DNA of 64,000 nucleotides from Microlunatus flavus (GTDB lineage Bacteria; Actinomycetota; Actinomycetes; Propionibacteriales; Propionibacteriaceae), in the NCBI RefSeq assembly GCF_900110855.1, contig NZ_FOFA01000001.1, forward strand, positions 496,001 through 560,000, written 5' to 3'. Of the stretch, positions 1 through 64,000 are shown in pieces. The stretch's first letter is position 1. The number at the start of each line of letters is the position of its first letter. The translations under genes were made by a program, and so were the position numbers. The notes beneath the pieces are model-generated. The model ran no database searches and had not been told where the DNA came from. It saw nothing but the letters and a program-made list of their open reading frames with translations.

Positions 1-107
1 TCCAGCGCGGTCGCCACAGCGGCGGCCGTCTCCTCGGGCTGGCTCTGGTAGACGCCCAGCCCGAGCGCCGGCATCACGACGCCGTTGTTCAGCGAGATCA
101 GTTCCAT
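1..107 (-). CDS. Aldo/keto reductase, N-terminal fragment at window edge
   Basis: Only the first 35 codons lie in the window; the gene continues beyond the left edge. It starts with ATG at 107. The N-terminus reads NNGVVMPALGLGVYQ, the opening beta-hairpin and first strand typical of the 2,5-diketo-D-gluconate-reductase-like AKR branch (NADPH-dependent carbonyl reduction in the cytosol). The catalytic residues are outside the window, so substrate cannot be judged. It is divergent from the TetR gene at 218, with a palindromic operator between them, so it is probably that repressor's target. Confidence 0.7.
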   Translation of the reverse strand, partial: MELISLNNGVVMPALGLGVYQSQPEETAAAVATAL

Positions 108-116
108 ACCTCGCAC

Positions 117-136
117 TGTACCTACGAGTAGGTACA
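117..136. promoter_or_regulatory. TetR-type operator palindrome
   Basis: Perfect inverted repeat TGTACCTAC-GA-GTAGGTACA: 9-bp arms around a 2-bp centre. It lies 9 bp upstream of the leftward AKR start and 81 bp upstream of the rightward TetR start. Position and symmetry fit an autoregulatory TetR operator controlling both directions; binding is inferred. Confidence 0.65.
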
Positions 137-217
137 TTGAGAAGTGAGACCATCCCCGCGCCCGTCCAGGCACCGGAGGACGCTTGACGGGCAGGACCGG
201 ACGCGAAGGAGGCGACG

Positions 218-808
218 ATGGCGCAGGAGCGGGCGCGCACGGGCTCGCGTGAGCGCCTCGTGGAGGCGACGCGGGAGCTCCTGTGGCAGCACGGCTACTC
301 GGGGACCACACCCGCGGCGATCCGGGCACGCTCGGACGTCGGCCAGGGCAGCATGTACCACCACTTCCCGACCAAGGTCGACCTCGCGGCCGAGGCCCTG
401 CGGGTGAGCAGCGCGGAGGCCGAGCGGTCCATCGACGCCTACCTGGACGAGGCGCCCTCCCCCGGCGCGGCCGTGGCGCGCTACCTCAGCAAGCCGAGGG
501 ACGGCGAGAAGGGCTGCCGCTTCGGACGCCTGACGCTCGACGACGCCGTGCTCGAGGACGAACGTCTGCGGAGGCCGGTGTCGGAGACGCTCACCTGGTA
601 CCGGCAGCGCATGGAAGCGCTCCTGCGGGAGGGGCAGGCGAGCGGCGAGCTGCGTCCGGACTTCTCGGCCGAGGCCGTCGGGGCGACGGTCATCGCGATG
701 CTGCAGGGAGCCCACGTCCTGGCTCGCGCCGACCGCAGCCAGGCCTCGTACGAGCGGGTGATCGAGGGCGCCCTGACCCTGCTCGAGGGTCTGGAGAGCC
801 GGAGATGA
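218..808 (+). CDS. TetR/AcrR family transcriptional regulator
   Basis: A 196-aa repressor of usual family length. The N-terminal helix-turn-helix is seen in residues about 10-55, with the family core TPAAIRARSDVGQGSMYHHF followed by a K-x-D-L segment; the remaining two thirds is the helical ligand-binding and dimerisation domain (TetR_C_LfrR-like by feel, not certain). The ATG at 218 follows a GGAGG ribosome-binding site. The gene leads an operon with a cupin gene (ATGA overlap) and a DUF4259 gene, and is divergent from an AKR. A perfect 9+9 bp palindrome at 117-136 is the likely operator. The ligand is unknown. Confidence 0.88.
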   Translation: MAQERARTGSRERLVEATRELLWQHGYSGTTPAAIRARSDVGQGSMYHHFPTKVDLAAEALRVSSAEAERSIDAYLDEAPSPGAAVARYLSKPRDGEKGCRFGRLTLDDAVLEDERLRRPVSETLTWYRQRMEALLREGQASGELRPDFSAEAVGATVIAMLQGAHVLARADRSQASYERVIEGALTLLEGLESRR

Positions 809-1203
809 CGGCAGATCCCACCCCGGACGCCCTCGGGGTGGAGACCGAGGTCCGCAACGTCCGGCGCGCGCTCGAGCGCATCGGCGAGCACTGGCAGCCG
901 CACCGGCTCACGAGCGTCAACGACTACGACGTCAAGGTCGTCAAGATCAAGGGCGAGTTCGTGTGGCACACGCACCCCGACACCGACGAGCTCTTCCTGG
1001 TCCTGCGCGGCCGGCTGACGATCCGGCTGCGGGACCGCGACGTGGTGCTCGAGGAGCAGGACGTCTTCGTCGTCCCCCGCGGGGTCGAGCACTGCCCCGA
1101 GGCCGAGGACGAGGTGCACGCGCTGCTCATCGAGCCGCGCGGCACGCTCAACACCGGCGACGCCGGCGGGCCGATGACCTCGGTCCTGCGCGAGCTCGCC
1201 TGA
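805..1203 (+). CDS. Cupin-domain protein
   Basis: A 132-aa single-domain cupin. Motif 1 is visible as HTHPDTDELFLVLRG (two His and one Glu of the metal site), and motif 2 as VVPRGVEHCPEAE with the last metal-binding His. Single-domain cupins of this kind are small metal-dependent enzymes or sugar/ligand-binding proteins, so the substrate cannot be assigned. The ATG overlaps the stop codon of the upstream TetR gene (ATGA), and its own stop overlaps the next start (TGATG), so the three genes are translationally coupled. Confidence 0.85.
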   Translation: MTADPTPDALGVETEVRNVRRALERIGEHWQPHRLTSVNDYDVKVVKIKGEFVWHTHPDTDELFLVLRGRLTIRLRDRDVVLEEQDVFVVPRGVEHCPEAEDEVHALLIEPRGTLNTGDAGGPMTSVLRELA

Positions 1204-1640
1204 TGGGCGCGTGGGGCAACGGACCCTTCGACAACGACGACGCCCTCGACCTGCTCGGTGAGCTCGGGGACAGCGACCGTCCGCTGGCTGACGAGCTGAG
1301 GAACGTCCTCGACCCGACCGGCGGCCGACGGCCCCGCTTCTGGGCACGGCTGCTGAGGCGCCCGTCCGAGCAGGACAGCAGCGACGAGATGAACGACTTC
1401 ACCGTCGTCGCCGCGGCCGCGGTCGTCGCCGCCGGGCTCGGGCTCGACACCGGGGAGGACCAGGTCCGCGAGCTGCTGGCGAACAAGCCCCTCCGGGTGG
1501 GCGCCGAGCCCCGGTCCAGCGCCAGGGCGGCCCTCGCCCGGGCCACCGGCCCGGAGAGCGAGTGGTTCGAGCTGTGGCAGGAGTCGGGTGAGCTCGACCG
1601 GACGCAGGCCGAGGTCGACCGGGTCCGCCGGCTGCTCTGA
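1203..1640 (+). CDS. DUF4259 family protein
   Basis: A 145-aa protein beginning MGAWGNGPFDNDDALDLLGE, the hallmark opening of DUF4259 proteins, whose function is unknown. No signal peptide or membrane segment is seen; it is probably a cytosolic helical protein. Its ATG overlaps the stop of the cupin gene by one base, making it the third gene of the TetR-cupin-DUF4259 operon. It is convergent with the AKR that ends at 1739. Confidence 0.85.
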   Translation: MGAWGNGPFDNDDALDLLGELGDSDRPLADELRNVLDPTGGRRPRFWARLLRRPSEQDSSDEMNDFTVVAAAAVVAAGLGLDTGEDQVRELLANKPLRVGAEPRSSARAALARATGPESEWFELWQESGELDRTQAEVDRVRRLL

Positions 1641-1642
1641 GG

Positions 1643-1740
1643 GATCCGGGCGAGAGCGGCGCACACACGGAGGCGCCGACCGCGGGTGCCGCAGCCGGGC
1701 GCACGGCGCCACCACACGCCGAGAGCCGCTCGTCCGGATC
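1643..1740. terminator. Possible long-stem terminator between convergent genes
   Basis: The segment 1643-1660 can pair with 1725-1740 (about 15 of 16 positions, with a two-base bulge) across a loop of about 64 nt, in the gap between the convergent DUF4259 and AKR genes. The right arm touches the AKR stop codon. There is no T-tract and the loop is large, so the call is weak. Confidence 0.25.
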
Positions 1741-2641
1741 AGCCTGGCTGGTGCTCCTGGTCGGCGAACCGCGCGCCCCAGACCGCGTCGAGCTCGGCCG
1801 ACGTCGCGGCGTCGAGCTCGATGCTCCCGACCTCCAGGTTCTCCTCGAGGTGCTCCACGCTCGCCGTGCCGGGGATGAGGAGGGTGTTCGGCGCGTGCCC
1901 GAGCAACCAGGCGAGCCCGACCTGCGCCGGGGTCACGCCGAGGCGCGAGGCGGCGGCGACCACCTCGGGCTGCTCGGCGACCTTCGGCATTCCCGGGAAA
2001 CCGGATCCGAGCGGGAAGTACGGCACCCACGCGACCCCCGCCGCCACGCAGAGGTCGAGCATGGTCTCGAACTGCCGGGCGACGAGTCCGTACGCGTTCT
2101 GGACGCAGACGATCCCTGCGGGCAGTGCGCGCCGGAGCACCGCTTCGGTGACCGCGCTGATCCCGATCGCGCCGATGAGCCCCTGGTCGCGCAGGGCCGT
2201 CATCTCCGCGAGCTGGTCGTCGAGGTCGACGACCTGGTCCCCGGACGCGACGAGACCGGGTCCGGTGTCGGCGCGCCGCAGGTTCACGACGTCGATCCGG
2301 TCACGGCCGAGCGAGCGGAGGTTGTCCTCGACCGCGACGCGCAGCTCGTGGGGCTTCTGCGCGAGCCGGAGCGGCCGGTCGCCCCCGGTGGTCCGCACCG
2401 CGCCGACCTTGGTGACCACGACCACGCGGTCGTCGCCGTCGAGCGCGTCACGGAGGATCTCGTTGGCGACCGAGTCGCCGTAGAAGTCCGCCGTGTCGAA
2501 GTGGTCGACCCCGAGCTCGACCGCGCGACGGACCAGCTTCTCCCCCGCGCCGCGGTCGTCCGCGTAGTGCTCGAGGGCCATCGCGCCGTACCCGACCCGG
2601 GAGACGGTGCGACCGGCGAGGTCGTAGGTGGTGTTCGCCAT
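1739..2641 (-). CDS. Aldo/keto reductase lacking the usual catalytic His
   Basis: A 300-aa AKR (TIM barrel, NADPH-dependent). The Asp and Tyr of the tetrad are seen in HFDTADFYG and the Lys in VVVTKVG. The fourth residue is not: the strand that normally reads L-x-x-H here reads VVNLRRAD, with Arg where His is expected. The nucleotide-binding end is recognisable near IPGTASVEHLEENL. Some YajO/Tas-like AKR branches share this change, so it need not be inactive. The ATG at 2641 is divergent from the TetR gene at 2714, with two operator palindromes between, so it is probably repressed by that TetR. Confidence 0.88.
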   Translation of the reverse strand: MANTTYDLAGRTVSRVGYGAMALEHYADDRGAGEKLVRRAVELGVDHFDTADFYGDSVANEILRDALDGDDRVVVVTKVGAVRTTGGDRPLRLAQKPHELRVAVEDNLRSLGRDRIDVVNLRRADTGPGLVASGDQVVDLDDQLAEMTALRDQGLIGAIGISAVTEAVLRRALPAGIVCVQNAYGLVARQFETMLDLCVAAGVAWVPYFPLGSGFPGMPKVAEQPEVVAAASRLGVTPAQVGLAWLLGHAPNTLLIPGTASVEHLEENLEVGSIELDAATSAELDAVWGARFADQEHQPG

Positions 2642-2668
2642 GCGTGTCCGTTCGTATGATCGACGAGT

Positions 2669-2711
2669 GCGGAGGACCCTCCGCTTCAGCCACTATACGG
2701 AGGAACCTCCG
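2669..2711. promoter_or_regulatory. Tandem TetR-type operators between AKR and TetR genes
   Basis: Two related palindromes lie in the divergent intergenic region: GCGGAGG-AC-CCTCCGC at 2669-2684 and CGGAGG-AA-CCTCCG at 2698-2711. Their centres are 28 bp apart. The half-site CGGAGG is also a perfect Shine-Dalgarno sequence, and the second operator ends only 2 nt before the TTG start of the TetR gene. Repressor binding could therefore cover promoter and translation start together. The palindromes are read directly; the regulator assignment is inference from context. Confidence 0.65.
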
Positions 2712-2713
2712 CT

Positions 2714-3310
2714 TTGTCGTCCACGCCCGGTGCTCCTCGACCCGCGCGGGAGGCCCGTGCCCCTCGTGCGGATGCGCTGCGGAACCGCGCCGCGCTCGTG
2801 GAGGCAGCCCGCGCAGCGTTCGTCGACGTCGGCGAGGACGCCTCGCTCGAGGGCATCGCCCGGACGGCCGGGGTCGGGATCGGCACGCTCTACCGGAACT
2901 TCCCGCGCCGCGAGGACCTGATCGCCGCGGTCTACGCCGGTGAGCTCGAAGGGGTCGCCCAGGCAGCCGACGCGCTCCTCGCCGGCGACGCCACCGCCGC
3001 CGAGGCGTTCCGCGGCTGGACCGACCGCTACGCCGACTTCGTCGCCACCAAGCGCGGGATGGCGGAGACGCTCCGGCCCGGCGTCCTGGCGGGAGCCGCC
3101 GCCGAGGGCGGGACGCGCGGTCGGGTGAGGAGCGTCGTACGCCGCTTCCTCGACGCCGGGCAGGCCGACGGGTCCCTGCGCCCCGACCTCGACGCCGACG
3201 ACGTGACCACGGCCCTGGTGGGGGTGTTCCTCGCGACGCGCGACGCCACCGATCCCGATCAGCTCCGACGCCTGCTCGACCTCGTCGTCACCGGGCTCCG
3301 CGCGCGCTGA
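2714..3310 (+). CDS. TetR/AcrR family transcriptional regulator
   Basis: A 198-aa regulator. The HTH lies in about residues 25-70 with IARTAGVGIGTLYRNFPRRE as the recognition core; the C-terminal domain resembles SbtR-like TetR proteins (TDRYADFVATKRGM). The best start is TTG at 2714, placed after the GGAGG of the overlapping operator; no in-frame ATG gives a complete HTH. It is divergent from the AKR at 2641, which it probably represses along with itself. Confidence 0.87.
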   Translation: MSSTPGAPRPAREARAPRADALRNRAALVEAARAAFVDVGEDASLEGIARTAGVGIGTLYRNFPRREDLIAAVYAGELEGVAQAADALLAGDATAAEAFRGWTDRYADFVATKRGMAETLRPGVLAGAAAEGGTRGRVRSVVRRFLDAGQADGSLRPDLDADDVTTALVGVFLATRDATDPDQLRRLLDLVVTGLRAR

Positions 3311-3463
3311 AGATTCCTGAGACACGAGCCGACCCTCCGCGGAGATCGGGCCGGACCCCACCCGCACGCAGCATCAGCGACGCGACCGCAACCACCGCGA
3401 CGTCCTCCGACACCAGAGCACGACCACCACTCCGAGGAGGGTCGAGCAGGAAGCCGATTCGAC

Positions 3464-3485
3464 GCGACCGTCGGATCACGGTCGC
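3464..3485. terminator. Hairpin between convergent TetR and AKR genes
   Basis: Perfect 8-bp stem GCGACCGT / ACGGTCGC with a 6-nt loop, in the 194-nt gap between the rightward TetR gene and the leftward AKR gene. It has no T-run, as is common in high-GC actinobacteria. It is a plausible bidirectional terminator; the rest of the gap shows nothing recognisable. Confidence 0.4.
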
Positions 3486-3504
3486 CAGCAGCGCTCGAGG
3501 GCCG

Positions 3505-4545
3505 CTACACCCAGGACTGCGGGCGGACAGGATCTGGCAGCTTGGCGTAGAAGTGGCTCGCGGCGGGCGGGAAGATCCGGTCGACCTCCGCCAGCTCGGC
3601 CGAGCCGAGCTTGATCTCGACACCGACCAGCAGCTCCTCGAGGTCCTGCACCGTCGCCGGCCCGATGATGGGCGCGGTCACGGCCGGGTTCGCGAGCTGC
3701 CAGGCGAGGGTGACGGCCGGCACCTTGTGCCCGAGGTCGTGGCAGAACTTCGCGTACTCGAGCAGCTGCGGGCGGTACCTCTCGACGAGCTCTTCGGCCT
3801 CCTCGTCGAAGGTTCGATCTGTGGGATCCAGCAGGTCGACGGCGAAGACGCCCCGTCGCAGCGGGCTGAACAGCAGGACACCGATCCCCTGGTCCGTCGC
3901 GCAGGGGAAGGCCTCGATCTCCGCCTCGCGCGAGACCGGGTCGTAGCGGTGCTGCGTGCTCACGAGACCCATGAAGTTCCGGCGCCGCGCCGCCTCCTGC
4001 CCCTTCATCATCTCCCAGGCGTAGAACTGGCTGCTGCCGACGTAGTCGACCTTGCCTGCGCGAACGAGGTCCTCGAAGGCCTCCCAGACCTGGTCCCACT
4101 GCGCGAAGTGGTCGACGTAGTGCATCTGGATCAGCTCGATGTGGTCGGTGCCGAGCCGCTTCAGGGAGTCCTCGACGTGGCGCCGGATCTTCCACAGGGA
4201 CAGGCCGTCCCGGGTGTTCGGTCCGTCGAGGTCGTTGTCGAGCATGGTCCGGCCGACCTTCGTGCCGAGGAAGACCTTCTCGCGCCGTCCGCCTCCCTGC
4301 GCGAACCAGCGCCCGATGATGTTCTCGGTCTCGCCGGTGGTGCCGGTTCCGTCGTTGCCGTAGACGTTCGCGGTGTCGAAGAAGTTGATGCCGGCATCGA
4401 CGGCGGCGTCCATGATCCGGAAGGCCTCGGCCTCGCTGGTCGAGCCGAACGCCCCGGCGAACCTGTCCCCGGGCCCGAAGTTGGCGGTGCCCAGGCACAG
4501 CTGGCTGAGCAGGACGTTCGAGCTTCCCAGGGGGCTGTACTTCAT
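3505..4545 (-). CDS. Aldo/keto reductase (paralogue of 5505-6545)
   Basis: A 346-aa AKR with all four catalytic residues visible: FFDTANVYG (Asp, Tyr), FLGTKVGR (Lys) and IQMHYVDH (His). It opens MKYSPLGSSNVLLSQLCLGT. A large insert after the Tyr strand (NDGTGTTGETENIIG) and the C-terminal segment (FYAKLPDPVRPQSWV) are shared with the AKR at 5505-6545; the two are near-duplicates flanking an epimerase gene. It is the last gene of the minus-strand operon that begins with the solute-binding protein at 12816. The substrate is unknown; a sugar carbonyl is suggested by the neighbours. Confidence 0.9.
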   Translation of the reverse strand: MKYSPLGSSNVLLSQLCLGTANFGPGDRFAGAFGSTSEAEAFRIMDAAVDAGINFFDTANVYGNDGTGTTGETENIIGRWFAQGGGRREKVFLGTKVGRTMLDNDLDGPNTRDGLSLWKIRRHVEDSLKRLGTDHIELIQMHYVDHFAQWDQVWEAFEDLVRAGKVDYVGSSQFYAWEMMKGQEAARRRNFMGLVSTQHRYDPVSREAEIEAFPCATDQGIGVLLFSPLRRGVFAVDLLDPTDRTFDEEAEELVERYRPQLLEYAKFCHDLGHKVPAVTLAWQLANPAVTAPIIGPATVQDLEELLVGVEIKLGSAELAEVDRIFPPAASHFYAKLPDPVRPQSWV

Positions 4546-4618
4546 GGTGTCCTCCGCGATCTGTCGGGTGAGAGCGCTGTGGTGCGCGTCAGGTTCTCGG
4601 TGGTGGTGCGGTCGTGCA

Positions 4619-5500
4619 TCAGCGGTGGAGGGTGATCTCGAACCGGTGGGTGCGCGCGTCGCCGGGCGCGACGACGTTCGTGCCCGGCCGCTCCGCCCAG
4701 ACGTGGTCGACGTCCGACACCGGGTGGCTGGTGATGGCGCCGTAGAAGGGCTCCAGGCAGACGAACGGCTCGCCCGGCCTGGTCCAGACCTGGAGGTACG
4801 GCGCCGAGCCGAGATCCATCTCCACGCTGCGCACGCTGCCCCTGCCTCGAAGGCGGACCCGCTGGCCCGGCGGTGACGTCAGGCAGAAGGCGCCGTCGGC
4901 GAAGAGCGGGTGGGCAAGGGCGAGCCGTCGGCCGTCCTCGGAGAAGGCGGCGACGAGCGCGTCGGGCGGCCCGAAGGTCCGGGCGATGCTGTCCGGTCCC
5001 GCAGGGGCGTCGAGCTCCAGCCAGTGGTCGCCGAGCGCGGGCCCCTCGTCGTCGACCGGGCAGGAGAAGAAGGGGTGCGCCCCGACCGAGTAGAGCAGGT
5101 CGTCGGTACCGGGGTTCGCCACCTCGTACTCCGTCACGAGGGTCGAGCCCTCGATCGAGTAGCGCACGCGGAACCGGAACGCGAAGGGGTAGCCCTGCCG
5201 GGTCTCCTCGGTGTCCGTGAGCTCCAGGACCGCGTGGGACTCGTCGAGGTCGACGACGTCGAAGTCCGACGCCTGGGCGAACCCGTGCTGACCCATCGCG
5301 AACTCGGCGCCCCCGTGGAGGTAGCGACCTCCGGGGACGTTGCCGAGCAGCGGGAAGCACACGACCGCGTGCGACGTCTCGGGCGAGCGCCACCGCCCGA
5401 AGTAGTCGACGTCCTCGTCCCGGAAGCCCAGCGTGAGCTGCTCGGCGCCGACCGTGTCGAACGTGAAGGCGAGCGACGGGCTCGTGAGCGTGTGTCGCAC
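4619..5500 (-). CDS. Aldose 1-epimerase (mutarotase) family protein
   Basis: A 293-aa galactose-mutarotase-fold protein. The conserved entry HGGAEFAMGQHGFAQ contains the HGFA-type core with a catalytic His candidate; SVGAHPFFSCP carries the second conserved His (GxHPxF); and FVCLEPFYGA supplies the acidic residue (E) expected near the C-terminus. These enzymes interconvert alpha and beta anomers of free sugars in the cytosol. GTG at 5500 starts 4 nt after the stop of the upstream AKR, so the two are coupled. Lying between twin AKR genes, it probably supplies the correct anomer of the sugar being reduced or oxidised; the exact sugar is not evident. Confidence 0.88.
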   Translation of the reverse strand: MRHTLTSPSLAFTFDTVGAEQLTLGFRDEDVDYFGRWRSPETSHAVVCFPLLGNVPGGRYLHGGAEFAMGQHGFAQASDFDVVDLDESHAVLELTDTEETRQGYPFAFRFRVRYSIEGSTLVTEYEVANPGTDDLLYSVGAHPFFSCPVDDEGPALGDHWLELDAPAGPDSIARTFGPPDALVAAFSEDGRRLALAHPLFADGAFCLTSPPGQRVRLRGRGSVRSVEMDLGSAPYLQVWTRPGEPFVCLEPFYGAITSHPVSDVDHVWAERPGTNVVAPGDARTHRFEITLHR

Positions 5501-5504
5501 GACC

Positions 5505-6545
5505 TCACACCCAAGACTGCGGGCGGGGGTGCGAGGGCGCCTCGCCGTAGAACTCGCTGGTGGGCGCGGGGAAGATCCGGTTCAGCTCGGCCAGCTCGGC
5601 GTCGCTGAGGACGATGTCCACGCTCACCAGGAGCTCCTCGAGGTCCTGGACCGTGGCCGGGCCGATGACGGGTGCGGTGACGGCGGGATGGGCCAGCTCC
5701 CAGGCGAGCGTGACCGCCGCGACCTTGTGCCCGAGGTCGTGGCAGAACTTCGCGTACTCCGTGAGCTGGGGGCGGTACCGCTCGACCAGGTCGGACGCGG
5801 TCTTGTCGAGCGGGCGGTCGTCGGGCTCGAGCAGGTCGAGGGCGAGGAGCCCGCGCCGCAGCGGGCTGTAGAGCAGGACGCCGATGCCCTGGTCCGTCGC
5901 GCACGGGAAGGCCTCGAGCTCGGCCTGGCGCGTCACCAGGTCGTAGCGGTGCTGCGTGCTCACCAGCCCCATGAACTGGCGTCGGCGCGCGGCCTCCTGC
6001 GCCTTCATCAGCTCCCACCCGTAGAACCGGCTGGCGCCCACGTAGTCGACCTTGCCGGAGCGGACGAGCCCCTCGAACGCCTCCCAGAGCTGGTCCCACT
6101 GACCGTGCTGGTCGACCTGGTGCATCTGGACGAGCTCGACGTGGTCGGTGCCGAGCCGCTGCAGCGAGCCCTCGACGTGGCGCCGGATCTTCCACAGCGA
6201 GAGGCTGTCGCGGGTGTTCGGCCCGTCGTGGTCGTTGTCGAACATCGTGCGCCCGACCTTCGTCGCGAGGAACACGCGCTCGCGCCGGCCGCCGCCCTGC
6301 GCGAGCCACCGTCCGACGATGCGTTCGGTCGAGCCGCTGGAGCCGTGGGGGTAGTTCCCGTACGCGTTCGCGGTGTCGAAGAAGGTGATCCCCGCGTCCA
6401 GGGCGGCGTCCATGATCCGGAACGCCTCGGCCTCGTCGGTGGAACCGAAAGCCCCGACGAAGTCCGCGCCGACCCCGAAGTTCCCGGTCCCCAGGCAGAG
6501 CTTGCTGACGAGCACGTTCGTGCTGCCGAGCGGGCCGTACTTCAT
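5505..6545 (-). CDS. Aldo/keto reductase (paralogue of 3505-4545)
   Basis: A 346-aa AKR with an intact tetrad: FFDTANAYG, FLATKVGR and VQMHQVDQH. It begins MKYGPLGSTNVLVSKLCLGT and ends RPQSWV exactly like its paralogue, with equal length and colinear sequence, so the pair arose by tandem duplication with the mutarotase gene in between. It starts with ATG and has a short gap from the lactonase gene upstream in the operon. Different substrate or cofactor preference of the two copies is possible but cannot be read from sequence. Confidence 0.9.
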   Translation of the reverse strand: MKYGPLGSTNVLVSKLCLGTGNFGVGADFVGAFGSTDEAEAFRIMDAALDAGITFFDTANAYGNYPHGSSGSTERIVGRWLAQGGGRRERVFLATKVGRTMFDNDHDGPNTRDSLSLWKIRRHVEGSLQRLGTDHVELVQMHQVDQHGQWDQLWEAFEGLVRSGKVDYVGASRFYGWELMKAQEAARRRQFMGLVSTQHRYDLVTRQAELEAFPCATDQGIGVLLYSPLRRGLLALDLLEPDDRPLDKTASDLVERYRPQLTEYAKFCHDLGHKVAAVTLAWELAHPAVTAPVIGPATVQDLEELLVSVDIVLSDAELAELNRIFPAPTSEFYGEAPSHPRPQSWV

Positions 6546-6640
6546 GCGTTCTCCTCAGAGGTCGTACAGGACGGGCGGACGGGGCGACGCCGGTGCGCGC
6601 CGACGGGCCGCGAGGCAGCCGGCGGGACGGTGGCCCGCTC

Positions 6641-7633
6641 TCACAGCGCGACGACGCAGGTCGGCGCGGGGACGGAGGTCTCCGCGACGATCGGGTGCGG
6701 GTCGCGGAGACCGACCAGCCGCAGCCGGTCGTCGCGGGGGTCGGCGACGGCGAGGTGGTCCCCCACGAGCGTGAAGTCGCGGGGCCAGGTGCCGCCCGAC
6801 GCGAGCTCGCGCGGGTCGGTCAGCCCCTCGGGCGAGGCGAGCACCGACAGGATCGTCCCGGGCCCACGGTTCGCCACGAGGATGCGCCCCTGGTGGACGC
6901 CGATCGCGGACGGCATGACCTCGCCGGCCGTGCTGGACGAGGACCGGACGACCCCGTCCAACGGTGCACCGCCGTCGAGCGGGCCCCAGCGCACCTCGCC
7001 GGACAGCTCGCACGCGACGAACAGCGTGCCGTGCACGACGACGGCGTGGCGGGGGCCGGAGCCGGCCGGCACGTTCCAGGCGTGCCGGTGCTCGAGCCGG
7101 CCCTCGTCGGAGACGACGAACCGGTGGACGAGGTCGGTGCCCAGGTCGGGGACCACGTAGGCGCCCCCGACGTCCAGGACCTGGTGCGGGTGGGGCGACT
7201 CCTGGCGGGGGTGGGGCCCCGACCCGTCGAAGCGGACCTCGTCGGTCTGCTTCAGGTCGCCGCCAGCCACCCGGAAGACGCTGACCGACCCCGAGCCGTA
7301 CTCGGCGGACAGCAGGTGCCTCCCGTCGCCCGTCACGCACAGGTGCGCCGCACCCGCGGCGACCCGTTCCCGGCGCAGCAGCTCGAGGGCCCCGTGGTCC
7401 GACCAGCGGAACGCGGTGAGGTGGGGCTCGTCGTCGAGCTGCGACGCGACGTAGAGGGTGTGCGACGACCGCGACACCGCCAGGTACGAGACGGTTCCTG
7501 TGTCGGCGGTCCCGAGCTCCTCGAGGGTGGCGTCCTCGACCCCGCGATCCGGCGCACGTACCGCGAGGACCCTCAGGCCCCCGCGCCCGTCCGGCGTCGG
7601 GTCGCCGCCGACGGCCAGCAGTGCTGGTCCCAC
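6641..7633 (-). CDS. Lactonase family protein (7-bladed beta-propeller, YbhE/Pgl-like)
   Basis: A 330-aa single-domain propeller related to the 6-phosphogluconolactonase (YbhE) and carboxy-cis,cis-muconate cyclase fold. Repeated blade motifs are visible, including the family signature SPHPHQV and the substrate-pocket segment NVPAGSGPRHAV. It would hydrolyse a sugar lactone to the open acid in the cytosol. GTG at 7633 begins 2 nt after the ABC ATPase stop, so it is coupled to the importer genes. With AKRs and a mutarotase downstream, the operon looks designed to oxidise or reduce an imported saccharide through a lactone; the sugar itself is unassigned. Confidence 0.85.
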   Translation of the reverse strand: MGPALLAVGGDPTPDGRGGLRVLAVRAPDRGVEDATLEELGTADTGTVSYLAVSRSSHTLYVASQLDDEPHLTAFRWSDHGALELLRRERVAAGAAHLCVTGDGRHLLSAEYGSGSVSVFRVAGGDLKQTDEVRFDGSGPHPRQESPHPHQVLDVGGAYVVPDLGTDLVHRFVVSDEGRLEHRHAWNVPAGSGPRHAVVVHGTLFVACELSGEVRWGPLDGGAPLDGVVRSSSSTAGEVMPSAIGVHQGRILVANRGPGTILSVLASPEGLTDPRELASGGTWPRDFTLVGDHLAVADPRDDRLRLVGLRDPHPIVAETSVPAPTCVVAL

Positions 7634-7635
7634 CG

Positions 7636-8481
7636 TCAGCCCGCCTTCTCGAGGGGCTGCGACTCGATGAGCGCCCGGCGCGCCCGCCTGCGGACCGCCT
7701 GCTTGTCCGGATCGGCGACGGGTGCCGCCAGCAGCAGCCGCCGCGTGTAGTCGTGCGACGGCGAGGAGATGACGTCCCGCACGGGTCCGGTCTCCACCAC
7801 GTCGCCGCGGTAGAGCACGCTGACGCGGACGCTGATGTGCCGGACGACCGCGAGGTCGTGGGAGATGAAGAGGTACGACACCTGCGTCCGCGTCTGGATC
7901 TCGGCGAGGAGGTCCAGGACCTTCGCCTGGGTGGTCAGGTCGAGCGCGGAGACGGGCTCGTCGCAGACGATGAGCTTGGGCGACGGGGCGAGCGCACGGG
8001 CGATCGCGACGCGCTGTCGCTGCCCGCCGGAGAACTCCCGGGGCAGCCGCTCGGCGGCGCCGGCGGGAAGGTTCACCTGTTCCAGCAGTCCCCTGACGCG
8101 CGCCTGCGCGTCGCGCCTGCTCAGGCCCTGCACGACGAGCGGCTCGGAGAGGATGTCACCGACGCTGAGCGCCGGGTTCAACGACGTGTAGGGGTCCTGG
8201 AAGACGACCTGGATGTCCTTGGCCAGGCGCCGTCGCGTCCTGCGCGACGCCGCCGTCACGTCCTCCCCCGCGAAGCGCACGGACCCCGACGACGGCGTGA
8301 CGAGGCCGAGGACCGTACGGCCGATGGTCGTCTTCCCCGAGCCGGACTCCCCGACCAGACCGAGGGTCTCGCCGACCCCCACGCTCAGGGAGACGCCGTG
8401 CAGCACCTCTACCGGCCGGGACCGGAGGCCTTTCCGGCCGAAACGCACCCTGAGGTCCTCGACCTCCAGCAGCGCTGTCAC
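7636..8481 (-). CDS. Peptide/oligosaccharide ABC transporter ATPase (OppF/DppF type)
   Basis: A 281-aa ABC ATPase with Walker A GESGSGKTTIG, signature FSGGQRQRVAIARAL, Walker B KLIVCDEPVSALD and a switch His in LFISHDLAVV. The C-terminus includes the oligopeptide-transporter extension that follows the TRRLLLAAPVADP segment. The GTG start at 8481 overlaps the stop of the preceding permease/ATPase gene (GTGA). It would pair with the ATPase half of that upstream protein as the heterodimeric motor of a family-5 importer. Family-5 systems carry peptides, nickel or oligosaccharides; the sugar-enzyme neighbours favour an oligosaccharide. Confidence 0.92.
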   Translation of the reverse strand: MTALLEVEDLRVRFGRKGLRSRPVEVLHGVSLSVGVGETLGLVGESGSGKTTIGRTVLGLVTPSSGSVRFAGEDVTAASRRTRRRLAKDIQVVFQDPYTSLNPALSVGDILSEPLVVQGLSRRDAQARVRGLLEQVNLPAGAAERLPREFSGGQRQRVAIARALAPSPKLIVCDEPVSALDLTTQAKVLDLLAEIQTRTQVSYLFISHDLAVVRHISVRVSVLYRGDVVETGPVRDVISSPSHDYTRRLLLAAPVADPDKQAVRRRARRALIESQPLEKAG

Positions 8482-10297
8482 CGTCCGGCTCCGACCGACT
8501 TCGCCAGGACGTCCACGTCGAAGTAGTCCTCGTCGAGGATCGAGCCCAGGAGCGAGCGCGTGTAGGCGTGCCGGGGTGCGGCGAAGACCTCGCGGGTCGA
8601 CCCGGACTCGACCACCTCGCCGTCGCGCATGACCACCAGCCGGTCGCACAGGTCGGCGACGACGCCGAAGTTGTGCGTCACCAGCAGGATCGCCATGTCG
8701 AAGTCCTTCTGCAGACCACGCAGCAGGTCGAGGATCTCGGCCTGGACGGTCACGTCGAGCGCCGTCGTCGGCTCGTCGGCGATGAGCAGACGGGGTCGGC
8801 AGGCGACGGCGCCCGCGATCAGCACACGCTGCGCCATCCCGCCCGAGATCTGGTGGGGATAGGAGGCGAAGACCCGCGCCGGGTCTGGGATCTCCACCCG
8901 CTCCAGCAGCTCGAGCACGGTCCGGCGCTCGTCGCCCCGCGCGGCGCCGAGGGTGCGGCGGACCCGTTCGGTCAGCTGCGAGCCCACGGTGAAGCACGGG
9001 TCCAGGTTCGACATCGGCTCCTGGGGGATGTAGGAGACGACGCGACCCCGGAGGGGCCGCAGCTCGGCGTCGCTGAGGCCGATCAGCTCGCGCCCGTCGA
9101 GCCGAATCGAGCCTCGGGTGATCCTCGCCTCGGGCGCCAGGACCCCCAGCACGGAGAAGGCGGTCTGGGACTTCCCGGACCCGGACTCCCCCACGAGCCC
9201 CACGACCTCGCCAGGGCCGACGGTCAACGACACCCCCTTGACCACCTCGCGCAGGTCGTCCCCGGCCGGGAAGGCGACACCCAGGTCGTGCACCGACAGC
9301 AGCGGGCCAGCCGTGCCACCACCTGCGCCGCCGTCCGTGGAGGGCGCCGTCGACGACGCGACCCCGTCGCTCAGCTGCGCACCGACGGCGACGGGCGGGG
9401 CGGCCAGCTTCTGCGGCTTGGGCCGCCCGAGCTCGAAGGCGTCGCGCACCGAGTTCCCCAGCAGCACCATGCTCCCGGTCAGGAGGCCGAGCAGGATGCT
9501 CGGCCAGACGAACTGGAGGGGGACGAGGTAGAGGTTGCCGAACCCGGAGGCGATCATGAGGCCGAAGCTCGGCACCTCCTTCGAGCCGACGCCGAGGAAC
9601 GCCAGCCCCGACTGGACGCCGATGGCCGTTCCCATGAGGAAGGCGGTGTTGGTGATGACCGGTCCGCGGATCACGAACAGCACGTGCCGACCGAGGATGC
9701 GCAGGTCGCTCAGCCCGGACACCCGGGCGGCGTCGACGTAGAGCTCGTTCTTGACCGCGACGACCAGGTTCCGCACGATCCGGTACGTCCCGGGCGCGAG
9801 GAGGACCCCGTAGATCAACATCGTCCAGCGGTAGTCGCCGCGGGTCAGCGGCATCAGGACGATGAGCGTGATCAGCCCGGGGAAGGTCATGACCAGGTTG
9901 AAGAGCCACTCGGTGGCGTTGCGGGTGACGTTGCCGAAGTAGCCGCCGACGAGGCCCGCGGTCACCCCGATCGCCAGCGCCACGCTGGCGCCGATGAGCG
10001 CGAGATGCCGCTCGTCCTGATGGAGTAGAGCAGGCGGGACACGATGTCGCGGCCGCTCTCGTCGCCGCCCAGCAGCCGGCCCGGCGTCCCGAACGGGGCG
10101 TTGATCAGGTTGAGGTCCGCGCCGTTGGGGTCGGCCGGCGCGATGAGCGGGCTCAGCGCTCCCAGCGCGAACACGACGAGCAGCACGGAACCGCTGATGA
10201 TCGCCTGCGGGTCCCGCAGGAGGCGCGGGAGCACGGACCGCCGCGCGCCGGCCGCCACCTCGTCCGGAGCAGGCAGGTCGCCCAGGATCTCGCTCAA
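8478..10297 (-). pseudogene. Fused DppC-like permease/DppD-like ATPase with a frameshift
   Basis: Read together, this is one gene of about 606 aa: a DppC-type permease (N-terminal FGTPGRLLGGDESGRDIVSR loop, then membrane helices and the EAA-like loop DAARVSGLSDLRILGRHV) joined to an OppD-type ATPase ([37 protein letters not shown]). Such permease/ATPase fusions are known in actinobacteria. Near 10001-10006 the frame breaks: codons for Y-S-I-R-T-S-G-I run into a wrong frame, and the permease resumes at L-A-L-I-G-A-S in another, consistent with loss of one base. The total length is one base short of a multiple of three. The start is TTG at 10297, overlapping the upstream stop (TTGA). The downstream frame 8478-9983 alone could still give the later helices and an intact ATPase. 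It may be a true mutation or a sequencing error. Confidence 0.85.
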
Positions 10298-11235
10298 TGC
10301 AGTCTCGCCTTCGGGTTCAGCCACCCGTTCGCCAAGTCGGCGGCGAGGTTGACGACCGTCACCAGCAGCACGCTGACGAGCGTGACGCCCATGATCACGG
10401 GCACGTCGATCTGCAGGGACGCGGAGAACGCGAACGATCCGTACCCCGGCAGGGCGAAGACGTTCTCGATGATCACCGAGTGGCTCAGTAGCGCGAGGAA
10501 CTCCAGCGACATCACCGTCAGCGCGGGGCTGCCGGCGTTGCGCAGGGCGTGCTTGATGACGATCGAGCGGGGGGACAGCCCGCTCGTCCGCAGCGTGCGG
10601 ACGTAGTCCTTCCGCAGCTCGACGATCATCGCTCCGCGGATCTGGGCGGTGATGTTGGCCATGCCGCCGACGATCAGCGCGATCGCGGGGAGGGTGATGC
10701 TGCGCAACCACGCGGAACGGCTGTCGACCAGGGAGGTGAAGCCCGTCGCCGGGAGGACGTGGAGCGTCACGGCCACCACGAAGACCAGGATGATCGCGAT
10801 CAGCAGCTCGGGGATCAGGTGGCCGATCAGGGAGATCCCCTGGGCCACGCGGTCCACGACTCCGCCCCTGGAGGCCGACCACACGCCGAGGAGGATGCTC
10901 AGCACGACCGAGACGACGAGCGCGGGGACGATCACGGACAGCGTCACCGACATCCGCTGCAGGACGATCGGGCCGACGCCGAGGCTCGTGTAGGCCGAGA
11001 CCCCGAGGTCGCCACGGATGACGTGGCCGAGCCACTCGCCGTACTGCAGCAGCAGCGGCCTGTCGTACCCCCGCGCGTGCATGGTCTCCGCGATCTTCTC
11101 CGGCGTCGCGTCCGGCCCGAGGATCGTCGCGATCATGTCCTCGAACGACCTGCTGAGCAGGAGGAACGTGATGAGCGTGACGAGGACGGTCAGGGCGAGG
11201 CCGGCGAGCACCCGTCGCAAGGAGTAGAGGACCAC
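10294..11235 (-). CDS. Family-5 ABC transporter permease (DppB/OppB type)
   Basis: A 313-aa inner-membrane permease with about six hydrophobic helices. Visible family landmarks are the N-terminal LRRVLAGLALTVLVTLITF helix, the long periplasmic region containing YDRPLLLQYGEWL, and the EAA-type loop YVRTLRTSGLSPRSIVIKHAL that docks on the ATPase. The GTG start at 11235 lies 15 nt after the binding-protein stop with a GGAG site. It pairs with the DppC half of the downstream fused gene to form the transmembrane channel. Confidence 0.92.
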   Translation of the reverse strand: MVLYSLRRVLAGLALTVLVTLITFLLLSRSFEDMIATILGPDATPEKIAETMHARGYDRPLLLQYGEWLGHVIRGDLGVSAYTSLGVGPIVLQRMSVTLSVIVPALVVSVVLSILLGVWSASRGGVVDRVAQGISLIGHLIPELLIAIILVFVVAVTLHVLPATGFTSLVDSRSAWLRSITLPAIALIVGGMANITAQIRGAMIVELRKDYVRTLRTSGLSPRSIVIKHALRNAGSPALTVMSLEFLALLSHSVIIENVFALPGYGSFAFSASLQIDVPVIMGVTLVSVLLVTVVNLAADLANGWLNPKARLH

Positions 11236-11250
11236 CGCAGGAGCTCCCGA

Positions 11251-12816
11251 CTACTTCGCGGCCACGCCGAACTGACGCACGGACGAGGTGGTGCCCGCCT
11301 TGTCGACGAACTGCACGCCTTGGGAGGTCGCCCACAGGTTGATCGGGTTGTACAGCGGGACCTCGAGCGCCTCCTTCACGGAGTACTCGTTGATCTTGGC
11401 GAGCGTGGGCTTCGCCGCCTCCGGGTCGACCGTCGAGTTGAGGGTGTCCATCAGCTTGGTGAGCTCCGGGGTGGTGAACTTCTCCGGGTTGTTGGTGCCT
11501 GCGCCGAGGAAGTTGATGGCGGTGTAGGCGTCCGACGCGAAGGCCGAGTCCTTCAGGCTGAGCGGGAACTTGCCCGAGGAGAGCACGGTCGTGGCCTGGG
11601 AGTCCGGGATCGCGACCCACTGGACCTTGATGCCCACCGCACCCAGCTGCTGGGACAACGTCGGCTCGAGCTTGGTGCTGACGTTGGTGCTGGGGATCTG
11701 CACGGAGAAGCCGTCGGGGTAGCCCGCCTCGGCCAGGAGCGCCTTGGCCTTGGCCGGGTCGTACGGGTAGGTGTCGTCGAGCGCGTCGTCGTGCACGGTG
11801 CCGCCCGTGCTGAACACCTGCTCCGTCGGCTTGGCGAAGCCCAGGAGGAGCTTGTCGGCGATGCCCTTGCGGTCGATCGCGTAGTTGAGCGCCTGCCGGA
11901 CGCGCACGTCTTTGAACTGCGGGATGATCTTGCCGCCCTTGTCGATGATCAGCATCGTCCGGATGGCCGTCGCCGCGGTCGGGGTGATCACCGCCCCGGA
12001 CGTCGCCTTCGCGGCGGCCTCCTGCTCGGGGGTGATCGCCACCGCGTTCACCTCACCGGCCTTGAAGGCGTTCAGCGAGGCGGTGGGGTCGTTCATCAGG
12101 CGCACGGTGACCGTCTTGAAGGGGAACGAGGCGACGTCCCAGTAGTCGTCGCGCCGGCTGAGGACGTAGCTCGATCCCGGCACGGTCTTGGCCTTGTCCA
12201 GCGTGTACGGCCCCGAGCCCAGCGGGTCGGTCGCGATGTTCGGGTTCTTGAGCGCGGACGCCTCGGTGAAGGTGCCGAGCTCGCGTCCCAGGAGCGGCAG
12301 GAACTTGGGGTCGAAGTACTTGAAGTTGAGCACCACGGTCTTGTCGTCGGGCGCGTCGACGGACTTGAGCGCGGTGATCTGGGTCTGGATGTAGCCGGGC
12401 GTCTCGATGTTGCGGTTCATCGTGGCCGCCACGTCGGAGGCCTTCACCGGGTTCCCGTCGCTGAACTTCAGACCGTCGCGGAGGGTGACCGTGAGGTGCA
12501 GCCCGTCCTTCGAGTACTTCCAGCCGGTCGCGGCCCACGGCTTGACCACGCCGTCGACGGGGTCGCGGTAGGCGAGGCTCTCGTAGACCGAGTTCCACAG
12601 GATGCCGGCGGCCGCCGGCTCGACCTGCGACGGGTCGAACGAGGTCGGGGCCTGCTGGATCGCGAGGACGAGCGCGTCGCCGCCGCTCGTGCTCCCCGAC
12701 GAGCCGGACCCGGCGTCGGAGGACGAGCAGGCCGCGAGGGACGTCGCGGCGAGGGCGATGGCGCCCACCGCCGCCGCGAGGCTCCGCCTCCTGGGCAGAA
12801 CGCGTGGACGTGACAT
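11251..12816 (-). CDS. ABC transporter substrate-binding lipoprotein, family 5
   Basis: A 521-aa extracytoplasmic solute-binding protein (SBP_bac_5). The signal peptide ends in the lipobox SLAAC, predicting a membrane-anchored lipoprotein. Family segments include ILWNSVYESLAYRDP and the conserved LTVTLRDGLKFSDG stretch. ATG at 12816 is chosen because AGGGAG sits 8 nt upstream and it begins directly at the Arg-rich signal peptide; an upstream GTG at 12858 would add an implausible extension. It is the first gene of the eight-gene operon running to 3505 and so defines what is imported; family-5 binders take peptides or oligosaccharides. Confidence 0.92.
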   Translation of the reverse strand: MSRPRVLPRRRSLAAAVGAIALAATSLAACSSSDAGSGSSGSTSGGDALVLAIQQAPTSFDPSQVEPAAAGILWNSVYESLAYRDPVDGVVKPWAATGWKYSKDGLHLTVTLRDGLKFSDGNPVKASDVAATMNRNIETPGYIQTQITALKSVDAPDDKTVVLNFKYFDPKFLPLLGRELGTFTEASALKNPNIATDPLGSGPYTLDKAKTVPGSSYVLSRRDDYWDVASFPFKTVTVRLMNDPTASLNAFKAGEVNAVAITPEQEAAAKATSGAVITPTAATAIRTMLIIDKGGKIIPQFKDVRVRQALNYAIDRKGIADKLLLGFAKPTEQVFSTGGTVHDDALDDTYPYDPAKAKALLAEAGYPDGFSVQIPSTNVSTKLEPTLSQQLGAVGIKVQWVAIPDSQATTVLSSGKFPLSLKDSAFASDAYTAINFLGAGTNNPEKFTTPELTKLMDTLNSTVDPEAAKPTLAKINEYSVKEALEVPLYNPINLWATSQGVQFVDKAGTTSSVRQFGVAAK

Positions 12817-12857
12817 CTCAAACTCCCTCGTTTGCCGGCCCGTACTGCTTTTGGACA

Positions 12858-12868
12858 CTAACTGTTAG
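12858..12868. promoter_or_regulatory. Short perfect palindrome upstream of binding-protein gene
   Basis: CTAAC-T-GTTAG is an 11-bp perfect palindrome 42 bp upstream of the binding-protein ATG, in the region where a leftward promoter would sit (TTGCGG-17 nt-TTAGTG is a weak fit). It is a candidate operator for an unidentified repressor. Confidence 0.35.
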
Positions 12869-12876
12869 GCTCTGTA

Positions 12877-12917
12877 TTCCGCAAGACGAAGCGTGAAATC
12901 CATATTGTGGAATCACG
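12877..12917. promoter_or_regulatory. Possible IclR-like sites upstream of the importer operon
   Basis: Contains TTCCG-CAAGA-CGAAG (12877-12891) and TCCA-TATTG-TGGA (12899-12911), the latter enclosed by CGTGA...TCACG. The 10-mer GTGGAATCAC at 12907-12916 recurs exactly at 26117-26126 in the control region of the glc/MR locus, and the TTCCG-N5 half-site resembles 24914-24928. This suggests that the IclR encoded at 18277-19071 also acts here. The matches are imperfect and the claim is inference. Confidence 0.35.
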
Positions 12918-13110
12918 CTCGAACCGCTGAGCCCGAGTGCACGTGACGGCCGACAACGGCTTCCGCGTCACGAGAGGAGACGACCACGCAGCATCGCTGT
13001 GCTGGGCGAGGCTCGTACGCCCGGGCTCCTGCGGCAGCAGACCGTCTCGAGCCGGCGGCTCCGACGACGCCCGGCGGCGAGGGCGGCACCGACCCGACAG
13101 GGAGCAGACG

Positions 13111-14106
13111 ATGACCAGGACCCCGCTGCGCAGCGTTCTCGCGACGGTCGACTACCCGGACGACGCCATGGCCGAGCTCATCCGCATCTTCGCCCCGGCA
13201 CCGGTGGCGCTGGTCGCCCGTGACGACGACGACGGCATCGCGGCTGCGCTGCAGCACGCGGACGCGGCGGTACTGGCGAAGGACCTCGACCCACGCTTCC
13301 TGGCTGCGCCGAGGCTGAGGTGGGTGCACTGCGACCAGTCCGGGCTCGACAGGAGCGCGGCCCCCGAGCTGTTCGAGCGGACCGACCTGGTCGTGACCAG
13401 CTCGGCGGGGCGCAACGCCCCCGCGCTGGCGCAGCACGTCTTCTACTTCGCGCTCGCGCTCGCCTACGAGGCGCCGCGGCTGCTCGAGGCGCAGCAGGCG
13501 CACCGCTGGACCGGGTTCGCCGACTACCGGGACCCGTGGGCGCTCTGGGGCAAGACGATGGGGATCGTCGGTCTGGGCGAGACGGGCAAGGACGTCGCGC
13601 AGATGGCCCGCGCCTTCGGGATGCGCACCCTCGCCTACGGGAGGTCGGGCGCGGACGCGGGCGCCCACGTCGACACGTTCCTCAGTGCGGCGGAGGCCGG
13701 CTCGCTGTCCGAGCTCCTGACCCAGAGCGACTTCGTCGTGCTGACGATCCGCCTGAGCGACGAGACCCACCATCTCATCGGGCCGGACGAGCTCGCGCTG
13801 ATGAAGCCCACGGCGCACCTCATCAACGTCGCGCGGGGCAGCGTCGTCGACGAGGCGGCCCTCGTGGACGCGCTCGTGGCCGGGACGATCAGGGGCGCCG
13901 GCCTCGACGTGTTCGAGCAGGAGCCGCTGCCCGCCGACGCGGCCGTCTGGGACGCGCCGAACGTGCTGATCACGCCGCACACGACGCTGCGCATGCGGGA
14001 CATGATCGACCGCACCCTGGCGATCATCAGGGACAACCACGAGCGCTACCGCGACGGCCGACCGCTGGTGAACGTGCTCACCAGGTCGGACGTCTACAGC
14101 CGCTGA
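13111..14106 (+). CDS. D-isomer specific 2-hydroxyacid dehydrogenase
   Basis: A 331-aa NAD(P)-dependent dehydrogenase. The Rossmann motif is GIVGLGETGKD; the catalytic triad is visible as Arg in INVARGSVVDE, Glu in GLDVFEQEPLP and His in LITPHTTLR. The family reduces 2-oxoacids such as glyoxylate, hydroxypyruvate or phosphoglycerate-type compounds to D-2-hydroxyacids, or the reverse. ATG at 13111 follows GGGAG with good spacing. It faces the glycolate oxidase operon and overlaps the last 13 nt of glcF tail-to-tail. A glyoxylate/hydroxypyruvate reductase role would fit the neighbours but is inferred. Confidence 0.9.
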   Translation: MTRTPLRSVLATVDYPDDAMAELIRIFAPAPVALVARDDDDGIAAALQHADAAVLAKDLDPRFLAAPRLRWVHCDQSGLDRSAAPELFERTDLVVTSSAGRNAPALAQHVFYFALALAYEAPRLLEAQQAHRWTGFADYRDPWALWGKTMGIVGLGETGKDVAQMARAFGMRTLAYGRSGADAGAHVDTFLSAAEAGSLSELLTQSDFVVLTIRLSDETHHLIGPDELALMKPTAHLINVARGSVVDEAALVDALVAGTIRGAGLDVFEQEPLPADAAVWDAPNVLITPHTTLRMRDMIDRTLAIIRDNHERYRDGRPLVNVLTRSDVYSR

Positions 14107-15521
14107 GGGCCTCCTCGGGCCAACGCCTGCGCGGCGACCGGGTCGACCCCGCGCAGCGACGCGTCGATGAGCTCGACGGGGTGGAACAGCGGGACGCCAG
14201 CGTCGAGGTAGCGGCGGATCTGCAGCAGGCACCCGGCGTTGGAGGTCGCGACGGCGTCCGGCCGGGTGCTCTCGATGTGGGCGACCTTGCGGCGGCCGAG
14301 CTCCTCCGCCGGCTCGGGCTGCACCAGGTTGTAGATACCCGCGGATCCGCAGCAGATGTCGGCCTCGGGGATGTCGACGACCGTCATCGACGGGATCGTG
14401 CCCAGCGCCGTACGGGGCTCGGCGACGATCCCCTGGGCGTGCCGCAGGTGGCAGGCGTCGTGGTAGGCCACCGTCGCGTCGATCGGGTGCCGGACGGCGA
14501 CCGGTCCCAGCTGGACCAGGAGCTCGGAGATGTCGCGGACCTTGGCCGCGAAGGCGGCTGCCCGGTCGGCGTACGCCGGGTCGTCGCGCAGCAGCTCGGC
14601 GTACTCCTTCATCGAGGAGCCGCAGCCGGCGACCGTGACGACGACCGTCTCCACCTCCGCCTCCGTGAACACGTCGATGAGCCGGCGGGCCCGGTCGCGG
14701 GCCTCCTCGTCCCGCCCGGCGTGGCTGGACAGCGCCCCGCAGCACTGCTGCCGGGGCGGGGCGACCACGTCGCAGCCCTCGGCGGCCAGCACCCGGGTCG
14801 CCGCAGCGTTGACGTCGCCGAAGAAGACCCGCTGGACGCAGCCGGACAGCAGCCCGACGCGGTGCCGGGTGGTACCGACCGCCGGGGTGAACGACGGCTG
14901 GCGGGCGACGACGCTGCGCAGCGGGATCTGCGGCAGCAGGGCCTCCATGGCGCGGAGGCGGGCCGGCAGCCGCCCGATCAGGCCGGACGCCGCGAGCAGC
15001 CTCCGCACCCCCAGCTTCTGGTAGAGCGTGCCGAAGAACGCGGCCGGTCGCAGCCGGCTCGGGTAGGGGAACAGCCCGAAGACCAGGGCCCGGAAGGCCC
15101 GGTCGGCGGGCGTCCGCTCCCAGTGGCGCTCGATCTGCGGGCGGACGGCCTCGATGAGGTGGTCGTACTGCACCCCCGACGGGCAGGCGGTGACGCAGGC
15201 CATGCACCCGAGGCAGGCGTCGAAGTTCCCCACGAACTCCTCGTCCATGCCGACTTCGCCGGCCGAGCCCATCTTCATCAGGTAGATGCGCCCGCGCGGG
15301 GAGTTGGTCTCGTTGCCCTCCAGCAGGTAGGTGGGGCAGGTCGGCAGGCAGAAGCCGCAGTGCACGCAGTCGTCGATCAGGTCCCCGCTGGGTGCGCGGA
15401 GGCTGTCGAAGATGCTCGCCGTCGGCTCGGCCACGTGCATGCCGGCGGTCACGGCACCGCTGCCGTCACCTCCCGCCGTGGTTCCACGGGGGAGGTCGTC
15501 CAAGCCGGGCGTCTGCGTCAC
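14094..15521 (-). CDS. glcF: Glycolate oxidase iron-sulfur subunit GlcF
   Basis: A 475-aa protein with two 4Fe-4S ferredoxin-type motifs near the N-terminus, CVHCGFCLPTCP (Cys 52/55/58/62) and CLGCMACVTACP (Cys 103/106/109/113), followed by two CCG domains (QQCCGALSSHAG and ADICCGSAGIYN), exactly the GlcF layout. It passes electrons from the GlcDE flavins to the membrane quinone pool during oxidation of glycolate to glyoxylate. The GTG start at 15521 has AGGAG upstream and follows glcE by 25 nt. It is the last gene of the long operon and overlaps the convergent 2-hydroxyacid dehydrogenase gene by 13 nt. Confidence 0.93.
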   Translation of the reverse strand: MTQTPGLDDLPRGTTAGGDGSGAVTAGMHVAEPTASIFDSLRAPSGDLIDDCVHCGFCLPTCPTYLLEGNETNSPRGRIYLMKMGSAGEVGMDEEFVGNFDACLGCMACVTACPSGVQYDHLIEAVRPQIERHWERTPADRAFRALVFGLFPYPSRLRPAAFFGTLYQKLGVRRLLAASGLIGRLPARLRAMEALLPQIPLRSVVARQPSFTPAVGTTRHRVGLLSGCVQRVFFGDVNAAATRVLAAEGCDVVAPPRQQCCGALSSHAGRDEEARDRARRLIDVFTEAEVETVVVTVAGCGSSMKEYAELLRDDPAYADRAAAFAAKVRDISELLVQLGPVAVRHPIDATVAYHDACHLRHAQGIVAEPRTALGTIPSMTVVDIPEADICCGSAGIYNLVQPEPAEELGRRKVAHIESTRPDAVATSNAGCLLQIRRYLDAGVPLFHPVELIDASLRGVDPVAAQALARGGPQRL

Positions 15522-15546
15522 GAGGGGCTCCTGAGGAGGGGACGGA

Positions 15547-16755
15547 TCAGTACCAGGGCCGGAAGCGGCCGGGGGCGCAGCGACCGTCGGGGTCGAAGGC
15601 CTCCTTCACGCGGCGCAGGAGCTCGAGGCTCGACGGCGGCGGTCCGAGGCTGTCGACGAGTGCGTCGACGGCCGCCGGCCGGCGCTGCAGCAGGACGCTG
15701 GCCCGCTGCCCGGTCGCCGCCGCGCGCAGCGCTCCCACCGCCTCGACGTGGTCCTGCGGGGCGCCGCCGCGGAACGAGACGGTGTGCAGGCCCAGGGCGA
15801 CGCTCGAGCTGACCTGGGCGTCGAGCCCGAGGGCGTCGGCCGTGGCGTCGACCGCGCTGGCGAGCCCCGGCAGCCCGGTGGGCAGGCCCGAGACGCGGAC
15901 GACCGTGTCGCCGTCGGAACCCCGCACCGCCCGCCGCTGCTCCTGCCACGCGACGTCGGCCGCGTCGGTGTCCAGCCGCTCCGCGACGACACCGAGCCCT
16001 CCGAGCAGCTGGCGGGACGCCTCGGCGGCGGCGTCCACGTACCCGGGCGACCCGTCCACGCGGAGCAGCAGGCGGCTCGTACCGGGGCCCGGGACCAGCT
16101 CGAGCGCGGCGGGCTCGAGGACGCTGGCCATGACCGCCGACGCCACGCGGCTGGCGATGGCCGGGTCGACGTCGGCGGCCACCGTGGTCGTGGCCGCCGG
16201 CAGCGGGTGCAGCCGCAGCACGACCTCGGTGACCAGGGCCAGCGAGCCCAGCGAGCCGTAGACCAGCTTCGCCAGGTCGTAGCCGGCCACGTTCTTGATC
16301 ACGTGACCCCCGGAACGCGCGGTCGTGCCGTCGGCGAGCACCAGCACGACGCCGATGACGAGGTCGCGCAGGCCGCCGTACCGGAACCGCGACGGCCCCG
16401 AGTCCCCGCTGGCGAGAAGGCCGCCGAGCGTGGCTCCCTCGGCGGCGCTGGGCGGGTCGAGCGCCAGCCACTGCCCGCTCGACCGCAGGTGGGACTGCAG
16501 CTCGGTCAGCGGCGTGCCCGCGCGCACGGAGGCCGTCATGTCGGCCGGGTTGTGGGTGAGCAGCCCCCGCAGGTCGCGGGTGTCGACGACCAGGTCGGGG
16601 TCCGCGACCCGGCCGGCCCAGTCGAGCTTGGTGCCGGCCCCGCGGAACTCGAGCGTCCCGCGGGTTCCCGACAGCAGCTGCGCCGCCTCGGTCGTCGTCG
16701 ACGGCCGCTCCAGGCGGCCGGGCGACGAGGCGGTCTCCTGCCGCAGCTCGCTCAC
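15547..16755 (-). CDS. glcE: Glycolate oxidase FAD-binding subunit GlcE
   Basis: A 402-aa FAD_binding_4 protein, somewhat longer than E. coli GlcE (about 350 aa). Seen are the PP-loop-like FRGAGTKLDWAG, the typical GlcE segment ATLGGLLASGDSGPSRFRYGG and GGHVIKNVAGYDLAKLVYGS. It works with GlcD as the flavoprotein part of glycolate dehydrogenase. GTG at 16755 with GAGGAG upstream follows glcD by 28 nt. Confidence 0.92.
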   Translation of the reverse strand: MSELRQETASSPGRLERPSTTTEAAQLLSGTRGTLEFRGAGTKLDWAGRVADPDLVVDTRDLRGLLTHNPADMTASVRAGTPLTELQSHLRSSGQWLALDPPSAAEGATLGGLLASGDSGPSRFRYGGLRDLVIGVVLVLADGTTARSGGHVIKNVAGYDLAKLVYGSLGSLALVTEVVLRLHPLPAATTTVAADVDPAIASRVASAVMASVLEPAALELVPGPGTSRLLLRVDGSPGYVDAAAEASRQLLGGLGVVAERLDTDAADVAWQEQRRAVRGSDGDTVVRVSGLPTGLPGLASAVDATADALGLDAQVSSSVALGLHTVSFRGGAPQDHVEAVGALRAAATGQRASVLLQRRPAAVDALVDSLGPPPSSLELLRRVKEAFDPDGRCAPGRFRPWY

Positions 16756-16783
16756 CGCGGGCTCCTCGTACGCGTCATGAGAC

Positions 16784-18280
16784 TCAGCCCCGGTCGATCA
16801 GGCCGGCGGCCTCGAGCGGGTGCGGCCGGTACCGGCCGGGACGCTCGCCGCAGAGCCGCGGAGTGGGGAAGATCTTGCCGGGGTTGCAGACGCCGGCCGG
16901 GTCGAAGGCCGCGCGCAGCCGCAGCATCACGGCGAGGTCGTCGTCGCCGAACATCGCCGGCATCGAGCACGCCTTGTCCGTCCCCACGCCGTGCTCCCCG
17001 GTGATGGAGCCGCCCATCTCGACGCAGAGCTCGGCGATGGCGGTGGAGAGGTGCTCGCCCCGCTCGGACTCCCCCGGAACCGCCGCGTCGTAGAGCACCA
17101 GCGGGTGCAGGTTGCCATCGCCGGCGTGGAAGACGTTGGCCACCCGCAGGTCGGCCTCCTCGGCCATCTGCCGGATTCGGTCGAGCACCTCGCTCAGGCG
17201 CGTGCGCGGGATGACCCCGTCCTGGACGTAGTAGTCCGGGCTGATCCGGCCCATCGCGGCGAAGGCGGCCTTGCGGCCCTTCCAGATGAGCGTCCGTTCG
17301 GCGGGGCTGCCCGGGACCCGGATGTGGGTCGTCCCGGCGTCGCGGCAGATCTGCTCGACCCGCGCGAAGTCCTCGGCGCACGACGCCTCCGGCCCGTCCA
17401 GCTCGACGACCAAGGCCGCCGCCGTGCCGAGCGAGTAGCCCGCGTGGACCGCCGCCTCGCAGGCCTCGATGGCGAGCGCGTCCAGCATCTCGACGGCGGC
17501 CGGGATGATGCCGGCCGCGATGATTCGGCTGACGGCCTCGGCGGCGGTGTCGGCGCTGGGGAAGTCGGCCACCAGCGTGCGCACCGCTTCCGGCGTGCGT
17601 AGCAGCCGGACCGTGATCGACGTCGCGATCGCGAGGGTGCCCTCGGAGCCGATGACCGCCCCCCGGAGGTCGGGTCCCACCTGCTCGACGCCGTTCCCGC
17701 CGACGGTCACGACGGACCCGTCCGGCAGCACGAGCGTCATCGCGTGCACGTGGTTGGTCGTGAACCCGTACTTGAGGCAGTGCGCGCCGCCCGAGTTCTC
17801 GGCGATGTTGCCGCCGATCGTGCAGACGGTCTGGCTGGAGGGGTCGGGGGCGAAGTAGAGGTTCCGGGCGGCCACGGCCTTGCTGATGTCGGCGTTGGTC
17901 ACGCCCGGCTCGACGGTCATGCGCTGGTTCTCGAGGTCGATCTCGAGCACGCGGCGCATTCGCGCCAGGCTGATCACCGCGCCTCCCGCGACCGGGAGCG
18001 CGCCCCCCGACAGCCCCGTCCCCGCGCCGCGGGCGACGAACGGCACCCCGGCCTCGGCGCAGGCGGCCACGACGAGAGCGACCTCCTCGGTCGACTCCGG
18101 GAGCACCACCAGCGCGGGCACGACCCGGTAGCCGGTGATCCCGTCGCACTCGTACGTGCGGAGCCGGGTCAGGTCGGTGATCACCCGGCCAGACCCCAGC
18201 GCGGTACGCAGCCGAGCGGCGAGCGCCTCGGTGGCCGCCGGCCCGCCCAGCACCTCCCTCGTTGCGGTCACCGCGGTCAC
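16784..18280 (-). CDS. glcD: Glycolate oxidase FAD-linked subunit GlcD
   Basis: A 498-aa FAD-linked oxidase of the VAO/GlcD family. The FAD PP-loop is RGAGTGLSGGALP; the second FAD contact is IGGNIAENSGGAHCLKYG; the C-terminal FAD-oxidase domain carries NVFHAGDGNLHP and GEHGVGTDKA. It is the catalytic subunit oxidising glycolate (or D-lactate-like 2-hydroxyacids) to glyoxylate. GTG at 18280 overlaps the stop of the IclR regulator gene (GTGA), so regulator and enzyme are translationally coupled. With glcE and glcF directly downstream, glycolate is the best substrate call. Confidence 0.94.
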   Translation of the reverse strand: MTAVTATREVLGGPAATEALAARLRTALGSGRVITDLTRLRTYECDGITGYRVVPALVVLPESTEEVALVVAACAEAGVPFVARGAGTGLSGGALPVAGGAVISLARMRRVLEIDLENQRMTVEPGVTNADISKAVAARNLYFAPDPSSQTVCTIGGNIAENSGGAHCLKYGFTTNHVHAMTLVLPDGSVVTVGGNGVEQVGPDLRGAVIGSEGTLAIATSITVRLLRTPEAVRTLVADFPSADTAAEAVSRIIAAGIIPAAVEMLDALAIEACEAAVHAGYSLGTAAALVVELDGPEASCAEDFARVEQICRDAGTTHIRVPGSPAERTLIWKGRKAAFAAMGRISPDYYVQDGVIPRTRLSEVLDRIRQMAEEADLRVANVFHAGDGNLHPLVLYDAAVPGESERGEHLSTAIAELCVEMGGSITGEHGVGTDKACSMPAMFGDDDLAVMLRLRAAFDPAGVCNPGKIFPTPRLCGERPGRYRPHPLEAAGLIDRG

Positions 18281-19071
18281 CCCACGACTCCCCGGGTGAG
18301 CACCGAGGAGAGCCGCTCGACCGCGCGCCGCAGCTCCGGCACCGCGCGCTCGCCGAACGCGGCGTCGACGCGTCCTCCGGGGCCCGACACGGAGATGGCG
18401 GTGGGCAACGGGGTGCCCGGGACCGCCATCGCGTAGCAGCGCACCCCGATCTCCTGCTCCTCGTCGTCGACCGCGTAGCCCACCGCACGGATCCGCTCGA
18501 GGTCGTCCTCCAGGGCGGCCATCGTCGCGATGCTGCGCGGGGTCGCGGGCGGCAGGCCGCGCCGGTCGACGATCGCGCGGACCCGCTCGTGCGGGAGACC
18601 GGCGAGGATCGCCTTGCCCACCCCGGTGTCGTGCACGTGCACCCGCCGTCCGACCACGGTGAACATGCGCACGGTGTGCGGGGAGGGCACCTGGGCCACG
18701 TAGACGACCATGTCGGAGTCGAGCACCGCCATGTTCGCGGTCTCGCCGAGCACGTCGACGAGTCGCGCCAGCTCGGGGCGGGCGAGCAGGCCCAGCCGCT
18801 CGTGCGCCACCTCGCCCAGACGGATGAGCCCGGGGCCGAGCATGTAGCGACGGTTGGAGCTCTGGATCACGTAGCCGGTGCCGCTCAGCGTCCGCAGCAT
18901 GCGGTGGATCGTCGGCAGCGGCAGCGAGGTCTGGGACGCGAGGTCGCTCAGGCTGGCCTCGCCCCCGGCCGCCGCGATGCGCTCGAGGATCTCGAACGCC
19001 CGCTCCACGGACTGCACCCCTGACGCGCGCGTCACGGGCTGCTCGTCGCTGCTGGTTGCGTCGCTGGTCAC
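18277..19071 (-). CDS. IclR family transcriptional regulator
   Basis: A 264-aa regulator of normal IclR length. The N-terminal winged helix (about residues 15-75) contains SLSDLASQTSLPLPTIHRML, and the C-terminal effector domain contains GVGKAILAGLP and EIGVRCYAMAVP, the usual ligand-pocket stretches. GTG at 19071 is chosen because the HTH follows at normal distance; alternatives exist upstream. It sits inside the operon between the sugar permeases and glcD, so it is co-transcribed with its probable targets. GGAA/TTCC dyads near 24914-24940 and 26205-26222 are its candidate operators. The effector may be glyoxylate or a sugar acid, by analogy with IclR and AllR. Confidence 0.92.
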   Translation of the reverse strand: MTSDATSSDEQPVTRASGVQSVERAFEILERIAAAGGEASLSDLASQTSLPLPTIHRMLRTLSGTGYVIQSSNRRYMLGPGLIRLGEVAHERLGLLARPELARLVDVLGETANMAVLDSDMVVYVAQVPSPHTVRMFTVVGRRVHVHDTGVGKAILAGLPHERVRAIVDRRGLPPATPRSIATMAALEDDLERIRAVGYAVDDEEQEIGVRCYAMAVPGTPLPTAISVSGPGGRVDAAFGERAVPELRRAVERLSSVLTRGVVG

Positions 19072-19124
19072 GACGGTGATCTTCTCACCAGGCCCGAGAC
19101 GCACCCCGGGCTGCGTGATCCCGG

Positions 19125-19949
19125 TCACCCCTTCAACCCGCTCCCGAAGCTGCGGATGATGTAGCGCTGGAACACGAAGAAGACGATCAGCACCGGGATG
19201 CTGGCCAGCAGCAGGCCGGCGAAGATCCGTCCCCAGTCGGCGCCGTACTCCCCCGCGAAGTTGTAGATCTGCACGGGCAGCGTCACGTTCCCGGTGCCTC
19301 CCAGGTAGAGCAGCGGCGTGAAGAACTCGTTCCAGATGGCGATGCCGTCGAGGATGACGACCGTCCCCGTCACCGGCAGCAGCAACGGCACGATCACGCG
19401 CCGGAAGACCTGCCAGGACGTCGCGCCGTCGACCCGGGCGGCCTCCTCGTACTCGACCGGCAGCTGGCGCATGAAGCCGGTGTAGAGCAGCACGGTCAGA
19501 GGGAGCTGGATGCCGGCGTTGAAGAGGATCACCGACAGCGGGTTCCCGGCGAGCCCGACCTGGGTGAAGAGCCGGTAGAGCGGGAGCACCCCGATCTGGA
19601 ACGGCACCATCAGGCCCGCGGCGACGACCAGGTAGAGCCGGCCCCCGGTCCGCCCGCTGGACCGCGCGAAGTAGTAGCTCGCCGCGGCGCCCACGACGAC
19701 GAGGATCACCACGGCCGACACGACGATGATCACGCTGTTGACCATCGCGGGGCCGAGCGCGCCGCTCCGCCATCCTTCGACGAAGTTGTCGAGGTAGAGG
19801 CTGGTGGGGGCACCGAGCGGGTTGCGGGCGACGTCGGCCGACGACCGGAAGCCGACCGAGATCAGCATCCACAGCGGGAAGACGAACACGAGCGCCGCGG
19901 CGACCATGACGATCTCGAGCAGGAACGTCCGGGAGCTGTAGCGCCGCAT
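19125..19949 (-). CDS. CUT1 sugar ABC transporter permease (MalG type)
   Basis: A 274-aa permease with about six membrane helices. The EAA loop reads YEEAARVDGATSWQVFRRVIVP, the ATPase-docking element of MalG-type proteins, and the protein ends in FGSGLKG, the typical CUT1 tail. ATG at 19949 overlaps the stop of the partner permease by one base (TGATG). It forms the channel for the importer whose binding protein is at 20898-22235. No ATPase gene is in the operon, so a shared MsiK-like ATPase encoded elsewhere is expected. Confidence 0.92.
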   Translation of the reverse strand: MRRYSSRTFLLEIVMVAAALVFVFPLWMLISVGFRSSADVARNPLGAPTSLYLDNFVEGWRSGALGPAMVNSVIIVVSAVVILVVVGAAASYYFARSSGRTGGRLYLVVAAGLMVPFQIGVLPLYRLFTQVGLAGNPLSVILFNAGIQLPLTVLLYTGFMRQLPVEYEEAARVDGATSWQVFRRVIVPLLLPVTGTVVILDGIAIWNEFFTPLLYLGGTGNVTLPVQIYNFAGEYGADWGRIFAGLLLASIPVLIVFFVFQRYIIRSFGSGLKG

Positions 19950-20866
19950 CAGGACTCGCTCCTGTCGCGCAGCAGCCACATCTGCGCGAAGGCGACGACC
20001 GCGATGAGGATGAACACGATCAGGCCGAGCGCGATGCCGTAGCCGTAGCGGTTGTAGAGGAAGGCCTGGTTGTAGAGCAGCGTGGAGAGCGTCTGGGTCG
20101 CGTAGCCCGGGCCACCCTGCGTCGTCGCGATGACCTGGTCGAACAGCTTGAGCGACGTGATCAGCGAGAGCGTCAGGTTGATGCCCGTGGCCGTCCTGAT
20201 CAAGGGCCAGGTGACGTAGGCGAACCGCTTGAACGGCCCCGCCCCGTCGAGCTCGGCGGCCTCGCCGACCTCCTCGGGGATGTTCTGGATCCCCGCCACG
20301 AAGATCACCATCGAGTAGCCGGAGTACTGCCACACGACCACCGACACCACGCCCCACAGCGCGGTCGACGGGTCCCCGAGCACGTTGACCCCGGAGAAGC
20401 CGAGTGCCGCGGCGATGGTGGAGACGGGTCCGTCCGGCACGTAAAGGAACTGCCAGAGGTAGCCGACGATGATCGGCGTCATGACGACCGGAGCGAAGAG
20501 CAGCGTCCGCAGGATGTTGCGGCTCTTGATCCGCGAGCTGACCCCGAGCGCCAGGGCCAGCCCGATGACGTTCTGCAGGATCGTGATGGACGCGGCCATG
20601 AGCACCGTGTTGCCCAGCGCGGCGAGGGTCTCCGCCGAGGAGAACAGCGCCACGAAGTTGTCCAGCCCGATGAAGTTGATCGCGCTGCCGAGCCCGCTCC
20701 AGTCTGTGAAGGCGTAGTAGACGCCCAGGACGGTCGGGTAGGCCACGATCGCCAGGAAGAAGAACAGCCCGGGCACGGCGAACCAGATCGGGACGCCGTA
20801 CAGGGCCCTGCGTCGGCGCTGCGGCAGCGCGACCGGTGGGGCGGCGGTCAGCGTCTCGCTGCTCAT
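19949..20866 (-). CDS. CUT1 sugar ABC transporter permease (MalF type)
   Basis: A 305-aa permease starting at ATG 20866 with AGGGGG 9 nt upstream. It shows the MalF/UgpA-type opening (PIWFAVPGLFFFLAIVAYP), six predicted helices, and the docking loop VGEAAELDGAGPFKRFAYVTWP. It lies 31 nt downstream of the binding-protein gene and overlaps the second permease gene. Its substrate follows the binding protein: a mono- or oligosaccharide. Confidence 0.92.
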   Translation of the reverse strand: MSSETLTAAPPVALPQRRRRALYGVPIWFAVPGLFFFLAIVAYPTVLGVYYAFTDWSGLGSAINFIGLDNFVALFSSAETLAALGNTVLMAASITILQNVIGLALALGVSSRIKSRNILRTLLFAPVVMTPIIVGYLWQFLYVPDGPVSTIAAALGFSGVNVLGDPSTALWGVVSVVVWQYSGYSMVIFVAGIQNIPEEVGEAAELDGAGPFKRFAYVTWPLIRTATGINLTLSLITSLKLFDQVIATTQGGPGYATQTLSTLLYNQAFLYNRYGYGIALGLIVFILIAVVAFAQMWLLRDRSES

Positions 20867-20897
20867 GGGACCCCCTGGCACGGGCCGGCCGGCCCGG

Positions 20898-22235
20898 TCA
20901 CGAGTCCCCCAGCGACTTCTGCACGGCGTCCACCGCTCCCTGCACCGTCTGCTTGTCGACCAGCAGGTTCTGGCACTCGGCGATCATCGTCTGCTTGACC
21001 TGGTAGCCGGGCCAGAAGTTCGTCTGCCACAGGGCGGTCTTGCCGGCCTTGTACTTCTCCGTCACGCCCTTGACCTCGTCCGGGACCGGCGTGTCCGCCT
21101 TCGGGGTGTAGGGCAGGCCGTAGTTCGCGGCCGCGGCGGCGGCCAGCTCGGCCGGCTGACCCATGTAGTTGAGGAACGCGGTCGCCGCGTCCTTGTTCGG
21201 CGAGGCGGCGGCGACGCCGTAGGCCGCACCGGTGTTGAGCGTGAGGACCGTGTCGTCCGGGTTCTCCGTGGCCGGGAGCGACCACATGTCCATCTTCAGG
21301 TTCGGGGCGTACTGCTTGATCTGCGGGATCGCCGCGGAGATGACGTCGACGCCGAGCGCCTTGCCCGAGGCGACCTGCTGGATCGCGGCGGTGTCGGAGT
21401 AGCCGGTGACGTCGTCGGCGAAGCAGCCGGCGCCCTGCATCTCCTTGTACTGCTGCAGCGCCTTGGTCAGCGAGCTCTTCCACAGCTCGGAGGTGCTCCA
21501 CTTCACGCTGCCGTCGGCCAGGTGCTCGGCGAACTTCGGGTCCTTGGAGTAGACCAGCGTGTTCGCCAGCTCGAGCGGCACCTCGGTGGCCAGGTAGCCC
21601 GTCTGCGCCCCGAGCGCGATCGGCACGACGCCCTTCGCGCTCACGGTCTTGCAGTAGTCGAGCATCCCGGAGTACGTCGTCGGCGGCTTCACGCCGAGCT
21701 TGGCGGCGGCCTCGGTGTCGTAGACGACGCCGGTGGGGTTCTGGTACGAGTTCAGCGCGAACACCTTGCCCGAGGGGTCCGAGACCAGGCTGTTCGCGGT
21801 GGGGCCGATCTCGCCGACCCAGGGGCTCTGGCTGAGGTCGGCCAGCTCGTCGGCCTGGGCGAGCACCTTCGTGGCCATCGCGTTGCCCGAGCCGCCCCAG
21901 ACGAACATGACGTCCGGCCCGTGCTTGGCGTCGAGCTGGGCCCGGATCTGCGGCTGGTAGGTGTTCGACTGCGCCTGCGTCGTCGTGATCTTCAGCCCGG
22001 GGTTCTGCCCGGTGAACGACTGGATGGCGCCCGGGATGTACGCGGTGCCGCTCAGGTAGCTGACGGTGAGGTTGCCGCTCACCTTCGGCCCCTCGGCGAC
22101 GGAACCGCTCGACGCACCGGAGCTCGGAGGCGTGGTGCTGCAGGCGGCGAGCGCGAGGGCGGCCGCCCCGCAGGAGACGGCGAGCCACCGGCGCGTGTGA
22201 CGCCGCTGGACGGGGTGGGGTTCGGGACGAGACAT
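20898..22235 (-). CDS. Sugar ABC transporter substrate-binding lipoprotein (SBP_bac_1)
   Basis: A 445-aa family-1 binding protein. After an Arg-rich N-terminus, the signal peptide ends at lipobox ALAAC, predicting a lipid-anchored protein facing outside. Later segments such as QPQIRAQLDAKHGPDVMFVW and DAATAFLNYMGQPAEL are typical of CUT1 binders. ATG at 22235 follows a GAGGA site. It lies between the GH-like gene (upstream in the operon) and the permeases, and is preceded by an unusual C-rich repeated leader at 22236-22325. The ligand is unknown; the neighbouring acid-sugar enzymes suggest a uronate-containing or related saccharide. Confidence 0.92.
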   Translation of the reverse strand: MSRPEPHPVQRRHTRRWLAVSCGAAALALAACSTTPPSSGASSGSVAEGPKVSGNLTVSYLSGTAYIPGAIQSFTGQNPGLKITTTQAQSNTYQPQIRAQLDAKHGPDVMFVWGGSGNAMATKVLAQADELADLSQSPWVGEIGPTANSLVSDPSGKVFALNSYQNPTGVVYDTEAAAKLGVKPPTTYSGMLDYCKTVSAKGVVPIALGAQTGYLATEVPLELANTLVYSKDPKFAEHLADGSVKWSTSELWKSSLTKALQQYKEMQGAGCFADDVTGYSDTAAIQQVASGKALGVDVISAAIPQIKQYAPNLKMDMWSLPATENPDDTVLTLNTGAAYGVAAASPNKDAATAFLNYMGQPAELAAAAAANYGLPYTPKADTPVPDEVKGVTEKYKAGKTALWQTNFWPGYQVKQTMIAECQNLLVDKQTVQGAVDAVQKSLGDS

Positions 22236-22325
22236 CGTTGTGGTCCTCAGGTGGGGTGCGGGTCGGAGCGGGTGGTAGCGAGCGGGTGGTGCAGGGCGGG
22301 TGGTGGCGAACGGGGTGGTGCGGGA
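22236..22325 (-). repeat. C-rich intercistronic spacer with a 14-15 nt periodic repeat
   Basis: On the plus strand, CGGGTGGT occurs at 22269, 22283 and 22297, with a variant GGGGTGGT at 22312, so units start every 14-15 nt. On the transcript this is an unstructured, C-rich run of ACCACCCG units just before the binding-protein gene. A similar repeat (GAGCGGG based, 15-nt period) precedes the binding-protein gene of the second importer at 34124-34232. A role in mRNA stability, Rho loading or raised binding-protein expression is speculation. Confidence 0.6.
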
Positions 22326-24902
22326 TCAGTGCGCGAGCGCGGGGGTGACGGCCTCCGCGGCCCAGCTGGGCCGGGCGTCGGCGGGCTCCACGAAGTAGGG
22401 CTGGCCGACGAGGTCGGGTCCGAGGCCCGGGAAGCTCTGCGCCGCCCCCGAGGGGAGGTGCAGCGTCAGGTACCACTGGAGCGGATACCGGGCGGTGGGG
22501 TCCTCCGGCAGGTCGACGACCGCCCGACCCCCCTCGCCGACCGGGAGGTCGACGACCGACCAGGACTCGGACTGGTCCAGGGGGCGCGCGTGCAGGCGCA
22601 GCGTCGCGCCCTCGGGCACGCCGACCAGCTCGGCGCGGCCGGCGTCGTCACGCTGGAGCTCGAGGGCGACGGGGTCGACCGGCTCGGGCACCGGGTCGGG
22701 GGCGGGGCCCGGCTCGCCCGCTGCCGCGATCCGGGCGTCGAGGTCCTCGAGCTCCGCGTCGAGCATCGTCAGCCGGTTCGTCCAGTGCCCGCGCTCGGTC
22801 GGACGGTCGCCGAAGGCGAGGTCGTCGACGTAGACGGGGGCGGCCAGGTCGATCACGGCCTGGAGCGCAGTGCGTGACGCCTGGAGCCGTGTCCGGGCGA
22901 GCCCGAGCCGGGCGGCGTCGGACGTCCGGGTGAAGAGCGAGACCTCCACGCCGGCCCGGATCCGCTGGGAGTACATCGTCGCGAGCGCGGCCAGGATCTC
23001 GGCGTCGACGAGCGCCCGCTCCAGCTGCGGCGTCCCCTCCCCACCGGCACGGGCCGCGGCGACGGCCTCGCCGACCTGCGCGGACAGCTGCTCGAGCGTC
23101 CGCGCGTTCTCGATCGGGGTGCGGCGCCCCGAGGCCCGGCCCTGCAGGAGGTCGTCGACGAAGCCGTCGGTGGTGTCGAAGGTCTCGGGGTCGAACGGGC
23201 TCGCCGCCGGCCAGGTGTGCGGCTCGGGGGTGTCGAAGTCGGACGCGAGCTCCTCGGGCCCGTGGAACATCGGCAGGTAGGTGACGACCTCGGGCCAGTA
23301 GAAGTTGTTCGAGGCGCTGAGCCCCTCGGCCACCGTCACCAGGGGCAGCACCCGGCCCGCCGCGGCGAGCGCCCGCTCGACGGCGTCCGCGGCCGGGCCG
23401 TGCTCGGCGACGAGGAACCGTCGCCAGTCGGCCGGGTCCGCCTCGGGGTCGTAGAGCAGACGGCCCCAGAGCCGGTACTCGTAGCGGTACTTCTGCCAGT
23501 CGTCGCTGGCCGAGAGGTGCAGCCGCTCGTCGCGGTAGAGGTCGCGTGGGCCCTCACCGGTCCCCTTGCGGCCGCGGAACGTGAGCGGTTCGCACAGCTC
23601 CACCCCGACCGCGCCGCCGAGCGTCCCCAGGCGCCCGTAGCCCGCGAACACCTGCGGGTCGGCCCAGAGCAGGAACCGCTGGGACCCGGGCCACACGCGG
23701 AAGAGCAGGTCGTGGTCGCGGTCGGTCGCGAGGAAGTCGCCGTAGCCGTAGCGCGTGAAGCGCCGCGCGTTGGTCGTGACGCCGGCGAGGTCGTCACCGT
23801 TGTCGGGACGCGCACGCTCGAGGTCGCGGACCCGTGCCTGGTGGTAAGGCAGCCCCTGGTGCTCGGCCCAGTACTTCGCGGACAGCGTGATGCGCCGCCC
23901 GCTGGCCCCGGCCGCGGCGTCCATCAGCGCGGCGTCGACGCCCTTGGCGTGGAGGTCGATGTCGAGCGGGCGGTCGGCGGCGGCGACGCCGGCGAGGACG
24001 CCCGCCCAGAACTCGTTGCGCCCGTTCTCCGGCACACCGCCCTCGTAGTGCACGCGGAACGTCAGGCCGGCGATGCCCGGGCACTCGCGCAGGAGGATCT
24101 CGAGGCCCGCCGCCGAGTACGCGGCCACCTCCGGGTCGGTGAGGCCACGGACCGGGTAGCGCAGGTCCGGGCTCTCGCCGAGCTCGGGGTGCACGGCGTG
24201 GTTCCACAGGCCGAGCTGGAAGTGGATCCCGCGGCGGGTCGCCTCGTCGCTGGCCAGCCGGAGGGCCGCGAGGTTGGCCGCGCGCTCGGTCGCGTCGACA
24301 CCCTCCACCTCGACGTCCCAGCCGGGGACGTCGACGAGGAAGGGGTACGCGAAGCAGAGGTAGTTGTCCACCACCCCGGGGTCGTGGGAGTAGTTGTACT
24401 GCATCCCCAGCGCCAGCTGGACGCGGTTGACGCGCTGCGTCGCGAGCTCGTCCAGGTAGCCCGTCCAGAAGTCCGGGTCGCGGAACCAGGACAGGTCGAG
24501 CACGTCGCTGGAGAACGACCGCAGCACGCTGCGGACCGGCGTCGCCGGGGTGCCGCTGGTGCTCCACGACCCGGAGAGGACGTCGTCGGTCGCAGCCGCG
24601 AGGCGCACGCGGTCGGCCAGCTCGGTCAGGCCGTACGCCAGCCCCCGCGGGTGAGCGGCGCGGACGCGGACTCCGGAGCCCGTGCTGACGAGCTCGAACG
24701 ACTCGGGGTCGGTCTCCTCGGCCACCGACCCGGCCGCGTCGGAGAGGGTCGCCTCGACCGCGAGGTCCTCGGTCGCACCTCCGTCGCGGACCACGGCGAC
24801 ACCGCGACCGGCGAGCGCCCGCTCGAGCTGGTCGACGGCCCAGGGCACCGGTGCGCCCGCGCTCTCGGCCTGGGTGGTGCGGAGGACGACCGTGTCGACC
24901 AT
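22326..24902 (-). CDS. Large glycoside-hydrolase-like protein (paralogue of 30150-32738)
   Basis: An 858-aa cytosolic protein (no signal peptide) with ATG at 24902 and AAGGAG 6 nt upstream. Layout: an N-terminal alpha/beta domain of about 140 aa ending in RGLAYGLTELADRVR, resembling the accessory domain of GH67 alpha-glucuronidases and GH20-type enzymes; a probable TIM barrel from about 160 to 520 with LALGMQYNYSHD, FQLGLWNHA, FRVHYEGG, DIDLHAKGVD, SAKYWAEHQGLPYHQ and RRFTRYGYGDFL; then a helical region with repeated W/R motifs and a beta-rich C-terminus. The Glu in HYEGG, the Asp in DLHAKG and the Glu/His of AEHxGLPYHQ are conserved with the paralogue and are candidate catalytic residues. 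I cannot place it in a named GH family. It sits between a sugar-acid dehydratase candidate and an importer, so it probably cleaves the imported saccharide. Confidence 0.75.
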   Translation of the reverse strand: MVDTVVLRTTQAESAGAPVPWAVDQLERALAGRGVAVVRDGGATEDLAVEATLSDAAGSVAEETDPESFELVSTGSGVRVRAAHPRGLAYGLTELADRVRLAAATDDVLSGSWSTSGTPATPVRSVLRSFSSDVLDLSWFRDPDFWTGYLDELATQRVNRVQLALGMQYNYSHDPGVVDNYLCFAYPFLVDVPGWDVEVEGVDATERAANLAALRLASDEATRRGIHFQLGLWNHAVHPELGESPDLRYPVRGLTDPEVAAYSAAGLEILLRECPGIAGLTFRVHYEGGVPENGRNEFWAGVLAGVAAADRPLDIDLHAKGVDAALMDAAAGASGRRITLSAKYWAEHQGLPYHQARVRDLERARPDNGDDLAGVTTNARRFTRYGYGDFLATDRDHDLLFRVWPGSQRFLLWADPQVFAGYGRLGTLGGAVGVELCEPLTFRGRKGTGEGPRDLYRDERLHLSASDDWQKYRYEYRLWGRLLYDPEADPADWRRFLVAEHGPAADAVERALAAAGRVLPLVTVAEGLSASNNFYWPEVVTYLPMFHGPEELASDFDTPEPHTWPAASPFDPETFDTTDGFVDDLLQGRASGRRTPIENARTLEQLSAQVGEAVAAARAGGEGTPQLERALVDAEILAALATMYSQRIRAGVEVSLFTRTSDAARLGLARTRLQASRTALQAVIDLAAPVYVDDLAFGDRPTERGHWTNRLTMLDAELEDLDARIAAAGEPGPAPDPVPEPVDPVALELQRDDAGRAELVGVPEGATLRLHARPLDQSESWSVVDLPVGEGGRAVVDLPEDPTARYPLQWYLTLHLPSGAAQSFPGLGPDLVGQPYFVEPADARPSWAAEAVTPALAH

Positions 24903-24913
24903 GCGACTCCTTT

Positions 24914-24940
24914 TTCCGATTGACGGAAGTGTTCTTCCAC
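24914..24940. promoter_or_regulatory. Overlapping IclR-like operator dyads
   Basis: TTCCG-ATTGA-CGGAA (perfect, 24914-24928) overlaps ACGGAA-GTGTTC-TTCCAC (24923-24940). The second has the same plan, ACGGAA-N6-TTCC, as the site at 26205-26222. IclR proteins typically bind GGAA/TTCC dyads, and an IclR gene is in this operon. The sites lie just upstream of the GH-like gene, so internal control of that gene is possible. Confidence 0.5.
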
Positions 24941-24961
24941 TCGTTCTCGACGCTAACCCCG

Positions 24962-24984
24962 GTTGCTTAGCCTCGTCAAGCAAC
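24962..24984 (-). terminator. Intercistronic hairpin at the end of the MR-family gene
   Basis: Perfect 7-bp arms GTTGCTT and AAGCAAC with a 9-nt loop span the stop codon of the enolase-superfamily gene. There is no T-run. It may act as a partial terminator or mRNA-processing hairpin between that gene and the GH-like gene. Confidence 0.35.
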
Positions 24985-26076
24985 TCGGCGACGCGACTCC
25001 TCGCGCTCCGCCGCGGCGAGGAAGGCAGGCTCCAGCTCGATGCCCCAGCCCGGCTCCAGGGGCGCGGCCACCTCGCCGTCGACCACCTGAGGCATCGTCG
25101 AGCACACGCCGCGGGCCCACGGCTCGTCCTCGATGCTCCACTCCTGGGGCTGGAAGCAGGCCGGCATGGCGAGCGCGAGGTGCAGGGTGAAGACGCGCAG
25201 CAGCGAGGCGTTCGCGCAGTGCGGCGTGCAGGGGATGCCCGCCGCCTCGGCGAGCACGGCGACCTTGCGCGCGCGGGACACACCGCCCAGGTAGCCGATG
25301 TCGGGCTGCACGATGTCGACGGCCCGGGTGGTGACCATGCGCACGAACTGCGGCAGCACCGTGTCCTGCTCGCCGCCCGACACGGGGATGTCGAGCGCGT
25401 GGGCGACGGCGGCCGTCGCGTCCAGGTCGGGGAACGGGCAGGGTTCTTCGAAGTGGAAGTACCCGTGCTCCTCCAGCCGACGGCCGACCCGGATGGCCTC
25501 GGCGGCCGTGTACCCGCCGTTGGCGTCCGCGGAGAGGGCGAAGTCGTCGCCGAGCTCGCGGCGCATCAGCGGGATGATCGCCGCCGTGCGCCCCGGAGCG
25601 GCGTCGGTGTCGCGGCCCATCGCCTCGCCGACCCGGATCTTCGCCGCGCGGAAGCCCTGCTCCGCGGCGAGCGCCGCGATCCGCTCGGCCTCGGCCTCCG
25701 GCGTGATCGAGCGCAGCATGCTCGACGCGTACACGGGCACCCGGTCGCGGGCCGCCCCGCCGAGGAGGCGCCAGACCGGCTGGCCCGCCCGGCGCGCCAT
25801 CAGGTCCCACAGCGCGGTCTCGATGCCGCCCACCGCCCGCAGCACGAAGCTCGAGGGGAACTTGTAGCTCTGGAGCAGGAACGCGTCGACCAGCGCCTCC
25901 GCGTCCCAGGCCTCCCGACCCAGGAACCCGCGGGCGACGAAGCCGTGCAGCACCGCTGCGGTCAGCCCGGCCTCGTACGGGGCGGCCTGCCCGACGCCCA
26001 CGTCGCCGTCCTCGGTGGTGACGCGCACGACCAGCAGGGGGCCGCGCCGGAACGTCTCGATCCGGTCGACGATCAT
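24976..26076 (-). CDS. Enolase-superfamily (mandelate racemase/MLE-like) acid-sugar dehydratase candidate
   Basis: A 366-aa protein with the two-domain MR/MLE layout: capping domain to about residue 120, then the (beta/alpha)7 barrel. Catalytic positions are visible: K146-x-R148 (AAKIRVG) at the end of the second strand, metal ligands D184 (SADANGGY), E210 (FEEPCP) and E236 (SGGEQD), and the Asp-His dyad as D259 (QPDIGYLGG) and H286 (TPHCAN). This set fits a Mg-dependent dehydratase or epimerase acting on a sugar acid. The reaction cannot be named; the second basic residue is Arg rather than Lys, which may narrow stereochemistry. ATG at 26076 has GAGGT upstream. It heads the operon with GH-like, importer, IclR and glcDEF genes. 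Confidence 0.88.
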   Translation of the reverse strand: MIVDRIETFRRGPLLVVRVTTEDGDVGVGQAAPYEAGLTAAVLHGFVARGFLGREAWDAEALVDAFLLQSYKFPSSFVLRAVGGIETALWDLMARRAGQPVWRLLGGAARDRVPVYASSMLRSITPEAEAERIAALAAEQGFRAAKIRVGEAMGRDTDAAPGRTAAIIPLMRRELGDDFALSADANGGYTAAEAIRVGRRLEEHGYFHFEEPCPFPDLDATAAVAHALDIPVSGGEQDTVLPQFVRMVTTRAVDIVQPDIGYLGGVSRARKVAVLAEAAGIPCTPHCANASLLRVFTLHLALAMPACFQPQEWSIEDEPWARGVCSTMPQVVDGEVAAPLEPGWGIELEPAFLAAAEREESRRRVA

Positions 26077-26116
26077 CGCCCAGACCTCGGGTCGGAGAGG
26101 TCGGGATGCATAGTTC

Positions 26117-26222
26117 GTGGAATCACCTCTCCACCATACGAGAGAGCGTCTCGGGGCTGTCGACGGTTGACCTCCGCCCGCCCCGGTCCTAGTCTCCGCT
26201 AAGAACGGAACTACTCTTCCGT
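26117..26222. promoter_or_regulatory. Divergent control region between the MR/glc operon and glcB
   Basis: A rightward promoter candidate is TTGACC (26167-26172), 17 nt, TAGTCT (26190-26195). Directly downstream lies the dyad ACGGAA-CTACTC-TTCCGT (26205-26222), well placed to block initiation. Toward the leftward gene, GTGGA-N8-TCCAC (26117-26134) follows a possible -10 TATGGT; it includes the 10-mer GTGGAATCAC that recurs at 12907-12916. The GGAA/TTCC symmetry fits an IclR-family operator. The hexamers and dyads are read directly; function is inferred. Confidence 0.5.
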
Positions 26223-26272
26223 AGAGCGAAACCACCGGCTCGCCGGATCGACGCACACCCCCGAGAGGCGAG

Positions 26273-28453
26273 ATGCGACCAGGACATGACCACGTGGACG
26301 TCGGAGGACTGAGCGTCGCCCGCGAGCTGCACGACTTCGTGGAGACCGAGGCCCTGGCCGGCGTCGACCTCGACCCCCGCACCTTCTGGGCGGGCTTCGC
26401 CGAGCTCGTCGCCGACCTCCGCGGCCCCGGCCGGGCGCTGCTGGCCGAGCGGGACCGGCTGCAGACCGCGCTCGACGTCTGGCACGCGGAGCACCGCGGC
26501 GCGCCCTGGGACGCTGCGGCCTACCGGGCGCACCTCGAGCAGATCGGCTACCTCGTGCCCGAGACGTCCGACGCGGAGGTCACGACGCGCGACGTCGACC
26601 CGGAGCTCGCGAGCGTGGCCGGCCCGCAGCTCGTCGTCCCCGTCACCAACGCGCGCTACCTGCTGAACGCGGCGAACGCCCGGTGGGGATCGCTCTACGA
26701 CGCGCTCTACGGCACCGACGCCCTGCCAGGTGCGGCCCGGCCGGGCGGGTACGACCGGGCGCGGGGGGCGCAGGTGGTGGACGCCGTGCGCGGCCTCCTC
26801 GACGAGCTCTTCCCGCTCGCCGAGGACAGTCACCGCGCCGCCCGTGGCTACACCGTGGAGGACGGTGCCCTGGTGGTGTCGACGGCCTCCGGCACGACGA
26901 CCCTGGCCGACCCCGACGCCTTCCGCGGCTGGCAGGGCGACCCCTCCCAGCCGGAGGTCGTGCTGCTGCGCCGTCACGGCCTGCACTGGGAGATCCGGCT
27001 GGACCCGTCCTCGACGGTCGGGGCCGACGACCCGGCTGGGGTCAGCGACGTGGTCGTCGAGGCGGCGACCACGGCGATCGTCGACTTCGAGGACTCCGTC
27101 GCCGTGGTCGACGCCGCCGACAAGGTTGCCGCCTACCGCAACTGGCTCGGACTGAATCGCGGCGACCTGCAGGCCACCTTCGACAAGAGGGGCCGGCAGG
27201 TGGTGCGTCGGCTCGAGCCGGACCGGACGTACCGCACCCCGGACGGCGAGCTCGTCCTGCCCGGGCGGGCCGTGCTGCTCGTGAGGAACGTCGGGCACCT
27301 GATGACGAGCGACGCCGTGCTCGACGCCGACGGCGACGAGATCGGCGAGGGGATCCTCGACGCCGTCGTGACCGCCCTCTGCGCGGTGCCCGGCCTCGAC
27401 CCGGCGTCCACGACGCGCAACGGCTCCGCCGGCTCGCTCTACGTCGTCAAGCCGAAGATGCACGGGCCGGCCGAGGTGGCGTACACGGTCAGGCTCTTCG
27501 AGCGGGTCGAGCGGCTGCTCGGGCTGGCGCCGGAGACGATCAAGCTCGGCCTCATGGACGAGGAGCGGCGCACGTCGGCGAACCTGGGCGCCTGCATCGC
27601 CGAGGCGTCGACGCGGCTCGTGTTCATCAACACCGGCTTCCTCGACCGCTCCGGCGACGAGATCCACACCGCGCTGGAGGCCGGCCCGGTCGTCCGCAAG
27701 GCCGAGCTGCGCCGCCGGCCGTGGATGGCGGCGTACGAGGACCGCAACGTCGACCTCGGCCTCCGGGCGGGCCTGGCCGGCCACGGCCAGATCGGCAAGG
27801 GCATGTGGGCCATGCCCGACCGGATGGCCGAGATGCTCGAGCAGAAGGTCGCCCAGCCCCTGGCCGGTGCGTCGACCGCCTGGGTCCCGTCGCCCACGGC
27901 GGCGGTGCTCCACGCCCTGCACTACGCCCGGGTCGACGTCCACGCGCGGCAGCGTGAGCTCGCCGGGCGCGCGCCGGCCCCGCTCGAGGAGCTCCTGACC
28001 CCGCCGCTCGCCGACCCGTCGGCGTGGGACGAGCGGGCCCGGCTCGAGGAGGTCGACGAGAACGTCCAGTCGCTCCTCGGCTACGTCGTGCGCTGGGTCG
28101 ACGCCGGCGTGGGCTGCTCGAAGGTCCCCGACGTGCACGACGTCGCGCTGATGGAGGACCGGGCGACGCTGCGCATCTCGAGCCAGCTCCTCGCGAACTG
28201 GCTCCACCACGGGGTCGTCGACGAGGCGGTCGTCCGGGCCTCGCTGCAGAGGATGGCCGCCGTCGTGGACGGGCAGAACGCCGCGGACCCGGACTACCGC
28301 CCCATGGCCACCGACCTCGACGGGAGCATCGCCTTCCGGGCGGCCTGCGACCTGGTCTTCGAGGGTGCGCGGCAGCCCAACGGCTACACCGAACCGATCC
28401 TGCACCGGCGGCGGCGCGAGGCCAAGGCCGCGCGGACGGCGGTGGCCGCATGA
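26273..28453 (+). CDS. glcB: Malate synthase G
   Basis: A 726-aa enzyme, the usual length of monomeric malate synthase G, condensing glyoxylate with acetyl-CoA to malate. The start [21 protein letters not shown] matches the family. The catalytic Arg is R338 in [12 protein letters not shown] and the catalytic Asp D629 in [24 protein letters not shown]-type segments ([14 protein letters not shown]) are also present. ATG at 26273 follows GAGAGG closely. It is divergent from the MR/GH-like/glcDEF operon and overlaps glcG by ATGA, so the cell can assimilate glyoxylate made by GlcDEF. Confidence 0.96.
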
Positions 28454-28899
28454 GCACCGACCACTTCTTCGTCGAGCTCGCCGCGGTCAGCCACGAGCTC
28501 GCCCTGCAGCTCGTGCAGGCCGGGATCGAGGCCGGCGCCGCTGCGGGGCTGCCCGTGGCCGTCGCCGTCGTCGACCCCGCGATGGCCCTGGTCGCCTACG
28601 GCCGCGCGGACGGCACCACGCCGCACAGCGCCGAGACCTGCCGGCGCAAGGCCCAGACCGCGGCGTCGACCCGCCGGCCCACCGGCTGGATGGAGGGTGA
28701 CCTGGCGCTGGCGCTGCCGCCGGCCTCCGGCAACCTGCTGACCAACGTCCTCGGCGGGTTCCCGCTCGTCGTGGGGGAACGGTTCCTGGGGGGCTTCGGG
28801 GTCGCGGGCGGCGCCCCGGCGGTCGACGCGAACATCGCCCGCACCGCCCTGGCCGCCGTCGGCCTGGCCGAGCCCGGGCCGGCTCGGCGCGCGTCGTGA
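28450..28899 (+). CDS. glcG: GlcG/HbpS family heme- or cofactor-binding protein
   Basis: A 149-aa protein of the GlcG/HbpS (DUF336) family, which is found in E. coli inside the glc operon next to glcB. The family pattern is clear: [20 protein letters not shown], then [19 protein letters not shown], a central [10 protein letters not shown], and the glycine-rich [15 protein letters not shown] and [10 protein letters not shown]. The molecular role is unresolved (heme binding is shown for HbpS). ATG overlaps the glcB stop, so the two are coupled. The location beside glcB supports the symbol. Confidence 0.88.
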
Positions 28900-28933
28900 G
28901 GCCCTTCCGCCCGTCGAGCACGGGGACAGCACC

Positions 28934-30040
28934 GTGAGAGCAGCCGTCGTGCGCGAGCGGTCCGGCCCCTTCCGGGTCGAGGAGCTGCGCCGGCCCGAGC
29001 CGCGGGACGGCGAGGTCCTCGTCGAGGTCGCGGCGTGCGGGGTCTGCCACACCGATCTCCACGTCCACGACGGCTCGGTCGCCTTCCCGCTGCCCGCCGT
29101 CCTCGGCCACGAGGTGTCCGGGACCGTGCGGGCGGTGGGGCGCGGGGTCGAGCACCTGTCCGAGGGCGACGCCGTCGTGGGCGCGTTCATCATGCCGTGC
29201 GGCCGCTGCCGCATGTGCACGCGCGGGCGCGAGGAGCTGTGCGAGCCGTTCTTCGCGCAGAACCGGCTCAACGGGACCCTGTACGACGGGACGACGCGGC
29301 TCTTCGACGCCGACGGCGCACCCGTGGCGATGTACTCGATGGGCGGCCTCGCCGAGCACGCGGTGATGCCGGCGCTCGCCGCCGCACCGATCCCAGCGGG
29401 GGCACCCCTCGCCGACTCGGCCATCCTCGGCTGCGCCTTCCTGACCGCGTACGGCGCGCTGGTCCACGTCGGCGACGTCCAGCCGGGTGCCTCGGTCGCC
29501 GTCATCGGCGCGGGCGGCGTGGGGCTGAGCCTGGTCGCCGTCGCGAAGGCGCTGGGCGCCGCGCAGGTGGTCGCCGTCGACCTGGCCGACGACCGGCTGC
29601 GGGCCGCGACCGAGCTGGGGGCGACCGCCACCGTCAACGGGCGTACGCAGGACGTGGTCGCGACCGTCCGCGACCTCACCGGGGGTGGCGCGGACGTCGT
29701 GGTCGAGGCCATCGGCCAGCCGGCGACGTTCCGTCAGGCGACCGAGGTGGTCGCCGACGGCGGGCGCTGCGTGATGATCGGCATCGCTCCGGTCGGCCGG
29801 ACGGCCGAGGTCGAGATCACGCGTCTCGTGCGCCGCAAGATCCAGGTCTGCGGCTCCTTCGGCGGCAGGCCGCGGACGGATCTCGCGCACCTCGGGCGGC
29901 TCGTGGCCGACGGCCGGCTCGACCCGGGCGCGCTCATCAGCCGGCGCTTCGCCCTGGGCGAGGCCGACGAGGCGTACCGCCTCCTCGCGGAGGGTCGGAT
30001 CGTCGGTCGGGCGTTGGTCGAGATGGATCGACCCGGCTGA
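28934..30040 (+). CDS. Zinc-dependent alcohol dehydrogenase
   Basis: A 368-aa medium-chain dehydrogenase. The catalytic zinc ligands are C and H in CGVCHTDLH and LGHEVSG; the structural-zinc cysteines are in CGRCRMCTRGREELC; the NAD(P)-binding Rossmann motif is VIGAGGVGLSL. GTG at 28934 lies 34 nt after glcG with GGGGA upstream, so it is the third gene of the glcB-glcG operon. In this context it could oxidise an alcohol or aldehyde precursor of glycolate, but the substrate is not readable from sequence. Confidence 0.9.
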   Translation: MRAAVVRERSGPFRVEELRRPEPRDGEVLVEVAACGVCHTDLHVHDGSVAFPLPAVLGHEVSGTVRAVGRGVEHLSEGDAVVGAFIMPCGRCRMCTRGREELCEPFFAQNRLNGTLYDGTTRLFDADGAPVAMYSMGGLAEHAVMPALAAAPIPAGAPLADSAILGCAFLTAYGALVHVGDVQPGASVAVIGAGGVGLSLVAVAKALGAAQVVAVDLADDRLRAATELGATATVNGRTQDVVATVRDLTGGGADVVVEAIGQPATFRQATEVVADGGRCVMIGIAPVGRTAEVEITRLVRRKIQVCGSFGGRPRTDLAHLGRLVADGRLDPGALISRRFALGEADEAYRLLAEGRIVGRALVEMDRPG

Positions 30041-30106
30041 GAGCCGGCCCTCCCTCCTTCTCGAGATGCCGCACGATGCGGCGCGGAGGAGGGGACGCAT
30101 CCGTCA

Positions 30107-30140
30107 GGAGCGCGCCGCACCACTCGGTGCGACGCGCTCC
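30107..30140. terminator. Strong bidirectional hairpin terminator
   Basis: GGAGCGCG pairs perfectly with CGCGCTCC, and inside it CGCACC pairs with GGTGCG around an ACTC loop, with one mismatch (c/a) between the two stems. It lies exactly between the convergent alcohol dehydrogenase and GH-like genes. A smaller GCCGCA-CGA-TGCGGC hairpin is at 30068-30082. Confidence 0.75.
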
Positions 30141-30149
30141 CGCTGGCGC

Positions 30150-32738
30150 TCAGGCCGCCGGTGCGTCCGGGATCCCCCGGTCGCCGTGCGCGGTGCTGTG
30201 CACCACCACGTACGGCTGCTCGGACAGCTCGGGCCCGAAGCCTGGGTGGACGCCGCGGCGCCCGTCGCGGTGGACGGTCTCGAAGAAGTACATGAGCGGG
30301 TAGGTCGTGGCCGTGTAGTCCGCCGGGACGCTGGCCGAGAAGCCCCGCTCGTCCTGGCTCGCCTTGGCCGAGCGGAAGGCCTGCGACTGGTCGACGTGAC
30401 GGTAGTGCAGCGTCACGTCGGCGAGCCCCTCCTCCGCCGCGGCGTCGAGCCGGAGCACCAGGTCCTCCCCGCGCACGAAGGCGGCGGGAGCCTCGTGGCG
30501 CAGCGACCCGCCCACGAAGCGGGCGGGTGCGGCGACCGGCCGGGCGTCGACGTCGCCGCCGCCCGCGGCCTCGAGCTCGGCCCGCAGCGCCGCGACGTCC
30601 GCGTCGATGCCGGCGACGCGCGTGGACCAGTGGCCGTGCTCGCTGCTCTCCGGACCGAAGCGCAGGTCGTCGACGTAGACGCCGGCGACCACGGTCGGGA
30701 TCCCGGCGTACGCCTCGCGCGCCAGCGCGTAGTCGTCGAGGGCCTGCACGAGGTGGCCGGGATCGCGGCTCTCCTGCCACGCCGCGTACGCGGTGGCCGC
30801 GCGGAACTTGCCGGCGAAGAACGCGCCCAGGCGGCTGAGCACCTCGAGGTCGACGAGCGTGCGCCGCAGCGTCACGTCGTCCGGCGAGCCCTCGGCGGCG
30901 GTGCGGACCGCGCCGAGCGCCGGTGCGGCGTCGTCGACCATCCGCTGCAGCCAGCCAGCCACCTCGAGCGGGGTGTACCGGCCGGACTGCGTGCCGCCGG
31001 CGAGGTCGGCCACGAACTCGTCGATGCCGTAGAACATCGTCGGGTCGAAGGGGCTGACGGTGCCCCAGACCGGCGGCGCGACGGTGTCGTGGGCGTAGTG
31101 CGCGGGGTCGACGTCCTGCGACAGCGGCAGGTTCACGTACATCTCGGGCCAGTTGCCGTTGTTGGAACCGCCGACGCCGTGGACCACGGTGACGAGCGGC
31201 AGCACGCGGCTCAGCGGCGACAGCGCCTCCTCGACCGAGGTGGCCAGGTCGCCGTACTCCGCGCGCAGGAAGCGCTGCCACACCTCGGGACGCGTGTCCG
31301 GGTTGTGCAGCATCCGACCCCACAGCAGGTACGTGTAGGCGTGCTTGCGCCACTCCCGGCCGCCGAGCTGCAGGGCCGGGTCGGCGTACGGGTCCCGGCC
31401 GCCCTTGCGCCCGCTGCCCTTGCGGCCCTTGAAGAAGAGCGGCTCGCAGAAGTCGACGCCGCGCGAGCCGGCGAAGGTGGAGAGCCGCCCGTAGCCCGAC
31501 GCGATGGCCGGGTCTCCCCACAGCAGCAGCTTCTGGGTCCCGGGCCACACCCGGAACATGAGGTCGACGCTGCGGTCCTCGGCGAGGAAGTCGCCGTAGC
31601 CGTAGCGGGTGAAGCGGCGCGAGAACTCGGTGATGCCGCGCATCTCGTGCCCCGGCGGGATGGGCTTCGCGGCCTCCTGCGGCCGGATCGAGGTCTGGTG
31701 GTAGGGCAGGCCCATGTGCTCCGCCCAGTACTTGGCCGACAGCACGGGGCGCAGGCCGGGCTTGGCGACCGCGTCCAGCAGCGCCTGGTCGACACCCTTC
31801 GCGTGCATGTCGATCTCCAGCGGCCGGCCCGAGGACGACGCGGCGGCGAAGACCTTGTCCCAGAACACCTCGTGCTGGAAGTCGTGGATGCCGCCCTCGT
31901 AGTGCACGCGGAAGGTCAGGCCCTCGACCTCGGGAACGGCCTCCAGCAGCTGTCCGAGCGCCGCCGCGGAGTAGTCGGCGTGGGTCTCGGGCGTCAGGCC
32001 CGTGATCGGGTAGCGGTGGACGGAGTCGCGGCCGTAGTCGTACGCGTGGTTCCACAGGCCGAGTTGGAAGCTCATGCCTCGACGCCGCGTCTCGGCGGCG
32101 ATGTGCTGCAACGACGCCAGGTTGCGCGCCCGCTCGCCCGCGTCCACCCCCTCGGCCCGGACGTCCCAGCCCGGCACCTCCAGCAGGAAGGGGTAGGCGA
32201 AGCAGAGGTAGTTGTCGGTGGCCCCGTGCGGGTCGGCGCCGTAGTTGTACTGCATCCCGAGCGCGAGGTGGAAGCGGTTGAAGCGCGACACGGCCAGCCA
32301 GTCGAGGTACTCGGCCCAGAAGCCCCGGTCGTGGAACCATCCGAGGTCCTCGTCGACGCTCGAGAACGACCGGACGATGCCGCGAACGGGAACCGCGGGT
32401 TCCTCCGCCGTGCCGACCGTGTCGCGGACGGCCGTGCGGAGGTCGGCGCCCGCCCGCACCTGGGCGGCGAGCTCGGTCAGGGCGTAGGCGAAGCCGCGCC
32501 CGCCGCCCGCTCGCAGGACCGCCGCTCCCCCGTCGGCCTCGACCCGGTACGCCTCGTCCGGGCTCTCGTCGAGCTCGAGGCGGAGCAGGTCCTCGGGCCC
32601 CGGCTCGGTCCCGGACCCGAGCCGTCCGCCGCGGGCGGCGACGGCGTCGGTGAGCTGCCCCGCGGCCCAGGCGACGACGGGGTCGGCGGCGAGCGGCGCG
32701 GGGAGGTGGAGGTGGTCCGACGAGGTCGGGGCAGGCAT
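30150..32738 (-). CDS. Large glycoside-hydrolase-like protein (paralogue of 22326-24902)
   Basis: An 862-aa cytosolic protein colinear with the 858-aa protein at 22326-24902. Shared blocks are RGFAYALTELAAQVR, LALGMQYNYGAD, NYLCFAYPFLLEVPGW, FQLGLWNHAYD, FRVHYEGG, EIDMHAKGVD, SAKYWAEHMGLPYHQ, RRFTRYGYGDFL, FRVWPGTQKLLLWGDP and FKGRKGSG. The same acidic and His residues are conserved, so both copies look active. ATG at 32738 has AAGGA 8 nt upstream. It is the last gene of the second importer operon (beta-propeller, two permeases, binding protein). I infer a hydrolase or lyase for an imported glycan; the family is not one I can name. Confidence 0.75.
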   Translation of the reverse strand: MPAPTSSDHLHLPAPLAADPVVAWAAGQLTDAVAARGGRLGSGTEPGPEDLLRLELDESPDEAYRVEADGGAAVLRAGGGRGFAYALTELAAQVRAGADLRTAVRDTVGTAEEPAVPVRGIVRSFSSVDEDLGWFHDRGFWAEYLDWLAVSRFNRFHLALGMQYNYGADPHGATDNYLCFAYPFLLEVPGWDVRAEGVDAGERARNLASLQHIAAETRRRGMSFQLGLWNHAYDYGRDSVHRYPITGLTPETHADYSAAALGQLLEAVPEVEGLTFRVHYEGGIHDFQHEVFWDKVFAAASSSGRPLEIDMHAKGVDQALLDAVAKPGLRPVLSAKYWAEHMGLPYHQTSIRPQEAAKPIPPGHEMRGITEFSRRFTRYGYGDFLAEDRSVDLMFRVWPGTQKLLLWGDPAIASGYGRLSTFAGSRGVDFCEPLFFKGRKGSGRKGGRDPYADPALQLGGREWRKHAYTYLLWGRMLHNPDTRPEVWQRFLRAEYGDLATSVEEALSPLSRVLPLVTVVHGVGGSNNGNWPEMYVNLPLSQDVDPAHYAHDTVAPPVWGTVSPFDPTMFYGIDEFVADLAGGTQSGRYTPLEVAGWLQRMVDDAAPALGAVRTAAEGSPDDVTLRRTLVDLEVLSRLGAFFAGKFRAATAYAAWQESRDPGHLVQALDDYALAREAYAGIPTVVAGVYVDDLRFGPESSEHGHWSTRVAGIDADVAALRAELEAAGGGDVDARPVAAPARFVGGSLRHEAPAAFVRGEDLVLRLDAAAEEGLADVTLHYRHVDQSQAFRSAKASQDERGFSASVPADYTATTYPLMYFFETVHRDGRRGVHPGFGPELSEQPYVVVHSTAHGDRGIPDAPAA

Positions 32739-32809
32739 GGGTGGTCCTTCGGTAGGAGGAGGAGGAGCGGTCGTGGAGCGGGTGGAGGACGAGCGGTCGG
32801 GCTCGCCGG
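32739..32809 (-). repeat. C-rich spacer between binding-protein and GH-like genes
   Basis: On the plus strand GAGCGG units occur at about 32765, 32776 and 32791 within a purine-rich run that also includes the ribosome-binding site of the downstream GH-like gene. It matches in style the spacers at 22236-22325 and 34124-34232. It is possibly an mRNA element around the binding-protein cistron. Confidence 0.4.
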
Positions 32810-34123
32810 TCAGGAGCTGGCGAGAGCCTTCTTGCCGTCGGCGAGGAAGGTGTCGATCGCCTTGGCGGCGGACGCCCGCTCGAAGGCGATGTCCTGGCTC
32901 GCCTTGAGCAGCAGGTCGGCGACCGCGGTGTTGGCGGCGGGCGCGGTGCCGGGTGCCGGCGTCGACTTCGTCAGCGCCATCTCGGTGAAGTCAAGGACCT
33001 TCTTCTCGTCGGGCGTCAGGTCGCCGGAACCGGCGAGCGCCTCGCGACCGGCCGTGGACGCGGGCGGCCCGCTGATCAGCCGCAGCGTGAGCGCGGCCTC
33101 CTTGCTGTTGACGAACCAGTTGAGGAACTTGGCTGCCTCGTCGGCCTTGGCGCTGCGGGCGTTGAGCGAGAGGTAGCTGCTGGCGGCCGGGTAGTGCGGG
33201 TAGTCACCGCTCTTGGACGCTCGCGGGACGAGCGTGATCTGGACGACGTCGTCGGTCAGGCTCTGGAAGCCGCCGGAGAGGTTCGGCGTCGAGATCCGGC
33301 CGAGCGGCGCCTTCTTGGTGACCAGGGGCGAGTTCGGCCAGTCGCCGTACTCGGCCTGGGCTGCGATCTCCGCTGTGACGCAGCCGCCCGCGGCGCGCAG
33401 CTTGCTCCAGTAGGCGAACCAGTCCTGCAGGGTGTCGCGGCTGAAGCCGAAGTCGGTCGCGCCCGAGTAGAGCTGCTCGCCCCGGGACCGGACGAAGAGC
33501 TCGAGGAAGGCCGGGTCGCCGCTGGGGTCCTCGGCGCCGAAGTACTTGCCCTTCGACGCGTCGTGCACCTCGGTGGCGTAGTCGGCGTAGTCGTCCCAGG
33601 TCCAGGTGCCGTCCGGCGCCTTGAGCCCGATCTCCTCGAGCACCGTCTGGTCGTAGCCGATGCCGTTCGTCGCGGTGGCGACGGGCAGGCCCAGCTGCTT
33701 GCCGTCGACCTGGCCCTGCACGAGGAGGCTCTGGTCGAACTGGTCGCTCTGCACGGTGCCCGGCACGTAGCCGTCGAGCGCCTGCAGCGCGCCGGCCCGG
33801 CCGTACTGCGCCATCCGGGGGGAGTCGATGTTGATCACGTCGGGGGCGTTGCCGCCGGCCATCTGGGTGGCGAGCTTGTCCCAGTAGCCGGCGGTCGCCG
33901 TGCCCTCGAACGCGATCTTGGCGTCGGGGTTCAGCTTCATGTAGGTGTCCGCCAGGCTTCCGCGGATCTTGAGCTTGGTCGGGTCGCCGTAGCTGCTGAA
34001 GCGGATGGCGTCGGCCTCCGCCCCACCAGGTCGGATGGCGGAGCAGGCGCTGACGAACGGCGCCGAGACGGCGGCGGCGAGACCGGCCCCGAGGAGGGTG
34101 CGGCGGCTGATCGGTCGGCCCAT
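32810..34123 (-). CDS. Sugar ABC transporter substrate-binding lipoprotein (Tat-type signal)
   Basis: A 437-aa SBP_bac_1 protein. The N-terminus carries SRRTLLGAG, a twin-arginine motif, followed by a hydrophobic stretch and lipobox VSAC, so export of a folded lipoprotein through Tat is likely. ATG at 34123 is selected by AAAGGAG 8 nt upstream. Conserved binder segments include MAGGNAPDVINIDSPRMAQY and DEAAKFLNWFVNSKEAA. It serves the importer made by the two permease genes immediately upstream in the operon. The ligand is unknown. Confidence 0.92.
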   Translation of the reverse strand: MGRPISRRTLLGAGLAAAVSAPFVSACSAIRPGGAEADAIRFSSYGDPTKLKIRGSLADTYMKLNPDAKIAFEGTATAGYWDKLATQMAGGNAPDVINIDSPRMAQYGRAGALQALDGYVPGTVQSDQFDQSLLVQGQVDGKQLGLPVATATNGIGYDQTVLEEIGLKAPDGTWTWDDYADYATEVHDASKGKYFGAEDPSGDPAFLELFVRSRGEQLYSGATDFGFSRDTLQDWFAYWSKLRAAGGCVTAEIAAQAEYGDWPNSPLVTKKAPLGRISTPNLSGGFQSLTDDVVQITLVPRASKSGDYPHYPAASSYLSLNARSAKADEAAKFLNWFVNSKEAALTLRLISGPPASTAGREALAGSGDLTPDEKKVLDFTEMALTKSTPAPGTAPAANTAVADLLLKASQDIAFERASAAKAIDTFLADGKKALASS

Positions 34124-34232
34124 GGTGAGAACTCCTTTGTCTGCGGGCGAGCGGGTGGGGATGGAGCGGGTGGGGACGGAGCGGTGTGGTGGGGGTGGGT
34201 GCGGTCGCCGGGGAGCCCGCCGCACGTACCGT
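34124..34232 (-). repeat. C-rich spacer with 15-nt repeat before binding-protein gene
   Basis: On the plus strand GAGCGGGTGGGGA is repeated exactly at 34149-34161 and 34164-34176, with a degenerate third copy at 34179-34191, giving a strict 15-nt period; G/T-rich sequence continues to about 34205. The transcript therefore has C-rich units ahead of the binding-protein cistron, as at 22236-22325 in the other importer operon. Confidence 0.6.
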
Positions 34233-35132
34233 TCAGCCCTTGAGGCCGGTGGTGGCGATGCCGTCGACGATCCGCTTCTGCGCGACGAGGAAGACGACGA
34301 AGGTGGGGACGAGCGAGAGCGCCGACATGGCGAGCAGCTGGCCGTAGGAGGAGGTGCCGGTGGCGTCGACGAAGCGACGCAGCGCCACGGGCACGGTCTC
34401 GGCGTAGGGCGAGGTGAGGTAGATCAGCTGGCTGAAGAAGTCGTTGTAGGTCCAGATGAAGGTGAAGATCACCGTCGTCACGAGAGCCGGGCCCATCAGC
34501 GGCAGCAGGATCTTGGTGAAGATCCTGATCTTGCCGCAGCCGTCGATCATGGCCGCCTCGTCCAGCGTCCGCGGGATGGTGCGGATGAACTGGACCATCA
34601 GGAAGATGAAGAACGCGTCGGTCGCGAGGAACTTCGGCACGATCAGCGGCAGGTAGGTGTTGACCCAGCCGAGGTTGAAGTAGACGACGTACTGCGGGAT
34701 GAGCAGCGCGTGCGCCGGCAGCATGATCGACCCGAGCATGAGGGCGAACCAGAGCCTCTTCAGGCGGAAGTCGAGCCGGGCGAACGCGTACGCGGTCAGG
34801 GTGCAGGCGACGACGTTCCCGATCACCGCGAAGAGCGCGATGATCGTCGAGTTCAGGTAGAACTGCGTGAAGGTCGGCGTCGTGGCGTTCCACCCGCTGA
34901 CGTAGTTGCGCAGGTCGAGGCTGGAGGGGAACGGGTTCAGCTCGGAGAAGATCGAGCGGTCCTCCTTGAAGGAGCCGCCGACCATCCAGATCAACGGATA
35001 GACCATCACGATCGAGCCCAGCAGCAGCACCAGGTGGATCACCCAGCGGCGCTTGCCGCGGACCAGATGGGTGGGCGCCTCGCTCGCGCCGGGCAGGGTC
35101 TGGTTCTGAATCGGCACAGCCATCTGCGTCAC
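34233..35132 (-). CDS. CUT1 sugar ABC transporter permease (MalG type)
   Basis: A 299-aa permease with six predicted helices, docking loop LDEAAMIDGCGKIRIFTKILLP and C-terminal IATTGLKG. Two starts are possible: GTG at 35132, which overlaps the upstream stop (GTGA) and has GAGGA 7 nt before it, and ATG at 35123 without a good ribosome site; the GTG is preferred. It partners the MalF-type permease at 35129-36133. No ATPase gene is present in this operon either. Confidence 0.9.
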   Translation of the reverse strand: MTQMAVPIQNQTLPGASEAPTHLVRGKRRWVIHLVLLLGSIVMVYPLIWMVGGSFKEDRSIFSELNPFPSSLDLRNYVSGWNATTPTFTQFYLNSTIIALFAVIGNVVACTLTAYAFARLDFRLKRLWFALMLGSIMLPAHALLIPQYVVYFNLGWVNTYLPLIVPKFLATDAFFIFLMVQFIRTIPRTLDEAAMIDGCGKIRIFTKILLPLMGPALVTTVIFTFIWTYNDFFSQLIYLTSPYAETVPVALRRFVDATGTSSYGQLLAMSALSLVPTFVVFLVAQKRIVDGIATTGLKG

Positions 35133-36133
35133 CGGTCCTCGTAGTAGACCCAGCGCCGGGCCAGGACGAAGTTCGCCAGGGTGAAGAACCCGATGATGAT
35201 CAGCAGGATCCACGCCATCGCGGACGCGTAACCCATGCTCAGGTTCGAGAAGCCCTGCTGGTAGAGGTAGAGCGTGTAGAAGAGGGTGGAGTCCGACGGG
35301 CCACCCGTGCCGTTGCTGATCACGTACGCCGGGGTGAAGGCCTGGAAGGCTTGGATGATCTGCAGGACGACGTTGAAGAAGATGATCGGCGTCAGCATCG
35401 GCAGCGTCACCGAGGTGAATCGGCGCCAGGGGCTCGCGCCGTCGACCGCGGCCGCGTCGTACAGGTCCTGCGGGATCTGCTTGAGCCCGGCCAGGAAGAT
35501 CACCATCGGCGAGCCGAACTGCCAGATGTTCAGCAGCACGAGCGTGTAGAGAGCGGTGCTCGGGTTGGAGATCCAGCTGATGCCGTCGATGCCGACCAGC
35601 CCGAGGAGCGTGTTGACCACCCCGTCGCCGCCGAAGAGCTGGCTCCACACCACCGCGATCGCGACGCTGCCGCCGAGCAGCGAGGGCAGGTAGTAGACAG
35701 ACCGGTACCAGGCGATGCCCCGGACCCTGCGGTTCAGGAGGACGGCCACGCCGAGGGCGAAGGAGAGCTGCAGCGGGACGGTGAGGGCGACGTAGATCAG
35801 CGTCACCTTGAGGGACTGCCAGAAGCGCGGGTCGTCGGTCAGCAGCGAGACGTAGTTCGCGAGGCCCACCCAGCGCGGCGGCTGCAGCAGGTTGAAGCGG
35901 GTGAACGAGAGGTAGAGCGAGCCCATGAGGGGTCCGGCCGTCAGCACGACCAGGCCCACGAACCACGGCGCCATGAAGAGGTAGGCGACCTTGTTGTCGG
36001 CGAACCGTCGGGGCTTGCGCAGCGGGGAACCGCCACCCGTCGTCGCCGCCGAGCCGTCGGCCCCGCCGGGGACGCCCGCGGCCCGGCGGCTGCGGGCGGT
36101 GTAGGGCTGCCCGCTGCGCGCCTGCGTCGTCAC
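35129..36133 (-). CDS. CUT1 sugar ABC transporter permease (MalF type)
   Basis: A 334-aa permease with a long hydrophilic N-terminus (about 45 aa rich in Ala, Gly and Arg), then six helices beginning VAYLFMAPWFVGLVVL. The docking loop is LYDAAAVDGASPWRRFTSVTLP. GTG at 36133 begins one base after the stop of the beta-propeller gene, and the 3' end overlaps the next permease gene by 4 nt. It forms the importer channel with the MalG-type partner. Confidence 0.92.
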   Translation of the reverse strand: MTTQARSGQPYTARSRRAAGVPGGADGSAATTGGGSPLRKPRRFADNKVAYLFMAPWFVGLVVLTAGPLMGSLYLSFTRFNLLQPPRWVGLANYVSLLTDDPRFWQSLKVTLIYVALTVPLQLSFALGVAVLLNRRVRGIAWYRSVYYLPSLLGGSVAIAVVWSQLFGGDGVVNTLLGLVGIDGISWISNPSTALYTLVLLNIWQFGSPMVIFLAGLKQIPQDLYDAAAVDGASPWRRFTSVTLPMLTPIIFFNVVLQIIQAFQAFTPAYVISNGTGGPSDSTLFYTLYLYQQGFSNLSMGYASAMAWILLIIIGFFTLANFVLARRWVYYEDR

Positions 36134-36134
36134 G

Positions 36135-37259
36135 TCAGCCCGGGTAGGGGTAGAACGGCAGCCCGTCGAGGCGCCGGCTCGTCGGCGTCTCCCACTCGAC
36201 GCCGTCGGCGGCCCAGGCGTCCAGGTCGAGCAGCCCGAGGCCCCGTCCGCTGCCCGCCTCGTCGTCCTTGTGGGCCACCATGTACGCGAGCCACCGTCCG
36301 TCCGGGCTGACGTTGGAGTTGGTGGCCTTCCAGCCGCTCTCGGGCGGGATCGCGGTCATCCGGGCCCGCTGCTGGCTGCCGTCGAGCTTGAGCTTCCACA
36401 GGTTGCGCGGCGGGTAGCCCTCGGCGTCGCAGGCCGACTCGAGGCAGGTCGCCGCCCCGTCGGGGAAGACGCCCTCGCACTCGTTGTGGACCCCGGCCTC
36501 CTCGACGTAGGTCCGGAACTCACCGGTCGTGAGGTCGTAGCCCCGCACCGTGCACAGGGGTTCGGTCGCGGCCTCGATCGAGACGCCGGGGTGGTACTCC
36601 GCGAAGATCACCTCCGTGTCGCTGTGGCGGAAGTCCTGCGGCTCGGGTGCGGTCCCCCTCGTGCGGTAGAAGACCTCGTCACGCCCGAGCCGAGGTCCGT
36701 CCGGGCCGTACTCGATGTCGGTCACGTGGCACTCGAAGACGTCCGGGTCCCCGATCGAGGGGTCGTTGCGGCCGCTCACGGCGTACGTGATCCGGGGCGT
36801 CGACGTCGAGACGCCGCAGCCCTCGAAGACGCGTCGACCCAGCGGCTTCGGCGGCGTGCTCAGATCGGCGGGCAGGACCCAGAGCTCCGACTCGACGTGC
36901 CGGCTCACGTCCCGGTCCTTGAACTCCGCCGGACCGATGAGCAGGTAGTCGTCGTTGGACAGCACGAGGACCCGCAGGAACGAGTGGTGCTCCCCGAGCC
37001 CTTCGGTCAGTGGCCGGACGACCCCCGTCTCCAGGTCGAGCTCGGCGGCGTCGCCGTAGTTCGAGGCGATGAAGGCGAGGCGCTTGCCGTCGCGCGTCCA
37101 GTAGGGCCGTTCGCCATGGTCGAGCAGCTTGCGATGGTGGGCGGGCGGCCGGTCCAGCACGTGGGCCTGCTCGAGCGGCTCTTCAACGACGTCGTTGATC
37201 AAGAAGTGCTCCGGTGACGAGTGCGGTGGCGCGGGCTCGAGAGCGAGTCGCGTGGTCAT
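36135..37259 (-). CDS. TolB/PD40-like beta-propeller protein
   Basis: A 374-aa cytosolic protein (no signal peptide) with propeller repeats such as YWTRDGKRLAFIASNYGD, HNECEGVFPDG and SNVSPDGRWLAYMVAH, each ending in the D-G-x-x-L/W-A pattern of PD40 blades. Related proteins are often labelled Tol-like or oligogalacturonate-lyase-like; the Mn-binding His set of true oligogalacturonate lyases is not convincing here. It is the first gene of the importer/GH-like operon, so it probably handles or senses the imported saccharide. ATG at 37259 is preferred, though its ribosome site is weak. Confidence 0.75.
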   Translation of the reverse strand: MTTRLALEPAPPHSSPEHFLINDVVEEPLEQAHVLDRPPAHHRKLLDHGERPYWTRDGKRLAFIASNYGDAAELDLETGVVRPLTEGLGEHHSFLRVLVLSNDDYLLIGPAEFKDRDVSRHVESELWVLPADLSTPPKPLGRRVFEGCGVSTSTPRITYAVSGRNDPSIGDPDVFECHVTDIEYGPDGPRLGRDEVFYRTRGTAPEPQDFRHSDTEVIFAEYHPGVSIEAATEPLCTVRGYDLTTGEFRTYVEEAGVHNECEGVFPDGAATCLESACDAEGYPPRNLWKLKLDGSQQRARMTAIPPESGWKATNSNVSPDGRWLAYMVAHKDDEAGSGRGLGLLDLDAWAADGVEWETPTSRRLDGLPFYPYPG

Positions 37260-37362
37260 GAGCGCGGGCTCGCAGGAGCCCGTCCGAGCGGGCCGGCCAG
37301 GTCGTCGGCCGGTCCGGAGCCGGCGGGTCCGTGCGCCCGAACCCCTCGTGCTCTGGCTCACA

Positions 37363-37406
37363 GTTTTCGCCCCGCCGGCGGCGACTGTCAAGAACTTGTC
37401 TGACAC
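37363..37406 (-). promoter_or_regulatory. Promoter and candidate FadR-type operator of the propeller/importer operon
   Basis: On the minus strand, TTGACA (37391-37386) is followed 17 nt later by GAAAAC (37368-37363), a good -35 with a weak -10. Immediately upstream lies TTGTCTGACAC (37396-37406), one base from the TnGT-n3-ACnA consensus of FadR-subfamily GntR regulators; CAAG-AA-CTTG is also adjacent. The divergent gene at 37550 encodes such a regulator. The 290-nt gap holds nothing else recognisable. Confidence 0.4.
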
Positions 37407-37549
37407 TTTTTTCCTCTGTGCGGATGTCAGTTTCCACGTATACGCCTTCGCGAGCCACCATTCGGCCCCTCGAGCGTTCAACGAGCCGGCTTCAGCATCA
37501 TGAATCGGAAAACTCTCACCGCCCTCAAGCCCTCGGGGATCATGGTTGT

Positions 37550-38317
37550 GTGACAATCCTCGGCAGCACGACTGACGAACGCCCTGCGCTCCGGCCCGAC
37601 GCGGTGTACGCCGCTCTCCGCGAGGCGATCATCGGTCTCCACCACCTGCCGGGGTCCACGCTCACGGAGCTCTCCGTCTGCAGCACGTACCAGGTGGCGC
37701 GCCCAACGGCTCGCGTCGCGATCCAGCGCCTGGTCGACGACGGGCTCCTGCGGCGCGACGCGCACCGGTCGGCGCGCGTGCCGGAGCTCACGAGCGTCGA
37801 CGTCCACGACCTCTACGGCGTCCGGGTCGGCATCGAGGAGGCCGCGCTACGAGCGATCGCGTCGAGCGGCGCCCCGCACGCGCAGGCGCTGGAGATCCAC
37901 GCCCGGTTCAGCTCGTCCGCCTTCAGCGTCGACCAGGCACCGTTCGTCAAGGACGACATCGCGTTCCACCGCGCGCTGGTCGTGGCCAGCGGCAGCTCCC
38001 GCCTCCGCAGGATGCACGAGCTGATCATGGGAGAGATCGAGCTGTGCATGGGGCAGCTCCAGCACCATCACCTGATGTCGGCCAGAACGGTGGCCGACGA
38101 GCACCAGGGCATCCTGGACGCGGTCGCGATCGGCGACGTCGAGCTCACCGCCGCCCTTGTCCGGGCGCACATCCTCAGCGCCCGCAACCGCCTGCTCGCG
38201 CGCTTCGCGTCTCTCGACGAGCGCACACCTGGAGCCGGACGCCTCTCCGCTGCCTCCGTCGGTCCGGCTGGGTCTTCACCAGTCACGAGCGTGGGTCCGG
38301 CCGCCCCTCTGGCCTGA
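37550..38317 (+). CDS. GntR family regulator, FadR/FCD subfamily
   Basis: A 255-aa regulator. The N-terminal winged HTH (about residues 15-80) includes VYAALREAIIGLHHLPGSTL and TARVAIQRLVDDGLL; the all-helical FCD effector domain follows, with metal-binding His candidates in DIAFHRALV, ELCMGQLQHHHL and ADEHQGILDA. GTG at 37550 follows GGGGAT. A C-terminal tail of about 25 aa after ARFASLDE is Pro/Ser/Gly-rich and likely disordered. It is divergent from the propeller/importer/GH-like operon, which it most likely represses until a sugar acid binds; the effector is inferred from the subfamily, not shown. Confidence 0.9.
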   Translation: MTILGSTTDERPALRPDAVYAALREAIIGLHHLPGSTLTELSVCSTYQVARPTARVAIQRLVDDGLLRRDAHRSARVPELTSVDVHDLYGVRVGIEEAALRAIASSGAPHAQALEIHARFSSSAFSVDQAPFVKDDIAFHRALVVASGSSRLRRMHELIMGEIELCMGQLQHHHLMSARTVADEHQGILDAVAIGDVELTAALVRAHILSARNRLLARFASLDERTPGAGRLSAASVGPAGSSPVTSVGPAAPLA

Positions 38318-39090
38318 GCAGCCATCAGACGGCATCGGCGTCACCGGACGACGACGAGCCGGCGCCAGCCTGACCCTCGTACGGGGCACGCCGACCACCC
38401 GTCCTTCGCGTACCGGCCATCGCCGGAGGCCGACCACGCCGTGGACGTCACCGGGCCGGAGCCGTCGGGTAGCCGCTCAGCTGCCCGTGCCGACGCGGTA
38501 GCTGCGGGTGTCGCTCTGCGCGCCCGTCACGCAGTTCGTGACACTGACGTCGAGGAACCGTACGGCGGTGTAGTCCTTCGGCGGGGCCAGGGTGCAGTCC
38601 ACCACCGTCGCCCCCGTGCATGGACCGCTCAGCGCTTCGGCCGCGAGCCCGATGCGATCGCGGCGCCGTCGAGGGCCGAATGCGGTCTCCCAGCCAACCT
38701 GCGCCTGACCGCGATAGATCCAGTCAGATCGAGCAACTCCGCGTCGGGCACGGGAGCACGGGACTCCCTGGAACGGTGGAGCTGAGGTCTGCACAGCCGG
38801 GATGGTTCCGACCTGAGGTTCTCGCACGGGGGTTCCGCAAGCCGACCGTCGTACGGGACCTGGCGGCCCGATGATGGCCGAGTGTGCAGGGGCCAGCGCG
38901 GCCCGACTCCGGGCCGTTCGCCTCTGGGGTTGTGCGCGGCCAGGTCTGACCTCCGGCCCCTCTCGCATCTCCTGTACCGCGCGGAGCGGCAGCTGCCCCG
39001 GCCCGTTGACGCTGTCGGAGTCCGGGCGCAGGATGTGGCCACCGCACGCGTACGCGTCCGTGTCCGTGATCTCCCCCGAGGCGGCTGACC
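38318..39090. other. Gene-poor stretch of 773 nt with one relic
   Basis: No convincing intact gene on either strand. The only recognisable content is the minus-strand relic at 38477-38614, related to the end of the protein encoded at 39091-40938. Base composition stays GC-rich. The rest shows no repeat, tRNA or terminator that I can support. Confidence 0.5.
38477..38614 (-). pseudogene. Inverted 3' relic of a paralogue of the 39091-40938 gene
   Basis: The last 45 codons plus stop of a minus-strand frame read GATVVDCTLAPPKDYTAVRF followed by LDVSVTN and TGAQSDTRSYRV. They match the C-terminus of the plus-strand protein (GATVSDCTFAPPKDHTAVRF, LDLSATN, TGAQTDTRSYRL) almost residue for residue. 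Upstream of this block the similarity stops abruptly, so the rest of the gene is gone. The copy lies 477 nt from the intact gene in opposite orientation, a remnant of an inverted duplication. It has diverged mostly at third positions, so it was under selection before truncation. Confidence 0.7.
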
Positions 39091-40938
39091 TTGACCCGAT
39101 GGCGGAGTTGGTCGGTGGCTCTGCTGCTTTGCGGGGCCGCTGCAGGGCTGGGCCCGGTCCCGACGGCTGCGGCCGCGCCCAAGACGGACGCCGGCATCGG
39201 CACCGTCGTTGCCGACCTGGGTCCGGACAGCCAGGACGGCGGACCGGGCTTCAGCCACGACGGGGCCTACTTCAGCCACCTCGTTCCGTCGGGCGACCGG
39301 TGCGACCTGCACCTCTACGACGTCGCGGCCCGGCAGGACGTCGGCCTCGTCCACGCGCACGTCGTGTGCGACAGGTACGTGATCCGCTGGGCCGCGCAGA
39401 GCGACACGTTGCAGTGGCAGGTGGACGCCGGCGTCGGGGAGGTCACCGCCTACGCCTGGGATGCCGCCGACCGCCAGGTGTCGGTGCTGGCGCCCGACGC
39501 CCACGTCGAACGCGTCACCGGTCTCTCCGCCGACGGTGCGTACCTGTCGTTCGTCGGTCGGTCCGACCTCCACCCGGCGCCGCCCGGGTCCTCCACGCAG
39601 TCGGCGGCGTTCACCTACGACCGCGGGGCGCGCAGGAGCCTTCCCCTGTCGACCACCGGCGAGGACGTCAGGTTCCTCTCCTGGAGCCCCGCGGGTCACC
39701 ACTTCGTCGGCGAGGTCCGCCACGGCGCCCCCGAGTACGACGCGGAGGACTGCTTCGGCACCGGCACGTCCTGCCAGGTCGTGCCCGACCCGCACGTCGA
39801 CGGCCTCAGCGCGTGGTCGGACGACGGCACCGCCGCGGTCGTGAGCGCCTCGTCGGACTCCACGCCCGCGGTGTACGACTTCGGTGACGACTCCGTGGTC
39901 CCCATCCCGACCACCTACGGCTTCCCCTTCTTCACCTTCTTCGTGGGCAGGGATGCCCGGCGGGTGGTGGGTTACCTGAACCTGAATCCGCTCGCTTCCG
40001 TGCTGTGGGACCGCCGGACCGGCAAGGCGGTCAGGATCCCCGCCCTGGACGCGGTCTGGGCCTCCCCCGACGGGAAGTACCTGCTCTACCGCAGCGCGCC
40101 GTACGACTACCACTACCGCGACGTCGCGACCGGGGCCGACGCGCTCGCCACCTACCGCGGCACCCGCGACCCCGGCGCGATCGACGGCTACTGGACCAAG
40201 GACGGCTCGTCCCACCTCGGCATCGGACCGGGCGGGTGCTCCTCGCTGCGCCAGTGGTCGCCCGCGACCAACACGGTGAGCCTGTTCGGGCCGCCCAGCC
40301 CGGAGGCCTGCTACTACGTCCCGCAGAGGTTCGAGCACGACCCGCTGCCGTCCTCGGCGTCGGGGCGCTTCGGAGTCGTCTACAAGGGCCCCCGGAACAG
40401 CGCGTCGACCGAGTACGTCGCCGACCTGCGCCGGCACGTCCTGCTCGGCCCGGTCAAGGGGCACGGCGAGGACTTCGCGCCCGCCGGCTCCGAGCTCCTG
40501 GCGATCCGCCAGCCGACGTCCGCGGGGGTCGACGAGCTGCTGCTGGTCGACCCCACGCCCGTGCCGGACGTCGACGACAAGCCGCGCTGGAGCTCCGCCG
40601 CACCCTCGACGGGCACGGCGTTCACCGTCGAGGTGGGCCAGCAGGTCCACGTCGTCCTCCAGGCCTTCGACCTGCAGGGCACCCCGGTGAACCCGTACTT
40701 CCGCTGGCGCACCGCCGACGGCACCCCGGTCAAGTCGCCGCCACGCGGATGGTCGTGCGAGCGTCGCCGCCTCGCCGCCGGCGCGACCGTCTCGGACTGC
40801 ACGTTCGCCCCGCCCAAGGACCACACCGCCGTCCGGTTCCTGGACCTCAGCGCCACCAACTCCGCGACCGGCGCGCAGACCGACACCCGCAGCTACCGGC
40901 TGGAGACGAAGCCGGCCCCCAGGGCCGCACGGCGCTGA
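39091..40938 (+). CDS. Secreted propeller-like protein of unknown function
   Basis: A 615-aa protein starting at TTG 39091 (GAGG upstream). Residues 1-29 form a Sec signal peptide (positive start, SVALLLCGAAAGLG core, PTAAAAP cleavage region) without a lipobox Cys. The body has repeated blade-like segments (GPGFSHDGAYFSHL, VTGLSADGAYLSFVG, VWASPDGKYLLYRS), suggesting a WD40/PD40-type propeller to about residue 500, then a small C-terminal beta domain with Cys pairs (WSCERR, VSDCTFAP). It is probably extracellular. There are no catalytic motifs I recognise. A truncated inverted paralogue lies just upstream. Confidence 0.7.
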   Translation: MTRWRSWSVALLLCGAAAGLGPVPTAAAAPKTDAGIGTVVADLGPDSQDGGPGFSHDGAYFSHLVPSGDRCDLHLYDVAARQDVGLVHAHVVCDRYVIRWAAQSDTLQWQVDAGVGEVTAYAWDAADRQVSVLAPDAHVERVTGLSADGAYLSFVGRSDLHPAPPGSSTQSAAFTYDRGARRSLPLSTTGEDVRFLSWSPAGHHFVGEVRHGAPEYDAEDCFGTGTSCQVVPDPHVDGLSAWSDDGTAAVVSASSDSTPAVYDFGDDSVVPIPTTYGFPFFTFFVGRDARRVVGYLNLNPLASVLWDRRTGKAVRIPALDAVWASPDGKYLLYRSAPYDYHYRDVATGADALATYRGTRDPGAIDGYWTKDGSSHLGIGPGGCSSLRQWSPATNTVSLFGPPSPEACYYVPQRFEHDPLPSSASGRFGVVYKGPRNSASTEYVADLRRHVLLGPVKGHGEDFAPAGSELLAIRQPTSAGVDELLLVDPTPVPDVDDKPRWSSAAPSTGTAFTVEVGQQVHVVLQAFDLQGTPVNPYFRWRTADGTPVKSPPRGWSCERRRLAAGATVSDCTFAPPKDHTAVRFLDLSATNSATGAQTDTRSYRLETKPAPRAARR

Positions 40939-41267
40939 GCCCCGCGGCGCGGCGGTCGCGGCTGGCTGGGTTCGCCGAGAGCCGATGACGCCCTTCGTGC
41001 CCTGCCTGAACGGGGTGCTCACCGCCGGCGGTCAGCGTCGCTGTCACCTCTGGTGGAGACCTTGGCCTGGACGAGGCGTGCGATCCCGCCGTCGGCGTAG
41101 ACCTGGACGCCCGTGCTGGAGGATCGGGGACTGTCGCTCGGCAGTACAGCCGGCTGCGGTCCTGTGCGAGCAAGGGCCGCTTCCGGAAGGCGTCTCGAAC
41201 ACGAAAGTCATCTCATCCGCGCGCGACACCTGCTCGTGCACCTCGGTGAGCGCGGGTCCGGGCTGCC
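40939..41267. other. Gene-poor 329-nt gap with degraded coding-like sequence
   Basis: On the minus strand two short blocks look coding but are in different frames: HEQVSRADEMTFVFETPSG and, further on, VQVYADGGIARLVQAKVSTR before a stop. No single frame joins them, so this may be a decayed gene fragment, or a small gene at 41044-41241 may be real. I do not recognise the family. Confidence 0.25.
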
Positions 41268-42170
41268 TCAGCGTGCCCGGAGCCGTTGGGTGATGAACAG
41301 GGCGGCTCGATCGATGGCTTCGTCAGCTTCGTCGATCAACCCGACGAAGGCCGGGAACACGTGCGGAACTCCGGCGACGACATCGAGGATCACGTCGACG
41401 TCAGCCTCGCGTGCCCGGTCGGCAAGTCGCACGGCGTCGTCGAGCAGCAGCTCGTCCGTGCCGACCTGCAGGAGCATCGGTGGGAACCCCGTCAGGTCGG
41501 CGAGCACCGCCGGAGCCAGGAGCGGCTGGGCCGGGTCCTGGCCGGCGAGGTAGAGCTCGCCGGTGCGTCCCATCCCCGCCCGCGTGAAGAGCGGGTCGAC
41601 GCCCTCCTTCGAGACCATCGACGCCCCGGAGCGGGTGTGGTCCAGCCCCGGTGAGAACGCCACGATCGCCGCCGGCAGGGGCAGCCCCGCGTCTCTAGCC
41701 GCCAGCGTCGTCGTGACCGCGAGCCCGCCGCCGGCGGAGTCACCCGCGAGCACCACGCTCGCGGGATCGACCCCGCGGTCGAGCAGGTCGCGGTACGCGG
41801 CCAGGCAGTCGTCGATGGCCGCCGGGAACGGGTGCTCGGGCGCGAGCCGGTAGTCGAGCGACAGCGCCGGCACCCTGGTCCGCTCCACGAGGTGAGCAGT
41901 GAGCGCCATCGCGGTCTCCGGCGAGCCGAGCGAGAACGACCCTCCGTGGAAGTAGAGCAGCACGCCATCTCGTGCGCCTCTCGGGGGATCGACCCGTACA
42001 GCCCGTCGCGAGCCGAGCTCGGTCGGCGTCCGCCGGACGCCGTCGGGAACCGGAAAGCGGCTCATGAAGTGCGCGAACCCCTTGCGCATCATCTCGACCG
42101 GCACCGGCCCGCTCGGGGTTGGTGCCGCCTGCAGCTCGGCGTGCAGCGCCCGTCGCTGGTTCCAGGTCAT
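41268..42170 (-). CDS. Alpha/beta hydrolase, hormone-sensitive-lipase-type esterase
   Basis: A 300-aa esterase of the HSL/BFAE family. The oxyanion-hole motif is YFHGGSF, the nucleophile elbow GDSAGGG, the acid Asp lies in GTDELLLDDA and the catalytic His in GVPHVFPAF. DYRLAPEHPFP, another family hallmark, is intact. No signal peptide, so it acts in the cytosol on short-chain esters. It is divergent from a MarR gene with two operator-like dyads between, so expression is probably de-repressed by the MarR ligand. Confidence 0.93.
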   Translation of the reverse strand: MTWNQRRALHAELQAAPTPSGPVPVEMMRKGFAHFMSRFPVPDGVRRTPTELGSRRAVRVDPPRGARDGVLLYFHGGSFSLGSPETAMALTAHLVERTRVPALSLDYRLAPEHPFPAAIDDCLAAYRDLLDRGVDPASVVLAGDSAGGGLAVTTTLAARDAGLPLPAAIVAFSPGLDHTRSGASMVSKEGVDPLFTRAGMGRTGELYLAGQDPAQPLLAPAVLADLTGFPPMLLQVGTDELLLDDAVRLADRAREADVDVILDVVAGVPHVFPAFVGLIDEADEAIDRAALFITQRLRAR

Positions 42171-42202
42171 CGTGCTCTCGCCCCTCTCGCCCGGCCGTTA
42201 CT

Positions 42203-42238
42203 TGCCGTGGCATATATCGCAGACTGTATGCCGTGGCA
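42203..42238. promoter_or_regulatory. Twin MarR operator candidates
   Basis: The 10-mer TGCCGTGGCA (dyad TGCC-GT-GGCA) occurs at 42203-42212 and 42229-42238, with centres 26 bp apart. The two also form a larger imperfect inverted repeat, TTGCC...GGCAA. The first lies 33 bp upstream of the esterase start; the second covers the GTG start of the marR gene. This is suitable for autoregulation and control of the esterase. Confidence 0.55.
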
Positions 42239-42703
42239 ACCAATCGGGCAAGTGGCGACCTGGTGAAGCTCTTCGACGATCTCGTCCGGTGCGAGACGCG
42301 GCTCTACAACGCGATCGGCGACACCCTCCGCGAGGAGCACGGCATCGTCACCACGCAGTACGAGTTTCTGCGCTACCTCCGCGACCACCCGGGCTCGCGC
42401 GTCGCGGAGGTGGCGACGAACTTCGCTGCGGGAGTCGGGGCGATCAGCAAAGGCACGGATCGGCTCGAGGCTCGCGGGTGGGTGAAGCGGCGCCCGAACC
42501 CGACTGACGGACGTTCGTCGCTGGTCACCCTCACCGCAGCGGGGGAGGCGCTCCTGAAGGCGGCCGAGGACACCTTCCGACGTCGACTGGCCGAGCTCGT
42601 GTCGCCCTCGCTCGCGAGCGATCGCGTGAAAGAGGTGGGCGAGGCGTTGCAGGCTCTCCGGGTCAGCCTGGAGGAGAACCGGCTCGGGGTGCCCGTCGGC
42701 TGA
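42233..42703 (+). CDS. MarR family transcriptional regulator
   Basis: A 156-aa regulator with the winged-helix core VAEVATNFAAGVGAISKGTDRLEARGWVKR and wing PNPTDGRSSLVTLTAAG; flanking helices form the dimer interface. GTG at 42233 gives the usual N-terminal helix (LVKLFDDLVRCETRLYN) and lies inside an operator-like repeat, suggesting a leaderless or very short transcript; GTG at 42263 is a possible alternative. It is divergent from the esterase, its likely target. Confidence 0.88.
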   Translation: MATNRASGDLVKLFDDLVRCETRLYNAIGDTLREEHGIVTTQYEFLRYLRDHPGSRVAEVATNFAAGVGAISKGTDRLEARGWVKRRPNPTDGRSSLVTLTAAGEALLKAAEDTFRRRLAELVSPSLASDRVKEVGEALQALRVSLEENRLGVPVG

Positions 42704-42942
42704 ACCGGACGGCGGACGAGGACGACCAAGAGCGAGCGTCGAAGAAGTCCGATCAGGTCGGGCCGAACGTCGTCGTGGTCCCGCCCCCACACCTGACCTG
42801 CCGTGTACCGGTCGAGGTGTGGCGAGGTTCAGCGTCCTTGGACGTCCAGGACCATGCGAAGCAACCAGACCGCGTTGCTGTCACATGGATCGGTCCGGCG
42901 GCGAATGAGGAAGACCGCCACCCGAGACCCGGCCTTCTGATG

Positions 42943-43015
42943 CGCACCCGGAGAGACTCGAACTCCCAACCTTCTGATCCGTAGTCAGATGCTCTATCCG
43001 TTGAGCTACGGGTGC
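42943..43015 (-). tRNA. tRNA-Arg (anticodon ACG)
   Basis: The reverse strand folds as a 73-nt cloverleaf: acceptor GCACCCG / CGGGTGC, D-arm with AGCTCAACGGATAGAGC, anticodon stem TCTGA / TCAGA around loop CTACGGA (ACG), and T-arm GGTTCGA-type (GGGAGTTCGAGTCTC). The discriminator is G and CCA is not encoded in full. The 239 nt between it and the marR gene show nothing recognisable. Confidence 0.95.
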
Positions 43016-43151
43016 CGGTCCCCTCGAAAGGGAACTGGAAGATCGTACAGGACCACCGGCACCACACCGAAACCGTGACCACGGGCAGCCGCGCCCGACC
43101 TCGGGAGGCGACCGCGACGACCGCTGGAGCAGACCGAGCCGGGACCGGACC

Positions 43152-44237
43152 TCAGGGCACGACGATCGTCATGCCCCCGCGCGCGACGGTGGGGTCGTCC
43201 ATGGCGGCGAGCGCGGCGCCGGCCTCGTCGAGCCCGATCCGGTCGCCGACGAGACGGGCCGGGTCGAGGCGCCCGTCGGCGACCATGGCGAGCATCGCCG
43301 GGTAGTCGACCGCCGCCATGCCGTGCGAGCCCAGCAGCCGCAGCTCGCGCCCGACGACCAGGTCCCACGGAACGGGTGCTCCGGCAGCCTCGCCGAGGAG
43401 CAGCCCGACCTGGACGTGGCGGCCGTGCCGGCGCAGGCTCCGGACCGAGGTGTCGAGGGTGGAGGGCGCGCCGAGCGCATCGAGGCCGACGTGGGCGCCG
43501 CCCCTGGTCAGCGCCTGGATCGCCTCGGCGGCGCCCTCGGCGGGCACGGCCTCCGTGGCGCCGAGCTCGAGCGCCCGGTCGCGCGCGACCGGCGAGACGT
43601 CGACCGCGACGACCCGTGCGCCGAGGGCGGCGGCGATCATCACCGCCGACAGCCCGACGCCGCCGCAGCCGACCACCGCCACCCACTCCCCCGGCTGCAC
43701 ACCGGCCACGCCGGTCAGCGCGCGGAAGGCGGTCGCGAAGCGGCAGCCGAGGGCCGCCGCGGCGACGAGGTCCACGGACTCGGGCAGGCGTACGAGGTTG
43801 GTGGCCGCGGCGTGGACGACGACCTGCTCGGCGAACGACCCCGCGTACGTGAAGCCGGGCTGCTCCTGGTCGGGGCAGACGTTCGCGGCTCCGGCGCGGC
43901 ACCACTCGCACCGCCCGCACCCGAGCACGAAGGGGGCCGTCACCCGGTCCCCCACGGCGAAGCCGGTGACGCCTCGGGGAACGTCAGCGCCGACCTCGGC
44001 GATCACGCCGGCCCACTCGTGACCCGGGGTGTGCGGGAGCGGCACGGGGTCGTGGCCGCGCCAGGCGTGCCAGTCGGAGCGGCACACGCCGGTCGCGGCG
44101 ACGTCGACGACGACCCCGGCCGGCGGGCACACCGGCGCGGGGACCGTGCGCACCTCGAGCGGTCCGCCGACGGCGTCGTAGACCACCGCCCGGACGCTCG
44201 CGGTGCCGCTCGGGCGATCGGGGTATCCAGTGCTCAC
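43152..44237 (-). CDS. Zinc-dependent alcohol dehydrogenase
   Basis: A 361-aa medium-chain dehydrogenase. Catalytic zinc ligands are in TGVCRSDWH and PGHEWAG; structural-zinc Cys in LGCGRCEWCRAGAANVC; Rossmann motif VVGCGGVGLSAV. The Cys-x-x-Asp-x-His pattern and total length resemble the threonine-dehydrogenase/FrmA-like alcohol dehydrogenases of actinobacteria that act on small alcohols or formaldehyde adducts. GTG at 44237 has a poor ribosome site. It stands alone between tRNA-Arg and a divergent exported protein gene. Confidence 0.9.
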   Translation of the reverse strand: MSTGYPDRPSGTASVRAVVYDAVGGPLEVRTVPAPVCPPAGVVVDVAATGVCRSDWHAWRGHDPVPLPHTPGHEWAGVIAEVGADVPRGVTGFAVGDRVTAPFVLGCGRCEWCRAGAANVCPDQEQPGFTYAGSFAEQVVVHAAATNLVRLPESVDLVAAAALGCRFATAFRALTGVAGVQPGEWVAVVGCGGVGLSAVMIAAALGARVVAVDVSPVARDRALELGATEAVPAEGAAEAIQALTRGGAHVGLDALGAPSTLDTSVRSLRRHGRHVQVGLLLGEAAGAPVPWDLVVGRELRLLGSHGMAAVDYPAMLAMVADGRLDPARLVGDRIGLDEAGAALAAMDDPTVARGGMTIVVP

Positions 44238-44302
44238 ACGAGGAACCTACGCACGGCCTGAGCACAGGCCGCGCACAGAGGCACGCACCAGGGTGGACGA
44301 CG

Positions 44303-45556
44303 ATGAGCAGCGACCAGCAGACCGACCTCGGCACGGCCGAGGAGCAGCCCCACGCGGCGCGAGGGCGGGTGAGCCGACGGCGCGCCCTCGGCCTGGCCGG
44401 GGCCGGCGCGGTCGCCGTCGTGGCGGGCAGCAGCACGGCGGGCTACGCCGTGGGACGCACGCACGAGCGGCGCCGGGTGCAGGCCGTCGCGGCGTCGGCG
44501 ACCTCGGCCCCGAGCACGCCGCCGGTCTTCAGCGTCGTCGTCGACCAGCCCGGGCAGGCGGCCGGCGACGTCTTCCTCACCGACATGGGTGACACGGCCG
44601 CCACCCTGATCGCCGACAACCGGGGCACCGCGCTGTGGACCTCGGCCGGCGCGAAGTCGTACGCGAACATGCGGCTGCAGACCTACCAGGGCCGGCCCGT
44701 GATCACCTGGTGGGAGTCGCACTCCACCGGCCTGGCCGCGTACGCCGACGGCCAGACCGTCATCGAGGACGTCGCGCACAACGTGGTCGCCCGCGTGCAG
44801 AAGCACGGCGACGTGAGCCCCGACGAGCACGAGTTCGTGATCACCCCGCGCGGGACGGCCTACATCGTCAGCTACGTGCGGACCCGGGCGGACCTGCGTC
44901 CCGTCAAGGGCCCGAAGGACGGTCTGATCATGAACGGGATCTTCGAGGAGGTGGACATCGCCACCGGCAAGGTGCTGCACCACTGGGAGTCCCTCGACCA
45001 CGTCGCCATCACCGAGAGCCACGCCGGCGTCCCCAAGGACCCCACCGAGCCGTACGACTACTTCCACATCAACTCGGTGGCGCCGACCCCCGACGGGAAC
45101 GTGATCATCTCCGCGCGGCACACCTGGGCGGTCTACAAGGTCGACCTCGCCACCGGCGACGTCCGCTGGCGCTTCGGCGGCAAGAAGAGCGACTTCGAGC
45201 TGCCGGGGTCGGCGACCTTCGCGTGGCAGCACGACGCGCAGTTCGAGGACCCGAGGACGCTGCGGATGTTCGACAACGGCAGCGACGGCGAGGTGACGGT
45301 GACCGACGAGAGCCAGGTGCTCTGGTTCTCGATCGACGAGGCCGGACGGAAGGCCCGCCTGAAGCGCCGCCTCGTCCACCCGGCCAAGATCAGCGCGCAC
45401 GCGATGGGCAACGTCCAGCGTCTCGACAACGGCAACCTCTTCGTCGGCTGGGGCACCGCGCAGCGGATCTCGGAGTTCTCCGACGACGGGACGCTGCTCT
45501 TCGACGCGACGCTGCCCGACGTCAGCTACCGGGCGTTCCGCCAGGTCTGGAAATGA
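44303..45556 (+). CDS. Arylsulfotransferase (ASST)-like Tat-exported protein
   Basis: A 417-aa protein with a twin-arginine signal VSRRRALGLAGAGAVAVVAG after a 23-aa leader, predicting Tat export. The mature part is a propeller with ASST-family segments: ITWWESHS, PDEHEFVITPRGTAYI, YFHINSVAPTPDGNVIISAR, TWAVYKVDLATGDVRWRFGG and FAWQHDAQF. His residues in HEF, HIN and WQHD align with the active-site-rich blades of the PF14269-type family. Many such proteins are annotated only as arylsulfotransferase-like; true sulfotransfer is unproven. ATG at 44303 follows GGTGGA. Confidence 0.82.
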   Translation: MSSDQQTDLGTAEEQPHAARGRVSRRRALGLAGAGAVAVVAGSSTAGYAVGRTHERRRVQAVAASATSAPSTPPVFSVVVDQPGQAAGDVFLTDMGDTAATLIADNRGTALWTSAGAKSYANMRLQTYQGRPVITWWESHSTGLAAYADGQTVIEDVAHNVVARVQKHGDVSPDEHEFVITPRGTAYIVSYVRTRADLRPVKGPKDGLIMNGIFEEVDIATGKVLHHWESLDHVAITESHAGVPKDPTEPYDYFHINSVAPTPDGNVIISARHTWAVYKVDLATGDVRWRFGGKKSDFELPGSATFAWQHDAQFEDPRTLRMFDNGSDGEVTVTDESQVLWFSIDEAGRKARLKRRLVHPAKISAHAMGNVQRLDNGNLFVGWGTAQRISEFSDDGTLLFDATLPDVSYRAFRQVWK

Positions 45557-45608
45557 TCTTCACCTGATTCTCAGGTTCGGCGGGCCGTCCCGCGACACGC
45601 CGCGCTCA

Positions 45609-45641
45609 TTGACAACACCTGGCGTTCACCTATCGTTCACG
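45609..45641 (+). promoter_or_regulatory. Promoter with PHO box upstream of pit
   Basis: Direct repeats GTTCACC (45624-45630) and GTTCACG (45635-45641) are 11 nt apart, matching the PhoP-box unit of actinobacteria; a degenerate third unit CAACACC is 11 nt upstream at 45613. The box overlaps a promoter TTGACA (45609-45614), 16 nt, TATCGT (45631-45636). Control of the phosphate transporter by PhoP under phosphate limitation is therefore likely. Confidence 0.65.
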
Positions 45642-45719
45642 TGACGGCATCCGCCTCCTGCGGGTCGCCGGCACGGGGTGGCCACCGCACCTCACCTGGC
45701 CCTGCCCACGAGGAGCGAC

Positions 45720-46949
45720 GTGTCGCTGCTGTTCATCGTGATCGCCGTCGTCCTCGTGGCGTTGATCTTCGACTTCACCAACGGCTTCCACGACAGCGCC
45801 AACGCCATGGCCGGCCCGATCGCCACCGGCGCGCTGACCGCGCGGAAGGCCGTGGTCCTGGCCGCCGTCCTCAACGTCGTGGGCGCCTGCCTGTCGACCG
45901 AGGTGGCCAAGACGATCTCCGGCGGCTTCTTCGACGAGAAGCTCGTCAACCCGAGCATGGTCCTCGCCGGCCTGGTCGGCGCCATCGTGTGGAACCTGCT
46001 CACCTGGCTCCTCGGCATCCCCTCCAGCTCGTCGCACGCCCTCTTCGGCGGCCTGATCGGCGCGGTCGTGGTCGGGGCCGGCCTGACCTCGGTGCACGGC
46101 TGGGTCGTCGTCTCGAAGGTGCTGCTGCCGGCCGTCGTCGCGCCGCTCGTGGCCGGCCTCGCCGCCGCACTGTCGACCAAGATCGCCTACCGCATCACAC
46201 GGCGTACGCCCAGCGGGCGCACGAGCACCGGGTTCAAGTACGCGCAGGCCTTCACGGCCTCCCTGGTCGCCCTGGCGCACGGCACCTCCGACGGCCAGAA
46301 GACGATGGGCGTGATCACCCTCGTGCTGATCGCGGCCGGCTTCCAGGCCGCCGGGACCGGGCCGCACCTGTGGGTGATCCTGGCGGCCGGCCTGGCGATC
46401 GGGCTCGGCACGTACTCCGGCGGGTGGCGGATCATGCGCACGCTCGGCAAGGGCATCGTCGACATCGACACCCCGCAGGGCGCCACGTCCGGAGCCGCGA
46501 CGGCCGCGACCATCCTCGCCTCCTCCCACCTCGGCTTCGGCCTGTCGACCACCCACGTGGCGACGGGCGCGATCCTCGGTTCGGGCGTCGGGCGCGACGG
46601 GGCCGAGGTCCGCTGGGGCCTGGCCCGCAAGCTCGTCGTCGCCTGGCTCCTGACGCTGCCCGGTGCCGCCGTCATCGGGGGCCTCGCCGCCCTCCTCAGC
46701 GGCACCGGCGTGGTCGGTTCCGTCGTGCTCCTGGTCGTCCTGGCGGCGGTGTGCGTGGTCATCTGGGTCGTGTCGCGCCGCAACCAGGTGACCAGCACCA
46801 ACGTGACCGACAGCCGCGAGGTGATGGTGCTGGCCAGCGCGACGCCGAGCACCTACCCCCAGGACCCGCGGCTGACGCCGAGCAAGCCGGCCGGCCGCGC
46901 CGGGGGGAAGAAGAGCAAGAAGAAGAAGAAGATCAAGAGCGGGGTCTGA
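45720..46949 (+). CDS. pit: Low-affinity inorganic phosphate transporter, PiT family
   Basis: A 409-aa integral membrane transporter moving phosphate (as metal-phosphate) with protons. Both PiT signature repeats are visible: FDFTNGFHDSANAMA near the N-terminus and GFGLSTTHVATGAI in the second half; GIPSSSSHALFGGL is also typical. GTG at 45720 is chosen because the first helix (VSLLFIVIAVVLVALIF) begins there and AGGAG lies upstream; an earlier GTG at 45678 is possible. The C-terminus is a lysine-rich tail (KKSKKKKKIK). A PHO box lies about 80 nt upstream, and a small membrane protein gene follows 9 nt downstream. Confidence 0.94.
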   Translation: MSLLFIVIAVVLVALIFDFTNGFHDSANAMAGPIATGALTARKAVVLAAVLNVVGACLSTEVAKTISGGFFDEKLVNPSMVLAGLVGAIVWNLLTWLLGIPSSSSHALFGGLIGAVVVGAGLTSVHGWVVVSKVLLPAVVAPLVAGLAAALSTKIAYRITRRTPSGRTSTGFKYAQAFTASLVALAHGTSDGQKTMGVITLVLIAAGFQAAGTGPHLWVILAAGLAIGLGTYSGGWRIMRTLGKGIVDIDTPQGATSGAATAATILASSHLGFGLSTTHVATGAILGSGVGRDGAEVRWGLARKLVVAWLLTLPGAAVIGGLAALLSGTGVVGSVVLLVVLAAVCVVIWVVSRRNQVTSTNVTDSREVMVLASATPSTYPQDPRLTPSKPAGRAGGKKSKKKKKIKSGV

Positions 46950-46958
46950 GGAGCGACC

Positions 46959-47189
46959 ATGAAGATCGACTGGGCCGCCCTCGGCATCGTCGCCGTCGTC
47001 TCCATCGCCATGTCGGTGGTCTTCACCGTGCTGCTGGCCGCCGGCATCCGCGCCGTCTCGGCAGCTCGCGTGCGCCAGAACCAGGGCGGCAGCGCCACCG
47101 CCGTGCTCGCCGGCGGCTACTCCCTGCTCGGTCTGGCCGGGCTGCTCGTGCTGTTCGGCCTCTGGCTGATCGTCCCGCAGTTCCACTGA
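46959..47189 (+). CDS. Small membrane protein next to pit
   Basis: A 76-aa protein with two clear transmembrane helices (about residues 7-32, VAVVSIAMSVVFTVLLAAGI, and 50-72, LLGLAGLLVLFGLWLIV) and a basic loop between (SAARVRQNQGG). ATG at 46959 lies 9 nt after the pit stop with GAGG nearby, so it is co-transcribed. Small proteins of this kind are often found after pit in actinobacteria, but the function is unknown; a transporter accessory role is inferred from position only. Confidence 0.8.
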   Translation: MKIDWAALGIVAVVSIAMSVVFTVLLAAGIRAVSAARVRQNQGGSATAVLAGGYSLLGLAGLLVLFGLWLIVPQFH

Positions 47190-47298
47190 TCCGCGTCGCC
47201 TCCGAGCGGCCCGGAGCGGAGCCGCACGGCTCGTATGCTGCCTGCGGGTCGGCCGCCGCCGGACCGAGCGTGACGACGAGCGCGGAGGCAGCACCTCG

Positions 47299-49302
47299 AT
47301 GAGTGAGACCCGGACTCCGGGCCGTCCGCCGACGGGCTCGAGCGCCGCCCCCACCGCCGAGGACCAGCCGCCGCTGGGTCCGCTGCTGCGCAGCGGCCTC
47401 GCGCGCTGGCTGATGGCCAACCAGGTGCAGCCGGCGGGACCCGGGGCACCGGAGACCAAGGAGCACGCCACCCAGTCGTGGTGGAAGGTCATGTGCCTCA
47501 CGGGCGTCGACTACTTCTCCACGCTGTCCTACCTGCCGGGCATCGCGGCCCTGGCCGCGGGCGCCCTGTCGCCGGTGGCGACGCTGCTGATCGTGGCGCT
47601 GACCCTGCTGGGGATGCTGCCGATGTACCGCCGCGTCGCCGCCGAGAGCCCGCACGGGCAGGGTTCGGTGGCCATGCTCGAGCGGCTGCTGCCCTTCTGG
47701 CGCGGCAAGGTCTTCGTGCTGGTCCTGCTCGGCTTCGTGGTCACGTCGTGGCTGGTCACCATCACCCTGTCGGCGGCCGACGCCTCGGTGCACCTGATCG
47801 AGAACCCGTACACGCCGGAGGCGTTCCACGGCAAGAACGTCCTGATCACGGTCGTCCTGCTGCTGATCCTCGGCTTCGTCTTCCTGCTCGGCTTCAACGA
47901 GGCCGTCGTCGTGGCCATCCCCCTGGTCGGGATCTTCCTCGCGCTCAACGCGGCGGTCGTCGTCGCCGGCGTCATCCGGATCGCCCAGCAGCCCGAGGTG
48001 GTCGGGAGCTGGGAGAACGCGCTCACGGCGCAGACGTCCGGCGCCGGCGGGATCCTCACCACGGCGGTGATCGCCTTCCCGCTGCTGGTGCTGGGCCTGT
48101 CGGGCTTCGAGACCGGCGTGAGCATGATGCCGTTGATCAGGGCCGACGGCGCGACCAAGGAGCAGCGCCTGCGCCACCGGGTACGCAACACCCGGCTGCT
48201 CCTCACCACCGCTGCCGCGATCATGTCGGTCTACCTCGTCGCGACCAGCCTCATCACCACGCTGCTCATCCCGCCGGACGCCTTCGCCGAGGGCGGGCAG
48301 GCCAACGGGCGTGCGCTGGCCTACCTCGCGCACGGCCTGCTGGGCGAGGGCTTCGGCACCGTCTACGACCTCAGCAGCGTGCTCATCCTGTGGTTCGCCG
48401 GCGCCTCGGCGATGGCCGGGTTGATCAACATCGTGCCGCGCTACCTGCCCGCGTACGGCATGGCGCCGGAGTGGGGCCGGGCGGTGCGGCCGGTCGTCAT
48501 CGTCTACACGACGGTGTCGATCATCGTCACGCTCGCGTTCCGGGCCGACGTCAACGCGCAGGCGGGCGCGTACGCGACGGGGATCCTCGTGATGATGTTC
48601 TCCGGCGCGTTCGCGGTGACCATCAGCGCACGGCGGCGCCGGGCCCGGAAGGCGACCGTGGGCTTCGCGGTGCTGACCGTCGTCCTGCTCTACGCCCTGG
48701 TCGCGAACGTCGTGGAGAAGCCCGACGGCATCGTCATCTCCGGGCTCTTCATCCTCGGCATCGTCGCGGTGTCGGTGGTCAGCCGGGTCCGGCGCTCCTT
48801 CGAGCTGCGCGCGACGGAGGTGGTCCTCGACCGCACCGCCCAGCTGTTCCTGCGCGACGCCGCGCGCCGCACCATCCGGCTCGTGGCCAACGAGCCGAAC
48901 GAGCGCGACGCCGCCGAGTACCAGGAGAAGCGGCGCGACTCGATCCGCGACTACGGCCTCGACGAGACCGACGACATCATCTTCGTCGAGATCACCGTCA
49001 CCGACCCGTCGGGCTTCGCCAGCCGCCTCGACGTGCAGGGCCACGTCATGCACGGCCACTACCGGGTGCTGACCATGGAGGGCACGAACGTCCCGAACGC
49101 CCTCGGCGCGCTGCTGCTGCACGTGCGCGACGTGACCAAGCGGCGCCCGCACCTCTACGTCGAGTGGACCGAGGGCAACCCGGTGGCCAACCTGGCGCGC
49201 TTCCTGTTCCTGGGCGTCGGGGAGGTCGCGCCGACCACACGCGAGGTGCTGCGCCGGGCCGAGCCGGACCGCAGCCAGCGGCCGTACGTGCACACGGCCT
49301 GA
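47299..49302 (+). CDS. APC superfamily permease with C-terminal cytosolic domain
   Basis: A 667-aa membrane transporter. A hydrophilic N-terminus of about 65 aa precedes some 12 helices; the family marker near helix 1 is TGVDYFSTLSYLPGIAALAA, and GLSGFETGVSMMP marks a later unwound helix typical of amino acid/cation APC permeases. After about residue 490 a soluble domain of about 170 aa follows, with FELRATEVVLD, DDIIFVEITVTDPS and HLYVEWTEGNP. The overall plan recalls large APC transporters such as KimA-type potassium importers, but the substrate cannot be set. ATG follows GGAGG. No ydaO-type riboswitch is seen upstream. Confidence 0.85.
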   Translation: MSETRTPGRPPTGSSAAPTAEDQPPLGPLLRSGLARWLMANQVQPAGPGAPETKEHATQSWWKVMCLTGVDYFSTLSYLPGIAALAAGALSPVATLLIVALTLLGMLPMYRRVAAESPHGQGSVAMLERLLPFWRGKVFVLVLLGFVVTSWLVTITLSAADASVHLIENPYTPEAFHGKNVLITVVLLLILGFVFLLGFNEAVVVAIPLVGIFLALNAAVVVAGVIRIAQQPEVVGSWENALTAQTSGAGGILTTAVIAFPLLVLGLSGFETGVSMMPLIRADGATKEQRLRHRVRNTRLLLTTAAAIMSVYLVATSLITTLLIPPDAFAEGGQANGRALAYLAHGLLGEGFGTVYDLSSVLILWFAGASAMAGLINIVPRYLPAYGMAPEWGRAVRPVVIVYTTVSIIVTLAFRADVNAQAGAYATGILVMMFSGAFAVTISARRRRARKATVGFAVLTVVLLYALVANVVEKPDGIVISGLFILGIVAVSVVSRVRRSFELRATEVVLDRTAQLFLRDAARRTIRLVANEPNERDAAEYQEKRRDSIRDYGLDETDDIIFVEITVTDPSGFASRLDVQGHVMHGHYRVLTMEGTNVPNALGALLLHVRDVTKRRPHLYVEWTEGNPVANLARFLFLGVGEVAPTTREVLRRAEPDRSQRPYVHTA

Positions 49303-49333
49303 GCGGCCGGGCCCGGTCGGGCCGGGAGCCGCT
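49302..49333. terminator. GC-rich hairpin between convergent genes
   Basis: AGCGGC (49302-49307) pairs with GCCGCT (49328-49333), and within it GGCCC/GGGCC pairs around GGTC. It lies in the 46-nt gap between the APC permease gene and the convergent thioester-hydrolase gene. Likely a bidirectional terminator. Confidence 0.5.
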
Positions 49334-49348
49334 GGAGGACGGCGGGCG

Positions 49349-50644
49349 TCAGCGGGCCTGGCGGATGAAGTCGAGGACCTTCGGCCAGGCGTCGGCGCGG
49401 GCGACGTCGTTCGCTCCCGGTGTGCTGCCGTAGGTGGGGAGCGCCCCGAGCGCGGCCGGAGCCGCGGGCAGGTAGGGCATGGGCAGGTCGATGCCGTGCC
49501 CGGCGTCGGGGTAGGCGAGCGCGAGGTGCGCGAAGCGCGACCCGTGCCGACGCAGCCGCTGCTGGATCGCGTCGCTCGAGGCGCACGAGGCCCACACGAG
49601 GTCGGAGCCGCCGCAGAGCGTCAGCACCGGTCCGTCGACCTCCTCCACGGGGATGATCGCGCGAGGTTCGTCGGTGGGCACGGGGTCGTCGAACATCACG
49701 GTGAACGGGAGCGGCTTCCCGCCGGCGCTCCAGGCCGAGTCCGCGCAGCCGCCCCCGCCCGCGGGGACGTACGCGCAGCCGACGGTCGCCGAGGGCGACA
49801 GGTCGACCAGGCCGTGGACGAGGTCGTGACGCCGGACGGCGACGAGGGCTGCCGCCTCGCTGCCGCGCGACGCGCCGACGATCCACACGCGGCCCGGGTC
49901 GACCTCGGGCTGGCGGCTCAATCAGCGCAGCGGGGTGTCGAAGTACTCCAGCGGTATGTTGCGCAGGGCGGAGGGCAGTCCCGGCGCCTCGAAGTAGGCC
50001 ACCGACAGCGTCGGGATGCCGCGGGCCGCGAGCAGGTACGCGCCGATGGCGGGATCACCGCCCTCGGAACCTCCGAGCAGGAGGGCCGCGGGGCCCCGCT
50101 GGGCGCCGGCCGGGACGACGGAGGTGCCGACGAAGCCGTCCGCCGCCCTGGTGAAGGACGTGATCTTCGGCGGTGCCGTCCAGAAGGTCCGCGCCACGGA
50201 GGTGGAGGCCACCGTCCGGCCGTTCTGCACCGCCTCGACGTCGAACGTCGCCGGTCCCGTCGTCGGCCACCGGTAGCTCGGACCGGGCGCCGAGGTCGTC
50301 ATGAGGCCGAACAGGCCCATGGCCCACGCCCCCGCGTAGCCGCCCGAGGTCGGGGCCATGGTGCTCGGGTCGACCCTCCCCGAGGCGTCGGCCGCGAAGG
50401 TCGCCGACGAGGTCCAGACGGTGCCGCCGGCGTCGACCGAGCGGACGGAGACCTCGGTGGCCGAGCCCGGTGCGAGGCCGGTCACCACCAGCTCGACCGG
50501 CTCGTCCATCCGGGTCGCCGCGGGCGACACCACGAGCCGCACGTCGGACGAGGCACCATCGCACCCGCCGACCGCGACCAGGAGGGACACCAGCGCGAGG
50601 GTCAGCAGCCGGGCGCGCCCCCTCAGGCGCGCCGCAGGACCCAT
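49349..50644 (-). pseudogene. BAAT-type acyl-CoA thioester hydrolase lipoprotein, split by in-frame TGA
   Basis: One continuous frame of 432 codons from ATG 50644 to the stop at 49349, interrupted only by TGA at codon 241 (49922-49924). The first part has a lipoprotein signal (LLVAVGGC, Cys28) and the immunoglobulin-like N-terminal domain of acyl-CoA thioesterase/BAAT proteins (DEPVELVVTGLAPGSATEV). The second part resumes SRQPEVDPGRVWIVGASRGSEAA, the hydrolase core with the GASRGSE nucleophile elbow, a later Asp (CGGSDLVWAS) and His (PDAGHGIDLP). Family members read L-R-W-L at the break, so TGG became TGA. Without readthrough, the N-terminal half lacks the active site; the second half could start only at a TTG at 49921. 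Confidence 0.8.
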
Positions 50645-50831
50645 GGCCGCACGGTACGTCGGGGTCCCCGGAGGCGGCCAGCAGGTTCCCCGACGCGCAG
50701 GCCGGGAGCCGGTGAACACGGTTGCGCCAGGACGCACGAGCGGCCCCCACCGTGACGGTGAGGGCCGCTCGAACCGGCGTGCGCCGGGGCCGACGTCGGC
50801 GGCTGGGCCGAGGACCGTCGGCCCGTGACGG

Positions 50832-50922
50832 CGGAGGTGGCGAGATTTGAACTCGCGATGGGGTTTTTGCCCCAAACCCGCTTAGCAGGCGGGCGCCATA
50901 GACCGGACTAGGCGACACCTCC
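50832..50922 (-). tRNA. tRNA-Ser (anticodon GCT)
   Basis: A 91-nt class II tRNA on the minus strand: acceptor GGAGGTG / CACCTCC, anticodon stem CCCGC / GCGGG around loop CTGCTAA (GCT), a long variable arm (GGGGCAAAAACCCC) and T-arm GAGTTCAAATCTC. The discriminator is G and CCA is not fully encoded. Confidence 0.95.
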
Positions 50923-51037
50923 AAGGTGCGCGGCTCGGAGACCTGCCGACCGCACAGGGCCCCTCGAAGCGCCCGGTCACCCTAACGTGCCGCCGGTTCG
51001 CGTCCAAGTCGTCCCGTCGCCGTGGGACAGTCAGCGG

Positions 51038-51424
51038 GTGGCCACGCTCGAGGACGCCCGCCGGATCGCGCTGGGGCTGCCCGCGACGAGCGAGAAGGTG
51101 TCGTGGGGGTCGCTGCACTGGCGGGTGCGCGACAAGGGGTTCGCCTGGGAGCGGCCGCTGCGCAAGACCGATCTCGCGGCGCTCGGCGACGACGCGCCGA
51201 CGGGCGAGATCCTCGGCGTCCGCGTGGCCGACCTGGAGGAGAAGGAGAGCCTGGTCGCGGCCGAGCCCGACGTGTTCTTCACGATCCCCCACCTCGACGG
51301 CTGGCCGGCCGTCCTCGTCCGGCTGGAGGCGATCGGGCTCGACGAGCTGACCGAGGTGATCACCGACGCCTGGCTCGACCGGGCACCCAGGGCGCTGCGC
51401 CAGGCGTTCCTGGACGGGCGCTGA
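51038..51424 (+). CDS. MmcQ/YjbR family protein
   Basis: A 128-aa protein of the MmcQ/YjbR (DUF419) family, a CyaY-like double-wing fold. Typical features are the start EDARRIALGLPATSEKVSWG, the central VRDKGFAWERPL and PDVFFTIPHLDGWPAVLVRL, and the terminal TDAWLDRAPRALRQAF. Function is unknown; DNA binding has been proposed for relatives. GTG at 51038 is chosen because it begins directly at the conserved N-terminus. It stands alone between tRNA-Ser and a convergent GAF-ANTAR gene. Confidence 0.87.
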   Translation: MATLEDARRIALGLPATSEKVSWGSLHWRVRDKGFAWERPLRKTDLAALGDDAPTGEILGVRVADLEEKESLVAAEPDVFFTIPHLDGWPAVLVRLEAIGLDELTEVITDAWLDRAPRALRQAFLDGR

Positions 51425-51445
51425 CCCGAGCGGCCGACCACGGGG

Positions 51446-52150
51446 TCAGCCCGCGTCGTCGGGAAGGTCGCCGTCGGCGAGGACCTGCTCGGCGAGGACG
51501 CTCACCTTCTCCCCCGACCGCATGCTGCGCCGCCGCAGCAGCTCGAAGGCCGCGTCCGGCGACAGGCCGCGCCGGCTGACGAGCACACCGACGGCGGTGC
51601 CGACGCGGGCCCGGCTCTCGAGCCCGCTACGCAGGTTCGCCAGGGACCGGGCGTCGGCCAGCCCGCGCAGTGCCTGCGCGGTGAGACCGCCGGCGAGGCG
51701 CAGGTAGGCCTCGTGCTCGGCGGTGAACCAGCCGGGCCGGTCGTCCGACACCGGCATGACCACGGCTGTCCGTTCGTCGGCCACCAGGTAGGGCAGGACG
51801 GCGCTGTGCACCGGCGTCCGCTCCACCGCCAGCGCGGCGAACTCGTCCCAGAGCGAGGCCAGCGCGAGGTCCTCGATGACGACGACCGAACCGGCCAGCC
51901 CCCGCTCCGGGTCCGGCGGGGCCGACGAGCCCGCGGTCTCGGCACGGGTGCGCATGAGCTCGCCGGTCAGCCCGGCGTCGGACGTCGCGAGCACCGTCAG
52001 CGCCCGGCCCGGCCCCTCGGCCGTCACGACCTCCGCGTACCGCGCGCCGGTGGCGTCACGCACGTGGTCCACGGCGTACGCGGCCACGCGGTGCTGGTCG
52101 TCGAGGCGGCTCATCCCCTCGACGAGCCCGAGGACGTCGGACACGTCCAT
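51446..52150 (-). CDS. GAF and ANTAR domain regulator
   Basis: A 234-aa putative RNA-binding antiterminator. Residues about 10-165 form a GAF sensory domain (VVIEDLALASLWDEFAALA, SAVLPYLVADERTAVVMPV); residues about 170-228 form an ANTAR three-helix domain (LESRARVGTAVGVLVSRRGL, DAAFELLRRRSMRSGEKV). ANTAR proteins bind dual hairpins in leader RNAs to prevent termination. ATG at 52150 has GGGAGG 6 nt upstream. The gene stands alone and I see no ANTAR target hairpin pair nearby. Confidence 0.9.
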   Translation of the reverse strand: MDVSDVLGLVEGMSRLDDQHRVAAYAVDHVRDATGARYAEVVTAEGPGRALTVLATSDAGLTGELMRTRAETAGSSAPPDPERGLAGSVVVIEDLALASLWDEFAALAVERTPVHSAVLPYLVADERTAVVMPVSDDRPGWFTAEHEAYLRLAGGLTAQALRGLADARSLANLRSGLESRARVGTAVGVLVSRRGLSPDAAFELLRRRSMRSGEKVSVLAEQVLADGDLPDDAG

Positions 52151-52360
52151 GTGCACCTCCCGCCCTGCCGCCCTGCTGATCTGGCTCGACAGGCTAACCA
52201 CGTGACGCCGTCCGGGACGGGTACCCCTGGAGAAGGTGTCCACGGCGCGTCCCCTGCGCGAACAGCGCGTGAAATGGCATGGTGGCCGGTTGCCACGTAC
52301 CCTGACGTGGACCTGAACGCGACGGGCAGCCCCGCCCGCCGATCCCTGAAGGACGTGTGC

Positions 52361-53953
52361 ATGCCGGAGGACCAACCTCCCGCCGAGCCCGGCGAGGGCT
52401 CCTCCGACTGGTCGTGGTCGCGACCCGACCGCGGTGACGACACAACCGGCGCGCGCCGTGCGCTGCCCCGGGGCGAGGACTTCCGCCGGACCGTCGGCTT
52501 CACCGTCCTCGGCACCGTCGTGCCGGGCGTGGGCCTCATCGCCGCCGGCCGCAAGGTCGTCGGATCGATCGTGCTGGCCGTCTTCGTGCTCGTCCTCGCC
52601 GCCCTCGGCGTCGCCGCGGCCGTCGACCGCGACGCCCTGATCTCGATGGGCGTCGACCCCACCTCGCTGCGCCGGATCGCGATCGTGCTGGCCGTCGTCG
52701 CCGCCCTCTGGGTCGTCGTGGTCGTCGCCACGCACCTCGCGCTGCGGAGCCGCCCGACCCGTCCGCAGCGCATCGTGGGCGGCGTGCTGGTCGGCGTGCT
52801 GGCCTTCGCCGTCGCCGCACCCATGGCGGTCGCCGCGCGGACCGCGTACGTGCAGGCCGGGCTCGTGGGCACGCTGTTCAAGAGCTCGGACCAGACCAAG
52901 AGCGCGACGCGGCCGACCGACGAGCCGGGCGCCACCCACCCGGGCGACAAGGAGAAGCAGTCCGACCCGTGGGCGGACAAGCCGCGGCTCAACGTGCTGC
53001 TGCTCGGCGGCGACGACGGCAAGGGCCGCGTCGGCACCCGTACGGACACGGTGATCCTGGCGAGCATCGACACCAAGACCGGCGACACGACGCTCTTCAG
53101 CCTGCCGCGCAACACGGCCCGGATGCCCTTCCCGTCGGACTCGCCGCTGAAGAAGTACTACCCGAACGGCTTCACCGACGGCAACGGCGAGAACGCCGAG
53201 TTCTTCCTCAACGCGATGTACCGCGACGTACCGGCGAACGTGCCGAAGAACGTCATCGGCGATACCGACAACCTCGGCGCCGACGTCATGAAGCTGAGCG
53301 TCGGGCAGGCGCTCGGGCTCAAGGTCGACTACTACGTCCTGATCAACCTGCAGGGTTTCTCGACCATGATCGACGCCCTCGGCGGCATCCGGCTCAACGT
53401 CAACACCTACATCCCGATCGGCGGGAACACCGACCTGCACATCCCGCCGAAGGAGTTCATCAAGCCGGGCCCGAACCAGAAGATGGACGGCCGCAGCGCC
53501 CTCTGGTACGCCCGCGGCCGCTACGGTTCCGACGACTTCGCGCGCATGGACCGGCAGCGCTGCGTCATCAACGCGATGATCAAGCAGGCCAACCCGGCCA
53601 ACGTGCTGACCCGCTACGAGGACGTCGCCAACGCCAGCAAGTCGCTGGTCAAGACCGACCTGCCGCAGGAGGTCCTGCCGGCCATGGTCGACCTGAGCCT
53701 GCGGGTCAAGGACGGCAACGTCCGCAGCGTCGTGTTCAAGAACGGCGTCAACGGCTTCGTCTCCGCCAACCCGGACTTCTCCCAGATGCGCTCGCGCGTC
53801 AAGAAGGCGATCGGTGAGGCGAAGGACGACAGCACCCCGAAGAAGACGACGTCGAGCAGCGGCTCCGGCAAGGCGCCGACCAGCGAGGACGTCGACAGCA
53901 GCTGCAAGTACGACCCGAAGATCGCGGCGACCGCCCGCCCCTACACCGGCTAG
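52361..53953 (+). CDS. LytR-CpsA-Psr (LCP) family cell-wall ligase
   Basis: A 530-aa membrane protein. ATG at 52361 has AAGGA 7 nt upstream. About residues 45-165 hold four hydrophobic helices (VLGTVVPGVGLIAAG, IVLAVFVLVLAALGV, IAIVLAVVAALWVVVVV, VLVGVLAFAVAAPMAV), more than the single anchor of classic LCP proteins. The extracellular LCP domain follows from about 205: LNVLLLGGDDGKGRVGTRTD (Asp/Arg of the phosphate site), SLPRNTARMPFP, and GRSALWYARGRYGSDDFARM (catalytic-site Arg residues), then a Ser/Lys-rich tail. It would attach glycopolymers from lipid carriers to peptidoglycan. Confidence 0.92.
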   Translation: MPEDQPPAEPGEGSSDWSWSRPDRGDDTTGARRALPRGEDFRRTVGFTVLGTVVPGVGLIAAGRKVVGSIVLAVFVLVLAALGVAAAVDRDALISMGVDPTSLRRIAIVLAVVAALWVVVVVATHLALRSRPTRPQRIVGGVLVGVLAFAVAAPMAVAARTAYVQAGLVGTLFKSSDQTKSATRPTDEPGATHPGDKEKQSDPWADKPRLNVLLLGGDDGKGRVGTRTDTVILASIDTKTGDTTLFSLPRNTARMPFPSDSPLKKYYPNGFTDGNGENAEFFLNAMYRDVPANVPKNVIGDTDNLGADVMKLSVGQALGLKVDYYVLINLQGFSTMIDALGGIRLNVNTYIPIGGNTDLHIPPKEFIKPGPNQKMDGRSALWYARGRYGSDDFARMDRQRCVINAMIKQANPANVLTRYEDVANASKSLVKTDLPQEVLPAMVDLSLRVKDGNVRSVVFKNGVNGFVSANPDFSQMRSRVKKAIGEAKDDSTPKKTTSSSGSGKAPTSEDVDSSCKYDPKIAATARPYTG

Positions 53954-53975
53954 GTCCGCAGGGCGGGACCTCGGC

Positions 53976-54446
53976 TCACGAGAAGGGCGAGTAGCCCCGG
54001 TCGGCGTCGAGGCGCTGCTGCACCTCGGTCATGAGCGCGAGGAACGTCGGGTTGGCCCGGCGGCGCGGGTTGAGGACGCTGACGCTGCCCTCACCCTCGC
54101 GGGCGTCGAGCACGAGCCGGTGCCCGACCACGCGGACACCGCCGACCTCCGACCACGGCAGGGTCCGCGTCGTGCCCTGGTGCTCCACGCTGATGCGCTC
54201 GGCCGTGGTGAGCACCGTGCTGCGGATGCGGCGGGTCAGCAGCAGGGCGGTGAGCCCGAGCGCGACGCCGAGGACGGCCAGGACCACGGCGAGCACGAGC
54301 ACCCCGACGGGCCAGCCGTACGCGCTCGTCAGCACGAGCAGCCCGACGCCCACCACGACCAGACCGGCCGCGATGGCCAGCGCCCGCACCGGGGGCGGCG
54401 CGGACAGGACGAAGCGCGCCTCGCGCGCCGGCAACGGGGTGCTCAC
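53976..54446 (-). CDS. PH-domain-like small membrane protein
   Basis: A 156-aa protein with two adjacent membrane helices (about 15-65, VRALAIAAGLVVVGVGLLVL and VGVLVLAVVLAVLGVALGL) followed by a bacterial-PH-like domain (STVLTTAERISVEHQGTTRT, LPWSEVGGVRVVGHRLVLD). GTG at 54446 is preferred, giving the N-terminus STPLPAREARF; GTG at 54485 is an alternative; neither has a good ribosome site. It is convergent with the LCP gene. Function unknown. Confidence 0.7.
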   Translation of the reverse strand: MSTPLPAREARFVLSAPPPVRALAIAAGLVVVGVGLLVLTSAYGWPVGVLVLAVVLAVLGVALGLTALLLTRRIRSTVLTTAERISVEHQGTTRTLPWSEVGGVRVVGHRLVLDAREGEGSVSVLNPRRRANPTFLALMTEVQQRLDADRGYSPFS

Positions 54447-54640
54447 CGGGCCGCCGGCGCCAAGTCGAAGGTTCCCCCGGTGCACGTCACGGCTGCACCC
54501 TAACGGCCCGCTCCCCCACCGCCCCGCGCCGTCCTGACGGCCGCGTCAGGGTTGCCGTCGGGTGGCCACGTCGACGTGGCGGACCACCCGTGGCCGTGGC
54601 CGATCTGCCTCGGTCAGGGCGCGCGGGCTGGGCGGACGCG

Positions 54641-55561
54641 TCAGACCGCGACGGCGCGGGTGGCCGCGCGCAGGCGGGCGAGGGTGTCGTCGTCGAAGAG
54701 GGCGCCGCCGGGGACGGCCGCGTTCGCGGCGCCGACGGCGGCCGCGGTGACGAGCGCGTCGGGCAGGGACGCGCCGGAGGAGAGGTCGCCCACCAGCCCG
54801 GCGAGGAAGCAGTCGCCGCTGCCCACCGGGTAGCCGCCGGGGGCGGCGCCGGTGCGCACCCGCCAGCGGCCGCTGCCGTCCCAGCCGACCGCGCCGTCGG
54901 CCCCGTCGGTGAGGACGAGGACCCCGACCCCGAGGTCGCGGACCGCGGCCCCGAGCTCGAGCAGGTCCTCCGGTTCCCCACCGACCAGCTCGGCCGCCTC
55001 GGCCCGGTTGATCTTGACGACGTCGGGCGTCGCGCGCTCCACGAGCAGCGGCAGGACGGCACCGTGCGTGTCGACCGCGAGCCGCGCGCCCCGGCCGCGG
55101 AGGCCGGCGAGCAGGCCCACGAGCCGGTCGAGGTCCGTGCCCTCCGGGACGCTCCCGGACAGCGCCAGCCAGTCGCCCGTCTCGACGGCGTCGAGCGCCT
55201 GCTCCAGCTGGTCCAGCTCGCCGCCGTCGGCCTGCGGCGCGCGCTCGTAGAACTCGGTCAGCGCGCCCGCCGACTCGTCGGCCACCGTCAGGCAGAGCCG
55301 GGTCTTTGCGCGCGTCGTGAGCCGGACGAGGCGTACGCCGGTGGGTTCGAGGAGCTCGGCGACGAGGTCGCCCAGGGGGCCGCCCAGTGGAGCCACCGCC
55401 CGGACGCGGTGGCCGAGCCGGTCGAGGGCCCGGGCGACGTTCAGCGACTTGCCGCCGGCCAGCCGGACCACCTGCCGCGGGCGGTGGATCGCCCCCGGCA
55501 CGACCTTGTCGACGGTGTGCACGACGTCGAGGGACGGGGCGAGGCCGAGCGCGTGGATCAC
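54641..55561 (-). CDS. PfkB family sugar kinase (1-phosphofructokinase-like)
   Basis: A 306-aa ribokinase-fold enzyme. It opens LAPSLDVVHTVDKVVPGAIH and has the N-terminal substrate loop AGGKSLNVARALDRLGHRV and the C-terminal PfkB signature YPVGSGDCFLAGLVGDLSSG, where the Asp of GSGD is the catalytic base. The PSLDxV start and GGKSLNVA resemble FruK/LacC, which phosphorylate sugar phosphates, but a hexose kinase is possible. GTG at 55561 is chosen so the first beta strand is complete. It is divergent from an amidohydrolase and near GH4 and DeoR genes. Confidence 0.87.
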   Translation of the reverse strand: MIHALGLAPSLDVVHTVDKVVPGAIHRPRQVVRLAGGKSLNVARALDRLGHRVRAVAPLGGPLGDLVAELLEPTGVRLVRLTTRAKTRLCLTVADESAGALTEFYERAPQADGGELDQLEQALDAVETGDWLALSGSVPEGTDLDRLVGLLAGLRGRGARLAVDTHGAVLPLLVERATPDVVKINRAEAAELVGGEPEDLLELGAAVRDLGVGVLVLTDGADGAVGWDGSGRWRVRTGAAPGGYPVGSGDCFLAGLVGDLSSGASLPDALVTAAAVGAANAAVPGGALFDDDTLARLRAATRAVAV

Positions 55562-55737
55562 GACGAGACACCTACCACGCGCGGGCCCCGGCCCTTGCGC
55601 GACCTGCGCCGCGACGCCCGCCGCACCCCCTGCCGCATTCCGCTCGCCATGGCAGCATGATTGGTTCCGGCTGAGCGCTCGCCAACCATCTCGCTCGATT
55701 CGCTCACCTCGCATGAGCGGTCCAGGACGGAGGACCC

Positions 55738-56823
55738 GTGGAGGAGCCCGACTGGGACGCGCTGCAGCGGATGCCGCTGACCGCGTGGCACCCGCGCTCG
55801 CAGCTGCGCGCGCCCCGGACGCCGGTGGAGCGGACCGCCGTCCCCGCGATCGACGTCCACAACCACCTGGGCCGCTGGCTGACCGAGGGCCGGTGGCCGG
55901 ACGGGCCCTGGATGGTCCCCGACCCCGGGGCGCTCGTCGCCGACCTGGACGCCTGCGGCATCGACACGGTGGTCAACCTCGACGGGATGTGGGGCGAGGA
56001 GGTCACGGCGAACGTCGAGCGCTACGACGCCGCGTACCCGGGCCGGTTCCTCACCTTCTGCCAGCTCGACTGGAACCGTCTCGCCGAGCCGGACGGCGTC
56101 GCGGTCCTGCGGCGCTCGCTGGAGGAGAGCCGTGAGCGCGGCGCCCGCGGGGTCAAGGTGTGGAAGGACCTCGGCCTCGGCGTGCGGGACGCCGACGGTT
56201 CGCTGATCAGCCCGGACGACGCCCGCGTCGTCGAGGTGCTGCGGCACGCGGGCGACCTGGGCCTGCCCGTGCTCATCCACACCGCCGACCCGGTCGCCTT
56301 CTTCACCCCCGTCGACGAGCACAACGAGCGCGTCGAGGAGCTCGCGCAGCACCGGGACTGGTGGTTCGGCGACCCCGCCCGCTTCCCCACCTTCGATGCG
56401 CTGCTCGACGCCCACGCCGCCCTCGTGCTCGCCTGCCCGCAGACGCGGTTCGTCGGGGCGCACGTCGGCGGGGCGGCCGAGGACCTCGACCGCGTCGGAC
56501 GGCTGCTCGACGCGGCACCGCACTACGCGGTCGACATCGCGGGACGCATGGCCGAGCTCGGGCGCCAGCCGCGCCGCACGGCCCGCTTCGTGCACGAGCA
56601 CCCCGACCAGGTGCTCTTCGGCACCGACATCTTCCCGACGAGCGCCGCGGCGTTCCGGCTGCACGTGCGGTTCCTCGAGACCGCGGACGAGGCGTTCGCG
56701 TACGACCCGGCCGGCGCCGTTCCCAGCCAGGGCCGCTGGACGGTCAGCGGCCTCGACCTCGACCCCGCGCTGCTGCCCGCCCTCTACCGCGACAACGCGC
56801 GACGGTTCCTCGGGCTGGACTAG
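55738..56823 (+). CDS. Amidohydrolase family protein (amidohydrolase-2 type)
   Basis: A 361-aa TIM-barrel metal-dependent hydrolase. The first-strand motif is AIDVHNHLGRWL (His-x-His), followed by GVKVWKDLGLGV, the His strand PVLIHTADP, FVGAHVGG, and the last-strand Asp in LFGTDIFPTSA, the normal metal ligand set. Relatives include decarboxylases, lactonases and deacylases, so the reaction is open; a sugar lactonase role would suit the kinase and GH4 neighbours. GTG at 55738 follows GGAGG. Confidence 0.87.
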   Translation: MEEPDWDALQRMPLTAWHPRSQLRAPRTPVERTAVPAIDVHNHLGRWLTEGRWPDGPWMVPDPGALVADLDACGIDTVVNLDGMWGEEVTANVERYDAAYPGRFLTFCQLDWNRLAEPDGVAVLRRSLEESRERGARGVKVWKDLGLGVRDADGSLISPDDARVVEVLRHAGDLGLPVLIHTADPVAFFTPVDEHNERVEELAQHRDWWFGDPARFPTFDALLDAHAALVLACPQTRFVGAHVGGAAEDLDRVGRLLDAAPHYAVDIAGRMAELGRQPRRTARFVHEHPDQVLFGTDIFPTSAAAFRLHVRFLETADEAFAYDPAGAVPSQGRWTVSGLDLDPALLPALYRDNARRFLGLD

Positions 56824-56909
56824 CGCACGTACCGACGAGCGGTACCCCTTCCCGCACCATGACGTGCCCGGGGCGGGAGGAGGTGCCGCTCGGCGCGGTC
56901 GCGTACCGC

Positions 56910-58241
56910 TCAGGCCGACAGGTCGACGTCCAGCCGCCCGCCGAGGGTGCGCGGCAGGAGGTCGGCGTGGGCCTGCGTCATGCGGTCGCAGAGGGCCCAG
57001 ATCTGCTCGGGCGTCAGGGTCGAGCTGGCGTTGGGGTCGACCAGGACGGCGCGGCGGACGAGCTCGGGGTCGCCCGTGCGAGCGGCCTGCACGGTCAGCG
57101 CGGCGACCGAGAGGTAGTCGCGGTTGAGCGCGGCCCCGGCCTCCGGCACCGACCCGTACGCGACCGGGTGCACGCCGTCGGCGTCGAGGCGCGTCGGCAC
57201 CTCGACGGCCGCGCCCTCGGGGAGGTTGTCGATCAGCGGGGCGCCGACCGGGTTGACGACGTTCGCGTGGATCTCGCGCTCGGTGCCGGTGAGGACGGAG
57301 TGGATGACCTGCGGCGCGTACTCGGCGGCCCCCTCCTCGAGCTCCAGCGCCCGCCCCTCGGCCAGGGCCGCCCGCGCGTCCTCGAACTCGGCGACGTTGG
57401 CCTCGGAGATGCCGAGGTACTCCAGCGGCTGCAGGCGGTAGCGCTCGACCTGCGCGTCGGAGCGCAGGAACCACGACAGGTACTCGGCGGAGTGCTCGCT
57501 GGTCTCGGTCGGGTAGTAGCCGATCCGCTTGAAGATCTCGACGCGCACCCGGCGGTCCAGCTCGGGGTCGGCGGCGATGACCTCGCGCAGGCGCGGGTAG
57601 AGGTCCTGGCCGTCGCGGCTCCACTCGGTCAGCCACGCCTGGTGGTTGACCCCGGCGGCGCGGAAGTGGGTCCCCTCCATGGGTACGCCGACGAGCGCGC
57701 ACAGCCCGTGGACCGTCCAGTGCACGCTGTGGCAGAGCCCGACCGTGGTGATCTTCGGGGCCACGACCGACATCCACCAGACGTTCATGGCCATCGGGTT
57801 GGTGTAGTTGAGGAACAGCGCGTCCGGGCAGAGCTCGGTCATGTCCTTCGCCACGGCGCTCAGGAACGGAAAGGTCCGCAGCGCGCGGAACACGCCCCCG
57901 ACGCCCGTGGTGTCGCCGATCGTCTGGCGCAGCCCGACCTCCGCCGGCAGCTGCAGGTCGACGCGCGTCCCGTCGATCCCGCCGATCTGCACCATGTTGA
58001 CCACGAAGTCCGCCCCGTCGAGCGCCTCGCGACGGTCGAGCGTCGCGACCAGCTCCGGGTGCCGGTCGAAGCGCTCGGCGACCTGCTCGGCCGTGCCGCG
58101 GGCGACGGCGAGCCGCTCCGGGTCGATGTCGTGCAGGACGACGCGCAGCGGCGGCAGGTCGTCGAAGCGGAAGAGGTCGGCGAGCAGCTGGCGCGTGAAG
58201 ACGACGCTTCCCGCTCCGAGGAACACGACGGTGGGGCTCAT
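56910..58241 (-). CDS. GH4 family glycosidase (MelA-like)
   Basis: A 443-aa NAD- and Mn-dependent glycosidase. The N-terminal Rossmann motif is FLGAGSVVFTRQLLADL; the metal/substrate motifs are LNYTNPMAMN, GLCHSVHW (metal Cys) and GVNHQAW (metal His). The wording GLCHS is like alpha-galactosidase MelA and alpha-glucuronidase/galacturonidase relatives of GH4, so the sugar is uncertain. GH4 enzymes act by oxidation-elimination on cytosolic substrates. ATG at 58241 is chosen because the Rossmann strand follows immediately. It is divergent from the DeoR gene. Confidence 0.92.
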   Translation of the reverse strand: MSPTVVFLGAGSVVFTRQLLADLFRFDDLPPLRVVLHDIDPERLAVARGTAEQVAERFDRHPELVATLDRREALDGADFVVNMVQIGGIDGTRVDLQLPAEVGLRQTIGDTTGVGGVFRALRTFPFLSAVAKDMTELCPDALFLNYTNPMAMNVWWMSVVAPKITTVGLCHSVHWTVHGLCALVGVPMEGTHFRAAGVNHQAWLTEWSRDGQDLYPRLREVIAADPELDRRVRVEIFKRIGYYPTETSEHSAEYLSWFLRSDAQVERYRLQPLEYLGISEANVAEFEDARAALAEGRALELEEGAAEYAPQVIHSVLTGTEREIHANVVNPVGAPLIDNLPEGAAVEVPTRLDADGVHPVAYGSVPEAGAALNRDYLSVAALTVQAARTGDPELVRRAVLVDPNASSTLTPEQIWALCDRMTQAHADLLPRTLGGRLDVDLSA

Positions 58242-58284
58242 GCCGTCGATCCTGCGGCGGGCGAGCGCTTCGTGCAACGAGCTG

Positions 58285-58304
58285 AGCGTTCCGGACGCTA
58301 AAGT
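58285..58304. promoter_or_regulatory. Candidate DeoR operator/promoter
   Basis: AGCGT-TCCGG-ACGCT (58285-58299) overlaps a possible rightward -10 TAAAGT (58299-58304) in the 111-nt GH4/DeoR divergent region. GCGCTTCG and GCTC-type repeats nearby resemble CGCTC repeats between the kinase and amidohydrolase genes (about 55672-55722). Suggestive only. Confidence 0.3.
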
Positions 58305-58352
58305 GCTCATCCTGGGCGAGCGATCCGGCTCGACGCGGGCGCGGGAGGTGCC

Positions 58353-59174
58353 GTGGGCACGTCGGCGGTGGAGTCACGGCTGCGGGCGTCCTCGACCCAG
58401 CGGGCCCGCCGCCTGACCGCGATCCTCGACCTGCTGGCCCACCAGCACACGGTCACGCTGGCCGAGCTGACCGAGGGCCTCGGAATCTCCCCGGCCACCG
58501 CGCGGCGCGACCTGACCGAGCTCGCCGACCAGCGCCTGGTGACCCGCACCCACGGCGGGGCGACGCTCGCGGAGGGGCGTACGGAGCTGCCGGTCGCCCT
58601 GCGCGGCACCCAGTACGCCGAGGCCAAACGGGCGATCGCCCGGGCCATGGCGGCCCGGCTGCCGTCCGGGCGCCACGTCGTCGCGCTCAGCGGCGGGACG
58701 ACGACCGGCGAGGTGGCCCGGGCGCTCGAGTGGCGCCAGGACCTCACGGTGGTGACGAACTCGCTCTCCATCGCCACGCTGCTGACCGCGCGCGGTCGCG
58801 TACGGGTGGTGATGACGGGCGGGTTCGTACGCCCCGAGTCGTGGGAGCTGGTCGGCGCGCTGGCCGAGAACACGTTCACTGCCGTCAACGTCGGCACAGC
58901 GGTGCTCGGGGCCGACGGGATCAGCGCGGGCGCCGGCGTGACCACCCACGACGAGACCGAGGCGCGCACCAACCGCGCCATGGTCGGCGCGGCGCAGCGC
59001 ACGGTCGTCGTCGCCGACTCCTCCAAGGTCGGGCGCGTGGCCCTCGCCCAGATGGCCGGGCTCGACCGCGTCTCCACCCTGATCACCGACGACGGCGCCG
59101 ACCCCGAGGAGGTGGAGCGGATCCGCGCGGCCGGCGTCGAGGTCGTCGTCGCCGAGGCGGGCGCGCGCGGCTGA
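58353..59174 (+). CDS. DeoR family transcriptional regulator
   Basis: A 273-aa sugar-module repressor. The N-terminal HTH is about residues 18-72 (VTLAELTEGLGISPATARRDL, LVTRTHGGATL), and the DeoRC sugar-phosphate-binding domain has the motif ALSGGTTTGEVARAL, then GADGISAGAGVTTHDE and VVVADSSKVGRVA. GTG at 58353 follows GGGAGG. It is divergent from the GH4 gene and probably controls it and the nearby PfkB and amidohydrolase genes in response to a sugar phosphate made by the kinase. Confidence 0.92.
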   Translation: MGTSAVESRLRASSTQRARRLTAILDLLAHQHTVTLAELTEGLGISPATARRDLTELADQRLVTRTHGGATLAEGRTELPVALRGTQYAEAKRAIARAMAARLPSGRHVVALSGGTTTGEVARALEWRQDLTVVTNSLSIATLLTARGRVRVVMTGGFVRPESWELVGALAENTFTAVNVGTAVLGADGISAGAGVTTHDETEARTNRAMVGAAQRTVVVADSSKVGRVALAQMAGLDRVSTLITDDGADPEEVERIRAAGVEVVVAEAGARG

Positions 59175-59318
59175 GGCGGCCGCCGACGAGCTTCCGGTGA
59201 ACGGCCGGATCCGCCCGTCGACCTCGTCCTCCCCGGTGGTAGACCGGACGTCGAAGGACAGGGCCGTCCGGCACGACACCCGTCGGTGCGCGGAGCGGCC
59301 CGTGGCGAAAGGACGAGC

Positions 59319-59513
59319 ATGGGCATCGGCGACTTCGTGGACAAGGCCAAGGACCTCGCGGGGCAGCACCCGGACCAGGTCGACCAGGGCATCGAGAAGG
59401 CGGGCGACGCCGTCGACCAGCGCACCGGCGCGCAGCACGCCGAGCAGGTCGACAAGGCCCAGGACGCCGTGCGCGACCGCCTCGCCGGCGGCGACCAGCA
59501 GCCTCCGGCCTGA
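59319..59513 (+). CDS. MT0933-like antitoxin-family small protein
   Basis: A 64-aa acidic/basic helical protein, MGIGDFVDKAKDLAGQHPDQ followed by EKAGDAVDQRTGAQHAEQVD and a Gln/Pro tail. This matches the MT0933-like (Rv0909-type) antitoxin family pattern of a short amphipathic helix repeat. ATG at 59319 has AAAGGA 7 nt upstream. No toxin gene lies beside it: the next gene is a PRC-barrel protein 16 nt downstream. In many actinobacteria this family occurs alone, so a toxin-antitoxin role should not be assumed. Confidence 0.82.
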   Translation: MGIGDFVDKAKDLAGQHPDQVDQGIEKAGDAVDQRTGAQHAEQVDKAQDAVRDRLAGGDQQPPA

Positions 59514-59529
59514 CCCAGCAGGTCGGGCG

Positions 59530-60441
59530 ATGAGCATCAGCACCGACGATCTCGGCCGCATCACGGAGCAGACCGACGTGCGCACGGCCGACGGCGACAG
59601 GCTCGGGTCGGTCCACCAGGTCTACACGTCCGACACCACGGGCGACCCGGCGTGGGTGACGGTGAAGACCGGTCTCTTCGGCACGCAGGAGTCCTTCGTG
59701 CCCCTGGGCGACGCCGCCTTCGACGGCGACGACATCCGGGTCGGCGTCACCAAGGACGCCGTGCACGGCGCGCCGCGGGTGGACACCGACGGGCACCTGA
59801 CCCCCGAGGAGGAGGACGAGCTCTACCGGCACTACGGCCTCCACAACCCCGACCGAGGCGGCGTGGGGAACGACCAGGACGGCGACCGGTTCGGGACGGA
59901 CCGGGACGACCGCGGTCACGACGCGGCCGCTGCCGGTACGGCGGGCGCCGCGGGCGCAGGCCTGGGCGCCGTCGGGCACCACGACCGGGACGACCGGGCC
60001 GGGGAGTTCGACGCCACCGACGACGACCGGACGGCTCGCGCGGGGGACGACGACCTCGGGCACGACCCTGACCGGGACCAGGGCCACGACCAGGGCCACG
60101 GTGCCGCCGCGGCCGGCGCCGGCGGGGCGGCGGGTGCTGCCCTCGGCGGGGGTGTCGGCCGGGACCGTACGGACGACGACACCGACGTGACCCCGCGGCA
60201 CGCGGACACCTCGGGCACGGCCGGGACCGACCTCGACACCGACGACCGGAGCGTCGCGGCGGAGAACGGTCCGGAGCACGCGGACACGTCCGGGACGGGC
60301 ACCGGCACCGGCACCGGGCAGGGCGACCAGGAGGCCGTACGGCCGGGCGAGCGCACGACGCGCCTGCGCCGCTACGTGGTCACCGAGCGCGTGGTCCAGA
60401 CGGTCGAGGAGCTGCCCGACGAGGACGACTCGTCGCGCTGA
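59530..60441 (+). CDS. PRC-barrel protein with long acidic/glycine-rich region and DUF2382-like tail
   Basis: A 303-aa protein. Residues 1-110 form a PRC-barrel (DVRTADGDRLGSVHQVY, AWVTVKTGLFGTQESFVPLG, VGVTKDAVHGAPRV). Residues about 110-270 are low-complexity, rich in Asp, Gly, Ala, His and Thr, clearly disordered. The end, RTTRLRRYVVTERVVQTVEE, resembles half of a DUF2382 module. Such proteins are common near stress genes in actinobacteria. ATG at 59530 is 16 nt after the small antitoxin-like gene, so they may be co-transcribed. A perfect terminator hairpin follows. Confidence 0.85.
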   Translation: MSISTDDLGRITEQTDVRTADGDRLGSVHQVYTSDTTGDPAWVTVKTGLFGTQESFVPLGDAAFDGDDIRVGVTKDAVHGAPRVDTDGHLTPEEEDELYRHYGLHNPDRGGVGNDQDGDRFGTDRDDRGHDAAAAGTAGAAGAGLGAVGHHDRDDRAGEFDATDDDRTARAGDDDLGHDPDRDQGHDQGHGAAAAGAGGAAGAALGGGVGRDRTDDDTDVTPRHADTSGTAGTDLDTDDRSVAAENGPEHADTSGTGTGTGTGQGDQEAVRPGERTTRLRRYVVTERVVQTVEELPDEDDSSR

Positions 60442-60450
60442 GCGCTGTTC

Positions 60451-60489
60451 CAGCTGCTGGGGAGGGGTCGCGCCACTCCCCAGCAGCTG
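60451..60489. terminator. Perfect 14-bp hairpin terminator
   Basis: CAGCTGCTGGGGAG (60451-60464) pairs perfectly with CTCCCCAGCAGCTG (60476-60489) around an 11-nt loop, 9 nt after the PRC-barrel gene stop and between convergent genes. No T-tract. Confidence 0.75.
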
Positions 60490-60545
60490 AGCACCTCTCG
60501 CCCGGTCCGCACCGTCCTGCGACCCACCGTGTCGGGCCGACCGGC

Positions 60546-60995
60546 TCAGAAGGAGCGGGTGGCGCCGACGACGAAGCTGAGGACGAGCAGGAGCCCGAAC
60601 CAGACGCTGAGCGTGGCCACGATGCGCATCCACACCGGGACGGCCTCGTTCTCCCGGGTCTTCGCGGTGGCCACGTAGATCCCGATCGAGACCGGGATGG
60701 CGACCACGGCGCAGACCAGCGGCCACCCCTGGCCCCGGTAGACCTCCGGCAGCTGGCCGAGGCTCGGTTCGCCGCTGATGAGGGGCGTACGGCTCCCGGA
60801 GACGAGGTTCCAGAGCTGCCAGGTCACCCAGGCGGCACCGAACGTCGCGACGGCGACGGCGAGCTTCGACCTCACGGCCTGGACCATGACGACGAGCACG
60901 GTCACGGCGACGGCAGCGACGATGGCCAGGCGCCACCAGTCCGACTGCAGGCGGTCGAGGAAACCCTCGGCCGCGAGGGGCAACAGGTCAGGCAT
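60546..60995 (-). CDS. Hypothetical four-helix membrane protein
   Basis: A 149-aa protein with about four transmembrane helices: around residues 22-42 (LAIVAAVAVTVLVVMVQAV), 47-63 (AVAVATFGAAWVTWQLW), 90-110 (PLVCAVVAIPVSIGIYVA) and 125-145 (IVATLSVWFGLLLVLSFVV). ATG at 60995 is chosen with GAGGT upstream; GTG further up would add 9 aa. I do not recognise the family. It is convergent with the PRC-barrel gene. Confidence 0.75.
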   Translation of the reverse strand: MPDLLPLAAEGFLDRLQSDWWRLAIVAAVAVTVLVVMVQAVRSKLAVAVATFGAAWVTWQLWNLVSGSRTPLISGEPSLGQLPEVYRGQGWPLVCAVVAIPVSIGIYVATAKTRENEAVPVWMRIVATLSVWFGLLLVLSFVVGATRSF

Positions 60996-61161
60996 GGCGA
61001 CCTCGAAGGTACGGGAGGACACCTCGCCACCGGTGGGCGCTGCTCCGCGTCACAGCGACGGCGCCGTCCTGCCGAGGACGGTTCGGCTCCGGGCTCCGCT
61101 CACCCCGGTTAGGGGATCAACCGATCGACGAAGCGCAATTCTGTCGGAGCCCCCGAGCGAG

Positions 61162-61248
61162 CGGCGAGGGTGGGATTCGAACCCACGGAACGGTCTCCCG
61201 CTCGGACGCTTTCAAGGCGTCTGCACTAGTCCACTATGCGACCCCGCC
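61162..61248 (-). tRNA. tRNA-Ser (anticodon TGA)
   Basis: An 87-nt class II tRNA on the minus strand: acceptor GGCGGGG / CCTCGCC (one G-U pair), anticodon stem GACGC / GCGTC around loop CTTGAAA (TGA), variable arm GAGCGGGAGACCGTTC, T-arm GTGGGTTCGAATCCCAC. The discriminator is G. Confidence 0.95.
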
Positions 61249-61333
61249 CGGCCCCGCCGCGCACCTTCAGGCGCCGCGGGAGCGGGCCGAGCCTAGCCGA
61301 GGCGGGCTTCGGCGACCGTGGCACGCTGACCTC

Positions 61334-62311
61334 GTGCGTGCAGTGGTGGTGGACGAGCCGGGCGGTCCCGAGGTCCTGCGGGTGGCCGAGGTCGCCGACC
61401 CGGACCCGGGTCCCGGCGAGGTGCTGGTCGAGGTCGTCGCGGCCGGCGTGAACCGGGCCGACCTCATGCAGCGCGAGGGCCACTACCCGCCGCCCCCCGG
61501 CGCGAGCGAGACCATCGGGCTCGAGGTGTCCGGTCACGTCGCGGGCCTCGGGGCCGGGGTCGAGGGCTGGGACGTCGGGCAGCCCTGCGTGGCCCTGCTG
61601 GCCGGCGGCGGCTACGCCGAGCGCGTGGTCGTGCCGGCGGGCCAGGTCGTCCCGCCCCCACCCGGCTACGACCTCGTCGACGCCGCCGGGGTGATCGAGG
61701 TGGCCGCGACGGTCTGGTCGACCGCGGCGTACGCGCACCTGTCGGCGGGCGAGACCTACCTGGTGCACGGCGGCGCCGGGGGCATCGGGTCGTTCGCGAT
61801 CCAGTACGCCAAGGCGCTCGGCGCCACGGTCGTCGCGACGGCCGGTAGCGAGGCCAAGCTGCAGCACTGCCGCGACCTCGGCGCGGACCACGCCTTCTCC
61901 TACACCGGCGACTGGGCGGGCCAGACCCGCGAGGCGACCGGCGGGCGCGGGGTGGACGTCGTGCTCGACAACATGGGCGCGAAGTACCTCGAGGCGCACG
62001 TCGACCTGCTCGCGCCGGACGGGCGGCTGGTCGTCATCGGCTTCCAGGGCGGGCGCCGCGCGACCGTGGACCTCGGTGCGCTCCTGCCCAAGCGCGCGTC
62101 GATCGCGGCGATCTCGCTGCGCGGCCGCCCGGTCGAGCAGAAGGCCGACATCTGCCGGCACGTCGCCGACGAGGTCTGGCCGCTGCTGGCCGACGGCACG
62201 ATCAAGCCGTCGCCGCTGACCACGTACGCCCTCGACGACGTCGTCGAGGCCCACCGCCGCCTCGAGTCGGGCGACAACGTGGGCAAGATCGTCCTGACGG
62301 TCCAGGGGTAG
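61334..62311 (+). CDS. NAD(P)H:quinone oxidoreductase, MDR family (PIG3/Qor-like)
   Basis: A 325-aa zinc-free medium-chain reductase. Family features: start VVVDEPGGPEVLRVAEV, NRADLMQREGHYPPPPGAS, the nucleotide-binding motif LVHGGAGGIGSFAIQYAK, and a C-terminal DDVVEAHRRLESGDNVGKIVL. It has no Cys/His zinc ligands, as expected for quinone oxidoreductases. GTG at 61334 starts at the family N-terminus. It stands alone beside tRNA-Ser. Confidence 0.92.
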   Translation: MRAVVVDEPGGPEVLRVAEVADPDPGPGEVLVEVVAAGVNRADLMQREGHYPPPPGASETIGLEVSGHVAGLGAGVEGWDVGQPCVALLAGGGYAERVVVPAGQVVPPPPGYDLVDAAGVIEVAATVWSTAAYAHLSAGETYLVHGGAGGIGSFAIQYAKALGATVVATAGSEAKLQHCRDLGADHAFSYTGDWAGQTREATGGRGVDVVLDNMGAKYLEAHVDLLAPDGRLVVIGFQGGRRATVDLGALLPKRASIAAISLRGRPVEQKADICRHVADEVWPLLADGTIKPSPLTTYALDDVVEAHRRLESGDNVGKIVLTVQG

Positions 62312-62395
62312 CCGAGGACCCCGGCGAACGCCACCACCTGCTCCGCTTGTCCCAGGTTCCAGGACCTCTTCCCACCCTGCAGGTGTGGCTGAGCA

Positions 62396-62425
62396 CGTGC
62401 ATTTCACGACAACGTGAAATGCACG
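62396..62425. terminator. Perfect 13-bp palindromic hairpin
   Basis: CGTGCATTTCACG (62396-62408) and CGTGAAATGCACG (62413-62425) pair perfectly around an ACAA loop, in the gap between convergent quinone oxidoreductase and gluconokinase genes. It is AT-richer than its surroundings. A bidirectional terminator is the simplest reading; a dispersed palindromic repeat is possible. Confidence 0.6.
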
Positions 62426-62453
62426 GACCCCTCACGACACAGGCGGGGGAACT

Positions 62454-62966
62454 TCAGAGGGCGCGGAGGACCTGGGCGACCTCCTCGTCCGGGGTGGCGC
62501 CGAGGTGGACGGTGATGACCTGCTCGTCGGGGCCCGGCGGCTCGAGCGTGGCGAGCTGGGAGTCGAGCAGGCTCAGCGGCATGAAGTGGCCGGACCGGGC
62601 GGCCATGCGGCGCGAGATGACCTCGCGGGTGCCGGACAGGAAGACGAACGTGACGTTCGGGCGCCGCAGCCGGTCGCGGTAGGCCCGCCGCAGCGCCGAG
62701 CAGGTGATGATGCCGGGCTCGCCCGTCCGGCTCCGGTCGTCGATCCAGGCCGCGACCCGGTCGAGCCAGGGCCAGCGGTCCTCGTCGGTCAGCGGGACGC
62801 CCTGCTCCATCTTCGCCACGTTCGCGGCGGGGTGCAGGTCGTCGCCCTCCTCCATCGGCCAGCCCAGGCGCTCGGACAGCAGCCCGGCGACGGTCGACTT
62901 GCCGGTGCCGGAAACCCCCATCACGACGAGCACGGTCGGCGGGGCGCTGGCGTCGGTGTGCTCCAC
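62454..62966 (-). CDS. gntK: Gluconokinase
   Basis: A 170-aa shikimate-kinase-fold enzyme phosphorylating D-gluconate to 6-phosphogluconate. Walker A is MGVSGTGKSTVAG, and the GntK markers are MEEGDDLHPAANVAKM, PLTDEDRWPWL, CSALRRAYRDRLR and SGHFMPLSLLDSQLATLE. GTG at 62966 lies 27 nt after the LacI gene stop, so regulator and kinase form one operon; the LacI protein likely senses gluconate or its phosphate. Confidence 0.94.
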   Translation of the reverse strand: MEHTDASAPPTVLVVMGVSGTGKSTVAGLLSERLGWPMEEGDDLHPAANVAKMEQGVPLTDEDRWPWLDRVAAWIDDRSRTGEPGIITCSALRRAYRDRLRRPNVTFVFLSGTREVISRRMAARSGHFMPLSLLDSQLATLEPPGPDEQVITVHLGATPDEEVAQVLRAL

Positions 62967-62993
62967 GGGTCGGACCCTACGGGGCCGACCCGG

Positions 62994-63983
62994 TCAGGTC
63001 GGGACGGAGGACTCCCGGATGACGAGCTCGCAGGGCTGCGCGACCACGCCCTGGCCCAGCTCGGCCCCGTCGATCGCGGCCAGCAGCCGGCTCGCGGACT
63101 CGCGTCCGAGGCGGACGAGCCGGGGGTCGATGGTGGTCAGCGGCGGCCGGGCGGCCTCCGCCATCACGTCCCAGTTGTCGAACCCGACGACCGACACCTC
63201 CACCGGAACCCTCACCCCCGCCTCCCGCAGCCCGTCGGTGAGCCCGCGCGCGATCTGGTCGCTGCCGCAGAACACCGCGTCGACCGCGCCACCCGTCCGC
63301 CGGGCCAGCATCTGCGCGGCCGTGCGGCCCCAGGCCTCGCTCCAGCGCCCGAGCAACACATCGGCGACCTCCACGCCGGCCGCCGCGGCCGCCGCCTCGA
63401 AGCCCTGCTGCCGCAGTTGCGTCGACAGGTGGTGCGCCGGACCGCTGACGTAGGCGAGCCGCGTACGCCCGTGGGCGACGAGGTGCTCGACCGCCAGCCG
63501 GGCGCCCTGCTCGTCGTCGTTCGTCACGCTCAGGTCGCCGGGGTCGTCGGAGCGGCCGAGGACGTAGACCACGGGGATGGGCAGCTGGCCGACGCTGCGC
63601 CGCGCGTCCGGGCGCCGGCCCGTCACGACGATGCCGTCGACGCGCCGGTTCAGCAGCTCGGCGAGGTAGTGGCGCTCGCGCAGCGGGTCGCCGCGGCCGT
63701 CGCAGAGCAGCGTCGACACCTTGCCCGCGCCGAGGCTGTCCTCGATGCCCTCCATCAGCGGCAGCGTGAACCGACCGAAGCTGTCGGACGTCAGCATCCC
63801 GACCGTGTACGTCCGCCCCTCGGCCAGGCTGCGGGCCACCTGGTTCGGCCGGAAACGCAGTTTGTCGGCCGCCTCCTGCACGCGCTGGCGCGTCTCCTCG
63901 CGCAGCTGGCCCTGGCCGTTGAGCGCCTTGGACACCGTCCCGGGCGAGACCCCCGCCAGCTGCGCCACGTCGCGCACGGTCAC
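62994..63983 (-). CDS. LacI family transcriptional regulator (start near window edge)
   Basis: A 329-aa regulator from GTG 63983; the frame stays open to the right edge, so a slightly longer N-terminus is possible. The HTH is TVRDVAQLAGVSPGTVSKAL followed by the hinge FRPNQVARSLAEGRTY. The periplasmic-binding-protein-like effector domain includes VGMLTSDSFGRF, DAVFCGSDQIARGL and VVGFDNWDVMAEAARPPLTT. Directly upstream of gntK in one operon, so it is a probable gluconate-responsive repressor. Confidence 0.92.
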   Translation of the reverse strand: MTVRDVAQLAGVSPGTVSKALNGQGQLREETRQRVQEAADKLRFRPNQVARSLAEGRTYTVGMLTSDSFGRFTLPLMEGIEDSLGAGKVSTLLCDGRGDPLRERHYLAELLNRRVDGIVVTGRRPDARRSVGQLPIPVVYVLGRSDDPGDLSVTNDDEQGARLAVEHLVAHGRTRLAYVSGPAHHLSTQLRQQGFEAAAAAAGVEVADVLLGRWSEAWGRTAAQMLARRTGGAVDAVFCGSDQIARGLTDGLREAGVRVPVEVSVVGFDNWDVMAEAARPPLTTIDPRLVRLGRESASRLLAAIDGAELGQGVVAQPCELVIRESSVPT

Positions 63984-64000
63984 CGCCGACTCGTTGCGCG

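Follow-up and report, generated by a model that had tools for sequence, protein, structure and literature searches.

Twin GH138-related, glycosidase-like proteins of Microlunatus flavus and the association of their family with sugar importers and glycolate/glyoxylate genes

Two proteins encoded in the actinobacterium Microlunatus flavus, here called twin 1 and twin 2, belong to a little-studied, glycosidase-like protein family that is related to GH138 yet lies outside it by curated score. The family is strongly associated with genes of glycolate and glyoxylate metabolism, a coupling that is as yet unproven at the level of a pathway. The twins were found in a window of 64,000 nucleotides (the whole stretch of DNA that was analysed; contig NZ_FOFA01000001.1, positions 496,001 to 560,000), whose relevant features are collected in Table 1. 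We give an even chance to the reading in which the twins are cytosolic exo-glycosidases of a remote sister family of GH138 that feed a route ending in glycolate/glyoxylate. It builds on the computed family relationship, the modelled fold of twin 2, one match of a catalytic Glu, the layout of the operons and the co-occurrence of the family with malate synthase G and a propeller-like protein; from these we infer hydrolysis, a specificity for alpha-linked and acidic sugars, and the order of the steps.

Table 1. Features of the window that are discussed in the text (positions are those of the window).
Feature	Coordinates	Strand	Remarks
Opp-type importer	7636..12768	-	SBP_bac_5, permeases, ATPases; relatives adjoin family genes elsewhere
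D-2-hydroxyacid dehydrogenase	12937..14106	+	2-Hacid_dh_C; relatives near family genes elsewhere
GlcF-like iron-sulfur subunit	14094..15521	-	CCG and Fer4 domains, gene order
GlcE-like subunit	15547..16755	-	FAD_binding_4, gene order
GlcD-like glycolate oxidase subunit	16784..18280	-	TIGR00387 484 bits, below cut-off 568
IclR-type regulator	18277..19128	-	IclR_C, HTH_IclR
CUT1 permease 2, twin 1 operon	19125..19949	-	BPD_transp_1
CUT1 permease 1, twin 1 operon	19949..20866	-	BPD_transp_1; start 20866 or 20881
CUT1 binding protein, twin 1 operon	20898..22235	-	SBP_bac_8, SBP_bac_1; start possibly internal, 22082
Twin 1	22326..24902	-	858 aa, GH138-like putative glycosidase; member of the 35-protein alignment
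Enolase-superfamily (MR/MLE) protein, sugar-acid dehydratase-like	24976..26076	-	MR_MLE_C 189 bits; opens the twin 1 run
Malate synthase G (glcB)	26273..28453	+	TIGR01345 1004 bits, above cut-off 989
GlcG/HbpS-like protein	28450..28899	+	PF03928 89 bits (cut-off 25); NF007275 48 bits, below 246
Zinc alcohol dehydrogenase	28934..30040	+	ADH_N, ADH_zinc_N; in the malate synthase G run
Twin 2	30150..32738	-	862 aa, GH138-like putative glycosidase; AlphaFold pLDDT 90.3
CUT1 binding protein, twin 2 operon	32810..34225	-	SBP_bac_1
CUT1 permease 2, twin 2 operon	34233..35132	-	BPD_transp_1
CUT1 permease 1, twin 2 operon	35129..36133	-	BPD_transp_1
Propeller-like protein	36135..37259	-	Opens the twin 2 operon; no Pfam match
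GntR/FCD regulator	37550..38317	+	Divergent from the twin 2 operon

The twins share 45% identity (378/838 positions, 597 bits in BLASTP), a likeness beyond chance, and a search of the genome up to E 10 found no third copy. An initial annotation made from the letters of the window had reported both open frames, which lie where it placed them, and a set of shared blocks (LALGMQYNY, FQLGLWNHA, FRVHYEGG, HAKGVD, and AEHxGLPYHQ), all of which were found in both proteins. It had also given each twin its own binding protein and two permeases, and the SBP_bac_1 and two BPD_transp_1 matches expected of a CUT1 importer were indeed recovered in both operons. On the whole its observations stood and its interpretation stood in part, the glycolate connection having been overlooked. 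Linked genes on either side are missing from the coordinates that it covered, namely the enolase-superfamily gene, glcDEF, malate synthase G and glcG (the last ones lying partly within its span) and the propeller gene of the twin 2 operon.

The description of the twins as members of a poorly described family agrees with the HMM searches, as no curated Pfam or NCBIfam model scored above its own cut-off for either protein. An N-terminal GH20b-like accessory domain was detected below the Pfam threshold (21.5 and 21.0 bits, cut-off 26.1), the GH20 catalytic domain model was unmatched in both twins and GH67 gave no Pfam or NCBIfam match at E 0.1. The NCBIfam alpha-d-galacturonidase model NF049878, which in our reading represents GH138, gave 23.1 and 19.7 bits (cut-off 1300). 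The same model touches 34 of 35 aligned family members, always below the cut-off; this alignment contains both twins and 33 proteins taken from the loci of one scan of a genome collection (32 loci), the near copies L009 and L030 being omitted.

Profile and fold comparisons point to GH138 as the nearest solved relative of the twins. The profile built from the 35 proteins matched BPa0997 (PDB entries 6hze, 6hzf, and 6hzg) with E 3e-26, the match being divided between two flanking stretches, followed by an O-GlcNAcase at E 1.5e-4; the profile was needed for this result, the sequence of twin 2 alone having zero PDB matches. BPa0997 and BT0997 are taken here to be GH138 enzymes on the basis of PDB titles. 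The AlphaFold model of twin 2 (pTM 0.93) is of the barrel type, and a Foldseek search with it returned five GH138 chains at the top (E 8e-25 to 7e-24, TM to target 0.58–0.72), with 6hzf as the best (E 8e-25), so that the overall predicted fold of twin 2 agrees with that of GH138. GH84, GH67, GH20, and GH115 ranked behind among the 50 matches listed (E from 1e-11 upwards, TM to query 0.29–0.42); the twins resemble these families in fold and in the GH20b-like domain below cut-off, and differ from them in that no model of theirs exceeds its cut-off. The GH-type architecture proposed earlier is thus borne out by the accessory domain, the barrel-type model and the fold matches. The family, which the initial annotation could not name, does have a nearest known relative in GH138, with GH84, GH67, GH20, and GH115 more distant, and nothing was found in the twins themselves that points to its alternative suggestion of lyases.

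The relationship to GH138 is a distant one. The alignment of the 35 proteins was matched by hhalign to three actinobacterial GH138-type proteins over 674 columns (E 4.8e-30), yet the identity between the twins and GH138 is about 14% and the centre of the barrel is not confidently aligned by sequence search. Genes much nearer to GH138 exist separately in three of the ten relatives' genomes searched (865–937 bits, still below 1300), and the one that was compared, L057, aligned with BPa0997 over 812 residues at E 4e-194. A tree (leaving out the copy of genome G125 in L076 and the copies of G107, which are the same as L016) splits the twin family from the GH138-type group with full support, the joining branches being 5 and 2 changes per column long. 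These separate genes and the split in the tree indicate two distinct groups that exist side by side. The twin family also differs from GH138 in occurring in Actinomycetota without an obvious signal and mostly with importers. No GH138-type gene was found in a 296-genome phylum sample at E 1e-20, and a literature search, thin on subscription journals, found nothing on the twin family. BT0997 is an alpha-1,2-galacturonidase acting on rhamnogalacturonan II (RG-II), where the GH138 substrate is GalA of chain A (PMC7939467).

Four residues (E281, K336, Y337, and E340 in twin 2 numbering) are invariant in all 35 aligned members. E340, the Glu of AKYWAEH, aligns in MAFFT with E361 of BPa0997, the Glu of KYNGE, at which the chain listed as E361S differs (E to S). 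Three of six hhalign settings gave the same match and the other three stop short of the site. The KYxxE motif is in this way common to the twins and GH138, in which E361 is presumably a catalytic residue and E294 presumably the second catalytic Glu. In three alignments E294 falls two or three residues before the invariant E281; the stretch is ambiguous, the second catalytic Glu of the twins is not placed with certainty, and E281 may be the counterpart of E294. Taken together, these alignments make hydrolysis by two carboxylates likely for the twins, the identity of this pair with that of GH138 being not proven. A third, shorter relative (711 aa) is encoded in Kribbella rubisoli (L060, 784-2916), and in this protein Ala replaces the Glu of KYxxE.

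A simple hydrophobicity scan detected no obvious signal peptide in either twin, which agrees with the cytosolic site assumed in the initial annotation. Other members start differently: the acidobacterial proteins of L036 and L038 have a twin-arginine-like start, those of L039, L040 and one copy in L033 have a hydrophobic start, and a marker panel found no importer genes within reach in these five regions. Import followed by action in the cytosol is therefore a suitable reading for most actinobacterial members but not for the family as a whole. Among 43 family-gene regions, CUT1 importers occur in 21, Opp-type importers in 18 and either type in 34, a tally in which M. endophyticus is counted twice (L016; L081 plus L082), N. 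carnea is represented by two strains (L030, L031) and G125 by three regions, and which covers positions 8001 to 46000 of the window. The constant pairing of homologues with CUT1 importers that had been envisaged is, by these numbers, common and not constant.

Two lines of the family are represented in the window. Twin 1 clusters with copies from Amycolatopsis, Saccharopolyspora, and Nocardia and with one of G125 (support 100/100), and its binding protein and permeases accompany relatives in L027 and L029, in the same order and with 55–74% identity. Twin 2 clusters with Kribbella and Microlunatus copies (support 87/89), and its permeases have counterparts of 74–80% identity in six Kribbella regions. 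Two separate lines in the tree, each with its own importer, support the prediction that the twins act on different substrates, in keeping with the related but different imported saccharides proposed earlier. The window also encodes an Opp-type importer, which may serve this system as its third. Its genes share 57–73% identity with genes that accompany the family in Blastococcus, Modestobacter, Prauserella, Microbacterium, and Nocardia, the binding protein showing lower values (38–42%).

The surroundings of twin 1 are rich in genes for glycolate and glyoxylate. A minus-strand run comprises the dehydratase-like gene, twin 1, the binding protein, the two permeases, the IclR regulator, glcD, glcE, and glcF, with overlaps of 4 bases between permease and IclR genes and between IclR gene and glcD, given the chosen starts. 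A divergent plus-strand run comprises malate synthase G, the glcG-like gene and the zinc alcohol dehydrogenase, the latter exceeding no NCBIfam cut-off among the matches listed. In E. coli-type operons the gene order is glcDEFGB; the window likewise has glcDEF-like, glcG-like, and malate synthase G genes, and differs in that the set is split into two runs, is interleaved with glycosidase, importer, and dehydratase-like genes, and has a GlcD below the equivalog cut-offs (for NF008408, 540 against 897 bits; for TIGR00387, see Table 1). With such scores the GlcD-like protein could oxidize another 2-hydroxy acid. The best equivalog for the enolase-superfamily protein was gluconate/galactonate dehydratase (158 bits, cut-off 750), and the arabinonate dehydratase model gave 144 bits, also under its cut-off; these scores and that for MR_MLE_C (Table 1) were computed on 24976-26202, the start at 26076 having been chosen afterwards.

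Malate synthase G is present in 11 of the 22 family-bearing genomes examined (10 with a match above cut-off) and was not found in the other 11 at E <= 1e-50, so the link to C2 metabolism is not universal. In nine of the 11 a copy lies less than 18 kb from a family gene (0.7–17.6 kb), where a crude uniform placing would give about 0.2 by chance; seven of these nearby copies are above cut-off, that of G553 is below it and that of G152 is cut by a contig end. The two genes are 674 kb apart in G561 and on different contigs in G562. In a family-level sample of 147 genomes, malate synthase G occurs in all five with a full-length family gene vs. 16 of the 142 others (p 4e-5; G029, which has a partial weak match only, was counted among these others), and in a genus sample of 15 genomes in 5/5 with the family vs. 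0/10 without (p 3e-4), p-values that overstate independence because most relatives compared are actinobacterial and kin by descent. A Blastococcus region (L026), which like L017 stands outside the 22-genome count, also has malate synthase G, and glcDEF adjoins family genes in G059, G107, and L023 as well.

These data have to be weighed against the view that the twins are GH138-like glycosidases and the glcDEFGB-like genes mere neighbours, i.e., a plant-glycolate operon carried in the same accessory island and metabolically unlinked. Glycolate is a common exudate of plants and algae, half of the family-bearing genomes were without malate synthase G, six Kribbella regions hold the twin 2 type and its importer with no glc gene within reach, and malate synthase G is missing from the single Kribbella genome searched (G155). 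We regard such an arrangement as unlikely, if far from negligible, since the proximity is seen again, with differing gene orders, in Propionibacteriaceae, Microbacteriaceae, Geodermatophilaceae, Nocardiaceae, and Devosiaceae, and since glcD overlaps by 4 bases with the IclR gene that precedes it in the twin 1 run.

The propeller-like protein is conserved and accompanies family genes as well. It is 66–71% identical among relatives vs. 38–51% for the twin-like proteins of the same regions, occurs in four of the 147 genomes, all of them within the five that have full-length family genes (p 3e-7), and directly adjoins a family gene in six of the eight regions that carry it. Its first Foldseek match is the oligogalacturonate lyase 3pe7. 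PL22 was nevertheless rejected as its identity, as the protein has no Pfam match (E 1e-4), the profile found no PL22 chain in the PDB, the model is weak (pLDDT only 64), and many other propellers score similarly.

Members of the family occur in Actinomycetota, Acidobacteriota, Armatimonadota, and Devosia, on rhizobial megaplasmids, in a roseobacter, and in haloarchaea; a search of 396 genomes sampled from the phylum (E 1e-30) recovered the source genome alone. Eleven plasmid records contain the family (seven annotated as hypothetical and four without annotation). Enolase-superfamily genes, searched with the sequence of the window, occur in 10 of the 43 regions, including those of Rhizobium (one gene) and Haladaptatus (three genes), and a gene of this type annotated as epimerase stands directly beside the family gene in Marinovum, outside the panel count. 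The marker panel also gave 2-hydroxyacid dehydrogenase in 11/43 regions, glycerate kinase in 3/43 and a lactate-racemase-like gene in 1/43. Lar_N and nickel-insertion (LarC-type) genes are found in Nocardia L031, genes of the same clusters in L030 and L035, and malic enzyme adjoins the gene set of G107. Elsewhere GH2, GH3, GH5, and GHL6/GH42-like partner genes lie beside family genes. Of 131 unknown neighbour proteins, 57 were chosen for a scan; among 25 of the 59 resulting families listed, one of the 57 was a DHDPS-family member and no recurrent aldolase was seen.

Some further observations concern single regions. A Haladaptatus plasmid (L110, 9574-29008) holds three family-like genes, three MR/MLE enzymes and one GH88 together. 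In L021, L022, and L077 two Amidohydro_2-type proteins and a Rieske-type protein (Pfam-confirmed in L077 only, which also has enolase-superfamily genes) are encoded near family genes. In the window, three aldo-keto reductases, an aldose epimerase and a 7-bladed lactonase lie in one stretch (1739-7633), which suggests sugar oxidation, and an arylsulfotransferase-like protein (PF14269) is encoded at 44303-45556.

If the twins do feed a glycolate/glyoxylate route, each CUT1 importer would take up an oligosaccharide or glycoside, from which the adjoining twin would cut off a sugar at the end of the chain by means of two Glu, in twin 2 E340 and probably E281; as in GH138, this sugar would most likely be acidic and alpha-linked. 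The enolase-superfamily enzyme encoded in the twin 1 run would dehydrate the released sugar acid, or an acid formed from the released sugar, and breakdown of the dehydrated product would yield glycolate or glyoxylate at the end. GlcDEF would then oxidize glycolate to glyoxylate, and malate synthase G would combine glyoxylate with acetyl-CoA to give malate.

The sugar removed might instead be neutral or a pentose, the C2 acid arising by a Dahms-type route from pentonate through dehydratase, aldolase, glycolaldehyde, glycolate, and glyoxylate to malate. The sub-cut-off matches of the enolase-superfamily protein to arabinonate (144 bits) and gluconate/galactonate (158 bits) dehydratases would suit such a route, as would the stretch 1739-7633, with its aldo-keto reductases, lactonase, and aldose epimerase, and the GH2, GH3, GH5, and GHL6/GH42-like partners seen elsewhere. 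It is nonetheless improbable: GH138 acts on GalA (PMC7939467), and the sole pair of DHDPS-family and aldehyde dehydrogenase genes among the matches listed, in L029, seems by its neighbours to belong to another pathway.

Apiose catabolism gives glycolate or glycolaldehyde, and an alternative apiose route proceeds by isomerase, kinase, and aldolase. That the substrate bears apiose, as RG-II chain A does, and that glycolate comes from its breakdown is highly improbable, in spite of RG-II chain A being the GH138 substrate (PMC7939467), as a RuBisCO-like protein is absent from the source genome and from 12 more of the 22 genomes. A route through this protein was rejected also for the nine genomes that have one, where it lies on another contig or more than 500 kb from family genes.

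Returning to the glycolate/glyoxylate route, we propose tentatively, with the balance somewhat against it, that a new glycosidase family, the conserved propeller and a sugar-acid dehydratase form a saccharide pathway not described before, from which carbon would emerge as glycolate/glyoxylate and pass by way of malate synthase G into the TCA cycle. If this is true, the substrate would hold a residue giving a C2 hydroxy acid, such as a glycosylated 2-hydroxy acid or a sugar acid with unusual branching or oxidation. The twin family extends the GH138 fold to apparent import-and-hydrolyse systems, and the company of glycolate and 2-hydroxyacid genes points, in a way open to test, to a saccharide of plant or microbial origin yet to be identified.
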